Shown here: positions 1-64,000 of the stretch, one piece after another
How positions within the stretch are numbered: position 1 is the stretch's first letter
How the letters are laid out: each line of letters starts with the position of its first letter
NCBI GenBank assembly: GCA_022539475.1
Contig: VCMS01000210.1
Coordinates: 1 to 64,000, forward strand
DNA length: 64,000 bases
Reading direction: 5' to 3'
Source of the DNA: Gracilaria domingensis
Lineage: Eukaryota > Rhodophyta > Florideophyceae > Gracilariales > Gracilariaceae
Program-made: the position numbers and the translations under genes
The notes under the pieces: generated by a model
The model's database searches: none
The model's input: only the letters and a program-made list of their open reading frames with translations
Told to the model about the DNA's origin: nothing

Positions 1-153
1 TCTTTGCTTCTATCGCGAGGCTAACGGTTCAAGGGGCTATGATACCTAACCTGTTACAGCGCTGATGGTTCATGCCGTCTACGGATTGCCGTCAACGTAC
101 GACCGTGCTACTGTGAGTAGCCCCGCTCTGGTACGGCCGGGCGCAAGTCCGCA

Positions 154-522
154 TTGCCGTTGCCGCCACCTCTGCGGATATCGAAGCCAACGCCCTGGAT
201 GAAGGGACCCGTATCCTCCTCGACAGGAGCGCTGCCCGCCCAACGCGGATCTTCTTCGTCTCCTTATTGTCATACCTGTTACAGGCCAGGGCACATCGCT
301 CCGAATTGCTTAATGCCCATACGGGATATGGCGAAGATAGTGCCTCAGAATGAGTCTTTGACGCCCGCCGAGCGGCAACGTGTTCCCGACAAATCTTACC
401 TTCGTGCGAAGGCGGAGACTCAGCCTGGAAACCAGGAAACGGTGCCATCGAATGGTGGAACTGTAGCCGCCCCTGCGGAATCGCAACCCTCGCAGATTGG
501 CGGCGAAGCTCAGAAGAACTGA
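154..522 (+). pseudogene. gag 3' part (nucleocapsid zinc knuckle), copy A
   Basis: End of the gag region of the gypsy copy. A retroviral-type zinc knuckle of pattern C-X2-C-X4-H-X4-C is readable at 268-309 (CHTCYRPGHIAPNC); this motif binds the element's RNA during packaging. A charged, Pro/Gln-rich tail follows and pol begins shortly after. The matching gag of the split copy carries CYRHGHIAPNC, which confirms the assignment. Part of a broken element. Confidence 0.8.
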
Positions 523-557
523 GCAAGGGAGCCTCCAGCAATGGAGAGGCGCCCCCA

Positions 558-3500
558 GTGACAGGGTTTAGAGCGCCTGAGGCTGAGAAGCCTCGCTCCC
601 CGGTCACAATCCTTTCGAGGAAAATGGCCACTACAGACGTGGACTCTGAGCACCTTGGTGTCTTGCGTCGCACGTGGATACGGTCTAAGAACAGCCGGTT
701 CCCGGATAGAGTCCTGGTCATGGCGAAACGTAACTACAAAGTTTACGCCGACCTAGGTGTTTCCGACCAGTGCATGGTTCGGCAGTTGTCCGTGCTCGAT
801 ACAGGAGCTGGGCCAAACTTCTTGGTTGAATCGATGATTCCGCCGCACTTGCGGTCTCGCGTTCGTGCGGCGCCGCATATTGACATAGCGGATGCGAACA
901 ATCGCCCACTCTCGACTGTGGGAGTAATAGACCTGCTCGTCAGGCTTGGCCGCTACGTGGCGAATCTCGATTTCTTGGTTTGCAAGCAACTCGCTTCGCC
1001 GGTTACCCTCGGCTGCGACTTCTGTGACCACTTCGTTGATGCAATTCGACCGCGGAAGCGAACCATCAAAATGGAAGATGGGACTACTATACCGATCGTT
1101 CGGCGTCCCCTTCGACGCGCTTTGAAGAAGCAAGTCCCTTTGCCTGCTGCGCAGGAGCCTACAACCGATGAACGGAAGTCTACAAAGCTCCGAATAGCTC
1201 GGTCTATTTGCATCCCGCCTGAATCGCAGGTCTGAATTACTGTGACGTCTCCACAATGGGGCTTACAAACGGTGCAACCGTTGCCTGCGTTGCAGGAGAA
1301 GCATCAGCTCGCCCTGGCTAATGGGATCGTTTTCGTCGAACCCGAGAAGCCTTTTCAGATGCTGGTTGCGAACTTCAGCCGTTTCTCTCAACGGTTGGTT
1401 AGGAGCCAAGTTATTGGATCATTGCTCCCGCACCCCGCGGCTATAGCGCCTACCCAGGTCTCTATTGCCGAAGTTTTCGGTACCCTCGAAGCTGAGGAGG
1501 GAGAGGCGGAACGGAACAATTCCGAACCGAAAACTGAACCGAACAGTCCGTCGGGAGATGCTAAGCCGACTGCGCCGGATGCGGATAACTGCAGCCTGGC
1601 GAATGAAGCGATGCCGACCCCGTCGGAAAGTAATGATAACAACCTTAGTGCTGCTGACACGAAGGATAAGACAGTACAGGAACTGGAGTCTCTGGATCTT
1701 GAACATGTCCCAGAGACTCACCGCGATAAATTGCGGCACATGCTCGAAGATTTCACGCCCATGTGGGATGGCACACTGGGTAAGATTGGTATTACCGAAC
1801 ATCGGATTGATTTGCTACCGAATACTCGGCCCATTTCACAGCACCCTTACAGGGCAGGACCGACAGCTCCGGAAGAAGAGAAGGCTCAAGTAGAGAAGAT
1901 GCTTCGAGCTGGAGTTATTGAGCCGGCTCAGTCACCATGGGCTTCGCGGGTGGTGCTCGCGCCCAAACCTGATGGGTCTTGGCGATTTTGCATCGATTAC
2001 CGCAAGCTTAACCCGGCTACAGTCAAGGATGTGTATCCTATCCTACGAATGGATGAATGAATCGATTCATTGGGCGACGCGAAAGTTTTTACGACCCTAG
2101 ACGCGATTTGGGGCTAATTGCAAGTTCCCGTAAGGGCTGAAGATCGTGACAAGACAGCCTTCGTTTGCCATGAAGGATTATACCGATTCAATCGGATGCT
2201 CTTTGGGTTAACGAACGCGCCAGCCACATTTCAACGTGCTGTGGACATTTTACTCGCCCGCTTCAAGTGGAAGACTTGCCTGGTTTACCTGGACGACATC
2301 ATTGTCTACTCCAACAACCTTGACGAACACTTGACCCACGTACGGGATGTGATGCGAGTCCTACGAGATGCAGGCATTACGCTCAAGCTCAAGAAGTGTG
2401 AGTTCTTCACCGAAACCGTCAGGTATCTTGGCCACGTTGTCCGTCCTGGACGGCTGTCGATAGACGAGGTTCGCGTGAAATCCCTCAAAGAGGCTAAGCA
2501 TCCGCGGACGCAGACGGAACTCCGATCTTTTCTCGGCTTGTGTAATGTCTACCGCCGCTTCATACCGAACTTTGCGGACATTGCGGCGCCGTTGAATGAG
2601 CTCCTCCGCAAAGGACAGCCAGTCAACCTGGAAGAACTCGACGACCGCAAAGCTGCGGCTTTCTCGTCGCTCGTGGACGCGGTGACATAGCCACCTGTTT
2701 TATCCCTACCTATGGCTGGCTTGCCATATGCAATAGATACGGATGCGAGCGACTACCAAGCTGGCTGTGCATTATTCCAGACCACCAAGGAAGGCGAGCG
2801 ATTGCCAATTGGGTATTGGTCAAGAAGCCTCAACGTTCACGAGAGGAATTACTCGGTATTCGAGAAGGAGTGCTTGGCAGTTGTCTGGGCATTACAGACA
2901 TTGCGGCCCTATCTAATGGGAACTCGTTTCATTGTTCATACCGATCATTCGGCCTTACGCTGGCTACTCTCTATAACAGAGCCATTCGGCCGCTTGATGC
3001 GGCGGAGACTTCGCTTGTCGGAATTCGACTTTGAAATCCGCTACAAGAAAGGACTCCTGAACACTCAGGCTGATGCACTGTCCCGCTTGGAAACAACGGC
3101 TGAAGCTGCGCCAGTCGATGACCTGGAAATGCCGTGCTTCCTCGCGGAAGACGGCTCGAGCGATACCGATGAAGATTCGGGAGGATGGGACATCTACGAT
3201 GCTGTTTTAGCCGTGTCAGACACGCGCCCAGAACCGGGTTCTTTCGTACCGATTAAGCCGGAAGAACTCATCAGGGAGCAGCACACGGACCCTTTCTGTA
3301 CGGAGATTCGTAGCTGTCTGAACGGCGGAGCACGACTGCCTTTCGTCGAGAACGATCAGGGATTCCTCATCCGAACTATCGGGCTCAGGCCACAGATTGT
3401 GGTTCCTCACTCACTTCAGTCACGACTACTGCATCTGTCGCACTATGCGAAGCTCTCAGCCCACCCTGGTGGCAGGAAGTTGTACTACACCTTGAGGAAG

Positions 3501-4727
3501 GACTTCTACCGGCCAGCGATGGCTTTTGATGCGTATGCCACTGTTCATGGATGTTCTCATTGCGCGAAGAACCGCGTCAAACTGCGGAAGTATTCCAAGA
3601 AGTTGGTACTCTTCCCTGCTAGGGCTCCACTAAAGTTCGTGGCTATTGACTTGCTCGGTGAGTTTATTCGCACCCGTGAGGGGAACCTGTTTCTACTGGT
3701 GATCACCGACCGCTTTTCTAAGCTGGTACGGACTGTGCCTTTGAAGAAGATTACCGCCAGTGCGGTCGCCCAAGCTTTCGGTACACACTGAGTTTTTGTC
3801 TACACACCCCCGATTGATTTGTTATCGGAGAACGGACCGCAGTTTGCGACCAAGTTCTTTCAAGACGTCTGCCGCATCTTGCGGACCCAAAACTGGTTCA
3901 CGACAACATATCATCCCCAGAGTAATGGGCAGGTTGAACGCTTTAACCGCACAATGTTCAATACATTACGGACATTCGTTGCCGAGCATCCGTCGGAATG
4001 GGATCAATACACCGATGCGGTGACGCATGTCTACAATACGCAGGTTCATCGTACTACTCAGATCTCGCCGTTCGAGCTTGTGCTATCACCCGTTCCACCG
4101 TCGGTTGTCATCGAGCCACAGCCAGTACTGGAAAAGTTCCCCTCGCCCCGCCTCCATACGGACGGGTGGAAGGGATGGCTCACGAAGATTATTCCTACGG
4201 TTAGGCAGAATATCGCTAAGGCACAAGCCGCCTACAAGCGGAATTTCGACGCAAGAGTGCGCAGACATGCCCCTCAGATTAGAGAAGGTAGCTATGCCTT
4301 CATACGGAAGGAATACTACAATCCCGAGAAGGAGAAGCGCCACAAGCTTTCTCCTATCGCGGATGGTCCCTACCCGGTCATTTCAGTTACCGACACTACG
4401 GTTGTCCTTGACATCAAGGGAGAGCACGAGCGTTTTTCGAGGGATCGCGTAACGCCTGCACCAATGCCTGCTTCTCAGAAAACGCAACCGGAAACGCCGG
4501 ACACCGCTACGCCTACTGCAGAACCAGCCGCTGAAGCGGAAGCGCGCACTTCACTGTCAGTATTGCCGCATCCCAACCGCGGACTTGCTGATTTGCCCGC
4601 TGAGCCGGAGCCTCACCAGTCGGTCTCTGCTGCCGCTCACGTACGCACGTGGACACTCGTCCCTTTGGGGATACTTACCACCGCCCTCGACGCTCCAACT
4701 GAGGAGGGGGAAGAGGAGGCAAATTGA
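558..4727 (+). pseudogene. pol polyprotein region (PR-RT-RH-IN), copy A
   Basis: Protease is marked by DTGAG near 798. Reverse transcriptase is marked by YLDDIIVY, with the YLDD catalytic box at 2286-2297. RNase H begins near 2730 (DTDASDY). Integrase follows, with an HHCC zinc-binding region near 3440-3570, a core AIDLLGEF near 3646 and the YHPQSNGQVERF block near 3910. A basic C-terminal tail ends near 4727. Order and motifs are those of Ty3/gypsy. The region is broken in several places. Its RT still holds the uninterrupted site CGTACG at 2339-2344 into which the large DNA transposon inserted in the other copy. Confidence 0.93.
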
Positions 4728-5876
4728 TTGCTGTCGTTGTCGCCGTCGTCGACGGAATCGCCGTTGCAGGCCTCAATGTCGCACGCAAGTAGTGGTGAAC
4801 GTGCGAGGACGCCCGCCGCACAGCCGAACAATCGGAAAGACGCGAGCAACCCGCAGTTATCGCGGAAGCCTCAGGAGGAACGCACCACTTCGGTGGAGCA
4901 CAAAGCCGGACACCCGTAAGAACACCAGGATGTAGCTGCTGCAGAAGTCGCCGCTTTGCCCGCGGATGGTACTGTACTGCCGTCACAGACGGAAGGACAG
5001 AAGCCTGCCCCAGCTGTGCAGCGTGAGACCGGCACGCCGGAAAAGAGTGTCGCAAACACAGCAACAGCCGCGTCAAATGCGGAACATACCCGCTCGCCGC
5101 AGCCGGAGCCCGACAGCGGTAGCGCACCTTTGCTGAAGAGAGCCGGGAGTCCGGAAGAAAAGTTATTCAAAAGAGACCGTGCTGTTACGGCAGACCCGAC
5201 TTCGGGAGATCTCAGTCAAGCATCGCCTGATGAAGCCGTTGAAAAAATGGAGGAAACCGCCGATATGGCCAGCCGATACGCCACAGTAAGTGGGAAGCAA
5301 CACAACGCTAGACACGCGCAAACATTGCGCCAATTGTCTGGCTTCGCCGGCGACCCGCCTCCAGTGGAGGACAACAGCACACGAGCCTGGCACGTGCCTG
5401 CTGTAAGGCTTGCGGCCGCCGAAAACGGAATTTCCGAATTCGAATCGGCAGCGCACAGCCGTGCAACGGCGCAGGCCCCATCACCAGCAGTGAGTGGCGA
5501 AACGCCGCCACGGCGCGCACACCAGCACCACTCACTGGCGCACCGCAAGGCGGACCGTTCACCCTCACGACGGGAGATCCCGCCGAAACGCCGGAAGCTC
5601 GCTGTTCGAGAAGACCAAAGTAAGGTCACAGCCCGACAACACGGGATGGAAAGCCAGAAATCTGGAAGCCTGAACGTCAGGAACACACAATCCTCACCAG
5701 GACCACCTGACCTGCAGAATGCACTGCCGTCAGGACGGAAGCCGTTTGGTAGCGACGCCCATGACGGGAAAGCAACCAAGGACACCCCAGAAGAGGGCAT
5801 AATAACCGAACCGCACACTGAGCGGCGTGTTCTCGACAGAGAATACGTTATGGACCGTCTGATTACTCACGGCTAG
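4728..5876 (+). pseudogene. third reading frame downstream of pol, copy A
   Basis: A Ser-, Pro-, Glu- and Arg-rich frame directly after integrase. It has no recognisable domain, signal peptide or membrane segment. The other gypsy copy carries the equivalent frame at 12127-13266 with largely the same residues, including a shared C-terminal end (YVMDRLITHG). That shows it is a regular part of this family and not chance. The position is where some gypsy families keep an env-like or accessory gene, but nothing here looks like an envelope: there is no hydrophobic segment. Function unknown. Confidence 0.6.
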
Positions 5877-6558
5877 GCCTCTGATGGAGAGCTATCGTAC
5901 CGAGTCCGTTGGTGCGGCTGTCCTTCTTCGAAGGATACACATGAGCCTATCGAGCATCTTCCTCGCTCTAAGGTCCTACAGTACCACCGTCGCACACAGA
6001 CACCGATACCGGCTACGCTGGACAGAGCCCAAGTGGGTTGACCACCCACAACTAGTGAGTTATGCCGTCTCGGACGGAATATGCCATTTCACGCGGATGG
6101 AATTGCATCATGCAAAACGTGCCGCTTCACGCGGATGCAGCGATGTTGATACTAACAAGCCGCCCTAGGCGGACGCTACTGAAAAGCAGCAACATGCCGC
6201 CCTTTGCGGACAGTCTCTGTCTGAACAGACAAGCCGCGAAACGCGGAAGCCACTTACAGTGGAGAAGAAGATGAAGAAGAAAGAAGCCTAAGAAGAAGGA
6301 GAAGAAGCCAGGACAGTGGAAGGAAGAATAAGAAGTTTTATCGCTACAGCCGCTTCTGCGGAAAGTTACCCCTCTCTCTTGGGCCATTTGCAACAGCCTC
6401 TACTGAGGTATTGCCCGCTGAGAAGGGGGAGGTCAAGAAGAAAAATTCATGAGCCAAGCCTAATCAGGCTGAAGGTTACCTCTAACTCTGGAGCTCTGCC
6501 CCTCATCGGGGTCTACTAATCGCTTCAACGACCCACCGTGAGCCCCGTAAAGGGGAAG
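5877..6558 (+). other. gypsy 3' non-coding segment with short hairpins and a GAA-rich tract
   Basis: No gene is seen. The stretch holds several short GC stem-loops of the form GCCGCCCTAGGCGG (near 6160), then a strongly purine-rich GAA/GAAG tract at about 6260-6330. The split copy has the same features inverted at about 11640-11940, so they are conserved parts of the family. The two copies stop resembling each other near 6480. Confidence 0.6.
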
Positions 6559-8371
6559 CTAAGCACCCGAAGGCCCAGCACCGGTGGGGATACCACCGCC
6601 GGGGGCACCGGAGAAGTGCTGCGCCGCGATGGCTTGCAGATCCAACTCGTCGGTTACCGTATCAGGAACGGCCACGCCCACGTCTCGAAGGAAGTCGCGG
6701 ATGACCGCCGCTCGCGGTTTGAGCATAGTATTGCCGTCTCCGGCGGAAGCCTCGACCTGGGCCCAGGGAGAAGTTGAAACAGGAGCCGCTGGCACCGGTG
6801 GCTCGACGACAACTACCTCGTCGTCGTCTCTCATCGATTCGGGCCTTGGTTCGTTCTCCAGGCCCTCTGTGCTTCCCTCATCCATGGAGCTTCCTCCCTC
6901 GGCAGGGTCCTGGCCGTCGTCATCGACGTAGATGAACCCTCGTGGGTGCCCTTCGGGGATGTATCGGTCCTCTTGGCGACGCTCAGCCGCTTCGGCGGGT
7001 CCAATCACCTCCCATACCCATGGGTCGAAGTAGACAAAGTCCCCGGCGTTAACGTTACGCCCAAGAGAGCGATCGTTTTGCCGTCGGACTCCGCCGGATA
7101 CCTGACTGGCAGGCACTTCATCCCAGTCGATCTCGTCAATGACGTCCACCAATGCAGTGGCTTCTCGCGCATTGCGAACTGAGCCGAGTACTTCGGAAAG
7201 GTCCAGGTTTCGGATAGACTGCCGGATGAGGTCCGGAATATGCCAGAGACGGAACGCATCGTATGCCTCCATGATGAGGAACGCCGCTACACGGACGGTC
7301 CATTCAGTGGCTAGGAGGCTCCACAAGCCGCGAGGCGGATCGTTAAAGAAGTATGACCCTATGTAATGTACGTAAGACAGGGCGGGAGCTCGACATGGCA
7401 CCCTCGCGGGACTTCCATCGGCAGGCCCAGAACGATGGCAGCGGCAAGTAGCGCCCACGACGGAAGTGTCCAACGATTCGTTCAACTTCCGTACATTGGT
7501 ACGGCGCCAATATCCCGAACCGGGAACGCCACTTCCTCTCGAAACGGAGGCCTTCGTGAAACTGAGACCGTCCTGGACGGCGGAGATACCGGAACTCGGC
7601 GCGAAGAATGGGCCGTGCCCACAGTATCAACTCCTGATGAGGCTGAACAGTGTCCGAATATGGGTCAATCTCGTCCAATGCGTTGGCTAGATGGTCGCCA
7701 TAGCCGACCTCGCCGAACGTTCGGTATCTTGCCACATCATACTGGTACTGCGCCGGAACCGGATACTCGTTAGGAGCCCGTAAGTGTCGGGCATACCCGA
7801 TGTGGGAAATCTCGTTGCGAGCAAATTGTCTCCATTCATTCCGACTTACGAACAGGAAACTCGGGTTGACCGCGACGCGGGTTTTCCATTCCCACGAACG
7901 GGTAACATCTACCGGAAGCCAACCAGGGAGTAGACCGTCAACAGCGAATGAGTCAACGAGCTCAGTATTCGAGATGGCATCGGCGTCGAACCACGGAGCC
8001 TGAGCAAACAGGAAGCTATGCCGATGAGGGTCCCGGATATGTAAGGCGCCTGCTGTGGGCCAACCACCCAGAGATGCGGGCACTTCGGCATTGAATCAGT
8101 CCCATACGGGCGCGGAGCCAGCTTGAGCTGGAGCGTGATCCTGTCCGGAAGAACCCGGTTGAGAGGCAACCGCCGACTGCGTAAGAGGTACAGACCGGAA
8201 CGGCGGGTTGGACACTTGCATACGTGCCGTCGAGGACGGAGGGCCGTTCGGTGCGTCGGACATCGCGGGAGGGCTCGTAATGGCGAGGTTCGCGACTGAC
8301 ACCGGAGGTGTTGGTGGTTCCGAACAGTTCTCGGCAGACCCGTCTTGGGAGACTTCCTTATCTACCTCCAT
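6559..8371 (-). pseudogene. antisense frames in the gypsy 3' region, unknown protein
   Basis: Three long frames run against the element on the minus strand, between the third frame and the 3' LTR. They give ordinary-looking protein, rich in Trp and acidic residues, with blocks such as FVYFDPWVWEVIGPAE and an acidic Glu/Asp stretch before a Pro/Gly-rich end. I recognise no domain. Copies of LTR elements with antisense genes next to the 3' LTR are known in plants (maize Grande type), so this may be an element-borne antisense gene. It could also be a captured or inserted fragment, because the split copy does not have this stretch. It is broken. Confidence 0.45.
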
Positions 8372-8411
8372 CGCGAGGCTTATCGAGCCGACGGAGTCGG
8401 TGTCTCAGCCT

Positions 8412-8424
8412 GAGAAAGGGGAGA
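8412..8424 (+). promoter_or_regulatory. polypurine tract of copy A
   Basis: GAGAAAGGGGAGA ends exactly at the first base of the LTR (TGTAGAGC). This is the expected position and composition of the plus-strand primer of an LTR element. The split copy has the matching tract at 10291-10303 on the other strand. Confidence 0.8.
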
Positions 8425-9277
8425 TGTAGAGCAAAACGCCCTCTCTGGTGATGCACCGAGGTGTTTTTCATAGTTTATTGATCCGTTACCGGCTTCGACA
8501 CCTCAGGTTATCAGAGGCTGCTGTGGTAGTGGCCCTATTTTGGGGTATGCCTAGGAATGGTAGTATTTCTGCACACGTGTGCCAAGTTGGCCCGATAGCG
8601 GGTGCCCCGTGGAAACGCTGCCACGGTTTCACACCTGTAGTGTATTGGCCGACATCGCCGGATAGTTAGATATTTCAATTGATATTATCAAGTGCCGTAT
8701 ACAGGTGGCGGCACTTGCCGCTACTGTACGGGAAGTAAACGTCAAGGAGGCTTCTGGCTCTGACTTTCTTGCCGCTTGTGAACGGTCTTCGTACCTAATC
8801 GGGCAAGCCGCCACAATTCCGGGCCAGTCATCCGACCTCTATCACTGAGGAGTTCTAGACCGTCGTCACGGCATCTTTTCTGTTCTTTTATTGTTATTAT
8901 TTCCGTCATACGGCTCCTATCGCTCTGCCCTGTTATGCAGGTTTGACCCACGTTGTCCGGGAATATTTCTCGATCTCGCGAGTCAATGCACCGTTGCGCG
9001 GCTCGTTGGTTGCCCGTTTTGCCCAACACCGTTGGTTTGGATATCTCCACTCGCTGTGGCTGGCCGGAACTACCCGGATTTTACGCCGATTCTACCCACC
9101 CCAACCTCGGGCTGCACGCCCAGAACGGGGCTGCCCGGATTTACACCCGGCCTGTGTCAGCCCTACCGGAGGGTTCTACCACCGACCCTACCGCTATAGG
9201 GAGCGCGGCTCGAACACCCTGTAGGTGCGCTTTCCGGAACGCGGCTCTTGTTTGCCCACTCGTGGGATCGCACCACA
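8425..9277 (+). repeat. 3' LTR of gypsy copy A (853 bp)
   Basis: Starts TGTAGAGCAAAACG and ends GCACCACA, i.e. TG...CA. A polypurine tract precedes it. The reverse complement aligns over its whole length with the two LTRs of the split copy, but with many more differences than those two show to each other. Its ends are themselves imperfect inverted repeats (TGTAGAGC / TGTGGTGC). Confidence 0.9.
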
Positions 9278-9435
9278 ATTTACTGGATCATGTCTATAAA
9301 TAATGCATAGATGAGGGCTTTCAATCGACTCGTAAACATAATTGTGGTGTCATTGGAATAGATGGCGGGAGCAAAAGACTTTCAAAATCTGTATCGAATG
9401 TTATATTTCACACGGTTCCGATATTTACTGAATAT
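9278..9435. other. 158-bp spacer between two gypsy 3' LTRs
   Basis: AT-rich sequence between the ends of the two gypsy copies, which stand tail to tail. No gene seen. The octamer ATTTACTG occurs at both of its edges (9278 and near 9424); I cannot tell whether that is meaningful. Confidence 0.5.
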
Positions 9436-10290
9436 TGTGGTGCAATCCCACGAGTGGGCAAACCAGAGCGGCGTCGCAGAAAGCGCACCGACAGGGTGTT
9501 CGAAACTTGCTCTCTATAGGGGTAGATGCAGCAGTAGAACCCTCTGATAGGGCCAGCACGATGCCGGGTGTAAGTCCGGGTGGCCCCGATCTGAACGTGC
9601 AGTCAGAGGTGAAGGGGAAGGATCGGCGTAGGTATCCGGTTGTTCTGGCGAGCCACAGCGAGTGGAGGTATCCAGCTCAACGTTAGAGAGCAACAGGGGA
9701 TCAGCAAACGAGCCGCACTGCGGAGCACTGACTCGTGATAAACAGGAACAAGTTCCGAGACTAGACGGCAAAAACCTGTATAACAGGGCAGAGAAACGAG
9801 AGCCGTATGACGGAAATAATAACAAAGAAACAACAAAAGATGCCGTAACGACGGTCTAGAACTCCTCAGTGGTAGAGGTCGGATGACTAGCCCGGAATTG
9901 CTGCGGCTTGCCCGATTAGAGACGAAGACCGTTCACAAGCGGCAAGAAAGTCAGAGCCAGAAGTCTCCTTGAAATTTACTTCCCGTCAGGTGGCGGCAAG
10001 TGCCGCCAGCTGTATACGGCACTTGAAAATATCAATTAAAAATATCTAACAATCCGGCGCTGCCGGCCAACATCCTACTTGTGTGAAACCGTGGCAGCCT
10101 TGCCACGGCGCACCCGGCATCGGACCAACTCAGCACACGTGTGCAGAAACACTACCCTTCCTAGGCATACCCCAAAATGGGGCCATCACTACAGTAACCT
10201 CTCATAACCTGAGGTGTCGAAGCCGGTAACGGATCAACAAACTATGGAAAACACCTCCGTGCATCTCCGCAAAGGGCGTTTTGTTCTACA
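9436..10290 (-). repeat. 3' LTR of gypsy copy B (855 bp)
   Basis: Read on the minus strand it starts TGTAGAAC and ends GCACCACA. It is preceded by a polypurine tract. It matches the 5' LTR at 36382-37236 along its full length, with about 17 differences in the first ~350 bases by eye. Confidence 0.92.
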
Positions 10291-10303
10291 TGTCCCCCTT
10301 CTC
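10291..10303 (-). promoter_or_regulatory. polypurine tract of copy B
   Basis: Minus-strand GAGAAGGGGGACA abuts the 3' LTR, matching the tract at 8412-8424 of copy A. Confidence 0.75.
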
Positions 10304-12126
10304 AGGCTGAGACACCCAACTCCATCGGCTTGACGCGTCCGAACTGCCGGCAGGTTACCCAGATCATGCGCTGAAATCCCCAGTGTTCGGTTCCCCTTCC
10401 GCAACCGAGCGGCTGTGCCTCCCCATACACACGTCCCAGCCAGTTTTAAATCCTCTCCAGAGAGGCTCCAGTCCATGACAGTGGTAGTTCTCTAGCGAAA
10501 ATTCCAACTGGTATCTGCTACAGTAGGTCCTTCACCAATTTCGGCAGTTCCGAGTTTTCGGTGCACCGTGAAGCACGGATCAAACCGGCTCCTACGATAC
10601 TTTTTCTGACCGTACGAGACGATCGAGTGGAAGAAAGCCGGATTTGAAGACCGGGAAGTGCCTCAAACGAGGTCATTTCGGTTCAGGTACCCTGTAGATA
10701 ACCGAAAATCGGCGAACTGAACACCTCCGCTCGGCGGCTTGACTGACAACGGAAGTCAGCATTCTTTAGCATTTCTCGTAGCTCTACAAAGCTCTATTCG
10801 GACGCCAGTTCCCGGAGTAATCGGCAGCCGCATTGCGGAGATAGAGCACGCCCAAGTTATGCTAAAACTAGCTCAACCGAGGGGTTTTTCGCGGGCGCCA
10901 TAACTCAGAAACCGTTGTAGACGGCAGTAGGCCGTCTCGGTCAAGTTTAAGTCTCTCTATTTAGAGTCGATTCACACTAAAAGGTCGGAATTTGCCTTTG
11001 ATTAAGTGGGTCAAACGTGATCGTTCCAGATCGGAAAAAAAGAGGACAAGTTGATTGACCAACCGAGATGACTTCGGAACTTCGCGTCCAACCTTCTCAC
11101 AATCAAAGAGACCTCATAGAGGGGCTTAATACCATCCAAAGAGGTGGCCTAGCGACCTTGAGATACTCGGAAATGCCGTGTGACGGAGACAGCACAAGTC
11201 CGATCCAGTGTACTAGCAGTACTGTAGTGCTCAGACCTTCGTCACAAATGAAGGCATACCCTCAATAAACGGACTCACGACATGCCGTAGAACGATAAAA
11301 CAGATACCAGACACCCATGAGCGTGCATACATTCCAAGAAAACTTGGCTATGAAACCGGGAACAGCCAGAACGGTCAAGCGCAATTTCTCAGTAATGGCG
11401 AATGTAAATCCGTCTCTGCGGCAAAGAAACCGACGAGGCTCCGCACTGTTCTATATTTAGCGGCACCAAAAGATGGTATAGACGATAAGGCATGCCCCTT
11501 ATAGTAGATGTAATTCATCAAGCCGTTGCCGGCTTGGCTCAAATTTGTCTTCTTGTTCTCCCCCTTCTCAGTGGGCAATATCTCGTTCGAGGCTGTTGCA
11601 AATGGCCCACAAGAGAGGGGTAACTTTCCGCAGAAGTGACTGTAGCAATAAAACTTCTTAGTCTTCCTTCCAGTGTCCTGGCTTCTTCTCCTTCTTCTTA
11701 GGCTTCTTTCTTCTTCATCTTCTTCTCCACTGTAAGTGAATTCCGCGTTTCGGAGCTTGTCTGTTCAGACAGAGACTGTCCGCATAGAGCGGCATGTTGC
11801 TGCTTTTCAGTAGCATCCGCCTAGGGCGGCTTGTTAGTATCAACGTCGTTGCATCCGCGTGAAGCGGCACGTTTTGCATGATGCAATTCCATCCACGTGC
11901 AGCGGCATATTCCATGTGAGACGGCATATCTCACAAGTTGTGGGTGGTCAACTGGTCAACCCACTTGCGCTTTGTCCAGCGTGGCCGGTATCGGTATCCG
12001 TGTGCGACGGTAACGGTGGTACTGTAGGACCTTAGAGCGAGGCAAATGCTCGATGGTCTCATGTGTGTCCTTCGAAGAAGGACAGCTATACCAACGGACT
12101 CGATACGATAGCTCTCCATCAGAGGC
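10304..12126 (-). other. gypsy copy B 3' non-coding region
   Basis: No convincing gene on either strand. The distal part (about 11640-12126) matches copy A, with the GAA-rich tract and GC hairpins. The part next to the LTR (about 10310-11580) has no counterpart in copy A, which carries the antisense frames there instead. The family therefore has an interchangeable segment before its 3' LTR. Confidence 0.6.
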
Positions 12127-13266
12127 CTAGCCGTGAGTAATCAGACGGTCCATAACGTATTCCCTGTTGAGGACACGCCGCTCAGTGTGCGGTTCGGTTG
12201 TCGTGCCCTCTTCTAAGATATCCTTGATTGCTTTCCCGTCCTGGGCGTTGTTGCCAAACGGCTTCCGTCCTGACGGCAGTGCGTTCTCTACGCCAGGTGG
12301 TCCTGGTGACGATTGCGTGTTCCTGACATTCAGGCTTCCAGATTTCTGGCTTTCCATCCCGTGTTGTAGAGCTGTGACCTTACTTTGGGCTTCTCGAACA
12401 GCGAGCTTCCGGCGTTCCGGCGGGATCTCCCGTCGTGAGGGGGAACGGTCCGCCTTGCGGTGCGCCAGCGAGTGGTGCTGTTGTGTGCGCCGTGGCGGCG
12501 TTTCGCCACTCATTGCTGGTGATGGGGCCTGCGCCGTTGCACGGCTGTGCGCTGCCGATTCGAATTCGGAAATTCCGTTTTCGGCGGCCGCAAGCCTTAC
12601 AGCAGGCACGTGCCAGGCTCGTGTGCTGTTGTCCTCCACTGGAGGCGGATCGCCGCCGATGCCAGACACTTGGCGCAATGTGCGCGCGTGTGCAGCGTTG
12701 TGCTGCTTCCTACTTACTGTGGCGTATCGGCTGGCCATATCGGCGGTTTCCTCCGTGTTTTCAACGGCTTCATCACTCGATGCTACACTGAGATCTCCCG
12801 AAGTCGGGTCTGCCGTAACAGCCCGCTCTCTTTTGAATAACTTTTCTTCCGGACTTCCGGCTCTCTTCGGCACAGGTGCGCTACCACTGTCGGGCTCCGA
12901 CTGCGGCGAGCGGGTATGTTCCGCATTTGACGCGGCTGTTGCTGTGTTTGCGACACTCTGTACCGGCCTGCCGGTCTCACGCTGCACAGCTGGGGCAGGC
13001 TCCTGTCCTTCCGTCTGCGACGGCAGTACAGTACCATCCGCGAGCAAAGCGGCGACTTCTGCAGCAGCTACACTCTGGTATTCTTCCGGGTGTGCGGCTT
13101 TGTGCTCCACCGAAGTGGTGCGTTCCTCCTCAGGCTTCCGCGATAACTGCTCGTTGTTCGCGTCTTTCCGATTGTTTGGCTGTGCGTCGGCCGTCCTCGC
13201 GCGTTCATTACGACTTGAGTGCGACATTGAGGCCTGCAACGGCGATTCCGTCGACGACGGCGACAA
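12127..13266 (-). pseudogene. third reading frame downstream of pol, copy B
   Basis: A 379-residue Ser/Pro/Arg/Glu-rich frame just after integrase, the counterpart of 4728-5876. It starts with SPSSTESPLQASMSH and ends with YVMDRLITHG. Conservation of the frame between two independent insertions suggests it was once translated as part of the element. No domain, transmembrane segment or signal peptide is visible. Function unknown. Confidence 0.6.
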
Positions 13267-13380
13267 CGACAGCGAGCGATTTGTTTCCTTCTCCCCCTCC
13301 TCAGTTGGAGCGTCGGGGGCGGTGGTAAGTATCTCCGGAGGGGCTAGTATCCGCGTGCGTACGTGAGCGGCAGCAGAAAC

Positions 13381-15658
13381 TCACTGGTGAGATTCCGGCT
13401 CAGCCGACAACTCAGCAAGTCCGCGGTTGGGATGCGGCAATACGGACAACGAAGTGGGCGCTACCGCTTCGGCGGCTGGATTCACAGTAGGCGTGGCGGT
13501 GTCCGGCGTTTCCGGTTGCGTTTTCGGAGAAGCAGGCGTTGGTGCAGGCGTTACGCGATCCCGCGAAAAAAGCTCGTGCTCTCCCTTGATGTCAAGGACA
13601 ACCGTAGTGTCGGTAACTGAAATGACCGGGTAGGGACCATCCGCGATAGGGGAAAGCTTGTGGCGCTTCTCCTTCTCGGGATTGTAGTATTCCTTCCGTA
13701 TGAAGGCATAGCTACCTTCCCCAATCTGAGGGGCATGTCTGCGCACTCTTGCGTCGAAATTCCGCTTGTAGGCGGCTTGTGCCTTAGCGATATTCTGCCT
13801 AACCGTAGGAATAATCTTCGTGAGCCATCCCTTCCACGCGTCCTAATGCAGGCGGGGCGAGGGGAACTTTTCCAGTACTGGCTGTGGCTCGATGACAACC
13901 GACGGTGGAACGGGTGATAGCACAAGCTCGAACGTCGAGATCTGAGTAGTACGATGAACATGCGTATTGTAGGCATACGTCACCGCATCGGTGTATTGAT
14001 CCCATTCCGATGGATGCTCGGCAACGAATGTCCGTAATGCATTGAGCATTGTGCCGTTAAAACGTTTAACCTGCCCATTACTCTGGGGATGATATGTTGT
14101 CGTGAACCAGTTTTGGATCCGCAAGATGCGGCAGACGTCTTGAAAGAACTTGGTCGCAAACTGCGGTCCGTTCTCCGATAACAAATCAATCGGGGGTGTG
14201 TAGACAAAAACTCAGTGTGTACCGAAAGCTTGGGTGACCGCACTGGCGGTAATCTTCTTCAAAGGCACAGTCCGTACCAGCTTAGAAAAGCGGTCGGTGA
14301 TCACCAGTAGAAACCGGTTCCCCTCACGGGTGCGAATAAACTCACCGAGCAAGTCAATAGCCACGAACTTTAGTGGAGCCCTAGCAGGGAAGAGTACCAA
14401 CTTCTTGGAATACTTCCGCAGTTTGACGCGGTTCTTCGCGCAATCAGAACATCCATGAACAGTGGTATACGCATCAAAAGCCATCGCTGGCCGGTAGAAG
14501 TCCTTTCTCAAGGTGTAGTACAACTTCCTGCCGCCAGTGTGGGCTGAGAGCTTCGCATAGTGCGACAGGTGCAGTACGCGTGACTTAAGTGAGTGCGGAA
14601 CCACAGTCTGTGACCTGTTTCCGACAGTTCGATTGAGAAATCCTTGATCGTTCTCGACGAAAAGCAGCCGTGCTCTGCCGTTCAAACGGCTACGAATCTC
14701 CGTACAAAAACAGTCCGTGTGCTGCTCCCTGATGAGTTCTTCCAGCTTAATCGGTACGAAAGAACCCGGTTCTGGGCGCGTGTCTGACACGGCTAAAACA
14801 GCATCGTAGATGTCCCATCCTCCAGAATCTTCATCGGCATCGCTCGAGCCGTCTTCCGCGAGGAAGCACGGCATTTCCAGGTCATCGACTGGCGCAGCTT
14901 CAGCCGTTGTTTCCAAGCGGGACAGTGCATCAGCCTGAGTGTTCAGGAGTCCTTTCTTGTAGCGGATTTCAAAGTCGAATTCCGACAAGCGAAGTCTCCG
15001 CCGCATCAAGCGGCCGAATGGCTCTGCTATAGAGAGTAGCCAGCGTAAGGCCGAATGATCGGTATGAAAAATGAGACGAGTTCCCATTAGATAGGGCCGC
15101 AGTGTCTGTAATGCCCAGACAACTGCCAAGCACTCCTTCTCGGATACCGAGTAATTCCTCTCGTGAACGTTGAGGGTTCTTGACCAATACCCAATTGGCA
15201 ATCGCTCGCCATCCTTGATGGTCTGGAACAGTCCACAGCCAACTTGGTAGTCGCTCGCATCCGTATCTATTGCATACGGCAGACCAGCTTTAGGTGAGGA
15301 TAAAACATGTGGCGATGTCACCGCGTCAAAGAGCGACGAGAAAGCCACAGATGTGCGGTCGTCGAACGCTTCCAGATTGACTGGCTGTCCTTTGCGAAGA
15401 AGCTCGTTTAGAGCTGCAGCGATATCCGCAAAGTTCGGAATGAAGCGGCAATACACATTGCACAAACCGAGAAAAGATCGGAGTTCCGTCTCCGTCCGCG
15501 GATGCTTAGCCTCTTTGAGAGATTTCACACGGACTTCGTCTATCGACAGATGTCCAGGACGGATAACGTGGCCGAGATACCTGACGGTCTCGGTGAAGAA
15601 CTCGCACTTCTTCAGCTTGAGTGTAATGCCTGCATCGCGTAGGATTCGCATCACATCC
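13381..15658 (-). pseudogene. pol 3' half (end of RT, RNase H, integrase), copy B
   Basis: Carries the end of the RT domain, RNase H (DTDASDYQVGCGLF near 15270), the integrase zinc region (LSHYAKLSAH near 14560) and the integrase core and C-terminal tail, ending near 13381. It is the continuation of the RT that stops at 31413. Part of a broken element. Confidence 0.9.
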
Positions 15659-15664
15659 CGTACG
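15659..15664. repeat. target-site duplication CGTACG, left
   Basis: CGTACG joins gypsy pol to the insertion. The same six bases are at 31407-31412. The uninterrupted site is present once in copy A at 2339-2344. Because the hexamer is a palindrome in a palindromic context, a 5- to 7-bp reading is also possible. Confidence 0.8.
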
Positions 15665-15912
15665 TCTGTGTTCTGCAAAGTGGAATGTAGTCTGTTCGCT
15701 TTGGAAACTAAGCTAGTTTTTGGGCTATTTGGGGCGCGCGAGGGGATAGCAGAGGCTGGCACTCAAAAAATTATGAAATTTTGGAATATTAAATTCTATC
15801 TTGCGCAGTTTAATTCTTGGGTCTCCTAGTTTTTGTAGAGGTTCTACTTCGCCGCACCACCCCATCCACTCTTTTCCGCGACCCTCTCTCAAAACTGCGC
15901 TCGTGCTAGTTT
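15665..15912 (+). repeat. left terminal and subterminal repeats of the DNA transposon
   Basis: TCTGT terminus at 15665. Subterminal motifs GCTAGTTTTTGG at 15712, CCTAGTTTTTG at 15825 and GTGCTAGTTT at 15903. All read in the same direction and are mirrored at the right end. Subterminal arrays of this kind are the transposase/accessory-protein binding sites of CACTA-type elements; binding here is inference. Confidence 0.65.
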
Positions 15913-16025
15913 GCGTTTCCATTTTCTCCCATGTTGCAATTCCTATTGCAACTCATCCCACTTCAATCATCCCATCACTTCTTCCCAGTCCACAGCACCC
16001 CCGCTCTTTACCCATTTCTCGCCCA

Positions 16026-17113
16026 TCACGCGTCCGCATCCTCCCTCTCCGTCTCCGCGAACGTCATTCTGTAGAAGTCAGGTTGGCAACTATCCCCATT
16101 CTCGTATACCCGCCTCGCCCCAAAACCGCTCCAAATCCCTCCCATCCTTCTCTCCTTCTGTCCCCTCAAAATCCCTTTCGCAGTCCGCGCTACCTCCGCC
16201 GCACTCCTAAACCCAGTCACCACTGGAGCTGCGACTCCTCCCGCGGCACCTCCTCCACCACCTTATTCATCTCCTTACGCCTCTTCTTCAGACGGCTCTT
16301 CTCATTCCCAACCCCACCACCCTTTGTCTTCGGTGTCACAGAGGACCCCTTCTTCACCACCACCCTTCCCGCACTTCCCTTCTCCGTCTTTCCCTCCACA
16401 CTTCTTTTCCCCGTCTCCTATTCCACCAATCTTTTCTTCTTGCCCAGCTCCTTCACCTCCTTCTCCAGCACGTCCAACATCTCGTTCAGAACCCTATTCT
16501 CCTCCAGCAACTCTCCAACCTCCCTTCCCTCACACTCTACTTTCCCATACACATGATTCGTCATCTCCACTCCCAATACCGACAACGAATTCCGCAGGCT
16601 CGAAATCGTCTCAACCGAAACACCACTACCACCACCCCTCAGCACCACACTGCCAATTTCCGTTAAAATCTCCACAATTCCATCGTCCAGTCGCTCCTTC
16701 ATCACCAACCCCAACATCCCCACCCTCGCCTTCATCTCCCCCACAAACCGCATCTCCCTGTCATTCTCTCCGCCCCCACTCTCTATCTGGTCTCCAACCT
16801 CTAACTGACTCAGATGCACCGCACCCCTTCTCTCCATTGCGACCCCCTTCACCTCCAATTATACACCCTTCTCCACCTCATCACCATCCCCTCTCCTCGC
16901 CTCACACTTCTTTCCTTCATCGGCCACTTCCTTCTTCTGCAACATCCGACCAGCGGCCGTAATCACGTCCCCTTTCCGCTTTGGTGACGGCATCGGCGGT
17001 ATCTCCTTCCTCTCCAACAGCACCAACAGCTCCTCATCCTTCACGTATCCGTTCGACATCTTCAGAAGAAGAAGTAGTAGTTGGATCGAAGTTTTCGCTG
17101 CGATACAGAGCAA
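16026..17113 (-). pseudogene. decayed coiled-coil Lys/Glu-rich protein of the transposon
   Basis: A single minus-strand frame from 17113 to 16217 reads through in-frame stops just after 16859 and 16418, and ends at 16217. A further piece in another frame covers 16223-16026. The product is rich in Glu, Lys, Val and Gly. It has a Leu/Val heptad stretch (LLEENRVLNEMLDVLEKEVK) in the middle and basic Lys/Arg clusters toward the end. The coding strand is almost all purine, which leaves the plus strand CT-rich over 15.8-17.0 kb. No known domain. The long shared frame argues for a real gene lost by nonsense changes, or one using read-through; the first is simpler. It could be a DNA-binding accessory protein of the transposon (inference). 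Confidence 0.5.
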
Positions 17114-17309
17114 TCGAGTTAAGCTGTGCTGTCAACCCCCACTGTCCAACCACACGGGCTATATCCAGCACCATGATTGTCCCTGTTTCCCTCATCCCAT
17201 TTCCCGCCAAAACATCCACTGTACACCTCCGCACCTTCCACTATGTAAGCGCCACCCCTCTGTCCCCTCTTTCGCGCTCACATAGTCCCCACCCACCTCG
17301 CCTCGACTG

Positions 17310-17655
17310 GCGATATTTTTCTCTTCCGCCACAACCTCACCCGATGGTTGTGGCAAAACAGGAAGATATCGCCAGTAGCGACAAGCAGAGGACTAGTGAT
17401 TGTACTTAGAGTAGCTCACCCTCCGTCTCGACTGAGGTCATCTTCTTCTTCTGTCACATCCTGTGTAGGTTGTGACAAAACAGGAAGGTGTAACCACTCG
17501 ACGCCGGATGGGTAACAATGATAGCACGTAGAGCAGTTCATCCTCCATCTCAACATCCACTGGGGATATATTGAGGTTCTCTCACACTCTTTCCCGGTTG
17601 TGACACTAGAAAAATACATCTCCAGTAGAGACGGAGAATATAGTTGTGATAAGAA
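17310..17655. repeat. three degenerate tandem repeats (~125 bp), each with a hairpin
   Basis: GGTTGTGGCAAAACAGGAAG at 17346, GGTTGTGACAAAACAGGAAG near 17469 and GGTTGTGACACTAGAAAAAT near 17595 start three related units about 125 bp apart. Each follows an inverted complement. The first forms a long hairpin, CTGGCGATAT ... GCCACAACC / GGTTGTGGC ... ATATCGCCAG. No gene is seen in them. They lie between the coiled-coil gene and the epimerase copy. Confidence 0.6.
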
Positions 17656-17699
17656 GTAAAGATAAAGATGTAACAAACAAAAATTTTATGCTACTATCT

Positions 17700-18397
17700 C
17701 TAACCAACCTTTCGAAAACCAGCTATGACATGAGCTGGGTTACTCGATCCCAAGATGGCAGATCCTGCAACTAAAATGTTTGCACCGGCCTTCATTACTC
17801 CTGTCACAGTACTCAGTCCAATACTCCCATCCACCTGTATCCCTATTCTTGGGTCCAACTCCCTTGCATGTCGCACCTTACCCAGAACACCCTCCATAAA
17901 CGCCTGTCCTCCAAATCCTGGCTCCAGCGTCATCAATAACATGTCTACAACTCCTTCCTTCATAAGTGCTTCTACGACCTTTATAGACGTATTCAGGCGG
18001 AACGCAACTCCAACCTGCATTCCCATTCTTTCAATTCGGTTACATAATTCCTTCAACACCACTTTCTCCTCCTCAGTTGGTACCTCGCAGTTTTCTAGTC
18101 CCTTAGCCACACTCTCGATATGAAATGTGACTCCGTCTGCGCCTGCTTCTGCAAAGAGTCTTTTATCCATCGCCCAGGATCCGATACCATCAGATGAAAG
18201 TCCAAAAACAATTTCGTATGCCTTCGCAACGCTTTCAAAATAGGCGGTCCAACAGTAAGGTTTGCCACAAAATGACCATCCATTACATCTATATGCAGCC
18301 ACTACGCTCCAGCCTCTTCCATTGCACTCGCTTCATCTGAAAAGCGAGCAAAGTCTGAAGCCAAAATTGATGGTGCTATAATTAAACGAGAATCCAT
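17700..18397 (-). pseudogene. RPE: ribulose-phosphate 3-epimerase copy carried by the transposon
   Basis: The family interconverts ribulose 5-phosphate and xylulose 5-phosphate in the pentose-phosphate and Calvin pathways, using two Asp and two His on a TIM barrel with a metal ion. The start ATG at 18397 is followed by IIAPSILASDFAR, then HIDVMDGHFVANLTVGPP, FLDFHLMVSDP, MTLEPGFGGQAFM, QVDGSIG and GANILVAGSAILG; these are the standard landmarks of the enzyme from end to end. There is a TAG about 30 codons in, just before WLHIDVMDG where family members have Asp, and one frame change near 18160-18180. No introns. It lies inside the DNA transposon, so it is best read as a captured host gene now disabled. 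Alternatively it is a retrocopy that landed in the element; no poly(A) tail is visible. Confidence 0.88.
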
Positions 18398-18904
18398 ACT
18401 GAACACCGATAACTTCAGTAACACCAAACCCGTCCCTCCCAGATATACTCCCATTTTAGATCTCAATAAAAGAGAAGATTATGGCAATCCGAGTGAAGCT
18501 ATAGAACCCGTTCACGTCATTTATGAAGCCAAAATGGCTCCTTTCATCCTGTATTCAAGCTCCCGTAACTCGTACGTACAACTCAACACTATTCGATCAG
18601 TCATTCATTGTCCTTCTACTTTCCTTTTTCATCCACACTTTGTATGGTCTCATACAAGCTTTATCATTCATTCAGTACAATCACATATCATACATTTCGC
18701 TCACTTTCACAAGGTGAACCATGTTTTGGTTCTGCGCTTCCCAACCGTTTGTACTTAAGTATCACTCTTTACCCCAGCAGTTCTCCGCCCCATCTTCCAT
18801 TGATATCGTCACACAAAAACAATCGAACACTTGCAATGAACTCCCAGTCATACATGCCTCCGACTCCGCCTCCGAGTCCCAGATACTCCGACGTCCCTCA
18901 GGAC
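18398..18904. other. spacer between epimerase copy and unknown gene
   Basis: AT-rich stretch that contains the leader side of the epimerase copy and the downstream side of the minus-strand unknown gene. No gene or repeat recognised. Confidence 0.4.
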
Positions 18905-19741
18905 TCATCTCGCACCCGAAGGTCTCTGGCCATTATTGTTGGAAGGGGGCGTATAGGTACCATGCTGGCGAACGAACAAGATATGGTCATTTTCGCAATC
19001 CCCTCCTTGTGTGGATTGCGCATCCGCGTCTGGGAGGGGACCTTTTATGATCTCATCATCCTCTTCTTGCAGAGCAGTCCCGTGCTGAACCGTCTGTTTC
19101 GACGCAGAAGTTCCCCTTGTGTCCACGGTCTGATTCATCGCAGGAGATGCCCTTCTCGACGCAGTGGGCTTCGTAGCGGCGGTAGACTTTGTTTGGCCTG
19201 TCCACTTCGTAGCCGGGGATGATCTCTTCTCCTTAGTCTGCTTCGTAACAGACGATGAACCGGCCCGCGGAGGTGCTACTGATGCGCTACCTCTCGGTGT
19301 TGATGAACTTCGAATTGGCTGCGTGCGGCTTGTCGGCGTCATCACCTCACTGATAGCGCCCATCGTTCCTCGCTTGGACGCCGGAATGCTGGCTGTCACT
19401 GGTTCCATCACTTTCTCATCCCAAGGAGCGGCCGTCCGGAGATCCTGGATGTATTGTGGAGGATCCAGGCCCTCCGCTCGGTAAGGATAGAGCGTCTGAC
19501 GGCTTCGACTATTGAGAATATTATGAACAACCACAAGACCTGGGGCCAATTGCTTCCCGTTCAACTCGCGGCGTAGAACACTTCCAATTCCATGAAACAA
19601 CGCTTCCCCGACTATCAACTTTCCTTCATTCTCAATATCCGTCTGCAGAGAAACCCGCATTCCACCTTGCAATGATCGAGTGCTCCGCCGAGTGCGAGGA
19701 GTCACGCTTTGCGTACGCTTTCGAACACGAGTTGGCTTCAT
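18905..19741 (-). CDS. unknown basic protein, divergent partner of the methyltransferase gene
   Basis: 278 residues from the ATG at 19741 (MKPTRVRKRTQ); the frame extends further upstream into the repeat arm, but this ATG is the first one after the promoter-like arm. The N-terminal third has a compact segment (LIVGEALFHGIGSVLRREL, LVVVHNILNSRSRQTLYPYR). The rest is a low-complexity Ser/Thr/Pro/Lys tail with loosely repeated KQT/KPT/SPA units and an acidic end. No domain recognised. It is uninterrupted, unlike most neighbours. It sits back-to-back with the methyltransferase gene and shares its duplicated promoter arm, so co-expression is likely. It may be a DNA-binding or nuclear accessory protein (inference from charge). 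Confidence 0.55.
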   Translation of the reverse strand: MKPTRVRKRTQSVTPRTRRSTRSLQGGMRVSLQTDIENEGKLIVGEALFHGIGSVLRRELNGKQLAPGLVVVHNILNSRSRQTLYPYRAEGLDPPQYIQDLRTAAPWDEKVMEPVTASIPASKRGTMGAISEVMTPTSRTQPIRSSSTPRGSASVAPPRAGSSSVTKQTKEKRSSPATKWTGQTKSTAATKPTASRRASPAMNQTVDTRGTSASKQTVQHGTALQEEDDEIIKGPLPDADAQSTQGGDCENDHILFVRQHGTYTPPSNNNGQRPSGAR

Positions 19742-19800
19742 GTTGAAGAGATATTGCAGTGAAAGGTGTATATCAACAATACGCTCGCTCTGGACGATAG

Positions 19801-19893
19801 AAGAACGGAGGCGAGCCTTTAAATGGCGACTTACGCTGGGCACCCCCGCTTTCGGCAGCTCCTCCCAGCGCAGTGCCAGTCTCGTCCTTGTCC
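19801..19893 (-). promoter_or_regulatory. promoter-like repeat arm, left (minus strand)
   Basis: Inverted, near-identical counterpart of 20612-20704 (three to five differences by eye). It ends 60 bases before the ATG at 19741 and includes ATTTAAAG, a plausible TATA-type box, on the minus strand. Confidence 0.55.
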
Positions 19894-20097
19894 TGTCGGA
19901 GGCCGCTCGCAGGCTGATTGTACGCTTTAGAGTCGTGGAGTTCACGCAATGATAACTCACGCGAGCAATGGTCGCGCTCCCTAATCGTGCTCTTCAAATG
20001 CTTTCCATAGTACTCAGGAGTACACTCATTCACATTCATGTACAGCCTACTCCCGCCAATACACGTAGACAGCGGCGCCAACGTCCCGGCGGCCGGG

Positions 20098-20441
20098 TGT
20101 AGCGAAATCACTGCGAGGGGGCGTGTTTTGGGAGGTCCCGGGAAGGCGCCAGAACGTGCCCAAAACGTGCCCGCGGGCGGAGGGGGGGGGGTCGGTCGTG
20201 TTAAGGTAGGTACCCTAACACAACAGGACCCCGCCGCCCGCGGGCACGTTTTGGGCGATTTTTTGAAATATGTGCGATTTTATGCCCGCGGGCGGGGGGG
20301 TCCGGTCGTGTTAGGGTACCTACCCTAACACGACCGACCCCCCCCGTCGCTCGCGGCCACGTTTTGGGCACATTCTGGCGCTCTCCGGAGACCTCCCAAA
20401 ACACTCCCCCAGGCACTTCCGGCAGTGATTTCGCTGCACAC
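20098..20441. repeat. GC-rich inverted repeat with two nested 24-bp palindromes
   Basis: Arms at 20098-20221 and about 20312-20441 are inverted copies of each other. Each begins at GCGAAATCACTGC and contains TGTTTTGGGAGGTC and GCCCAAAACGTG. Inside are two near-palindromes, GTGTTAAGGTAGGTACCCTAACAC at 20198 and GTGTTAGGGTACCTACCCTAACAC near 20309, and several copies of ACGTTTTGGGC and CCCGCGGGC. This lies midway between two divergent genes of the transposon. It could be an operator, an origin-like site or a binding array for the element's own protein; the sequence alone does not say which. Confidence 0.7.
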
Positions 20442-20611
20442 GCCGTGCACATATATCGAACTAGAGAAAACTAGCGCTTCACACCCCCTTGGTCGGCGAC
20501 TATTAGTATAATACGCGACCTTTGCAATAGCTCCGAATCGCGACGTGGCCGACACGCGACGCTATCCCACCCGCTCTAAGCGGCACTGACACCCACCTCA
20601 GGCAGCGGACA

Positions 20612-20704
20612 CGGACACGGACGAGACTGGCAGTGCGCTGGGAGGAGCTGCCGAAAGCTGGGGTGCCCAGCGTAAGTCGCCATTTAAAGGCTCGCCTCCG
20701 TTCT
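20612..20704 (+). promoter_or_regulatory. promoter-like repeat arm, right (plus strand)
   Basis: Contains GAGCTGCCGAAAGC, GCCCAGCGTAAGTCGCC and ATTTAAAGGCTCGCC, all mirrored in the left arm. It ends 14 bases before the ATG at 20718 of the methyltransferase gene. Duplicated arms would give both divergent genes the same core promoter. Confidence 0.55.
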
Positions 20705-20717
20705 TTGCGCTGAAGCG

Positions 20718-21639
20718 ATGGATTCCACCGATGATGGAGAGAAGATACATCCTATCTACATGAGTGCTCCGCCTCCAGCGTTCCATGCATGTGTCAGACT
20801 TTTCTTGATTCTTCGCGATGCTTTGGCAAACAGCGATGGAGGCCCTAATCGGCCACGGGACGTGGGGTTTAGAGGGCTAATAGATTTCTGCGCCGAGAAC
20901 TATAAGGATATTCAGGAGAAGGAAGATGGTTGAGGAGGCCACTAACTCCAAGAACCTGCAGAACTTGACACTGCAACAGCTGCGAAAGAGTTTTGTGAAT
21001 AACAAGCCTGTGGAGCAACGATATCTTGTAACGAAGCAGCAGGGGGATGAGGACCAGAGACTCCGCGATAATTTCCTTCTCTCTATGGATATGGGTATAT
21101 ACCTACCGGTGCGATGCCTGGTTGGTTATTTCATGACCAGGAGAAAGCAGGTTCTGAAGACGACAGTGTTCATCCCACCAACAGCTGCGAACCCATTTGA
21201 GGTCGTCATATACTTATCATACCTCGGCCACATAATGGGAGAGAACGACAACATTAGAATGATGAAGAAGAAACAACCGAAAAAGAAACGAAAAGTGAAT
21301 CATGTACTATCTGTGTACATACCCACTTTTACGTCGTTCTCCAAAGACAACTGTGATCGACTGGGATTCGCTATCAGTGAGGTCGTATGGGCATGGAGTT
21401 GTTTTGCGGCTCAGCTTGGATACACGAACGTTCAGCATATGGTGAAACCATACATATACATGAATATGCAGACGTTGAAGTATACAGCGCTAGAGACACG
21501 GGAGTCTGGTTATGCCCCGCCAAGCCAGAGTACTCGATTCAACACACAGGATGTGCCACAGAGCAGTACTAGTGGATCGGTGGAGACCTTGAGTGATGAA
21601 TGCGATACAAACCTGCGAATACTTGCTAAAAATTTTTGA
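20718..21639 (+). pseudogene. N-terminal part of the methyltransferase-SET gene
   Basis: Begins at the ATG at 20718 (MDSTDDGEKIHPIYMSAPPP), right after the promoter arm. The first frame stops at 20933; a second frame overlaps it from the ATG at 20926 and runs to 21639. The product is helical, with aromatic residues, a Lys-rich nuclear-localisation-like run near 21262-21295 (KKKQPKKKRK) and a Ser/Thr-rich end. I recognise no domain. Same strand and order as the methyltransferase and SET parts that follow, so it is most simply their N-terminal region, split by a frame change or an intron. Confidence 0.5.
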
Positions 21640-22048
21640 CAGACCTCGAAAATGTGGATCGATAAGCTATCGAAGGGAAATGGGAGATATGGCGGGAGAT
21701 TGTAGAGGGTTCTGTTTGGTCACTTTTCAGAGTGGTATTTATTGTGCGACGGGTTGAGTCGCGACTGCTGTTGATGGTCAGAGTTTCAGAAGGTCTTTAT
21801 TACCATCGCGCTCTCATTCTGCAGTGAACGCCTCTCGTGAGGCCTTTCGGCGCCTGTGCGCCATTCTAACTGCCACCCTTCGACATGGGTGCTGTTCTAC
21901 GACACTGACGACCCCGCCAGGGCCGTCAGCGCCGGCCTACCGCGGGAGCTAGAGCCGCTACTGTACGCAATGAACACCGTCTCTTGCTCGCGTCTCTACA
22001 GAAACCATATGCACCCACGATAGCCTCTATAGCTTACGGGTTGATCAG
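21640..22048 (+). other. non-coding stretch inside the methyltransferase-SET gene
   Basis: All three plus frames are closed by stops. The stretch has short GC hairpins (GGCGCCTGTGCGCC near 21849). It could be an intron, a decayed exon or a small insertion; I see no clear splice pair or target duplication. Confidence 0.35.
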
Positions 22049-23277
22049 ATGAAGAACTGGATAGAGTTTTCGGAGATACGAATGCATACCGTATCTGGTT
22101 CTGCCTCCGGTGAGTTGCCTGCACGATTTCAGAACTTTTCGAAGTTGCTATGGAAACCGATACCGGATATGCGTCATGCGGCAGGGTTCAATGTGGGCAT
22201 TCACGCAAAACCCGATATTGAACTTACGAAAATTCCTAAAACTTCCGGTAATGCCGAACCATCTTCGACCAAGTCTGCCCCACCTCCACCTCGTCGAGAG
22301 TATATGGACCTCGTGAGCTCTGATAGCGACGACTTCGAGAAGCCGGTGAATCGTGCCGAGCATGAATCTCAAGTTGCCGAGTACAACATCCAAAAGACTG
22401 GATTGAGCCGCCCATGAAGGGGATATCCAGTCTCCTTCGAATGAAGATGGACAAGGTGTGGAAGGGGATGAGAAAGTCACACTTTGTAGCGTACAACTGT
22501 GACATGAAGGACCTGAGGCACACACATGAAACATTTGTGAATCAGAGTGAGATTTTATGGGGTGAGGCATAGCTTGTCCTAACAGACCCTCCCTTTAACA
22601 CTCGAAGAAAGAGGAGCAAACAGAATAGTGGTCACGATGTCTTCAGTGAGGAAGACATGATCCGTACGGCTGACTTAATAAGTTCCGCGCTTCGGTCAGG
22701 TGGGCACTTCATTATATTCTGTGCCATGGCACAGTTTCATGTTTGGCACAGGATACTCTCGGAAACGGCGACTACGAAAGATGACGCTGAAAGCGAAGGT
22801 AAGCCAGAACTCATGCCTTCGTTTAAAGCGGATGGGAATCCACTGGTGTTCATCCGGGATCGAAATAATGTTGGCTGGCATCCAAGGAGGTTTGGGATAC
22901 AGCCCGTAACGGAGTACGCCGTTCATGGGGTGAAGCGTGGATTGCGACCATCCGAGGAAGCCAGTCTTACTACATTTGAGGAGAACAATATCATTCCTTC
23001 TACTTTCCCGGCTAACAGGAATGTAATTGACCGGGTGCCGAAACCGAGAGCGGGGGAGTAGTTGCCATGGAAGGTAAATGAACCAGGTAGTTCAGTACCA
23101 GGTGGGCAGTACATAAGACCGGAGCAGAAGTCGAGGGAGTTGATGAAGGAGTTGATATGTCGCTTCACAAGACCGGGTGATCTTGTCATGGACATGTTCG
23201 CGGGAACTTTTTCTATGGGTATGGCGTGCCTATCGCTGACAAAGCATAGGAAGTTCTTGGGGGTGCGAGAAGAATAG
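22049..23277 (+). pseudogene. beta-class DNA amino-methyltransferase domain (N6-adenine or N4-cytosine), transposon-borne
   Basis: Such enzymes move a methyl group from S-adenosylmethionine to an exocyclic amine of DNA. The catalytic motif IV, L-T-D-P-P-F-N-T, is at 22585-22596 (DPPF core). The cofactor-binding motif I comes after it at 23191-23211 (DMFAGTFSMGMA), preceded by RPEQKSRELMKELI and followed by KHRKFLGV. This order, catalytic before cofactor motif, is that of the beta class, typical of bacterial restriction-modification enzymes (PF01555-like). Between them is a variable target-recognition-like region (about 22650-23060). The domain is interrupted by a frame change near 22415, a TAG before the DPPF motif and a TAG near 23060. 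DPPF is compatible with either N6A or N4C; base specificity cannot be read. Confidence 0.8.
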
Positions 23278-23299
23278 GCCATGTTTCAGCCATGCGAAG

Positions 23300-24197
23300 C
23301 ACCATCTAACGACTCTTATGGCCGAAGTTATTCGCGGGGGGAAGAATGACATCCTGGTTGAACAGGAGGTGGTGGATGCGGCTTCAACGACTTATGAACG
23401 GGTTCCACATCGGGACCGAGGTCGGCTTGAATGGGAGGCTCCATTTGGATACCCCCAGTAACAAGTGATGCCTGCACATATTACTCAGTTCCTAGGAAGA
23501 TACTGGAAGGACTGGGAGTTTGTCGACAAGTGTGAACAGCATACTGTAGATCTTTGGGACGAGAAGTACTGAGGAGCTCTGAATCTAATGGATATGCATA
23601 TGCTGTTGACTGTGGAAGCCAATCTCTATCGCTTACATGTATCATCTTCTAAGATTCGACATCCCCGTGCTGGTATGGGGGTGTTCACGGAACATAAGAC
23701 ATTGGCTGGGGAAACTATCTGTCATTTTTATGGAACTTTGGTATACACGGATCTGACGAACCGGAAGGAAAGACACTTAACGTATGGAAGTGGCTGTCTC
23801 GGAGCAACTCCAGTGCGGTACAAGTTGTTTTCTATGATGGTCAATGTGACTGGTTCGGAGTTTCTGCACCTGAGGAACAGACAGACCAGGACAGGCTGAG
23901 GATAGAAAGGAGAGCGAAGTCTACATTGCCCCGGCGCCTTTTTGTATCGGGAGCTACATTAACGACGCCGGATATCATGCAGGGGATCCCGATTTATCGC
24001 AGCCCCGGTCGAACAGGACTCGAAATGCCAATGTGAAGATGGTGGAAGCGAAGTCCGTGATACAGTTTAAGTCCGACCTTTCTAACTATGCTCTACTTCG
24101 TTGTAGAGCAGTGAGAGATATTGAGAGGCGCGAAGAGTTGTATTTCAACTACGGAGAGCAGTACGCCTGGGACTGGGCTCTGACATTGGAGCACTAG
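23300..24197 (+). pseudogene. SET domain (protein lysine methyltransferase) fused to the DNA methyltransferase
   Basis: After the methyltransferase a linker reads on (HLTTLMAEVIRGG from 23308) into a SET domain. The N-terminal SET part is at 23650-23780 (GMGVFTEHKTLAGETICHFYG). The core is at 23943-24050 (CIGSYINDAGYHAG, then RNANVKMVE). The C-terminal pseudoknot part is at 24085-24175 (YALLRCRAVRDIERREELYF, NYGEQYAWDW), closing with a stop at 24195-24197. SET enzymes methylate lysines, usually of histones. The linker has a TAA and a TGA, and the SET has one frame change near 23890, so it is disabled as it stands. No Cys-rich pre- or post-SET is seen. Confidence 0.78.
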
Positions 24198-24437
24198 ATG
24201 AGTGCAGTACCGAATGGAAAGTAAATATGCTTGTGAATGTTGCAGCTGCCTGCAGTACGCGTTGTACATGTACACTGGAGCTCTTCATCTATTTGAAACG
24301 GCGATATTTGCGACCCATTGGGCACCTCAAATTCCTAAAAAGCAGGAACTACGGAGTCTTCCGGAATATCTGAACCACGCCCACCACCCCCTCCCTCCCC
24401 AACCATTTCGTTTCATTACCCCGTTTATCTCCACAAC

Positions 24438-26832
24438 ATGGGTATAACGCCGAGAAAGCGAAAAAGTACGCAGCGGAACAAGAGTGGACAGAAGAAGAGA
24501 AGAGCATCGGATGATACGAATCAGGCTACAAGTACCGCACTTCCTAAACGGAAGTCTTCCTCGACGAAGGAGAGAGTCAGTGGACGTCCTTCTACAGTAC
24601 TCTCTCGCCCATCTCGCAGCGGAGTGTCTTCCGGGATTTCGTCAAGAATTCGTGCATCAGCGAACGATATCGTGCCGTCAACTACCGATAATGCAAATCT
24701 TGCATCTGTCTCTGCTGCCCAAGAAGATGAGGTAACTCGGCCCAGCGGCTCAGGACAGGAGGGCATGACAACTGGAAATGATCAGGTTCGTATGACACCA
24801 AAACCTTCACGTCCCAGCCGATATCGAAGACCGGAGCTACTGGGGCGCGGGTTACGCCGCCCAGTGGATCTGGACAACAAGGGACGATGACGAGAAGTCG
24901 TGAGAACCCCTATATATTAAAATCGTCACGTCCCTCCCTGTCTTCTAGAACTGGGGCCACTATGAATCGTATTATGCCTCGCAATGGGTCCGGACAAGGG
25001 AGAAAGACAATAAGAAATCGAGAGACGACTGATAGGCGAGTTACTCCTCTACCTTCCCCTCTTTCCAGAACGGGGGCCGTTGCAGCTCGTGCGAGGCCCA
25101 ATTCATCTGATATACGATGCAATGGAGGAGGACAGACACGGGAGTTGGAGCTGGGAGCCGTGCCAAGGGTGGACACAGAACGCCTGCAGCCTCTCGTGTC
25201 TAAGCGTATGGCACATGAGGATAGTTTCGATAACGAAATAACACCCAATCCTGTGGCATTACCGCGGCCTGTCGCGAAGAGGCTAGGGAAATACCGGAAG
25301 ATACCCACACTGGTGTGAATTCAACCTCTATGAACAGACGTGAACTTTTAAATGAACTGAGTTGCTTGAAAGAAAAGGTTAAGACGCTACAAGAGGACTT
25401 GATGGTTCGGGGTATTCTAGTAAAGGTCTCCCAAGAGCAGAGTACGGCTTTGAGAAAGAGGATGGAGAAGATGGATCTAGTCATTGAAAGGCTAAGGGGG
25501 GCTCTGGAACAGGAGGGAGATAGGAGTACACCTGCTGGTGAACCTGGGCAGACAGGTCGAAAGAAGCATAAAATTGAGGTGTGCGACGAGTTTCGAGGGG
25601 TTGCTCGAGCAGTCTATCACAACATGCTGACGTGGGCAAGGAGAGAAACAAGTGAGCTATGGCTCGAAGGTGAGTCTCTCACCCGAAATTGGGGTAACCG
25701 TACCGAGAAGGTGGAAGACGCAACTAAGAGTGGAGAAGGGCTTATTGAGCCGGAGAAAAGTGGTTCATGCATGGCTCCTAAAAACCCCGTGGAGCTCTTG
25801 GGCAGTTTTGGCATGTTCACACCGTCGGTATAGGGGGGGCCAGATGCTTTGCTGAAGAAAATGGTTGAAAGCGAGTTGAAGGAGTTGAGCTGGGAAGGTA
25901 TTAGAAAAGCATCTCTTACCGACAGGTGTATACTGGAACTTTGTGCAGATATGTGCCTTAGGCAGAGAATGCCGCAGACCATGAGTGACGTCGTGGGCGT
26001 TCAGAAGAGATATAAGAGGGATAAACTATTTCTGCTCCTGGGGTACGATCTGATTTGGAGAAGAACAAAGCTGGTAGAAGAGAATGCTGACGAACTCACA
26101 ATGCAGTTGAAGGAAGCGTACGAGAACATACTGCGTCTTGACGAAAATGGTGTACCGAACACTTCATGGTGGAGAAAAGCCCCATTTTTTCGTCTAAAGT
26201 ACTCCAATGCGGACAATGTCGAGGATATGGCGACGGAAGATCAAGACTTGTTCTTCCGAAACCATGTCGGGATATAAGTACTGAAGGAGTTTATTGGGTA
26301 TGATGTGGAAGACAAGGATACGGGCACCTTTTTAGATGGCACAATACTGTTGCTCGCACGTTTGGACGCTTGGGTGTTGACGGTTGTGAGCCTTCTAAGT
26401 ACGGATGTGTCAAGGGGTGGCCAGAGACAGAAACTGTTTACAAAGAAGTTTCCCCAACTGCTACCTCTGTGTTTAAAGAATGTTCTGGGGGAAGTTAGGC
26501 AACGTGTCTTGAGGACCAATTCCAGCGAGTTTCATAATTTTGGAACGACAACGGAAGATTAGACTAAGGTTCTTGGTAATGACATGAGAGAAGCTACATT
26601 TGCATATCGAATGCCGTCGAACGGAAGACTTTACCTCACTGTGAAAGAACCATTTTTTATTGACAGTGTGAGCCGAAGATTGGGTTCTATTAGCGATTGT
26701 TTCGTTGGTGAATGCGAGGAAGGGGATATGGAGTTCAAGGAAATGGACATGAACGATTTCGGAAGTAGCACAGGATCACAAGAAAAGGCACCACAAGGTG
26801 AACATGTAGAGGATGGAGCCCTTAATGTTTAA
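24438..26832 (+). pseudogene. second transposon protein: basic Ser-rich N-terminus, coiled coil, unknown C-terminal region
   Basis: Three segments follow in order. 24438-24890 is Lys/Arg/Ser-rich (MGITPRKRKSTQ). 24887-25318 is similar and in another frame. 25315-26832 is one 506-codon frame crossed by three nonsense codons (25831-25833, 26275-26277, 26560-26562). The last begins with a Leu heptad coiled coil (LLNELSCLKEKVKTLQEDL) and continues into a helical, aromatic region with SWWRKAPFFRLKYSNA. I do not recognise a family. Its place beside the transposase suggests an accessory protein such as the TnpA-type subterminal-binding partner of CACTA elements (inference). Confidence 0.5.
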
Positions 26833-27086
26833 GGCTGTACAAGATCAACGTGCTCAGTTGGTCCTTCATCTGAATCATGATAGAATCGATTGATGTAGAA
26901 TCGGTGTTGAAACCATTGAAGTGGAGGAAAAAAAAGTGGAGCAGGGTAGTTTGATCGAACAACATGGACAGTTCCCTGTAGTGCAGAAGCCTGAACCATC
27001 CCGTACCAAGGAGTTAGCTCTACGATAGTCTCCGTTTTGGAATGAAGAGGGAACGGAAGAGTGTGTTTCTTTTCATCGTTTGTAGC

Positions 27087-29480
27087 CTACCGTAAAAATA
27101 TGGATTTCAATATGTGGTCGATGTTTGTTGCGGGGGGTAAAACCTCGAAATACCGGACAAATGCCACCTCTGGTGCGGTAAGTGCAGAATCAAGGAGAGT
27201 TATTCGAATCAGAGCGACTACCTGGGCAACCCAAGTCTCTGAATCTTCTCCGCTTACCAATACAGTGGAAAACTTTGGCTTTCTACTGGGACCAAATGCT
27301 GGAGAAGCGAAGACACGTTGGATGATGGGGTATTTGGGTCGTCCCAGCTTAAGTGCCTTAGAAGACGAATCGAAGTGTTCAAGAGTCGGAACGAAACCGC
27401 CTTTCACGAGGGCCGAATTCACCAGAGTTATCCTTGTCTTTTCTGGGAAGTATGTAATAGAGTGCTCATCCAGTGTTTCTTTCACGAGACTGAGGAAAGG
27501 AGAAAGGGCCTGTTCACCAATTTGGTCAAGAATCGACCTTGTGTCCGTACTTGAGAACATCTCTCTAACAGCAGTCCATGTTTTTGAACTGGACATACTT
27601 GAAACACAATGTTGAAGAGCTCGTAAAGTGAAAGAACGCCCTCTCATTGCAAACCGAGGAAGCTGTGTGGAAGTTCCTGGTAAACCTGGATTACGCTGGT
27701 AAGGAGTATTGCCATTCCATTGCTTTCTAACATGTCCGTGCTCAATGGAGCGAATAGTCTCCTCCACAGCCGTTGCTGTTCTTCTAGACGTCTTTTTGTA
27801 GTGTCTTTTAAATAGCAGGTGTGCATGTTCGTATATGCCTGCGTAGTACTTGATACTTCCCAGACGGCGAATATCGTCCACGAGATGATCGAGAAGATGA
27901 AACTTCAGAGTTCCCAGTCTGGAGGGATGAAAATCCGCCAGAGAGTTTGTTGCGAAACGCTTGAAGGCTTCAATCTCCGAACTAAGACACAGGAGAGAGC
28001 TTTCAGTCCAATACGGGTCACGATTGTATCTAAATAAGGTCGAAAGCAAGTCTGAGTACTGAAAGAAAACGGTTGTGATTGGGGCAACGTCCTGTTCTCC
28101 ACAGCATATGTCAAAGAATGCTCCTATGAAGGGAAAGACCATGTCAAGTGCTTTGTAGTTTTTGGCCTCCAGCATTCCACGGAGACCGTCTTTCGTGAAG
28201 ATACCATTCAAAGATTTGCCTTTCTCCTGCGTGGAGAAATCGATATGTAAACCTTTGGCAGGAGAATCGCGTTCTCTGGCAGCTAGAATTGCGTTTGCAT
28301 GGTTGAGGAGTTGGGTGCGTATCGTTCGAAATGAACGCGATGCAGATGTTCCTATTGTGGTGCACAGGGTGTCTGACTGCAGTCTCTCGATTGTGGCCGT
28401 TTTTATCAACTTTGAGATGTCGAGATGCAAGTTGTGTAATGGTTCGAATGAGAACAGACTGTATGGAGACAATCCCGGGATCATTCCAAGGCTTACGGAA
28501 GTTTCGAGGAACGAAGGAATGAGAGATATGGAATTTGAACGCATCAGAGTATCCGCTTGAGATCTCCTCTCCCTCGCACGACGTGGACGTCTTTCCGCCT
28601 CGTCTTTTTGTGCATGTTGCAAGATAGCTGTGTATGTCTTTCGGATGCTTTTCGTGTGCTTTTGAGAACGACCGTTGAATGAGGTGGGAACGGGACTGCA
28701 TAAAGATGAGCGAGGGGCTTCGCATCTATGACACGGGCTTTCCGTTTTGGTCCCATGAAGAATGGACAGAATGTCCTTAGCCTCAGGAATATCCGCACAA
28801 TAACTTGCAAGCAGAGGATGGCACACTCGACTTAGTTTGTCTTCGCCGATGAACTGAAAACCTTTCTGCGTGAGATTTAGAATGGGCTCCAGGACTTGAC
28901 GAAGAGATTCTTGAAAGATTTTCATCCTGGACTGGCGTAGTGACTTGCTCGAAACGAATGGCATTGCGTCTGCTTCAGATGCGGAAACCTCGATCAGTGT
29001 GGTAGGGAAGTATGCCACTACTGTGAGGTCATCACGGATGCACTTACGGCGTAGCTCGTCGGAGAAGTTGAGAAATATGGGGTGAAGAGGATAGGCGGTT
29101 ACCGATGTTTGCTTTAGAGTTGTTGAAGACTTATCGGTGTATACCTGGAGAAGACCTACGAAAGATTCGCTGTAACTTATTTCTTTGGAGTACCACACTA
29201 TTCTACTATCCAAAGAGCCCATGACCATTTCCTTAAGTTTTGAGGTGGCGTCTCTTGCGAGAGAGCCGGACACGGGGTGAGATATTTGTGTGGAGAGGGT
29301 CTGAGGTATAGGATGGAAGAATGTGTTTTCGTTGCTAGCTAACTGGAGCTGTTTCAAAAGTGTCTGAACGGGGTCTCTCGTGTAGAGGGTGTCGCTGAAC
29401 TTACATCCTTTAGGCGAGACAGTTCTTCGATTGAAACCGTCTTTTGAGGCGTACCGTTCGAAAATGACGTTCTTTAGTTC
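27087..29480 (-). CDS. Plavaka-like (CACTA superfamily) transposase, core and C-terminal part
   Basis: An open frame of about 800 codons with no stop; it has no certain ATG and is probably continued from the zinc-finger segment upstream. Family landmarks are readable in order: VWYSKEISYSESF, YPLHPIFLNFSDELRRK followed by DDLTVVAYFPTT, then VCHPLLASYCADIPEAKDIL, then a CHRC knuckle, and FEPLHNLHLDISK where relatives have a D-LH-LHKG-type block. This is the layout of Plavaka transposases known mainly from fungi; they cut and paste DNA with a DDE/RNase-H-fold nuclease. Exact catalytic acids cannot be assigned without an alignment. It is the only long undamaged frame of the element apart from 18905-19741, so the transposon may have moved recently. 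A KDZ-type transposase is the main alternative. Confidence 0.72.
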   Translation of the reverse strand, partial: ELKNVIFERYASKDGFNRRTVSPKGCKFSDTLYTRDPVQTLLKQLQLASNENTFFHPIPQTLSTQISHPVSGSLARDATSKLKEMVMGSLDSRIVWYSKEISYSESFVGLLQVYTDKSSTTLKQTSVTAYPLHPIFLNFSDELRRKCIRDDLTVVAYFPTTLIEVSASEADAMPFVSSKSLRQSRMKIFQESLRQVLEPILNLTQKGFQFIGEDKLSRVCHPLLASYCADIPEAKDILSILHGTKTESPCHRCEAPRSSLCSPVPTSFNGRSQKHTKSIRKTYTAILQHAQKDEAERRPRRARERRSQADTLMRSNSISLIPSFLETSVSLGMIPGLSPYSLFSFEPLHNLHLDISKLIKTATIERLQSDTLCTTIGTSASRSFRTIRTQLLNHANAILAARERDSPAKGLHIDFSTQEKGKSLNGIFTKDGLRGMLEAKNYKALDMVFPFIGAFFDICCGEQDVAPITTVFFQYSDLLSTLFRYNRDPYWTESSLLCLSSEIEAFKRFATNSLADFHPSRLGTLKFHLLDHLVDDIRRLGSIKYYAGIYEHAHLLFKRHYKKTSRRTATAVEETIRSIEHGHVRKQWNGNTPYQRNPGLPGTSTQLPRFAMRGRSFTLRALQHCVSSMSSSKTWTAVREMFSSTDTRSILDQIGEQALSPFLSLVKETLDEHSITYFPEKTRITLVNSALVKGGFVPTLEHFDSSSKALKLGRPKYPIIQRVFASPAFGPSRKPKFSTVLVSGEDSETWVAQVVALIRITLLDSALTAPEVAFVRYFEVLPPATNIDHILKSIFLR

Positions 29481-29500
29481 TGTACAGCGCTCGGAACTTG

Positions 29501-30005
29501 TTATGGTCGCGTTGAATCGCTTTTGCGAGAATCGCGCTCCCGAAGTAGCCCAATTAGCTCGTCTGCTTCACGATGACCACGGTTGGAAGCTACTGAAGCC
29601 AGACAAACCGTGAGATAATCCATATGCAAATCACCGAGGGCCTCCTCAGAAGGCACTGGGCGGGAACTGCTTCCGTGTTCTCGCTCTAATGACGCGGGAC
29701 CCGGGGAACGAGAAGCACAATGCGAAGTGTCCGAAATAAGAGGGGCGCACGGAGTGCGGTCAACGATGTCCTCGGACACCGGAGGCTCGGGAAGGCTACA
29801 AGGGGCAGTGACCGTTTCGGAAGATGCGGGCGCGGGCGCGGAAATCTTGAGACGCTTTCTTCTTCGAATGGGCCGCCTATTGTCGTCTTCCAGCGCGGCT
29901 TTCAGACGAAACGGGCAATGGTTGACATGCTGTTGAAGAGATAAGACTCCTCGGCGAGTAACGAATGGGCACCCACGCTTCTTATGTGTACAGTAGTAGA
30001 ACATG
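29501..30005 (-). CDS. N-terminal zinc-finger segment of the Plavaka-like transposase
   Basis: From the ATG at 30005: MFYYCTHKKRGCPFVTRR, then LSLQQHVNHCPF. The C-X6-C-X13-H-X3-C pattern matches the single N-terminal zinc finger commonly found in Plavaka proteins. A basic run (RRPIRRRKRLKI) and a Ser/Pro-rich linker follow, ending in ADELIGLLRERD. The next part of the protein is in another frame, so a short intron or a frame change lies between about 29480 and 29540. I could not settle on a clean GT-AG pair. Confidence 0.55.
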
Positions 30006-31106
30006 GGAAGAAGAAATGAAGGAGAAACGACGACAAAGACGGCAAAAGAAGGTCGTCCGAAGGGAGAAAGAGGTCGGGCGAAAGTCGAGATCGACGTCAA
30101 GCTGAGAACGGAGAATATATTTTGAGTTTAAATCACGTGCTTTCGTTCAAAAAGGAACGTAGGTACACGTCGACATCAACACAAGGGTGTACTTCTCGTA
30201 TTATCTACAACTGGTTATAAACCTGTGGCTTCGCAACGTTGTACGCTGTAGATTTGTCCAATCTCGCACAGAAAAATAAATCTCTTCCCTCCGCCGCCGC
30301 CGCCGCGCCTCCGGCGTCTGACCTACCGTTACCGTCGTGATCCGTGCCATCCACATCCTCGCGTTCTACTCCGCTCCGTCGTACCTTTCTCCGCCCTCGC
30401 ACTCGCTACGAAGTAGAGAGCGCGGAAGAGAATGAGCTACGCTTCATGTCCGCCTAATGGACGCCTCCATAAAGCGGACATCATCCGTACCTCACGGATG
30501 TATTCCGTGCAGTATTTCCGTGCAGTCTTTTCGTACGTGTTTCCATATCATTCTACGTATATTTGTTCTAAACTAACCAATGCTCACCACGTCTCTTCGC
30601 GCTCTGCGACATGTAAACGGCAGAAAATAAGCTTTGGGTTACTTTTGCGAGTTACTAGGTCCTTCGACTTTTCTAGCGCAACATTTCTGTTTTGGTTTAT
30701 CCATAATACGTTCCACCGCATTTCAAATATATCCAACAGAGCATTGACTAACTTACGGATACTTTCTGCTTGCGTATACAGGTAAATGACTTTTGATGCG
30801 GACGTAGTTCACGAGTTGCACGTGAATTGAACGTGCGACGCGTATGCATCTGGGCATGGTTCCCTATATGAGGAACCGAGAGGATGAGGCGCTTTGCGCC
30901 TTATCCTCTCGGAGTGCGTATTTGTTCTACTGATACCGCACTTTGGTTGAGGTGCAGTCTGCGGCATCTGCCGCAGATTGCGCCTACACCCGCTTCATCA
31001 TGGGGAAATGTTACATATAATATAGCGAAGTAGTGGTTAGCAAAAGCGGTTGATAGAAGAATAGATACGAATAAAACGGTATTATTTCATAATGGGCATC
31101 ATCTGT
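30006..31106. other. non-coding right flank inside the transposon
   Basis: AT-rich, no convincing gene. It has a CCG-repeat run near 30290-30310 and two strong hairpins: CCGAGAGGATGAGGCGC / GCGCCTTATCCTCTCGG at about 30877-30913, and TCTGCGGCATCTGCCGCAGA near 30958. Confidence 0.5.
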
Positions 31107-31406
31107 ACTAGCACCAGTATTCCATGCGTTGCAGGGTATCATTCGGCAGAAGGTATCGTGTAGTGTGCACCTTAATGGAAACTGAACCTAGACTTCGCGA
31201 AATACCGTTCAGGTAGCCCTCGACTAAAGAACTAGCACGAGTGGAAAACCCACCAGTATTTACTGCACAGCGATTCTGGACGACCCAGGCAATTATCTCC
31301 AAATTTTGAAATAAATGATCTGGATATTTTTTCAAAATATTTACTGGATGACCTTTGCCACTTTCTGGGCGACCCTCGCCAAAAACTAGCATCTGCGAGA
31401 GACAGA
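31107..31406 (-). repeat. right terminal and subterminal repeats of the DNA transposon
   Basis: Inverted motifs GGTGCTAGTA (31107), TCGTGCTAGTTC (31229-31240) and GCTAGTTTTTGGCG (31377-31390), and the terminus TCTGTCTCTCGC ending at 31406. They mirror the left end. A local duplication, TCTGGACGACCCAGGCA / TCTGGGCGACCCTCGCCA, lies at 31272 and 31362. Confidence 0.65.
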
Positions 31407-31412
31407 CGTACG
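31407..31412. repeat. target-site duplication CGTACG, right
   Basis: Second copy of the six bases at 15659-15664; gypsy RT sequence resumes at once (TGGGTCAAG). Confidence 0.8.
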
Positions 31413-33229
31413 TGGGTCAAGTGCTCGTCCAGGTTGCTGGAGTAGACAATGATGTCGTCCAGGTAACCCAGGCAAGTCTTCCACTTGAAGCGGGCAAGCA
31501 AAATGTCCACAGCACGTTGAAATGTGGCTGGCGCGTTCGTTAACCCAAAGGGCATCCGATAGAATCGGTATAATCCTTCACGACAAACGACGGCTGTCTA
31601 CTCACGATCTTCGGCCCTCACGGGAACTTGCCAATAGCCCAAATTCGCGTCTAGGGTTGTAAAAACTTTCGCGTCGCCCAATGAATCGATGAATTCATCC
31701 ATTCGTCGGATAGGATACACATCCTTGACCGTAGCCGCGTTTAGCTTGCGGTAATCGATGCAAAATCGCCAAGACCCATCAGCTTTGGGCGCGAGCACTA
31801 CCGGCGAAGCCCATGGTGACTGAGCCTGCTCAATAACTCCAGCTCGAAGCATCTTCTCTACTTGAGCCTTCTCTTCTTCCGGAGCTGTCGGTCCTGCCCT
31901 GTAAGGGTGCTGTGAAATGGGCCGAGTATTCGGTAGCAAATCAATCCGATGTTCGGTAATACCAACAATCTTACCCAGTGTGCCATCCCACATGGGCGTG
32001 AACTCTTCGAGCATGTGCCGCAACTTATCGCGGTGATTCTCTCGGACATGTTCAAGATCCAGAGACTCAAGTTCTTGTACTGCCTTATCCTTCCTGTCAG
32101 CAGCACTCAGGTCCTTGTCATTATTGTCCAACGAGGTCTGCATTGCTTCCTTCGACAGGCTGCGATCATTCGCATTCGACGAAGTCGGCATAGTATCTCC
32201 CGACGGATTCTTTGGTCCAGTATTCGCTTCGGAATTGGTCCGTTTCGCCTCCCCCTCCTCAGCTTCGAGGATACCGAGAACTTCGGCCATAGAAACCTGA
32301 GTAGGCACGATAGCCGCAGGGTGCGGGAGCAATGATCCAATAACTTGGCTCCTAACCAACCGTTGAGGAAAACGGCTGAAGTTCGCAACCAGCACCTGAA
32401 AAGTCTCCTCGGGTTCGACGAAAACAGTCCCATTAGCCAGGGCGAGCTGATGCTTCTCCTGCAACGCAGGCAATGGTTGCACCGTTTGTAAGCCACATTG
32501 TGGAGATGTTACAGTAACCCAGACCTGCGATTCGGGCCGGATGCAAATAAACCGAGCAACTCGGAGCTTCGTAGACTTCCGTTCATCAGCGGCAGGCTCC
32601 TGCGCAGCAGGCAAGGGAACTTGCTTCTTCAAAGCCCGTTGAAGGGGACGCCGAACGATCGGTACAATGGTTCCATCCTCCATTTCGATGGTTCTTCGCC
32701 GCGGTCGAATTGATTCGACAAAGCGGTCACAGAAGTCACATCAAAGTATAACCGGCGCAGCGAGCTGCTTACAAACCAAGAAGTCGACCTTCACCACGTA
32801 GCGGCCAAGCCTGACGAGCAGATCTATCACTTCCACTGAAGAGAGTCGCCGATTATTCGCATCCGCGATATCAATATGCGGCGCCACACGAACGCAAGAC
32901 CGCAAGTACGGCGGAATCATAGACTCAACCAAAAAGTTTGGCCCAGCTCCTGTATCGAGCACGGTCAACTGCCGAACCATATAGTGGTCGGAAACACCCA
33001 GGTCGGCGTAAACTTTGTAGTTTCGTTTCGCCATGACCAGGACTCTATCCGCGGACCGGCTGTCCTTAGACCGTATCCACGGGCGACGCAAGACACCAAG
33101 GTGCTCAGAGTCCACGTCTGTACTGGCCATCTTCCTCGAAAGGATTGTGACCGGGGAGCGAGGCTTCTCAGCCTCAGGCGCGCTAGACCCCGTCGCTGGG
33201 GGCGCCTCTCCATTGCTGGAGGCTCCCAT
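31413..33229 (-). pseudogene. pol 5' half (protease and first part of RT), copy B
   Basis: Protease is marked by DTGAGPNFLVESM near 32935-32960. RT runs from ASPVVLAPKADGSWRFCIDY (near 31770) to YLDDIIVYSSNLDEHLTHV next to the insertion. Same residues as copy A. It carries several breaks in addition to the insertion. Confidence 0.9.
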
Positions 33230-34106
33230 GCTCAGTTTTTCTGAGCTTCGCCGCCAATCTGCGGAGGTTTCGATTCCTCAAGAGCGGCTACAGTTCCACC
33301 ATTCGATGGCACCGTTTCCTGGTTTCCAGGCTGAGTCTCCGCCTTCGCACGAAGGTACGATTTGTCCGGAATGTGTTCCCGTTCGGCGGGCGTCAACGAC
33401 TCGTATTGAGGCACGATCTTCGCCATATCCCGTATGGGCATCAAACAATTCGGAGCGATGTGTCCATGCCTGTAACAGGTGTGGTAAATAAGGTGCAGAA
33501 AAAGATCCGAATTCGACTGACGGCGCTGCTGTCGTGGAGGATAGGGATCCCTCCAACCAGGGCGTTGACTGCGATATCCACCAGCGTGTGGCACTTGCAA
33601 AGCCGGAACGTGTTGACCGGTGTACAGAGCGGGGTCTACGTCAACAATAGAGGGCTCCGTCGTTGACGGCAACTCCGTAGTCGGCATTGAACCATCAGCC
33701 TGTAACAGGTGTAGGTTGTCATAACCCCCTTGAACCGAGCCTCGCGATAGAAGCAAAGAAGAGTCCCGGCCTTCTACATGAAGGAGTTTGCGCGTGCGCG
33801 TCTTGACACCAGCGCGTGCTCGAGCTGCATCTCGCTCAGCTTGGGCAAATTGTACGAGTTCCAGATAGGTAATCTGGCTTTTGTTCTCCCGATAACGGTC
33901 TACCAACGTCCAAATTGATCGGTCCAGCCCATCAAACAACATCGTACACCGCTCGGCTGCGGAGAACACGTTGCGACATCTCTGAAAAGCCTTGTTGAGG
34001 CGGGTAGAATAAACGGTTTCCGACTCTTCGGCTCCTTGCTTCGTGTCTCGCAGCGCGAGTATAGCACCCTGTATCGCATTGCCTGTCGCTTAAGAGCGCA
34101 GAAGAT

Positions 34107-34111
34107 ATTGT
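34107..34111. repeat. target-site duplication ATTGT, left
   Basis: ATTGT precedes the element start TGTAGAGC at 34112; the same five bases follow its end at 35083-35087. Confidence 0.75.
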
Positions 34112-35082
34112 TGTAGAGCAAAACGTGCTCGCCCGGTACACGGGGAAAGATTTCATAAACCTCTGGTAAGGATGATTCCGGGGACTCGGAAGGTATGAGT
34201 ATTGGCCCACGGACGGGATACGTTTTGGTAGTATTGAGGTATGGCACCCTGAGGGGTCGGCGATGACGTGGCGCAGATGAGTGTTGGTCGCGTGTACTCG
34301 TGTGTAGGAATGGGTGTGTTCACACATGTCTTGTTATGATTGTCGGATACTTTACTGGCCGCTGCCGCGGGTTGTCACGTGCACCACGTGTATGGACCTG
34401 CTTAGGTGTGCATTAAATTATTTAATTTAGTTTAACTAATTTATCGGTTACGATATAAGTGGTAACCTCCCGGTCACCTCCTCCTTCAGCAAAGGGTAAC
34501 CAAGTCCGGCTCTGAACCAAGTTCGCCTGCGCGAAGCGCACAACTTCCTCAGGAGGGTCACCGCGTACGGTACGAACTGGATTCATCCCTCGGGATATTT
34601 CAGGCACTACTGACCTACACAGCTGTTGCCCTCTGGCTTATTTCCGTCTTCGGACCGTTGTTTTACTCTTCATTTCTTGCAGATTACTGCTTACCTGTGT
34701 CAGGTGGTTTTTCCGTCTCTGTACAGAGTTACCGCCGCGTGGGCTTAATACACAACCCCTGTCTCCCGTCGCCGGGTCTTTTGCCGCTTGTCGCACGCCC
34801 CGCCAAGGGTTCCTCCTTTGGTTTTCCCTTCCTTTTCCTCCTTTTACCTAGGGCTTACACCGCTCTACGGTACCTTTCCTCCCGACCATTCCGTCACTTT
34901 TCGCCAGATTCCTGGATCAGTCCCGTTCACCCCTCAACCTCCGTAGGTATATCCCGTACCACGGGCGGTCTTTCACCCGCACTATCCGTGTTCGGAGAGC
35001 TCACCACTGAGTTCACCTCGTCTAGAGGGCAAGGACTCGAACGCCTTGAAAGACGATCCCATCGCTGGGGTTTTGCTCTACA
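34112..35082. mobile_element. 971-bp solo-LTR-like element inserted in gag of copy B
   Basis: Starts TGTAGAGCAAAAC and ends GTTTTGCTCTACA, a perfect 13-bp inverted repeat, flanked by ATTGT on both sides. No gene inside. The first 14 bases equal the start of the gypsy LTRs, but the interior does not match them. It is therefore either a solo LTR of a sister gypsy family (five-base duplication and TG...CA fit) or a small terminal-inverted-repeat element using the same end sequence. Confidence 0.7.
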
Positions 35083-35087
35083 ATTGT
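35083..35087. repeat. target-site duplication ATTGT, right
   Basis: Matches 34107-34111; gag sequence of copy B continues on the far side. Confidence 0.75.
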
Positions 35088-36361
35088 ACCGCTTCCGGCC
35101 AGCACGTAGCTCCTCCTTCGGAGGCGCGAGACGACCCACGAACCGAATTGAATTGATCTTCGGCTACGCCCGTCAAAAAGTACGGCAGCGCAATGTAGGC
35201 CTGTGCCTCACTCATCCGAAGTGCATCGGCTTCCGCCACGAAGCGGCCAAGAAAATCGAAGACAAGACTTGGATCTTCCGCAGAGAACTTGTCGGGATTT
35301 AGCGTGAGCTCCATTTGTTGAAGGGGATTTCGCACTTTGCCAGTCCCACGTGGGGTCCTCTGTGGCGTCGTGTCTTCAAACCCATAGTATCGGTAGGACA
35401 GTAACTTCCGATACAGTAGATTCGTCGGCTTCAATTCCTTTAATCCAAGGTGTCTCCGTCCTTTGGTACGGCCTCGTGCAACACCAGAAGTGGCTTCAGT
35501 AGCCTGCGAACGGGAAGCACGCTGGCGAGAGCGATCGTTCTCGCTGTCCGACGAGTCGGATGAAGATCCCACATTTTGGGCTTCCTCTTCTGAAGAGAAC
35601 GAAGAAGACGAGTCAGACTCAACCTTGACCTTCTTCCTTGCCGGACGATCCCGGGAACGGCACGAGTGCTAAGAACCATCAGAAACCGGGGCTCCCGGCG
35701 CAACAGCATCAGATACGATGATTTGCTCGACCGTCTCCAGACTGGTAGCCAGGCGGTCCAGGCCTGCAGAATCCTGCTCGTGCAGGGCAGCCTACACCTG
35801 TCGGTGTTCCATAATCTGGTTGACATCAGACCGTAAAACACGGACGTCGCTCGAAACATCCCGGACACCGGCTTCATAGAGCCGTTGCCGGAGTTTCGTA
35901 ATATCCCGAATGAGGCCCACTTGGGAGCTCTGCAGGATGCGAACATGAGCTTTTAATTCACGGAGGGTGTAGCCGTCGGACCTCGACGACATAGCGTCAA
36001 CCGCTGCGGCGGAATCAGCCGCAGGTGCGGTTTCAGTTGGCGCACGAGTGGATGGGGTCCCGGTATCAGAACGGAGGCCCCGGGAAGCCGGTTTCGGAGC
36101 GCCATTACCGGGGGCCTCGACGGTGTCCTTCGGCAGCGTGGGCAGACTTGCTGGCAAGCCGGACGAACCGGGCACAGAAGCGGCACGTGGCGTGCCACTC
36201 CTGCGAAGGGAAGACATCGTTCACCGACACAGTCGGCCAATTGGCAACCAAAACAACTTCCGAAAACGGACAATGAAAGAACCGTAAGAACCGATATTCC
36301 CAACTATCTGGGCTCCAAACAAACGAACCAACTCCAACGATTGTTGGCCAATAAAGCCGAT

Positions 36362-36378
36362 TCTAGGTCGGGAGACCA
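36362..36378 (-). promoter_or_regulatory. probable primer-binding site of copy B
   Basis: Three bases after the LTR end (CACCACA, minus strand) comes TGGTCTCCCGACCTAG. It begins with TGG, the complement of the tRNA CCA end, at the normal place for the minus-strand primer. I cannot name the tRNA. Confidence 0.6.
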
Positions 36379-36381
36379 GTT

Positions 36382-37236
36382 TGTGGTGCAATCCCACCAG
36401 TGGGCAAACAAGAACCGCGTCGCGGAAAGCGCACGGACAGGGTGTTCGAAACTTGCTCTCTATAGGGGTAGATGCAGCAGTAGAACCCTCTGATAGGGCC
36501 AGCACGATGTCGGGTGGAAGTTCGGGTGGCCCCGATCTGAACGTGCAGTCAGAGGTGAAGGGGAAGAATCGGCGTAGGTATCCGGTTGTTCTGGCGAGCC
36601 ACAGCGAGTGGAGGTATCCAGCTTAACGTTAGGGAGCAACAGGGGATCAACAAACGAGACGCACTGCCGCGCACTGACTCGTGATAAACAGGAACAAGTT
36701 CCGAGACTAGAGGGCAAAAACCTGTATAATAGGGCAGAGAAACGAGAGCCGTATGACGGAAATAATAACAAAGAAACAACAAAAGATGCCGTAACGACGG
36801 TCTAGAACTCCTCAATGGTAGAGGTCGGATGACTAGCTCGGAATTGCTGCGGCTTGCCCGATTAGGGACGAAGACTGTTCACAAGCGGCAAGAAAGTCAG
36901 AGCCAGAAGCTTCCTTGAGGTTTACTTCCGGTCAGGTGGCGGCAAGTGCCGCCAGCTGTATTCGGCACTTGATAATATCAATTAAAAGTATCTAACTATT
37001 CAGCGCTGCCGGCCAACATCCTACACGTGTGAAAGCGTGGCAGGCTTTCCACGGAGCACCCGGCATCGGACCAACTCAGCACACGTGTGCAGAAACACTT
37101 TTCTTCCTAGGCATACCCCAAAATGGGGCCATCACTACAGTAACCTTTCATAATCTGAGGTGTCGAAGCCGGTAACGGATCAACAAAGTATGAGGAACAC
37201 TTTGGTGCATCTCCACAAAGGTCGTTTTGCTCTACA
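36382..37236 (-). repeat. 5' LTR of gypsy copy B (855 bp)
   Basis: Minus strand TGTAGAGCAAAACGACC ... GGGATTGCACCACA. Pairs with 9436-10290 at about 94-95% identity by eye. Followed by the primer site and gag. Confidence 0.92.
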
Positions 37237-40200
37237 GAAAGGTTCTCTATACCAGACAGGAAGGAAGAAGAAAAGACATTGCACGCGTTTTTAGAGTTCT
37301 ACAAGGTAGATGGCATATTGTGCGGCGTCCATTACGATTCTGGAAGGTAGAGACAGTGCAAAGTGTGATGTATTGCTAAATCATTCTGCATAACATGATG
37401 ATAGACGAGGGTTTTACGGATGAGAAGCAAAGCTGCACAGAGTCAGAAGCAGTCGGTGGTCAAGAGTTTGTTTCTATTGGTCGTCCTGTTTGGTCTCGGA
37501 GCTTCTAGGAAAATATTATTGAGGAATCACTTGCGGCGTTATGTCAGGGAGATGCTTTTCTGAAGCAAGAAAAAAGGCAAAGAGCTTTATAAGATGACGT
37601 TATTAAGAATCTATGGTTTTTGCAGGGAAACTTATAAATTGAATGAATCGCGCAAGGATTGTAATTAAGTGCATGCAGACGGCGCCCCAACTAAAACAAA
37701 AAGCCTTTCTAGGTGGATACTACAATCTGAGCCTAGTAACAGAGCCATTAAATATCTAAATTGGGAGGTCTTTAGCAGCGTCGTCGGAAGAAGTTTCAAG
37801 AGCCTTTGCCTGAGACTCTGTATTGTCAGGTTTCATAAATTTGTTCTGCGCCTGTCGCTCCTTGGCGACATTTTCTTATTTCAAACTGTCGAGCACCGTC
37901 GTCCGCTAAGTGAGAAACAATTCAAGAGCTTCAAGGGTTGTACGTGCGCTCACCGTAAATAATGCAATGTTGTTCTGTCTTATGATCTCGTCAGCTCGTT
38001 TGCGCTGCAACAGAAGCGTCTTCTCTGAAACTTTTAATTTCAGCTCAAAATGCTGTTTCTAAATGTAGTTTACCTTGACAGTGTTTTGTTCTTGCAGCCG
38101 CTCACTTTTAACAGAATCAGGTCGTGATTTATTTTTCCTTTGCATTTTTTGTTTCTTGTGGGTTTCATGCAAAGCGGAACTGCTTTCTCCAGAACAATTT
38201 TCTAAAATATTGTTCTTGCTTGTTTTGTCCACAAAGATCTTTGCATGATCTTGCAGTTATTGCCATGAATCCTTAATCTCAAATGCTTTCTTAATGTCAT
38301 TGTCTGGGGAGGTCTTTTTCATGTTTTCGTAATGTTGTGAAAGCTTGTTGCCATTTTGAACTTTTCTGTGTCTTTATACCCAGAAATTTCGAGTAGTTTA
38401 TTGTATTATCTTGTAAACTGAGTACATTTGTTAATTAACAGCTTTACACAATTGAGAATGATATTATTAGAGCAATTTAAACGATTTGCTGGTTTGAAAA
38501 AGTTGTTGTAAAGTTTTGCTACACTATCAGAGAATAGTTTTTTTTTGCGCTCTGTGTCCATGATTGAGTCTTAGGAGGTTTTGTAGTAGGCTCTGGCAAT
38601 TGCTTTATCTTCTCGTGGCAAAAAGCTGGGTTTACAAGTACCCTGTTTCTTTTGTTTTATTCTTTGACGAACTGTTTATTGACCTATGGATCATATCGTA
38701 CCTACTATTGGGTCAGGCAGTGCATCGCGGGGAGGAATGCTCAAGTATGTTTGCCAGGGTTGTGAATGTTTCGGTTTATTGGCGCCAAAAACTCAGATAC
38801 GGAGCCAGTCACTTTGACCCACGTGGACCTGTTCAAAAATTTGCTCCTTTTTTGGCGCCGGTGGAGATTAGCACCGCAGCAATTAAGTTCTTTACTGTTT
38901 TGATTCGGCCGGTGGAGATGCTCTTACTACGAATATTATTCTGTTTTGATTAATTGCTTTTTCCCGTATTTCCCGGTGAAAAGTGCCGGTCTCGGAAGGA
39001 GTTCGACGCTTTTCGAGTCGAGGAAGATGAGTACTCAATCCGATCAGGTTTGATACAACCTTGGACATGGTACAGTGACGTGGTACTTACTGATTTGGTT
39101 TCTTCCTCTCATCACGAATGTCTTTCTAACGGCTAACAAGCATATTGGAGCGTCATTCGGTGAAAACCAGGTGATAACGAGTATTGAAAGAGAATGGGGC
39201 CGCCACCATGAGTTGTCGTGTTCGTGTTCTTAGCGTCCAGCGTTCGACGACACCTACTCGATGGGATTCTACCGCGCGTTAGGAGCGCAGGTCATGACCC
39301 TGAAACAGTAGTTACGAACGACATTGTTTTTTCATAGCATTGGAGGCAGCGTATTCTTTCTATCATTCTTTCTTACCTTCGTTCAGAGAATTTGGAGTGC
39401 ATGTGGACAAGTTGTATCTGGTGTAAAAATGAGCGAGCTATTTGAATGAACTAGTCGCATTGGAAGCAGTATCCATACGCTTGGTTCTCCGCAGCTTTTC
39501 GATGTCTTTGTGCGTGCCTCTCGCTCATGCTATTATTGTCCACAATGCACAATTTTCTTCGTCATCATTGCAACACGGACGGTAGAACAGATCCATTGAT
39601 AACGTACTGCTGCCGCGAGTTTCACTGGGGTAGCCCTCTTAGTTTCGGACTGACGGCACTCTTGAACTGAGTCGCCGAATATGCGCATCATCATACGCAA
39701 GACATTCAATTTTGGCCTTCCAAACCAGGCCATAACGGCCCGACTAACCTCAGCCTCTCTCCCTGCTCCCGAGGCTAGTTTTAGTGGACGGTTGTGTAGA
39801 GTACTGCACGTAGCTGGGTATATTTGTCTCAGGTTTGCGAGAGCGATGGGCTTAGTGAGGCCGAGGCGAGTCTCTAGAGACCAGTCTGGCGGTATGACTG
39901 AGGTAATGTATACAAGGATTTAACTCTCATCTGAGCTACTGTATGCGTTTCTGTGCATATCATACCTAGTTCTATTATAGCAAGTCTTATGTGGTTCACC
40001 TACGGTCAATGCCATGCGTCAAAACTCGAGAAGCGGCCATGGTATGGGGTACAAATAGATTCTTCGCGTTGCATCTATCACGTCCTTTTCAGTGTGATTG
40101 TCTCCTGGGCTAAATTGTGAGAAACACATAACAACCGTTTTCAGAGATCTTCTGCCGGGACTGATCGCCGTGACGGGGCGACGTTTGCTCGTACTTCCTC

Positions 40201-41581
40201 CATGCCGAGCAATCTGAAGGCAAAATGAAGCAGCAACACAGTGGAAAGACCTCGTGAACCGGATGACCAGGCCGTTGTGTGCTCGAAGAGTTTGGAAGTA
40301 CCTAGATGTGTTCGTATTGCTGCTTGTAAAACGAAATGATTTCCGAGATGTCATAGTTGGTAACCTTCCCAAAGTTTTATTGCAAACGAATTTCGAAGGA
40401 ACAGTAGTACTCATCAGTTCTCGGCACTAACGCAAGTCTAAAAGCCCTCTGCAGGCCGCAGAGCTCTGGACTGCTTCGCAAGGGGGAGTCTGCAATGTTT
40501 AGCTGAAGGAACCAGCGCCGTGATCACATCCTTAGCACGCTGATCGGACTTGTCTTGACCGGCCGCCTTCCTCGAGAATCCTACTGCTTGTACACGTATC
40601 TTCCTATGTCTATGTGCTCCTGATGACTATGACAGAGAATCCCAGTTACGAATATGCATGGCCAAGTTTGTCCGCCAAACGTACCGTCGGTACCGTCGTA
40701 TCTATCATAGATGCCAAGGCTTGAAAATTGCTCAATTACGTATCAAAGCGAAAACGCCCGAAAGTTTATGACAGCTTGCAGAAATAGCGCTGCCCACGCA
40801 GTTCGCGTGGAATAGCTGTGCTGCTTTTGTTCGTACGCGCCTTTGGTTTGGGACGCTGTGATGATGGTATCTATGCCAAGCGCTGCTTGTCGCGCTCGCC
40901 CTTGTTTGGTTCCGTGCCAGTTGTGCCTTGTCGCCTTCGCCGTTTTCGCCCGCGCTCTCTCTTCCCCTTTTCTGCTCCATTCGTCGTGTCGCCGTCCCGC
41001 CGTTTGCTCCTTTTTGTTTGGTACGTCTGGTTCGTGTTTCTCCGTTTTGAGCTTTTTTGTCTTGTCCAACTTGTTTTGCTCTCTTTTTTGTGCTTTTTTC
41101 TTTATGAACGTTGCTCTTTGAGCATTGTTGTTGACCTTTTTCTTTACGATGCCACTCACCCTTGTTCAAATCTTGCTAACTTCCGAATCCTATCTTCTTT
41201 CCTTCAACTTTTCTTGTTCAGGTCATTTCTTTGTGCCTCGTTTCATGCCTTTGCACACTTGCGCTACCACCTTCCAAACGCTTGCGGGCAACATCCCCAT
41301 CTCACTCAGTTCTCTCTCTCTCTAATATTTGTCTTCGCCGTGGTTCACAACACCTCTTACCATCACCTTGTTGTCGTTCTTCTTAACACGGAACATGTGT
41401 TCGGTTATCTGACTCATTTGTTTGTTCTATTATCTCAAAGAGGTCATTCGTCCCTACTCTCTCACCGTCCTTTCCCAGTTTGTGATACCGCAAAACCCCC
41501 ACTCTACTCACTCGTCTCATTGTTTGGTTTTCTAAGCGTTCCAAGAAACAATATCCATCCACCCCAACCCCCATCCAGGAA
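37237..41581. other. AT-richer spacer with a decayed minus-strand fragment; leader of the PHD gene
   Basis: No intact gene that I can support. From about 38560 down to 37280 the minus strand reads, across several frames, as Lys/Glu/Asn-rich helical protein pieces (for example LKVSEKTLLLQRKRADEI). It looks like an old, heavily decayed gene or transposon fragment. Two E2F-like sites (TTGGCGCCAAAAA at 38779; TTTTTGGCGCC near 38849) have no evident target gene. From about 40800 to 41580 the plus strand is CT-rich, typical of a leader or promoter for the gene at 41582. The frames there are composition effects. Confidence 0.4.
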
Positions 41582-44488
41582 ATGCCCACTGTCAAACTCG
41601 TCCCAGCACAGCCTTGGAAGCTAGACGAAGATCAATCGGTGTCAAACACCCAACAACTAAACCCTTCCTCACATTCCTCATCCCAGATCCGCGATCTGGT
41701 CACCAAGTCAACCCCGGCGACCATGCCCACAGGTCCCGTTCAGCTGGTCACCAACGCCAAAATCGTGTCCAAGTCCGCGCCGCGGTCGGACGCACACAGT
41801 GCAAACGGCCGCGTCTCTCTTAACCTTCGCATTCGCGAGCATTATCCAGCTAGTACTACGAACTCAGAACAGTTGAAAATCACCATAAAGGCAAAAGGCG
41901 CCGGAGAGACCAACCACAAGTCGCATCCGGGCGCTTCTCAGTTTCGTGTCGTTGAAGAGGAAGACAAAATGCGACCCAGGGAAGAAGGCAAGTTGAATCA
42001 AAACATGGACGAAAAATCGGGCTTACGTTCCAACACAAACTGTACAACCCGAGAGGAACAGAAAGATTATTCGTCCAATTTGGATCCGAAACTTCCGAGC
42101 ACCAATCTTCAGCCTGCTTCGAAAGCTGTTGGGAAGAAAGAAGTCTCTCCGGTTACTGTCACTCAGCACAGGGATGGCCCGGGTAGTTCCGAGAACGAAC
42201 AACAGCCGCCCTCTGTTCCAAACGACAAGCTTCGTCTCCTCCCCATTCTCAGCGTTCCCAATGGTTCATCCGCTTCTCTTAAAGACAATCTAGAATCCAG
42301 GATAGCGTCGTCTCAGCTGGAAGATCGTGTATGCTTTTCGTGTTCCCGTGGCCCTCCGTTTAGAGGTCTAGTGCCTTGCGTTGATTGTGATCATGCTCTG
42401 CACATTCATTGCTCTATTCCGCCCATGGAACGCGTACCATCTTATCCATGGAGGTGTCCGTCGTGCCTTGCAAAGAAGAAGTCATCTGTAGAAACCAAAT
42501 CCGTTGCTGTACAGACAGATGACCGTATTTCGAACTATTTGAAGGATGACTCGAGAACTTGGTTGCCGGCAAAGCTACGGAACAAGCCGAAGATGGCCGA
42601 CGTGCTTCCGCCAGAGCCCAGACGCAGAACCCTACCGGATCCAGCTATTTCCGTTCCATTCAAGTATTCTCGACCGATCCGCCTCGAGAACGGTGCAGTT
42701 GTTCCTATCCGGTACATTGTCGATGGCAGACGTGCATGGTACAGTGATGATGATGAACCGGAAGAAGATTGCGTTGCCGCTTATGCAGATGTAGACGCAT
42801 ACGAACTACCGGCAAATATTAAGAGCTGCGAATACTGCGCTGTTCGTCATTCGGGTACATTTGGCTCCGGGCGATTTTGTTCAACAAAATGTGCAAGGAC
42901 TGTGGGGGGCTTATCAAGAAGGAAGTATCCGGAGTACGAAGGACCGGAAGGCGAAGTACGAACTCGTGGTAGAGGACGAGGAAGAGGCAGGGGCAGGGGA
43001 AGGGGACGTGGTCGCGGACGGAGGGGACGTGGGCGTGCGCGTCTAATAACAACAGTTTCACATGATGAGGTCGCGCAGCTGGGAACTGAATTCTTACCCG
43101 AGTCAGCAGATGATTCCGATCTTGATGGCACGGGGATGAGGTCCGCAGCCGCCTCTGCCTTTCAGAAAAGTAGGTACGGCCGCACAGTACGCAGCAGAGC
43201 TGGGAATCGACTTGATTTTGACATCCCTTCGAACGAAGAGTCACCCCAAGAGCAGCCGGCGGAACGTGCAACGGTGCAAGGACCATCAGATGTTCGAAAT
43301 AACGCGATGAAGAGAGGGATCTGGTTTTATCCGTCTGATAAGCTGATGGATGGCCATATGGGGCCCAATCATGACTCGGAGCAGCCGATTGATCACGATG
43401 AACGAAATCGGATTAGGCGGACAAAATCCGACCATGGCCCCAGCTTTGCTAGAGAAGCGTACGAATGTCATGACTCAGATATGTTTGCTGACAAGCATGG
43501 AAAACATAGGAAGAGAAACGCTGTACATGCCTTTGAGATGGGGGATGGTCGTGGATATTCCCAGATGCGTGATGGTTCGGTGCAGAATATTCATGCCGAT
43601 GTTAATCAGTCATTAGCAATCAAGAGAATGAAGACCGAAGACGATGGACTATGGGATTCTTCACGATATGCCAGACGAAGGACGAAGCGGCCAGCGTTTT
43701 ATGGGTCTGAATATGATGCCCATGAAACTCGGGAAGGCCCCAATTTCGGAGCAAGGAAACAACGACCTCCACTGTCTAAGCCTGGAAAGGGGTACAAGTT
43801 TTGCCACATGTGTGGTGCGCAGATAGCGAACCGACGCTTCTTCTGTACTCACTGCGGGGCTGAGAACCCGTCCGCGAAAAGGAAGGCGATCAAAATAACT
43901 CCAGAGGTGAAGGACCCTAAGCCAAGAGGAAGACCACCGAAGTCTTCCAGACATATCAACCCCTCGTCTTTAGGGGCAATAAGGTCTGAGGAAGCCCCGC
44001 GTCCTAAGGAAGTACGTCGACCTTCAGAAGAACGCAGATCTGCGGGAGCAATACAGTCTGAAGAAGACCCACGACCTGGAAAAGAAACACAGCAAGATTT
44101 AGAAGAGCCGTATACCCTTCAAATAGAAGACTTACGTGTTCTAAGGGAGAATGGGTATCGTAGCATTGCAGAGATGATGGCAAACCCTCCAATGGAAGTG
44201 GACGATCTTTTTGATAAGTACTGGCCAACGCGATGCTATAAGCTATACTTGCGAATTACGAAGCGAAGAAAAGAACTGTCAAGAGGTCCTAAAACCCAAG
44301 AAAGTTCAAGCGACCTGTTGGACATGAGGGAGGTAGTGGAGGTGGAGGGCGATCATTCGCATGATCAGTCACCAGCATCTGGAAGTTTGTCGGACGAAGA
44401 TAAGTTAAGCCCCTTTGAATCTGATGGGATTGCCCAGGGAGATGACGATGCGGAGGACCCGGACGATATTCTTGAATGTTTGATATAG
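41582..44488 (+). CDS. multi-zinc-finger chromatin protein (PHD + FCS-like finger + RG repeats + zinc ribbon + AT-hook)
   Basis: 968 residues, one exon, start ATG at 41582 in a CT-rich leader. The N-terminal 245 residues are disordered. A PHD finger at about 250-296 has Cys4-His-Cys3 spacing (CFSCSRGPP, CVDCDHALHIHC, CPSC); these fingers read histone H3 tails. At about 417-440 is a small C4 finger of FCS/MYM style (CEYCAVRH, GRFCSTKCAR). A run of Arg-Gly dipeptides at about 460-485 is an RNA/DNA-binding, methylatable stretch. A zinc ribbon follows at about 740-765 (FCHMCGAQ, FFCTHCGAENP). An AT-hook core, KPRGRPPK, is near 780. The C-terminus has a helical segment (LRVLRENGYRSIAEMM) and an acidic tail. 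Likely a nuclear chromatin reader or assembly factor; I do not know a named family with this combination. Confidence 0.88.
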   Translation: MPTVKLVPAQPWKLDEDQSVSNTQQLNPSSHSSSQIRDLVTKSTPATMPTGPVQLVTNAKIVSKSAPRSDAHSANGRVSLNLRIREHYPASTTNSEQLKITIKAKGAGETNHKSHPGASQFRVVEEEDKMRPREEGKLNQNMDEKSGLRSNTNCTTREEQKDYSSNLDPKLPSTNLQPASKAVGKKEVSPVTVTQHRDGPGSSENEQQPPSVPNDKLRLLPILSVPNGSSASLKDNLESRIASSQLEDRVCFSCSRGPPFRGLVPCVDCDHALHIHCSIPPMERVPSYPWRCPSCLAKKKSSVETKSVAVQTDDRISNYLKDDSRTWLPAKLRNKPKMADVLPPEPRRRTLPDPAISVPFKYSRPIRLENGAVVPIRYIVDGRRAWYSDDDEPEEDCVAAYADVDAYELPANIKSCEYCAVRHSGTFGSGRFCSTKCARTVGGLSRRKYPEYEGPEGEVRTRGRGRGRGRGRGRGRGRGRRGRGRARLITTVSHDEVAQLGTEFLPESADDSDLDGTGMRSAAASAFQKSRYGRTVRSRAGNRLDFDIPSNEESPQEQPAERATVQGPSDVRNNAMKRGIWFYPSDKLMDGHMGPNHDSEQPIDHDERNRIRRTKSDHGPSFAREAYECHDSDMFADKHGKHRKRNAVHAFEMGDGRGYSQMRDGSVQNIHADVNQSLAIKRMKTEDDGLWDSSRYARRRTKRPAFYGSEYDAHETREGPNFGARKQRPPLSKPGKGYKFCHMCGAQIANRRFFCTHCGAENPSAKRKAIKITPEVKDPKPRGRPPKSSRHINPSSLGAIRSEEAPRPKEVRRPSEERRSAGAIQSEEDPRPGKETQQDLEEPYTLQIEDLRVLRENGYRSIAEMMANPPMEVDDLFDKYWPTRCYKLYLRITKRRKELSRGPKTQESSSDLLDMREVVEVEGDHSHDQSPASGSLSDEDKLSPFESDGIAQGDDDAEDPDDILECLI

Positions 44489-44980
44489 AGTCAACCTAAT
44501 CGTGTGACGTTTTATATATACCTACATTCTTCATTTACGTATCAGGTAACGTCTTCATCACAGTCGCAATCGGACATGCTTAAACACCTTGGTAAATTGA
44601 TTGTTCTTTGTTTCGTCCTTCACAACGTGGTCAAGGATTCTGGGACTGCGAAATGCTAGACAAGGCAGTGAACTTATCTAGATGCTGCGTGTAATGCCTA
44701 TTTTACTTGTGGCTCCATTCCAGAACATGTCGAAACAGGAAACATGGTTAAGAGGATTTACTAAGTTATTGACGAAGCGTCCTCTTAGCTACCATGATAA
44801 CTACGCCTCAGTGAGGCCCTCACGGCTTGGTTCTGAAAGTTGCGGTTCAGAGCAAAGAAAACGAGTGAGACTCAATGACTACCGTTGCACTTTGTCTTTG
44901 TATAAAGATAACGCAAACCAAGAGTGCCTATGAAACCCTGTTTCTATAGAAACGACCTGGAATTCCTGTTTAGGTCCCGA
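44489..44980. other. spacer between convergent genes
   Basis: Holds the 3' ends of the PHD protein gene and of the minus-strand CBM gene. AT-rich just after 44488 (TTTTATATATACC). No gene seen. Confidence 0.5.
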
Positions 44981-45403
44981 TTACTTGCCAAACAAGCCTA
45001 TCATCTGCCTCTTAGCTTTCGCAGCTCTAGAATCTCGAGCCGTGGCTCTGCTTTCACGGGCCCTGGCTTTTGTTTCCCTGCCGCTTGCACGTGGCGAGTC
45101 TTCATCGTCCAGGTCCGGCTGTGGCAAAACCACCCTTACATTGTTCAGCGAGGTATCATCAATGCCGATTGTTGGATGGCGGTTTGAATGCTTCCATTCG
45201 CCGTCGACGATATACTTAAATTCGTGAGGGCCTGGTGGAACTGGGGTTACAACTGACCACATGCCTCCTCCTTCATGGAACATCTGAATGGCTTTCCAAT
45301 CATTCCAGTCTCCAGAGAGTTGCACATCATCTTTAGCACCGTCAGCGTAAACAAATTCAGTCTTCACCGGTTCAACTCTGGGTTTTCTAGTGCTTCCAAA
45401 CAT
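44981..45403 (-). CDS. small AMPK-type glycogen/starch-binding (CBM48-like) protein
   Basis: 140 residues, ATG at 45403. Residues about 14-95 form an AMPK-beta-type carbohydrate-binding module: TEFVYADGAKDDVQLSGDWN, then DWKAIQMF, MWSVVTPVPPGPHEFKYIVDG, EW followed by NVRVVLPQ. The conserved Trp and the K-Y-I-V-D-G-E-W block that contact alpha-glucan are present. The remainder is a basic Arg/Ala/Ser-rich tail. There is no kinase-interacting domain, so it is not a full AMPK beta subunit. Stand-alone modules of this kind occur in algae and plants and are thought to target partners to starch; a role in storage-glucan metabolism is inference. Single exon, convergent to the PHD gene. Confidence 0.85.
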   Translation of the reverse strand: MFGSTRKPRVEPVKTEFVYADGAKDDVQLSGDWNDWKAIQMFHEGGGMWSVVTPVPPGPHEFKYIVDGEWKHSNRHPTIGIDDTSLNNVRVVLPQPDLDDEDSPRASGRETKARARESRATARDSRAAKAKRQMIGLFGK

Positions 45404-48400
45404 TTCGCTTTGTGCACAAAACGACGTAAAGAGGCGTAGTTAGCAAGTAGTGTATGAGAGATTTCACAGCGAATGTTTGATGAAACTGATGTCAGGTCCG
45501 GTTCGACGCTCGGTTGCATTTCACATGGAACGGAGCTTTTTCGAGTTCCCAGAATGGAAACAAGCGCTGACAGAGCAGTGGCAAATTGAGGTGAATTGTC
45601 AATAACCTGTAGCCGTGTTTATTCCATTGCACACGCTCCGTGAAGACCGCTCAGGTTCAAATGCGAAAGCATGGGAATGGACTTTGACCAGAGCGGTGAG
45701 CCGGGAATGACTATTTTTGATGAAACAACGCGCACCCCGACTGCTGACGAACTGTAACAGACAGAAACCGCCTCGGAGATCAATTGTCATGATAGCGTCC
45801 GGCCGGAACAACATATTTCGAATACACACATCATGACACTAGGTTGCGGCAACGGAAACGAGGTGAACGGCATTTATCCGTCTTGATCAAGACGATGCTG
45901 ACATTCCTGAATTCAGGGCAAGGTTGTTGCTAAACAATCAAGGTACTTGCAATGAGCAGGCCTTTTTTGCATGAGGCTAGAATGAATCCATGAAAGATTG
46001 GCCTGACCGAACGTAGAAATGGTTAAGGTTAGAAACGGCGTCGCGGAAGACTGGACGTCTTCCACAATCTTCGCTGTCGTGATTCACGAGTCGTGCAGGC
46101 CGCCTTACATCTTGTTGGGTCAGCTGTGATGAACTCCTTTCACATTGGGTTTACGTTTGTGAGGGCTAAGCTTCCATGCAAGAACTGGGAAGATCTGGCT
46201 GTTAGCGCCCGCACGACCACGAACGCCAGTCGTGCGTTCGACACTATCGAATCGACAGCATGTCCAACTTTCTAGGCATAGTCATCGTTTTGCCCCTTGT
46301 CCATGATGCTTCCGCTTTTCTCGCTGAATTTCGAAGATATCATGGAAAAGCACGGACAGCGCGCAGCGCACGGACAGCGCGCAGCGCACGCCGCGGGGTG
46401 CTACTAGAGTCCTTCCATTTGTTTCTTACATGTCGTCATTCGTTACATACGCGACACGTGTTCACATATATTGTTAATCATTTGTTTACAGTTGAACCTG
46501 CTCTGCTGTTGTGAGGATGCTTTCTCAGATATGCATTAACGGAGAGCTCGGTGTTTCATTCTGTTTCAGTTGATCTGAACCTCCTGCCATACGTGTACAG
46601 GCCACGGCGCCAAATTGGGCCCGTGGCACAAAACCCTATCAATGCAACGGAAATGGACCTATCAAAACCTTCCGTATAGCTAGTCAACACCGCTCTACAA
46701 GACTGCAGACAGTCTTTTGAATGTCTCTCTCTTGAACGTTTTCATCACGAGTCAGAGATAACTATTAAAAACGCCTTTCATTATGGACGTCGAAACACTT
46801 GGCTAGGAAATTTCTTTAGTAATTAACGTCGTCACTGCTTCCCTGAGTCAGAGTTTTGCGTCAGAAGATCAATGCTCGCCTTTCCGTTCCTTACGGAGAC
46901 TAGCTCTCATTGTCTTCAGTCCCTTTGTATTTTCCTTTATCAAAGACCACAATCTCAGTAGGACGTAACATAAGAAGCTATGCAATAAACTCTTTCTTCC
47001 ACACATTCGCGATGCCCGTTTGTTGCAAAAGTGAGTTGCATGCTTCTTACGTCCGGACATTTTTGTTTCGCAGACGTTTGCTCAAGATTACAGCTGAGTT
47101 AATGTAGCATGATCACTCGGGGTGGTCCAGCTCAGATGTGAGCAGACAGTATCACTATGACACGCGCAAGAAGGAATAAGGAGATTTCTCTTCTCTAAAG
47201 AGATGAACCTGGAACGAATATATTCACCTGCAAAACCACGAAAAGAACATATTTGAATGAATCATGAAACGGGAGGCTGAGCTTCGATGGAATTCGACAG
47301 GAACAAAGCTCTGAAGTCTGTACATCACCAGAAAGAACTTTGTCATGAATCTGACCTTACATATTGCTAACTGACTGCGCATCATGTATTGCAGGATACA
47401 AAGCTGTTAGCGACGAATTTCTAACCAATGTTGAAGCTTGACGTGTTCAACTCGGGGTTCTATCTCTGGAGCTTGGCAGCAAATTACAATCATGGGATGG
47501 TCCAGGCTTTTTCATGAAATCCTCTACATGGTAGCACATTTACATTTCGACCATGACTGTTTCTTATGAAATAGGCTCTATTCTCTCACCATGACTCAGC
47601 GAACAAAACGTCTTGATATGTATGAGTTGTCTTTCTTCGCCATGTTCCTGAATTTCCCCACCTCTGCTGAAAAGAATGGTAGACCTTCCACGTACACAGA
47701 ATCGCTTTACTGGATGCATTCGTATCGAAAATGTTCTTGGACTAAAGAGAGGGAAAAGAGGACAGAACCGTGTGCTTCTCCGGTGTCACTTCTGCCCATA
47801 TTTGACCCCGGATTTGATTTGTAGCGACATGTAACGAGCATGAAGTGGCCGCGGCCGCTATAATCTACCACCAACTGTCATTCACCTTCCCTCTCCTGGG
47901 TACTCACCATACCTTATACATCTGTATTTGATACAATGCTCAAGTTCATTGGAGATTTATCAGTTCATACCATTCAGTCTTCTGCTGCTGGAGAGCCATT
48001 GATGCTGGACGTGTGCTTCGGTGGTACCATACTCTTTCATTCAGAGATTGAGAGCAGATGAACTGTAGTCTCTCCAGGAGAAAGAACTATGAAGATTGGC
48101 AAAGCTTCTCACAGGAAGAGTAATTGGATCCAAAGTACAGGTCAGAAACATAACGTCTTTATCACCTGTTGCACATTTGTGATTAATTTGTGGAACACAA
48201 ATAATCCTTTCTGATGTGCTCGTTCATTAAAACATTTTGTTGACAGGAATGACTCTCATCCTTATGTCCCTTCAGCACACGCATGACCAGTAGACGCCAT
48301 CGAATACAGCTTCTGATGTAATGTGGGATTTGACAAACACGACACCCAAAGGTAGAGCTCGCCGTTGTTTCCAGGCTACGGAACATTGAGGTGTAGCATT

Positions 48401-49120
48401 TCATTTACAGTGTTCCTAAGCGGCGTAGCTAATATCCTGATCACACAAGAAGTAGGAGTGCTCTGCGCGAAAGACTTAATGATGTATGAGCAACTCAGAT
48501 TGTTTTCAGCAAATCGGAAGATGAAGTGCGAACGTGGGCTGATGCAATCTTTTGCGTGCCAGGCGAGACTTGGCGCATTAGTAGTATCCGAGCGGTTCCA
48601 AAGCACTTACATCTTCCCTACTCCGTAGTGAACAGAAGCTCATACTCTGGTTCCGAGATGGATCGCTGATCATAGTCCCTCTTTCATTTGTAGAGCGGCA
48701 ACGATACTTTCAGATGCCTTGATATATGCGTTGCTGTCCACGACCTTCTCCTTGGATTCGCTCCGACCGATTGTGTGCTCGCATGTTCTTGTCGGAGACT
48801 TACAGGTAGCTTGGCATTACTGTGAGTGCGCGTTCATAGCCGGGAGAGGCCTTCGCCATTGCGAGATACCTACCACTTAGATGTCGGAAGCAGCCTTTCA
48901 TGAGAAATTCTCTTCTCCCAGTCGCATCACGTCCAAAGAAAACATTTCCTATGAAAAACCAAGGTGCTTACTGTTGTTTCAGTTCCTCTCAGGATTTCCT
49001 CTCGAGAAGTCATGAGGATGTCCTTGGTTGCTATAAGACCTCAGAATAATCCACTACCGCAAGCGAATACTCCGAACCGAACAGCCCCTCACGCAGCAAA
49101 GGAGCAGGACACGCAACGAC
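45404..49120. other. intergenic region, nothing recognised
   Basis: Short frames only, with no family resemblance and many stops on both strands. One perfect 18-bp tandem duplication (CACGGACAGCGCGCAGCG) is at 46351-46386. An E2F-like GGCGCCAAA is at 46606. Leader sequence for the zinc-finger gene probably starts near 49000. Confidence 0.45.
46351..46386. repeat. 18-bp perfect tandem duplication
   Basis: CACGGACAGCGCGCAGCG twice in direct succession. No associated gene. Confidence 0.8.
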
Positions 49121-50379
49121 ATGGAACCGAACAACACCAAACCTCGTCTTCCTAGAAGCAGCTCGTTCTACACGTCTCGATCAAGAGTGAGGAAGAACAG
49201 CACATCTGCGAAGCATGATATCTCGTTCCTGCTCAACGGCCCAAAGCAATCCCCGACAACAAACTCACAGTCTGAACAACAAGCATCCTTGTCCTTGACG
49301 CAACCAGGGAGTGAGGCAGAAGCGTTTGGGACCATCTGGAGAGAGCAGCAACTCTGGGCCACAAATGAACTGAAGGAGTTTTCAACTTCAGAATCAGCAA
49401 GCGCCCGATCTTCGCATGGGGCAGGATGGCGCATTTCACCTACTGAGGTCAAGAGAACCTGTGCTCAGTGTGGGAAGAGCTTCACACAGTCTGCTGATCT
49501 CAAGAAACAGTACGTATGAAAGCTATACGAGGACCCGTCTCAGCAGAGGAGCAAGTCAGTCACTGATCTGCCGGACGTGGTTAAGATGAGTGCATCTCGC
49601 TTCTACTTCCTTTGGATGCGGGATTTACAACCTCTAACCTCTGCTGATATGTGCGATGCTTACGTATAGTATCAAGTGTGTTCACCTGAAGGAGAGACCC
49701 TTCAAATGCAAACAATGCCCGTCTGCATTTGGAGAGAAAGGCAATCTGAAGTACGTTTTGCGTCTAAAACACTGCGTTACAGTTTCCTACGATTGAGTTG
49801 CAGTTCGCTAACTGGTATGCGCGACGTGAAACGACAGCCGACATGTAAAAGCTGTGCAGTAAGTAACCCTGAATTCTTGTATGGGCTATGGAACTTTCGA
49901 GAATTCGCTCTGGTGTATGTCTAACTCGCTAGATTGTCACTTTTTCTCCTCATGCGTGATTCTGTTGACGAACTCGGCATTTGTCTTTGATTTGATTGCG
50001 ACGACAGTGCCAAGGAAAGGCCATGGGTTTGTCCTGTATGTGGTTTGCAATTCTCGTTCCGCGATAGTTTAACGTAAGTGATGGGATTTGATGCAGAAGC
50101 CGAAAGCTCCCCGAAGAAGAACTTGTGTACTAACGACATAGGCTTTTGTTTCTGCAATAACAAGGCGCCACATACGGGCCGTGCACGAGGATAGCCGGCC
50201 GTTCTCATGCGACATATGCCAGTCTGCATTCAAGAAGAAAGGTTCGTTAGATCGCAATAGCAAGTTCTCTGGAGGTTTCCCGGAACGAGGGAGAAACTAA
50301 CACAGTTTGTGGCTGCACTCCAATGCAAACAGACCATCTCATCCGCCACAAGTATGCACTGCACGGTTGCGGGAAGTAG
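49121..50379 (+). CDS. four-finger C2H2 zinc-finger protein, six exons
   Basis: Exons by splice sites and frame: 49121-49509, 49670-49750, 49838-49858, 50008-50073, 50165-50241, 50333-50379, giving 226 residues and ending at TAG. Every intron begins GT and ends AG; joined, the four fingers are complete and regular: CAQCGKSFTQSADLKKHIKC-VH, CKQCPSAFGEKGNLNRHVKA-VH, CPVCGLQFSFRDSLTRHIRA-VH, CDICQSAFKKKDHLIRHKYA-LH, all C-X2-C-X12-H-X4-H with the usual ERPF/RPW linkers. Exon 3 is only 21 nt and encodes the RHVKAVH part of finger two. The N-terminal 115 residues are Ser/Thr/Arg-rich and unstructured. Likely a DNA-binding transcription factor in the nucleus; target unknown. Five introns in 1.26 kb contrast with the intronless neighbours. 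Confidence 0.85.
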
Positions 50380-53300
50380 GAAACATGCGATTCATCAAAG
50401 GGCAAAGCGCAGTGCGGTCTCCGCACTTGGGGGGGGGGAGCGGCGATAGGGAGGTGGGGCGGAAAGGAAGAAGCTGGTAGAGCTGTGTAAAGCTGTCGGG
50501 CGTCGAACGCGAAGCCGTTACGTCATGACACGGGAACGAATAACGTGAAGAAAAACAGTTGTGTTGTACGTGTGGCTGTATGCCTACCCTGCTGTAAGGG
50601 CGTGCCATTTGTGTGTTGTCTGGCTGTGTACGTGTAGCGCACCACTGCATGTGCGGAAGCACGCACATGCAAACGACACCCTTCCGTGCTCCAATTCACT
50701 TCACCCATTGTGCTCAAATTACACCCCATCTGTACACTCCCTTAGTCCGCCCCTCGCACTGGCGCACAACCCCCCTCAGCATTCCACCTGCCACATCCTG
50801 TTCGAATCACGAGCTTCTTCACATCCCTCCTCCCTCTCCTTCACATTACACAACAATTGGAAACAGAGCGCACCGCGCGTCCCGCTTACGTCCACCCAAT
50901 TACGACAGGGCCATCCCCTCTCCTCTACACGCGCTCCTAACCTGGGATGTAGAGCCACTCGTAGATATTGCTGTATCTTTTGTCCATTCATATTCCGCAT
51001 TCTCGATTTACACCGCTTGATTTAGGCGCTTGATGAGCACACCATCGATGTGCGAATCTCGATGCCCCCCCCGGTACAGTGCAATGCCACTTTCTCCGAA
51101 GCGTGTAACACAGATCTGCTTGGAAGTGAAAGAAAACCTGCACATGTATCCACCCCATGAATCCACCTATGCACAAGTTCAAGCTTTACACAAGACTCAA
51201 ACACACCCATTTATGGTACTGACACCATGTGACAATGTCCAGCGGACCCCATGCTGTTGAAGTGATGATTTCTGTTGTGCCCTTAACTACAACTAAAGAT
51301 TCGTGTTTGCCACAAATTCCTCTTGGTTATTTCTCAGAGAAGTAAACCTTTACAGTCGTTCTTGTCTGGTGTTGTTTTCTCAGCCTACGTCCAGTCATTG
51401 TTACTGTTCTCTTCGGATAGTATCCTTAAGGATAGCACTTCATGATTTATAGAAAGTGTCAGTCCTCTTATCTACGGTTGTTACACTAATGATGAAATGT
51501 TTCCTGAGATGGTGATATTGTTATTATTGCATGACCCAACCGTCATAAAGCAACGCTTATTTCGTCATGAACCAGCAAATCATTTGGAAACACCAGGGCG
51601 ACCAACAATCACAGCCTCGCTTCAAACCGCGCCTCTGCTCACGTGCTCGTTTTCGTCAGACTGAAGCGGCCTATCCACTAACATCCACACTCCACGGTAT
51701 GATCCAGCACAGACACTCGTTCGCAAGTCGTCTAGTGGACTCTATTTTATCATCATAACCAATGGTTTCTTTGACACAAATTCAAAAACCGCATCAGAAT
51801 CTTCAGCTCCTTTTCTGTTGGAGCGGTTGCTTCCGATATTTTCAGAGGAAAGCTACCTCGTCCTTGTGCTAATGTAATTCGGTCGTGGCGGAAGTTGGAA
51901 CGAGTGATTCTTCCTTCGACTCCAGAAATCCAGAATCCGCTAAAAGAGTGTTCAGCTCAGTGCCTACTTTGCCGTCCCTAAATTCAGTATTTTTGCGAAA
52001 CAGTAAAGGAATTTCTCACAGAATGAACAAGGAAACTGAGTACTTGCTAAACGTCTTTCTTCTTTCGGCAGTTCAACTCTTAATGCTCCTGCCGCTTTTG
52101 ATTCTGACAGGTGGTGCCTCTGCTGACTCGCGAACGCAGACAATCCTTTAATTCCTGGCGTAACTCTTTGCCGTATCTCAGAAATTAGTGACGGTCCTCA
52201 ATTCACTGCAGCCCAGCGGTGAAGTTCTATCACAAGCGCGCTGTAAGCAAGACTTTCTCGTCCCCTGACGGAAATCGGGGCTCTATACCAATTAACCTGT
52301 AGCCAACAGAACGCGGTGAACATAGCGAGGGAAAAGAAGCCCATATGTTTATGATAGCACTTGAGAGTGAGCGAACATCATGTCAGACCGTATGATGACG
52401 CCTTCCGCTCCTCCTGACCTGGTCATGCTGCGTCAGAACTTTGCCGATGAGTCTCATGCAAGTTGCCAATGCGAGTAATGACAAACCTCCAAACTCCAAA
52501 CTCTGTTCTGGAAAGGTATGGTGTCAAAACGTTGAAGTTTTCTTCGTATCCGTTTCTTCCCGAATGCTTTGAGGAACTTTGCACCTGTCGCCTTAGCCAT
52601 TGCGTAAGAATGAAAGGAGTGGTAGTGATAGTTGGACGAAGTGAGGTTGATTGTAACTCCATTTCTCTCCAATTACAAACTGTAAGACCCATAGAATTCA
52701 CATGTCATGTGCACGCATGAGTGTCAATCAAACTGCGCACTATGCAGAGGGGAGAGACTCTGATCGATCACAATAGTCCTGTGTACTCTTGGTGTAGTAT
52801 GTTCCACTCCAAGCCTGCTTCCACAGCAGGCAGTTCGCAGTTAGTAATGAAGTCCAGCGTACGCCTCGCTCGTGAGCAGACTCCTTTGTAGCTGGACGTT
52901 GCGCTATGTTACACATACACGATTGATACTTTCTCAACGCGGAGTCCTTGCTTAAGGAGTCACAGAGCGGTTGAAGGCTTTGAGATACAAAAGCTGTAAG
53001 CGCGAAGATTGACTTGCTCCACCGGGCAAAGGTTGCTATCGCAAGCGGATTCTTTAACTGAATGGCTATGAAATGTATTGAACGCGTGGCGTAAATCATT
53101 TGCTGGGCGGCAATAACGACACGTGAAGTTAGTTGTCGGCGACGATTGGGGTACTCTTGACTCTGTTTCTCATCTGAGACAATGCTCCCCCTGTATCCAA
53201 CTTGCGCATTCTGAAAGCGGAAGCTCAAGAGATAAATCACTTGTGCTTGTCATCCAACTCGCCTTGCTGATGAACAGATACGACTCTGTAAGGAAGGTGC

Positions 53301-53491
53301 GGGATAAGTTACAAGGTTCTTCGATACATGAAGCGCAAGGCAAAGTTACGCATTTGATGACAGTGGAAGTCATTGGCTCGGGAGAGCTTGAGAAGTTCAC
53401 AGCCATACGCGACCATACGTATTGCGTGACCAAGTTGAGTGCTTTTGGTTACAGTCTGGACAGAGCTCCAGTTGCTGACATCAATCGAACT
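50380..53491. other. intergenic region, no gene recognised
   Basis: Contains a G9 run near 50430, a CT-rich stretch at about 50680-50960 that looks like a leader without a gene I can identify, and AT-rich sequence beyond. Short frames on both strands have no family resemblance. A spliced gene with small exons, as next door, could hide here unseen. Confidence 0.4.
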
Positions 53492-55004
53492 CTAATAAAA
53501 GCTGTACAAGCCTCGCCGCCGCAACATTACGAGGACCAGCCAAGACACGCATATAACTGTAACCGCGATGACCAGCACAACAGCGAGAAACCAGAAGCGG
53601 CTCGCTGTAGCGTCGAAGAGAGGAATAGTGATATTCATACCGAATACGCCGGCTACCACACCACCAAAACCAAACATCATGCTCACGACGCTCATGGCCA
53701 GCTCGACTGAGAGCAGTCTGTTTCTCAGCGTGTCCAGATGTATCATGATAAGGTCCTCCGTATCCTCAATGGCGTCATTAAGGAGAGAAGCATGATTGAC
53801 ATGCAAGTCGATTGCCTGCAAGTACGCTTCTAGCAACGTTTCGACTTCACTGTGATCTACCGCGCTTCTTGCGTAGTTTTCGGAAATGTGTTTCTCCGTG
53901 AGATACATGCTGGCCATCTCCTCATCTTCGTCCAACAGATTCTCCAACACACTCCGAACGCTATTTGCTCGGGCGTGAAACTGGTTCAGTTGCTGCTTCT
54001 TCAAACGAAGTTCCTCCAACATTTTGGTGGTCAACTCATTGGGCATCTGATGCAAGTACTCTTCAATCTGCGGTTTCAATCTCCCGAACTCAGTCTCCAG
54101 TCCCATAGCCAAGTAGATGAGGATTCCTTCCAAGGCACGAAACTCAAACGGCTGAGGATTCTCAGCATCCGGTTGCGCCGTGATAGACTGTTTGGCAATG
54201 TACAGCAACTGTTGCGTCTTCTCGGTGGTGGGGTCAAACAAGAACATCTTGTTGTACAAAATGATGGCGCGCAAGCCCTCTAGCGACACCACAATGGCCG
54301 AGTGCCTTACCCACAGCGCCGGCTTGGCCGCAAACGCCGGGTCAACCTGTCGAATATCGCGCGCCTGCAACGAGTTGCGCAGGTAGTCGCGAAGTGCCTT
54401 TTGAGCGGTCTTCCGATTGGCGACGGCATTCGGCTCGAACAAGCGCGAAAACTGCTTGAGTTCGGGCGACGGCAGCGGCGCATCGCCGTTGAGCCATTTG
54501 TTGACCACGTGCGGGGGCGGCTGAGAGCCTGGAAACGTCGAGCGCGCCTCCTGCAGAATGTCGGCGCGGCGCATCTGGCGGTTGGTGACATTTCCCTGCA
54601 TATCGATCTGAATGCAATCCAGCTTTCCGTCCGTGTAGCGCGCCTTGTTCGGAGCCGGCAGCGACGCACGGCTCGGAATGTGCGTAAAGTTGGAGAAATG
54701 GGCGCGCTTCTGCGCAGAGTGCGACGGCTTGATGGGCGCGGCAGCAACGGGAAGATTCGGCTCCGTCTCCGAGCGAGGAATGGCCTCGACGGGATGGTCG
54801 ACCAAGCCGTCGTTGACGGCCTCATCGGACTCGGAGTCGAACGGATCGGCGCCAGCAGCAGCGACAACGGCGGCCTGATCGACGGTAGACGCGCCAAACG
54901 AGACGGCAAACGGTTCCTGCGCGGCCTGGTCGCGCGCCAGCTCGGACGCGACGTACTCGCTGAACGACACGGGCGTGGGCTCGGTGAATGCCGGCTGTGG
55001 CGGC

Positions 55005-55035
<31 letters not shown>

Positions 55036-55147
55036 CGCGCGGGCGGCGCGGCGAGTGCGGCGGCGAACGCGCCGCGGCGGACGGCGGCGGCGGCGACGCG
55101 TCCAGCGGCGGGAGCGCGAGGTGCAGGTCGGAGGACGCGCGCGGCAT
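53492..55147 (-). CDS. MRS2: MRS2/CorA-type magnesium transporter
   Basis: 551 residues from the ATG at 55147 (MPRASSDLHLALPP); an upstream in-frame ATG is possible but adds only low-complexity sequence. CorA-family proteins form pentameric Mg2+ channels. After a Pro/Ala-rich N-terminal region comes the cytosolic or matrix domain (VNKWLNGDAPLPSPELKQFS, LQARDIRQVDP, ALEGILIYLAMGLE) with long helices (LRLKKQQLNQFHARANSVRS). Two membrane helices lie at the end: LAMSVVSMMFGFGGVVAGVF followed by the signature GMN (about residue 503), then FWFLAVVLVIAVTVICVSWL. The tail is LRRRGLYSFY. RDIRQVDP resembles the RDLR-LD box of eukaryotic MRS2, so a mitochondrial or plastid location is likely. Divergent from the J-protein gene. 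Confidence 0.88.
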
Positions 55148-55599
55148 GGCGGCGGCGGTACGTACCGACGGGTGGCACGCGCTCGCGCGGCACGCCGTGC
55201 AGCTTGCTGGCGCTGCCGCGGACCGGCGCGTCCTCTCACCTCCGCGGGGAGGCGTGCGAACTGCGGGGCGTCTTCGCCAATACCGCGCCGCATCTCTGGC
55301 TAGGGCGCCATGTCTGCGACGCGGCACGAGCTTCGTGCTGCGACACGTGCGACACGTGCGACACGCGCGACACGCGTGCGGCGCGCCGTTTTTGGCGCCA
55401 AATGCGCACGCGCGCGCGCAAACACACAAACGCCGCTGCCGCTATCTTACACGCCAGCCGCTGGCTGGCGTGCAGCTGCGTCGCCGTCACCGTCGAAGCC
55501 GCCGTCACCGTCGAAGCCGCCGTCACCGTCAAGGCCGCCGTCAAGGCCGCCGTCGCGTCCGCCGCTCGCCCAGCCGCCGGCGCCGGCGCCGCAGCCGCC
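55148..55599. promoter_or_regulatory. shared divergent promoter of the Mg transporter and J-protein genes
   Basis: 452 bp between two start codons. It contains four 9-bp tandem units CGACACGYG at 55341-55376 (the first two give CACGTG E-boxes), the palindrome TTTTTGGCGCCAAA at 55389-55402 (a full E2F-type site), a hairpin ACGCCAGCCGCTGGCTGGCGT at 55451-55471, and 18-bp tandem units GCCGTCACCGTCGAAGCC at about 55483-55540 next to the J-protein start. Factor binding is inference from motif identity. Confidence 0.6.
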
Positions 55600-56529
55600 A
55601 TGGCGCCAGTAGACACGTCGTACTACGACCTGCTCAACGTCGCGCCCTCGGCCACCCCGGCCGAGCTCCGCAAGGCCTTCCGCCTCAAGGCGCTTCAGCT
55701 CCACCCCGACCGCAACCGCGACGCCGCGCAGGCCACCACCGCCTTCCAGAAGCTCAAGGCCGTGTACGACATTCTGTGCGACCCGGGCCGCCGCGCGCAG
55801 TACGACGAGCTGGGCCCCGTGTCCAACCCGCACGCCGACGACGACGCCCAGCTCGACGCCAGCGCGCTCGCGGAGTTTCTGCGCCGCGCGGCAAGCCGGC
55901 TGAGCAAGGAGGACATCAGCGCGTACGAGAAGAGGTATCGCGACGGCGACGAAGAGAGGGAAGACCTCGTTGCGCACTTTGAGCGTTTTGACGGCGCTGT
56001 GGACAAGGTGCTGCACTACATCCCGTACAGCACTGAAGCCGACCTGCGACGATTTGTCCAGTTTTGGGACGATCAGATCGATGCTGACAAGCTGCGCCGC
56101 ACACCGCAGTTCGACGCCGCGCGTGACGTGCTGCTCGCCGAGGCGCAGAAGCACGACAGCAAGCAAGCCGCCGCCGCTGCTGCCGCTGCTGCTGCTGTTG
56201 ATCAAGGGGGCGATGTGAACGACGGCGGCAACAACAAGCGATCGAAGAAGCGGGCCAAGGCGCGGCAGAAGAAGGACGCTGGCGGCGGCGACATGGACGC
56301 GCTGGCGGCGCTCATTCAGAAGCGGGCGCAGCGTGCAAAGGGGCAGTTTGACGCGTGGTGCGACAACATTGAACAGCAGGCTCAGGCGGCTGATGAGGCG
56401 CAAAACGCGCCCAGATCGTCGCGGTCGTGCTCGCGCGCCCCAAAGAAGGCGCGCGGCTCGACGCGACGCGGTGGCGGCGCGCCGTCCGCCTCAAGGGGCG
56501 TGCGCAAGCAGCGCAAGTCGCCGCGCTGA
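55600..56529 (+). CDS. DNAJC9: DNAJC9-type J-domain co-chaperone
   Basis: 309 residues; ATG at 55600 is placed directly before the J domain (YYDLLNVAPSATPAELRKAF, LQLHPDRN, YDILCDPGRRAQYDELG, residues about 8-70) with the HPD loop that stimulates Hsp70. The middle (EDISAYEKRYRDGDEEREDL, FERFDGAVDKVLHYIPYS) and the later LAALIQKRAQRAKGQFDAW match the DNAJC9 layout, in which this C-terminal part binds histones H3-H4 and recruits Hsp70. An Ala run and a Lys-rich segment near residues 185-225, and a basic tail, fit a nuclear location. Single exon and very GC-rich. Confidence 0.85.
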   Translation: MAPVDTSYYDLLNVAPSATPAELRKAFRLKALQLHPDRNRDAAQATTAFQKLKAVYDILCDPGRRAQYDELGPVSNPHADDDAQLDASALAEFLRRAASRLSKEDISAYEKRYRDGDEEREDLVAHFERFDGAVDKVLHYIPYSTEADLRRFVQFWDDQIDADKLRRTPQFDAARDVLLAEAQKHDSKQAAAAAAAAAAVDQGGDVNDGGNNKRSKKRAKARQKKDAGGGDMDALAALIQKRAQRAKGQFDAWCDNIEQQAQAADEAQNAPRSSRSCSRAPKKARGSTRRGGGAPSASRGVRKQRKSPR

Positions 56530-57559
56530 AAACAGTGTTGTTTACGTTTGCGCGCTGCTGACTCTTGTGGCGAGAGCGCCGCACCTCTGCGTGCGGCGAC
56601 GGGCGCGCGTGCGTTGGGGCGCGTCTTTACAAAATGGTGTGTGTTAGTCTTGAACAGAATGTTAAACGGCGCGACGAGGTGGCGATTGTGGTGTTGTTTG
56701 CGCGCCACGCTGCTTCGACGGCGATGAGGACGGCGGCGCGGCCGCACGCGGCGGCAACGGGGGGGCGACCGCCAGCGCGCAGCGGCGGCGCGGCGGCGGC
56801 GGCGGCGCAGGATGGCGGCAGAGGCGGTGCAAGCGCGAGACGAGCGCGTCGAGAAAGCGGGTGCGCCGGAGCTGCGAGCGGCGGCTGTGCGTGGCGTGCG
56901 TGGCGGCGGTGCACCAGCGCGCGCCCACGCAGCCGCGCGCGTGCGCGCGCGGCGCGGCGCGGCGCGGCGAGGGCGGCGGCGCGCGCGGCGGCGCGCGCGG
57001 CTGCGGCTGCGGCTGCGGCTGCGGCTGCGGCTGCGGGGGGGGCGCGGAGGCGATCGGGTAGCGCCGCGAGCGGCGGCGGAAGATGGTGGGGATGAGGCGC
57101 GACGGCGGCAGCTGGGCGCGCGCGGCGGCGAGGCGCGCGCGCGGCAGGCGGCGGCTGCTCATCGGCGGGGCGGGCGGCGACGCGGGCGGCGGGCGGCGGC
57201 GGCGGCGGCGCGTTCAGGACGGGGGCATGGCGCGGGGGCGGCGGCGGACGCGGCGCGCAGACGCGGCGAGCGCGGCGGGCGGCGGCGGCGGCGGGGCATG
57301 GCGACGGCTTTAAGGAGGCGCGCGGCGGCGGAGCGCAGGGATACAACGGTTTGAATCGGCATTCAAACGGCAGGGAAAAAAGCGGCGCGAGCCGTTGCGC
57401 GCGGCGGCGGCGCTCGCGCCGGCGGCTTTGAATTCAAAACTGCGCCGCGTCGGCGCAGTGGCCCCGGCTGTCACACTTGAACTGCGCAGTGGCGGCGCAG
57501 TGGCGGCGCAGTCACCCGCGCGCGGCGAACGACCAGCGGCGCGTCACAGCGGCGCCTCG
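56530..57559. other. very GC-rich spacer between convergent genes
   Basis: Long Ala/Arg/Pro frames exist on both strands, but they follow from base composition; I cannot choose one as a gene. Contains a hexamer repeat (GGCTGC)6 at 56999-57036 and two palindromes close together, GTTTGAATCGGCATTCAAAC at 57349-57368 and TTTGAATTCAAA near 57427. Confidence 0.45.
56999..57036. repeat. (GGCTGC)n hexamer microsatellite
   Basis: Six uninterrupted units followed by a G run. Confidence 0.85.
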
Positions 57560-60500
57560 TCACAGCGGCGCCTCGTGGCGCCGCACCCACTCGTACGCGT
57601 TCTGGAACATGCGCAGCCACGGCGACGCCGGCAGCCGCGCCACCGCGCGCGGCGCGTGCGCCCACTGCCACAGCAGCACCGTGCGCTCCGGGTGCGGCAT
57701 CATCGCCAGGTGCCGCCCGTCGCGCGAGCACAGCGCCGCCGCCGCCGCCGCCGAGCCGTTGGGGTTGTCCGGGTAGCGCATGGTGGGCGCGCCCTGCTCG
57801 TCCACGTAGCGCAGCGCCACCAGCTGGCGCCGCTGCGCGTCGGCCAGCACGCGCGCCGACGGGAAGTGCGCGCGGCCCTCGCCGTGCGCCACCCACACGC
57901 CCAGCTGCGCCGCGTCCATGCCGCGCAGCATCAGCGCCGGGCTGCCCGCCGCCACCTTCACCGTCGCGAAGCGCGACTCGTACCGCCCCGACTCGTTGCG
58001 GATGAAGCGCGGCTGCTCCGCCTCCGCCACCTCCGCGGGCGAGAACGGCACGCGCCCCAGCAGCGCCATCAGCTGGCACCCGTTGCACACGCCCAGCGAG
58101 AACGTATCCCGCCGCGCATAGAACGCGTCAAATTCATCGCGCACCTTGTCGTTGAAGCGAATCACCGCTGCCCAGCCCTTTGCCGAGTCCAGCACGTCCG
58201 CGTATGAAAAGCCGCCCACAAACGCAACGCCCTTGAATTGCGACAGCCCTATCGCGCCGCTCGATATGTCACGCATCGAAACGTCCCATGCCTCAAACCC
58301 GCTCAGGTGGAACGCCGCGCTCATCTCTCGATCGCCGTTTGAGCCTTCCTCGCGCACGATCGCCACTTTGGGCTTGTCCTTCCGTCGCAGCACCGACGCC
58401 GCCGTCGGCTGCGGCGTGTATGGCACCACGTACTGCGCACCGCGTCTGCCCCACAGGCTCTCCTGTTCCATGTCCACGCACTCCGTCTTCGCCTGTTGCC
58501 GTTCCAGCGCAAACGACGTGCTCTCCCACACATCCCTGTAATCTCGGATGTCACCGACCAACACCTTCCGCCCGTTGTCCGTGACAGCAAGCCTGTGATC
58601 TGCCCTGCTCTGCGCAATCACCTCATGCGCCAACCCCCGTTGCGACAACTGTTCGCATATCTCAGCTTTGAAACAAGACGACACCTCAATCACAATTCCG
58701 AGTTCCTCTGCAAACAAAGCGGCCGTAGTGTCGCAGTTCAGTCGCCCAGAATCCACCGTGACATCCAGCCCGCAGTTTCCAGCAAATCCCATCTCCAAAA
58801 GCGCGGTGATCAACCCGCCGTCACTCACATCATGGCAGGACAGCACGCCCTCATGCGTGATCAAGTGCTGAACCGCATCAAAAGCGTTTGCAAGCAGTGC
58901 ACCGTCATCCACGTCCGGCGCGACTTGCCCCACCTGCGAGAACACCTGAGCAAGCGCGCTGCCACCAAGCCGTCTCTTCCCGTTCGCAACATCGATCAGA
59001 ATCAGCACACTGTTGCCCGGCGCCTTGAGATCCGGCGTAAGTTTAATTTGAACGTCGTCCATCGTGCAGTAGCCGCTGATCACCAGCGTTCCAGGCGCTC
59101 GCACCGTCTCCACCGAGCCGTCGGCGGTGGGGCAGCGAGCCGCCATGGACAGCGAGTCCTTCCCTCCGTCCACCGCGATCTCCAGCTCGAGCATGATGTC
59201 GCGCATGGCCACCGCGGCGTCGTAGAGCGAGGCGCAATCGCCGGGAAGCTTGGCAGCCCACATCCAATTGGCCTCGCATTTGATGTCACCCCTCGCTGTG
59301 AGCCTGGCGCCACACAGGTTGGTCATCATCTCCCCCACGCTCATTCTGGCCATGGCCTGCGGCGAAAGCGCCGTGATGGTCGGGCGCTCGCCGATCGCGG
59401 TGGCCGACCCGCGCACGCTGAAGTGAGACTGTGCAGCCACAGCATAATCCGACAGCGGCAGCTGCAACGCGCCCACACACTGCTGCTGAGCAATCAAGCC
59501 CGTGACGCTGCGATCGACCTTGGTGGTCAAGAACCTCTTCGAGCCGACGCTCATCAGGCTCAGCACCCGCTCCAGCGCCGCCTCGATCGTGGTGCCGGGC
59601 GGAAGCTGCAGCGGCTCCGCGCGCAGCACCACGCGCGAGTCGGTAAACGTCTTTTGCGGCAGGTCGCCCAGCACGGCTTGCAGGTCCAGGTCCACAACCG
59701 CCTTGCCCTCGTGCTCATCCCACAGCACAATGCGCCCCGACCCGTCGATCGAGCCCAGCACGGCCGGCACCACGTTCTCGCGCTCACACAGCCGGCGGAA
59801 CAGCGGCTCATGCTCGGGGCGCAGCAGCAACCCAAACTGCTCCTGGTACTCGGCGACCCAAATCTCGAGCGCCGACAGCGTGGCGTCGCCCACCCACACG
59901 TTCCTCACATGGATCTTGGCGCCGGCCGGATAGATGAGCTCCTTGACGACGTTGCAGTTGCCGCCGGCGCCCTGGTCGTGGATGGACACAATGGGGTTGT
60001 GCTCGCCCATCTCGACGCACGCGCGCAGCACGCGGTACACCTTTTGCGCCATCTCGGCGTCGCCGCGCTGCACGGCGTTGAAGTCGAGGTCGGCGCTGTT
60101 GTCGCCCTGCATCATGCTGGAGGCGGCGCCGCCGCCCATGCCGATGCGGTACGCGGGGCCGCCCACCTTGACGACGAGCAGCCCCACGCTGGCGCGCCCC
60201 TTGCTGGCGTGGCGATGGTGCATGTGCCCCATGCCGCCGGAGAACATGATGGGCTTGACGTACTCTCTGCGCTGGCCGCCCACCATCCTGACGCCGTAGC
60301 TGCGCGCAAAGCCGTTGACGACGGCCTCGCCAAACTTGTTGCCGTAGTCGCTGGCGCCGTTGCTGGCCTGGATGAGAATGTCGAGCGGCGACGCCAGGTT
60401 GGTCGGGTACTGGAACGAGTGGTTTTCCCACGGGCGCGCGCAACTCGGAATGTGCAGGTTGCCCACCGAGTAGCCGGCGGTGGCCACGCCCACCAGGCTG

Positions 60501-61735
60501 CCCGTGCCCGTGGCGGCGGTGTCGCGGATGCGGCCGCCCGTGCCCGTCTCCGCGCCCGGGAAGGGCGCGACGCCGCTCGGAAAGTTGTGCGTCTCCGCGG
60601 TGAAGAGCACGTCCACGTCGACGTTGCGCACGGCGAGCGCGCTGGGCTCGCCCGGCGCGGACGGCGCGAGCTGCGGCACGGCGCCGGCGCGGATGGTGGA
60701 GGAGTTGTCCGCAAAGGCGATGACGGAGTTGGCGCGGCGGCTCGCGCGCAGCGGCTGGCGCACAATGGCGAGCAGGTGGTCGGGCGCGCGCACGCCGTCG
60801 ATGACGAGCGCGCCCTTGAAAAACCAGTGGCGCGAGTGCTCCGAGTTGCTCTGCGCCAGGTCGAAGAGCTCGACGGTGGTGGGGTTGCGGCGCAGCTGGC
60901 GGAACATGCGCGCGTAGTACGCGACGTCGTCGGCGTCGAAGGCGAGCCCGTGCGCGGCGCTGAGCTCGGCGAGCGCGGGCTCGCCGCGCGCCAGCACGTC
61001 CACCTCGGCGGCCGGCGCGGCGGCGGCGCGCAGCTCGAAGGACGTGAGGCGGTCGGGGTACACGCACTCGGTCATGCGGTCGTGCGCGGCGGCCACGAAC
61101 GCGTCGAGCAGCGCCGCGCGCTCGGCGCGCGGCACGGCGCGGTCGAACTGCACGGCGTAGCGGCGCGAGCGCTCCAGGCGGTCGACGGGCGGCAGGCCGC
61201 ACGCGCGGCAGATGGCGACGGCGTTGGCCGACCACGCGGTCTGGAAGTTGAGGCGCGGCCCCACGTGCACCACGCGCGCCGCCGCCGCGGCGGGCTGCGG
61301 CGCGTCGCGCAGGCGCTGCGGCTCGAAGGTCTCGGCGAGCAGCCAGCGCAGCACGCGGCGCTGCGGCGCGCTGAGCGGCGCGCGCACGCGCACGTTGAAC
61401 ACGGCCTCCTCGCGCACGGCCGCCAGCGCGGCGCGCGGCCCGAACGCCGCGGCGCACAGCCGCGCCAGCTGCGGCGACGGCGCGTCGTGCGCGCGGTAAA
61501 AGTGCAGCACGGCGGCGGCGGGGGCGGCGGCGGGGGCGGCGGCGTCGGCGTCGGCGTCGGCGGCGTCGGCCGCGGCGGCGGCGGTGGCGGTGGTGGCGGG
61601 CCGCGCGCGCGGCGGCGGCGGCGGCGGCGCGGACGCGCGGCGGCGCGCGGCGTCGCGGAGCGGCGACGCGGCGGCGCGCGCGCGCGGCGACGCGCGCAGC
61701 GGCAGCGGCGCGGAGAAGGCGGCGGCGGCGCGCAT
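57560..61735 (-). CDS. PFAS: phosphoribosylformylglycinamidine synthase (FGAM synthase)
   Basis: Fourth step of de novo purine synthesis: FGAR + ATP + glutamine to FGAM. 1391 residues from the ATG at 61735, the normal size for the fused eukaryotic/proteobacterial type. The N-terminus is Ala/Arg-rich (MRAAAAFSAPLPLRASPR) and may be an organelle transit peptide. Then a PurS-like domain, an ATP-binding AIRS half with NSEHSRHWFFKG, AETHNFPSGVAPFPGAETGT, GGRIRDTAATG and GGMGHMHHRHASKG, a second half with SIHDQGAGGNCNVVKELIYP and CHDVSDGGLITALLEMGFAG, and a C-terminal glutamine amidotransferase. The amidotransferase nucleophile Cys is in LGVCNGCQLMALLG and the His/Glu pair in MMPHPERT. Single exon, no disruption seen. 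Divergent from the ARID gene. Confidence 0.97.
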   Translation of the reverse strand: MRAAAAFSAPLPLRASPRARAAASPLRDAARRRASAPPPPPPRARPATTATAAAAADAADADADAAAPAAAPAAAVLHFYRAHDAPSPQLARLCAAAFGPRAALAAVREEAVFNVRVRAPLSAPQRRVLRWLLAETFEPQRLRDAPQPAAAAARVVHVGPRLNFQTAWSANAVAICRACGLPPVDRLERSRRYAVQFDRAVPRAERAALLDAFVAAAHDRMTECVYPDRLTSFELRAAAAPAAEVDVLARGEPALAELSAAHGLAFDADDVAYYARMFRQLRRNPTTVELFDLAQSNSEHSRHWFFKGALVIDGVRAPDHLLAIVRQPLRASRRANSVIAFADNSSTIRAGAVPQLAPSAPGEPSALAVRNVDVDVLFTAETHNFPSGVAPFPGAETGTGGRIRDTAATGTGSLVGVATAGYSVGNLHIPSCARPWENHSFQYPTNLASPLDILIQASNGASDYGNKFGEAVVNGFARSYGVRMVGGQRREYVKPIMFSGGMGHMHHRHASKGRASVGLLVVKVGGPAYRIGMGGGAASSMMQGDNSADLDFNAVQRGDAEMAQKVYRVLRACVEMGEHNPIVSIHDQGAGGNCNVVKELIYPAGAKIHVRNVWVGDATLSALEIWVAEYQEQFGLLLRPEHEPLFRRLCERENVVPAVLGSIDGSGRIVLWDEHEGKAVVDLDLQAVLGDLPQKTFTDSRVVLRAEPLQLPPGTTIEAALERVLSLMSVGSKRFLTTKVDRSVTGLIAQQQCVGALQLPLSDYAVAAQSHFSVRGSATAIGERPTITALSPQAMARMSVGEMMTNLCGARLTARGDIKCEANWMWAAKLPGDCASLYDAAVAMRDIMLELEIAVDGGKDSLSMAARCPTADGSVETVRAPGTLVISGYCTMDDVQIKLTPDLKAPGNSVLILIDVANGKRRLGGSALAQVFSQVGQVAPDVDDGALLANAFDAVQHLITHEGVLSCHDVSDGGLITALLEMGFAGNCGLDVTVDSGRLNCDTTAALFAEELGIVIEVSSCFKAEICEQLSQRGLAHEVIAQSRADHRLAVTDNGRKVLVGDIRDYRDVWESTSFALERQQAKTECVDMEQESLWGRRGAQYVVPYTPQPTAASVLRRKDKPKVAIVREEGSNGDREMSAAFHLSGFEAWDVSMRDISSGAIGLSQFKGVAFVGGFSYADVLDSAKGWAAVIRFNDKVRDEFDAFYARRDTFSLGVCNGCQLMALLGRVPFSPAEVAEAEQPRFIRNESGRYESRFATVKVAAGSPALMLRGMDAAQLGVWVAHGEGRAHFPSARVLADAQRRQLVALRYVDEQGAPTMRYPDNPNGSAAAAAALCSRDGRHLAMMPHPERTVLLWQWAHAPRAVARLPASPWLRMFQNAYEWVRRHEAPL

Positions 61736-62810
61736 GACGGGCAGGCGGGTGGCGGGAGGCGGGAGGCGGGAGGCGGGAGGGGGGAGGGGCAATCGCGGAA
61801 TGTGATCTGCGCGTAGATGCGTACGATGCACGAGGCACGTGCGCTCGCCGTGCGGCAGGCAACAGCGGAGCGAGGACACTTGCTGTGGCGCGCGCGATTG
61901 GCTGCGGAGAATTACACTACAGACGTTACAGTTGGACGGCACTGGTACAATCGCGCGAAATGACACGTGTGCTCTGGATGACGAATAATGGATTATTAGG
62001 GGATTTGAGCGCAACCTCTTGGCGGGCGTGGGGTCTTTTAGGGGTTGCCTTTTCTATTGGGTGTTGGTAGATTCTTAGGGGTCAGGGCTCACAAAACTGG
62101 CTTATCGGATCAAGCGCCGATCACGTTTATGGTTTTGACTAGCAAGGGTGCTTTTGTACACCCACGCTCCCTCTCCTTCTCAGGAGTTTTAATTATCATA
62201 CAAACGCAGCTTGTGGTGCACGGCGAGCAGCGCGCAGCAAAATTTGCATTGCAAACGAGCGTCACACGCGGCGCGGCGCGCGGTGCGCGCGCGCGCGCGA
62301 GATTCGCGCGCGCCGCGCCTGCGCGCCGGCAGGCGCGCCGCGCCGCAGATGGCGCGCAGATGGCGCGGCGGCGGCGCGCCATTGGGCGCGGCGCGGCGGC
62401 GCGCGCGCCAAGCCGCCGCGCCGCCAAAACATCGCCGCCGTGAGTGGCCGCCGCCGCATTACGCGCCATGCGGCGGCGCGCACAAATATCGGCGCGGCGC
62501 GCGCGCGCGGCGCCAAAAAATCTGCGCGCCGCCGCCGCGCGCCAATGGGCGCGCCGGCCGCGCCAAGATATTTGCGCGCGCGCCGCCGCGGCCGCCATGC
62601 GGCGCGCCGCGCGCGCGCGCCGCGCGCCTACCAGCCACACACGCCGCGCGCGCGGCGCAAACCCTGCGCGCGCGCGCGCGCCGGCCGTTCATATCTCGCC
62701 ATCCGCCGCGCGCGGCGCTGCGCGACGGCGCCCCCGCCCGCCCGCCGCCCGCCCCCCCGTCGCCACAGCGCGCTCGTCGTCGGCCGCGCCCGCACCGCCG
62801 CCGCGCCGCC
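61736..62810. promoter_or_regulatory. shared divergent promoter of FGAM synthase and the ARID protein
   Basis: The half next to FGAM synthase (to about 62220) has moderate GC; the rest is extremely GC-rich CG-alternating sequence. It contains an inverted pair of CCAAT boxes in matching context (CGCCATTGGGCGC at 62378, GCGCCAATGGGCGC near 62539; NF-Y type) and GGCGCCAAAAAA at 62509-62520, an E2F-like half site. Frames through this stretch are composition effects. Confidence 0.5.
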
Positions 62811-63699
62811 ATGCAGCCCTCCGCCGCGCCGCCGTCCTTCTACCCGCGCTACGCGCCGCCGCCCGCGCCGCCGCTGCTGCCGCCGTCGCCGCGCGCCGCC
62901 GCCGCCGCCTCCGCCTCCGCGCCGCTGCCCGCCGCGCCGCCGCCCGCGCTGGCGCCGCCGCCGCCGCCCGCGTACGCGCCGTACCTGCCGCCGCCGCCGC
63001 CGCCCGCGCGCGGCGCGCCGCCGTTCCACATGTACGCGTCGTCGGCGCCGTTCGCGCCGCCGCCGCCGTCGCCGTACGTGCTGTCCGTGCCGGCGCCGGC
63101 GCCGGCGCCGCCCGCCGCCGCCGCGCCCTTCGCCGCCATGGCGTCGTCGCCGCTGCCGCTGCCGCACGCCGTGCGCCTCGTGCCGCAGTACGTGCCGCCG
63201 CGCGCCGCGCCGCTGCCGGTGCGCGCGCCGCCGCCGCCGCCGCACGGCCACGGCCACGCGCACGCGCACCACGCCGCGGCGCTGCGCGCGCCGCGCGCGC
63301 CGCACCTGGCGCCGTACCTGCCGCACAGGGCGTTCATCGAGCGCGACAACTTCTACGCGCGGCTGCACGCGTTCCGCGACTCGATTGGGCAGCCCATCCA
63401 GCGCCTGCCCACGCTGGGCTTCAAGGAGCTCGACCTGTGCGTGCTGTACCACGAGGTCACCAAGCGCAACGGCGTGGACGCCGTCATTGCCAACAAGCAG
63501 TGGAAGGAGGTGGCCGAGGCGCTGCAGCTGCCGTCGTCGTGCACCGACTCGGGCTTTCGCCTGCGCCTGCACTACAAAAAGTACCTGCTGCAGTTTGAGC
63601 GCAAGTTCTTCACCCCGAGCCCCACCCCCGCCGCGGGCGCCGCGGGCGCCGCCGCCGCCGCCACCGCTGCCGGCAGCAAGTGCTCCGGCGCCAAGAAAC

Positions 63700-63733
<34 letters not shown>

Positions 63734-64000
63734 TGCCGCCGCCGCCGCACAGTCCCCGCAACGGCAGCAGACGCAGCAGCAGCAGCGACAAGAACAAGAA
63801 CAACAGCAACAACAACAGCAGCAAGTAGAGACGGGGTCGGTGGGGTCGGGCGCCACCACAGTCGCCGCCGACGACAATGACAGCGCGTCGGCCGCCAGCG
63901 CGCACGAGCCGCGCACGCCGCCGGCCGCCGCCAAGAAGCGCGCCTCCAGCGGCGGCAGCAGCGGCCGCAGCTCGCCGCCGCGCAAGAAGCGCCGCGCCGC
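62811..64000 (+). CDS. ARID/BRIGHT-domain DNA-binding protein, 3' end outside the window
   Basis: Open from the ATG at 62811 (MQPSAAPPSFYPRY) to the window edge, about 396 residues. The first ~165 residues are Pro/Ala-rich with a His run. An ARID follows at about residues 175-265: DNFYARLHAFRDSIGQPIQR, LDLCVLYHEVTKRNG, NKQWKEVAEALQLPSS, YKKYLLQFE. These are the expected helices, with the conserved Trp and the Y-KYL motif; ARIDs bind DNA, usually AT-rich, and occur in SWI/SNF complexes and histone demethylases. After it come an Ala run, a Gln run (codons CAG/CAA) and basic Lys/Arg patches that look like nuclear signals. Whether a PHD, JmjC or other domain follows cannot be seen. Confidence 0.88.

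Follow-up and report, generated by a model that had tools for sequence, protein, structure and literature searches.

The feature at positions 15663 to 31408 of the window (64,000 nucleotides of the red alga Gracilaria domingensis, the whole stretch of DNA analysed here) is probably the decayed remains, shortened by an internal deletion, of one copy of a cut-and-paste transposon of the Plavaka/CACTA (CMC) type, which is present in high copy number and carries a selected methyltransferase-SET gene as cargo. The original prediction, a gypsy element interrupted by a cargo-bearing DNA transposon, holds in that a single DNA transposon with several unrelated genes inside it is present; the window copy of 15,746 bp is a deletion derivative of an element of approximately 22.4-22.9 kb, not the full element, and most of its genes are broken.

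The insertion site is defined by two gypsy fragments on the minus strand, a left half (11531..15662) and a right half (31409..33759), aligned to gypsy copy A of the same window: positions 2338-6460 of copy A are 92.9% identical to 11531-15665 (minus strand), and positions 1-2344 are 89.1% identical to 31407-33759 (minus strand). Both alignments agree that the element was interrupted at one and the same base; CGTACG flanks the insertion on both sides, and copy A retains the unoccupied target site (2338..2344, plus strand), all as first proposed. CGTACG had been interpreted as a six-base duplication outside ends that begin with TCTGT, and duplications of 5-7 bp were expected at other copies. Comparison of 33 end pairs (the window pair and 32 of the 52 paired ends found genome-wide) overturns this part: a 6-bp match occurs in the window alone. 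CG precedes TCTGT in 32 of 33 left ends and follows ACAGA in 31 of 33 right ends, so that it is present on both sides in 31 pairs (C28 has it on neither side, C37 lacks it on the right, and C128, outside the 33 pairs, lacks it on the left). Immediately beyond CG, 2 bp are identical in 20 pairs and differ in 13, versus 3.2 identical pairs expected from shuffling and a maximum of 11 in 20,000 shuffles; no pair shares 3 bp. Because CG occurs on both sides and 2 bp are common outside it, the element extends by another 2 bp on each side, and its true ends are CGTCTGT...ACAGACG (terminal inverted repeats 15663..15669 and 31402..31408, both written on the plus strand), with a 2-bp target site duplication that is TA in the window (15661..15662 and 31409..31410). 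CG as the 2-bp duplication was rejected, since the empty site would then be CGTACGTACG rather than the observed CGTACG, and since in 20 of the 33 pairs the match lies in the 2 bp beyond CG. The predicted subterminal CTAGTTT motifs are present, three forward on the left (at 15713, 15826 and 15906; region 15713..15912, plus strand) and one inverted on the right (31383..31389, minus strand); their total in the window, 7 against 4.66 expected, is unremarkable (7 or more in 17 of 100 shuffles), and only their clustering is suggestive.

The transposase (27087..30127, minus strand) is split between two frames in the window copy (ORFs of 826 and 208 aa) and uninterrupted for 1018 aa in C46. Its match to PF18759 (2e-17) exceeds the curated cut-off and is the sole family match at E up to 0.1; PF18759 is also found in 36 of 37 transposase homologues taken from the best 8000 candidates. 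Residues D332, D446 and E768, the pair C466-x2-C469 and the pair H744-x3-H748 are conserved throughout a set of 17 sequences, made up of C46 plus 16 of the 37 homologues, and the window copy retains them too; the catalytic triad is our choice among the conserved columns. PMC12730594 gives this pattern for Plavaka, a DDE triad whose second D and last E enclose C(2)C and H(3-4)H, and the predicted Plavaka-like affiliation stands. Plavaka duplications measure 2 or 3 bp, here 2 bp. PlavakaA termini are TGT..ACA and those of PlavakaB CATCA..TGATG, whereas in this element TGT and ACA lie 4 bp inside the ends; it has a Plavaka transposase and target site duplication and belongs to neither described terminal subgroup. 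It is not a Kyakuja-Dileera-Zisupton (KDZ) element, as Zisupton duplicates 8 bp and the transposase here matches PF18759, nor a Starship, which shares large cargo but, according to the portions of the literature available, is a fungal element mobilized by a tyrosine recombinase; this element has a DDE transposase and hundreds of copies, and no tyrosine recombinase Pfam match was found among its ORFs scanned.

Genome-wide, the end patterns with at most one mismatch occur 508 times (left) and 550 times (right), versus 0 for reversed-pattern controls. When the terminal 501 bp were used and 40 places were scored per end, the window included, bases 1-501 were covered at 36 places for the left end (650 first-look candidates) and at 37 for the right end (623 first-look candidates). 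Words from four genes, with at most two mismatches, occur 199 times (methyltransferase), 239 times (1155-aa ORF), 553 times (transposase) and 363 times (end of the ribulose-phosphate 3-epimerase, RPE), with 0 in controls. Other copies thus have their ends at the same place, as anticipated, and they carry the cargo in a fixed order: of 35 methyltransferase words listed for contigs up to C84, 30 are followed on the same strand by a transposase word 3-9 kb downstream (6,423-6,449 bp away in 20 of the 30), and of 88 methyltransferase words listed, 42 are preceded by an 1155-aa ORF word 4-9 kb upstream, both counts being lower bounds, versus 0/35 and 0/88 in the opposite-strand control. The C20 copy is complete, with left end, all four words and right end ordered on one strand, ends 22,836 bp apart and duplication AG/AG. 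Recent spread is indicated by four copy pairs that were examined, which align over 8.8-9.7 kb at 98.4-98.9% identity.

The 2-bp duplication is common to only 2 of 11 end pairs that lie 20.5-24.3 kb apart, versus 10 of 10 near 10 kb; intact full-length insertion is therefore shown for few long copies, and some long copies were probably misjoined in assembly or have recombined. In the pairs C54 (22,261 bp) and C57 (14,035 bp), which have no duplication, the right end is common with another candidate left end. Neither RIP-like mutation nor strong CpG decay was seen in the CpG ratio of the window copy (observed/expected 0.93) or in six copy pairs, in which transitions approximately equal transversions; 23-30% of those transitions fall at CpG, a figure that stands without an expected value and would accommodate a mild effect.

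Among the genes tested between copies, one cargo gene is the most constrained. The original prediction of epigenetic cargo was right in that the cargo is methyltransferase-like; the DNA-methyltransferase-like and SET-like pieces of the window form one fusion gene (20884..24197, plus strand) that is broken in the window by four in-frame stops beside 1032 compared codons and open in other copies: 1055 aa in one frame in C465 (PF01555, 3.9e-15; PF00856, 1.8e-07) and 1050 aa, nine residues short, in C264, these being the two of ten fetched methyltransferase copies with an ORF of at least 1050 aa; the others are interrupted. Both domains are annotated in 22 of 31 homologues of the fusion, one of which, from Chondrus crispus, is 34% identical over the region compared. 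In 14 aligned sequences the DPP motif, FxGTFST and the SET residues are invariant or nearly so (one sequence has DAP for DPP). DPP(F/Y) lies before the FxGT motif, as in N6/N4 DNA methyltransferases, and PDB matches include DpnA and CcrM; we take the PF01555 part to be a bacterial-type beta-class N6/N4 DNA methyltransferase. The SET motifs G.G, ND, NV and EL..Y are invariant in the 14 sequences, and PF00856 and these catalytic motifs mark a SET protein methyltransferase whose activity is putative, given ND where NH is usual. Between copies the fusion has a pN/pS of 0.34 in frame (off frame, 1.39 and 0.96), compared with 0.56 for the transposase, all by tree-free pairwise counting with a single copy as reference; constraint stronger than that of the transposase suggests that the fusion matters to the element. 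A viral origin was rejected: at least 69 IMG/VR loci match only query residues 469-799, and no match over the SET domain (883-1042) was found in the first scan or among the matches listed.

The other ORFs of the element are less readily assigned. A broken left ORF (16418..17131, minus strand), open over 342 aa in C22b and C54x, has no Pfam family above its cut-off and no clear constraint. The ORF of 387 aa, present in several copies and reduced by the deletion to a remnant on the plus strand in the window (18569..18997), has what we take to be a GxGxxG nucleotide-binding-like motif and no Pfam or PDB match. The 1155-aa ORF, of which a 5' remnant is left (19003..19993, minus strand), presumably contains a ParB-like motif and possibly a 2-oxoglutarate oxygenase-like C-terminus, to which Pfam gives no support: the ParB label was dropped because Pfam shows no ParB even at E up to 10, Pfam matches, TET/JBP included, are absent both from the whole ORF and from a composite built for the C-terminal region, and an HxD-like motif in that region was identified by eye only. 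An ORF of 823 aa, of which a broken copy lies at 24339..26562 (plus strand), has what appears to us to be a coiled-coil-like stretch; Pfam gives nothing for it even at E up to 1.

The transposase would bind the ends CGTCTGT...ACAGACG and insert the element with a 2-bp duplication, and derivatives that keep both ends, such as the window copy and a 10.3-kb copy that is also a deletion form, may be mobilized by the enzyme of full copies. As the full element spreads with its genes in fixed order, selection would keep the fused DNA adenine-N6/cytosine-N4 methyltransferase and SET protein methyltransferase, and the fusion protein would most likely methylate DNA and histones at element copies, countering host silencing or regulating the element; it may thus help the element to control its own silencing. 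Rather unlikely, in our assessment, is that the gene instead represses the element or rival elements as a form of copy-number control. Constraint and conserved catalytic motifs would suit any regulator, and SET domains often write repressive marks; yet a self-repressor is easily lost from a spreading parasite, and the methyltransferase word persists at its 199 places, which is not decisive. We consider it distinctly improbable that the element is a gene-capturing carrier similar to Starships or Pack-type elements, with RPE, hydrolases and the nucleotide-binding-like protein as selected cargo. RPE, two HAD hydrolases with a mutual identity of 49% and, in several copies, the 387-aa ORF are indeed present, and the HAD gene by the C165 copy, once considered a host gene, was found to lie inside the element. 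However, the RPE match (17700..18332, minus strand; PF00834, 3.5e-25, with PDB matches) is C-terminal only, covering positions 76-197 of 198, and an N-terminal motif was not found in the sequences scanned; the piece is a captured fragment and probably a passenger. In each of the six copies available, one HAD gene has Ser at the first Asp position of motif I, and the left-arm ORFs tested have pN/pS of 0.65-0.87, inside the off-frame range of 0.57-1.28.

That the window insertion is a chimera of two elements, joined at 18997/19003 by recombination or by the assembler, is very improbable. The left piece (up to 18997) and the right piece (from 19003) are non-adjacent in the ten fetched methyltransferase copies, and in one stretch of C359 the left piece directly adjoins another part of the element. 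In C128 and C22, however, the left piece is continued by sequence that C165, C218 and C211 have ahead of the right piece, a continuity that indicates one element with approximately 6.6 kb between the pieces and rules out two separate repeats; the duplication and matching empty site of the window copy also speak against a chimera. The junction (18998..19002) is accordingly read as an internal deletion of this approximately 6.6 kb, comprising the two HAD-type hydrolase genes and most of the 1155-aa ORF.

Size alone does not set the element apart, and the original prediction that nothing like it had been described was too strong in this respect: in the available portions of the sources, En/Spm elements of Chondrus crispus measure 16-20 kb with 4-5 ORFs (Kojima, Bao, Jurka 2013, via PMC6431247) and Plavaka-flanked giant repeats of Amoebidium reach 50 kb (PMC11244446). 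The former, compared by description only, are likewise large red-algal elements with several ORFs and a transposase of the CMC group. The latter, as excerpted, also place a Plavaka transposase beside intron-poor genes, but are tandem gene clusters with tyrosine recombinases in which no methyltransferase-SET gene is mentioned. Fungal Plavaka elements, including those bearing TET/JBP (Kojima 2025, PMC12730594), share with this element, in the text available, the transposase family, a DDE triad combined with C(2)C and H(3)H, the 2-bp duplication and an internal epigenetic enzyme; the element of G. domingensis differs in its red-algal host, termini, size and methyltransferase-SET gene, and none of its scanned proteins matches TET/JBP. 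In Phytophthora, SET genes are also carried by HarbingerS and MuDR elements (PMC12730594), which belong to other superfamilies, with no DNA methyltransferase fusion stated in the portion available. Transposons with anti-silencing enzymes are already known, but no report of one with a DNA methyltransferase fused to SET was found in the open-licence literature searched. With hundreds of copies, some 98-99% identical, 6mA/4mC marking of the elements is directly testable in a red alga.

More tentatively, and possible rather than probable, a giant Plavaka lineage of red algae may possess its own epigenetic system, conserved across red algae, in which a bifunctional DNA (6mA/4mC) and histone writer acts on the element's own copies and the protein of the neighbouring divergent gene binds a palindrome and directs the writer. 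The long GC-rich palindrome (20094..20442) lies between two divergent genes, has a DNA fold of -175.5 kcal/mol versus a shuffle mean of -76.6 kcal/mol, and has been retained by C54x and L107, which are deletion derivatives.

Gypsy copy A, the uninterrupted element at window 1-6460 that carries the unoccupied site, matches 11531-15665 and 31407-33759 in antisense, two pieces broken at the identical base, with CGTACG left at each side of the insertion between them, which bears out the original prediction that the two fragments are halves of one gypsy element. The proposed search for other copies by both ends was run with the 501-bp ends of the insertion on the assembly holding the window (77.9 Mb, 680 contigs) and found many: bases 1-501 are covered in 36 of the 40 scored places for the left end and in 37 of 40 for the right end, window included, at 93-96% identity (the window itself excepted). 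Terminal words occur genome-wide 508 (left) and 550 (right) times at one mismatch or fewer; reversed terminal patterns, a control in the same genome, gave 0 matches. The matches listed contain 52 end pairs (a left end matched with a right end of the same contig and strand at most 30 kb away), with one right end common to two left ends in four cases, and flanks were compared for 32 of these and the window copy (n = 33). Because CG is present at both sides in 31 of the 33 pairs and the 2 bp outside it are identical in 20 (shuffled pairing: mean 3.2, maximum 11 in 20,000), the element termini are CGTCTGT...ACAGACG and the target site duplication is 2 bp; agreement over 3 bp outside CG was found in 0 of 33 pairs. 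The predicted ends, TCTGT..., thus lay 2 bp too far in on both sides, since CG belongs to the element. The expectation that copies would be flanked by a duplication held in those 20 of 33 pairs, but not its size of 5-7 bp: agreement over 6 bp is confined to the window among the 33 pairs, where the apparent six-base repeat arises because the TA target sits within CGTACG.

The duplication is found in 10 of 10 pairs of 10.2-10.7 kb, 6 of 10 of 13.1-14.3 kb and 2 of 11 of 20.5-24.3 kb, as well as in the 12.9-kb copy on contig C54 and the 15.7-kb window copy; its scarcity in the longest class suggests either that the assembly was joined within long repeats or that copies recombined. Identical 20-bp flanks beside element ends on different contigs (right ends at L010, L011 and L015; left ends at L007 and L040) may reflect haplotypes, locus duplication or joins made in assembly. 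Several copies, such as that on C54 (L039), contain additional repeats, a few hundred bp in size, close to the right end; these are missing from the window copy.

Ten copies were fetched via the methyltransferase segment. Their match to the window element begins at element position 3339 in eight (further in on C264 and C211), element positions 1-3338 directly precede the match in none of the ten, and they have a different upstream sequence in common. Because the copies on C128 and C22 (the latter without positions 2353-2813) begin with element positions 1-3333 and then continue into that upstream sequence, the window copy lacks about 6.6 kb at window 18997/19003, by our own arithmetic from the alignments. 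Full copies are about 22.4 kb; end-pair spacing clusters at 22.3-23.1 kb, and the best single copy (C20; 22,836 bp, duplication AG/AG) has on one strand, in order, the left end, the words for the ribulose-phosphate 3-epimerase (RPE) end, 1155-aa ORF, methyltransferase and transposase, and the right end. A 10.3-kb copy on C8 (5 kb of it read as L107) is an internal deletion in which the left arm, the beginning of the 1155-aa ORF and a truncated transposase remain; in the C54 copy the transposase region is more diverged (84%) and the interior is a different one.

From left to right, the full element encodes a 342-aa ORF (minus strand); an RPE fragment (minus); a 387-aa ORF (plus) with a nucleotide-binding-like motif; a HAD hydrolase (plus; PF08282, 6.2e-10); a second HAD hydrolase (minus; 7.9e-05) 49% identical to the first; a 1155-aa ORF (minus); across a long palindrome, a fusion of DNA N6/N4-methyltransferase and SET domains (plus); an 823-aa ORF (plus); and a Plavaka transposase (minus). 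For every gene except RPE, one or more of the fetched copies has a long ORF; ORF extents, gene starts and ends included, are provisional, and the 1155-aa ORF may extend past a frame change. Pfam gave no support for ParB-like, oxygenase-like or reductase-like labels for element ORFs, which are tentative. Two proteins recorded from Gracilaria domingensis, 94% and 88% identical to the 1155-aa ORF (P0069 and P0070), are publicly named mediator subunit 15-like and cell-wall-anchored SasA, and look like misannotated transposon genes. One HAD gene (C218 888-1841, C165 919-1860, both minus) has SVDGTL, with serine in 6 of 6 copies seen; its partner has DVDGTL (C165) or DIDGSL (C128). The GC-rich palindrome (about 350 bp, window 20094-20442; fold -175.5 kcal/mol versus a shuffle mean of -76.6) separates two divergent genes, is flanked by 93-bp inverted repeats (19801-19893 and 20613-20705, 97% complementary) and is retained in deletion derivatives (L107 3184-3637; C54 stretch 6941-7372).

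Gene order recurs across the genome: among exact matches listed, so that counts are lower bounds, at least 30 of 35 methyltransferase words (contigs up to C84) are followed, 3-9 kb downstream, by a transposase word of the same strand, at a spacing of 6,423-6,449 bp in 20 of those 30, and a 1155-aa ORF word lies 4-9 kb upstream for at least 42 of 88; opposite-strand controls gave 0 of 35 and 0 of 88, respectively. At two mismatches or fewer, the genome holds 199 methyltransferase, 239 1155-aa ORF, 553 transposase and 363 RPE-end words. Summed roughly, with some 200 long and 350 shorter copies assumed, the family would occupy 8-9 Mb, close to a tenth of the genome.

The fusion is a single 1055-aa frame on C465, with PF01555 (residues 516-753, 3.9e-15) and PF00856 (883-1042, 1.8e-07); nearly the whole frame is kept only there and on C264 among the ten copies. 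Both domains are annotated in 22 of 31 homologues, of which two are species-named: one from Chondrus crispus with both domains, and an incomplete record from Pyropia vietnamensis with the methyltransferase alone. Across 14 aligned sequences, DPP, FxGTFST and SET residues vary little or not at all. Between fetched copies, in-frame pN/pS (other two frames in brackets) is 0.34 for the fusion (1.39, 0.96), 0.56 for the transposase (0.84, 1.41), 0.59 for the 823-aa ORF (1.13, 1.02), 0.65 for the 387-aa ORF (0.91, 0.66), 0.65 for the plus-strand HAD gene (1.28, 0.87), 0.70 for the 1155-aa ORF (0.80, 0.92), 0.76 for the minus-strand HAD gene (1.00, 0.97) and 0.87 for the 342-aa ORF (0.57, 0.93); from these ratios, constraint is claimed for the fusion, transposase and 823-aa ORF only.

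Given complete transposase motifs, a 2-bp duplication and deletion forms that retain both termini, the plain reading is cut-and-paste transposition with non-autonomous riders. Conservation of the fusion while the element multiplies suggests that its role is most likely protection from silencing or self-regulation; strong CpG decay is not seen (CpG observed/expected ratio of 0.93; CpG sites account for 23-30% of transitions). The transposase, motifs and duplication fit Plavaka, whereas the termini fit neither described Plavaka subgroup (PMC12730594). Precedents for size are the large multi-ORF En/Spm elements of Chondrus and, in Amoebidium, giant repeats with Plavaka. What is new, to judge from the open-licence papers searched, is that such an element contains a conserved DNA-methyltransferase-SET fusion. 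Rightward of the gypsy element, the window has a 1000-aa ORF whose PHD match is sub-threshold (41486-44485, plus) and long ORFs for an MRS2-like magnesium transporter (53495-55441, minus) and an FGAR amidotransferase (57563-62053, minus).
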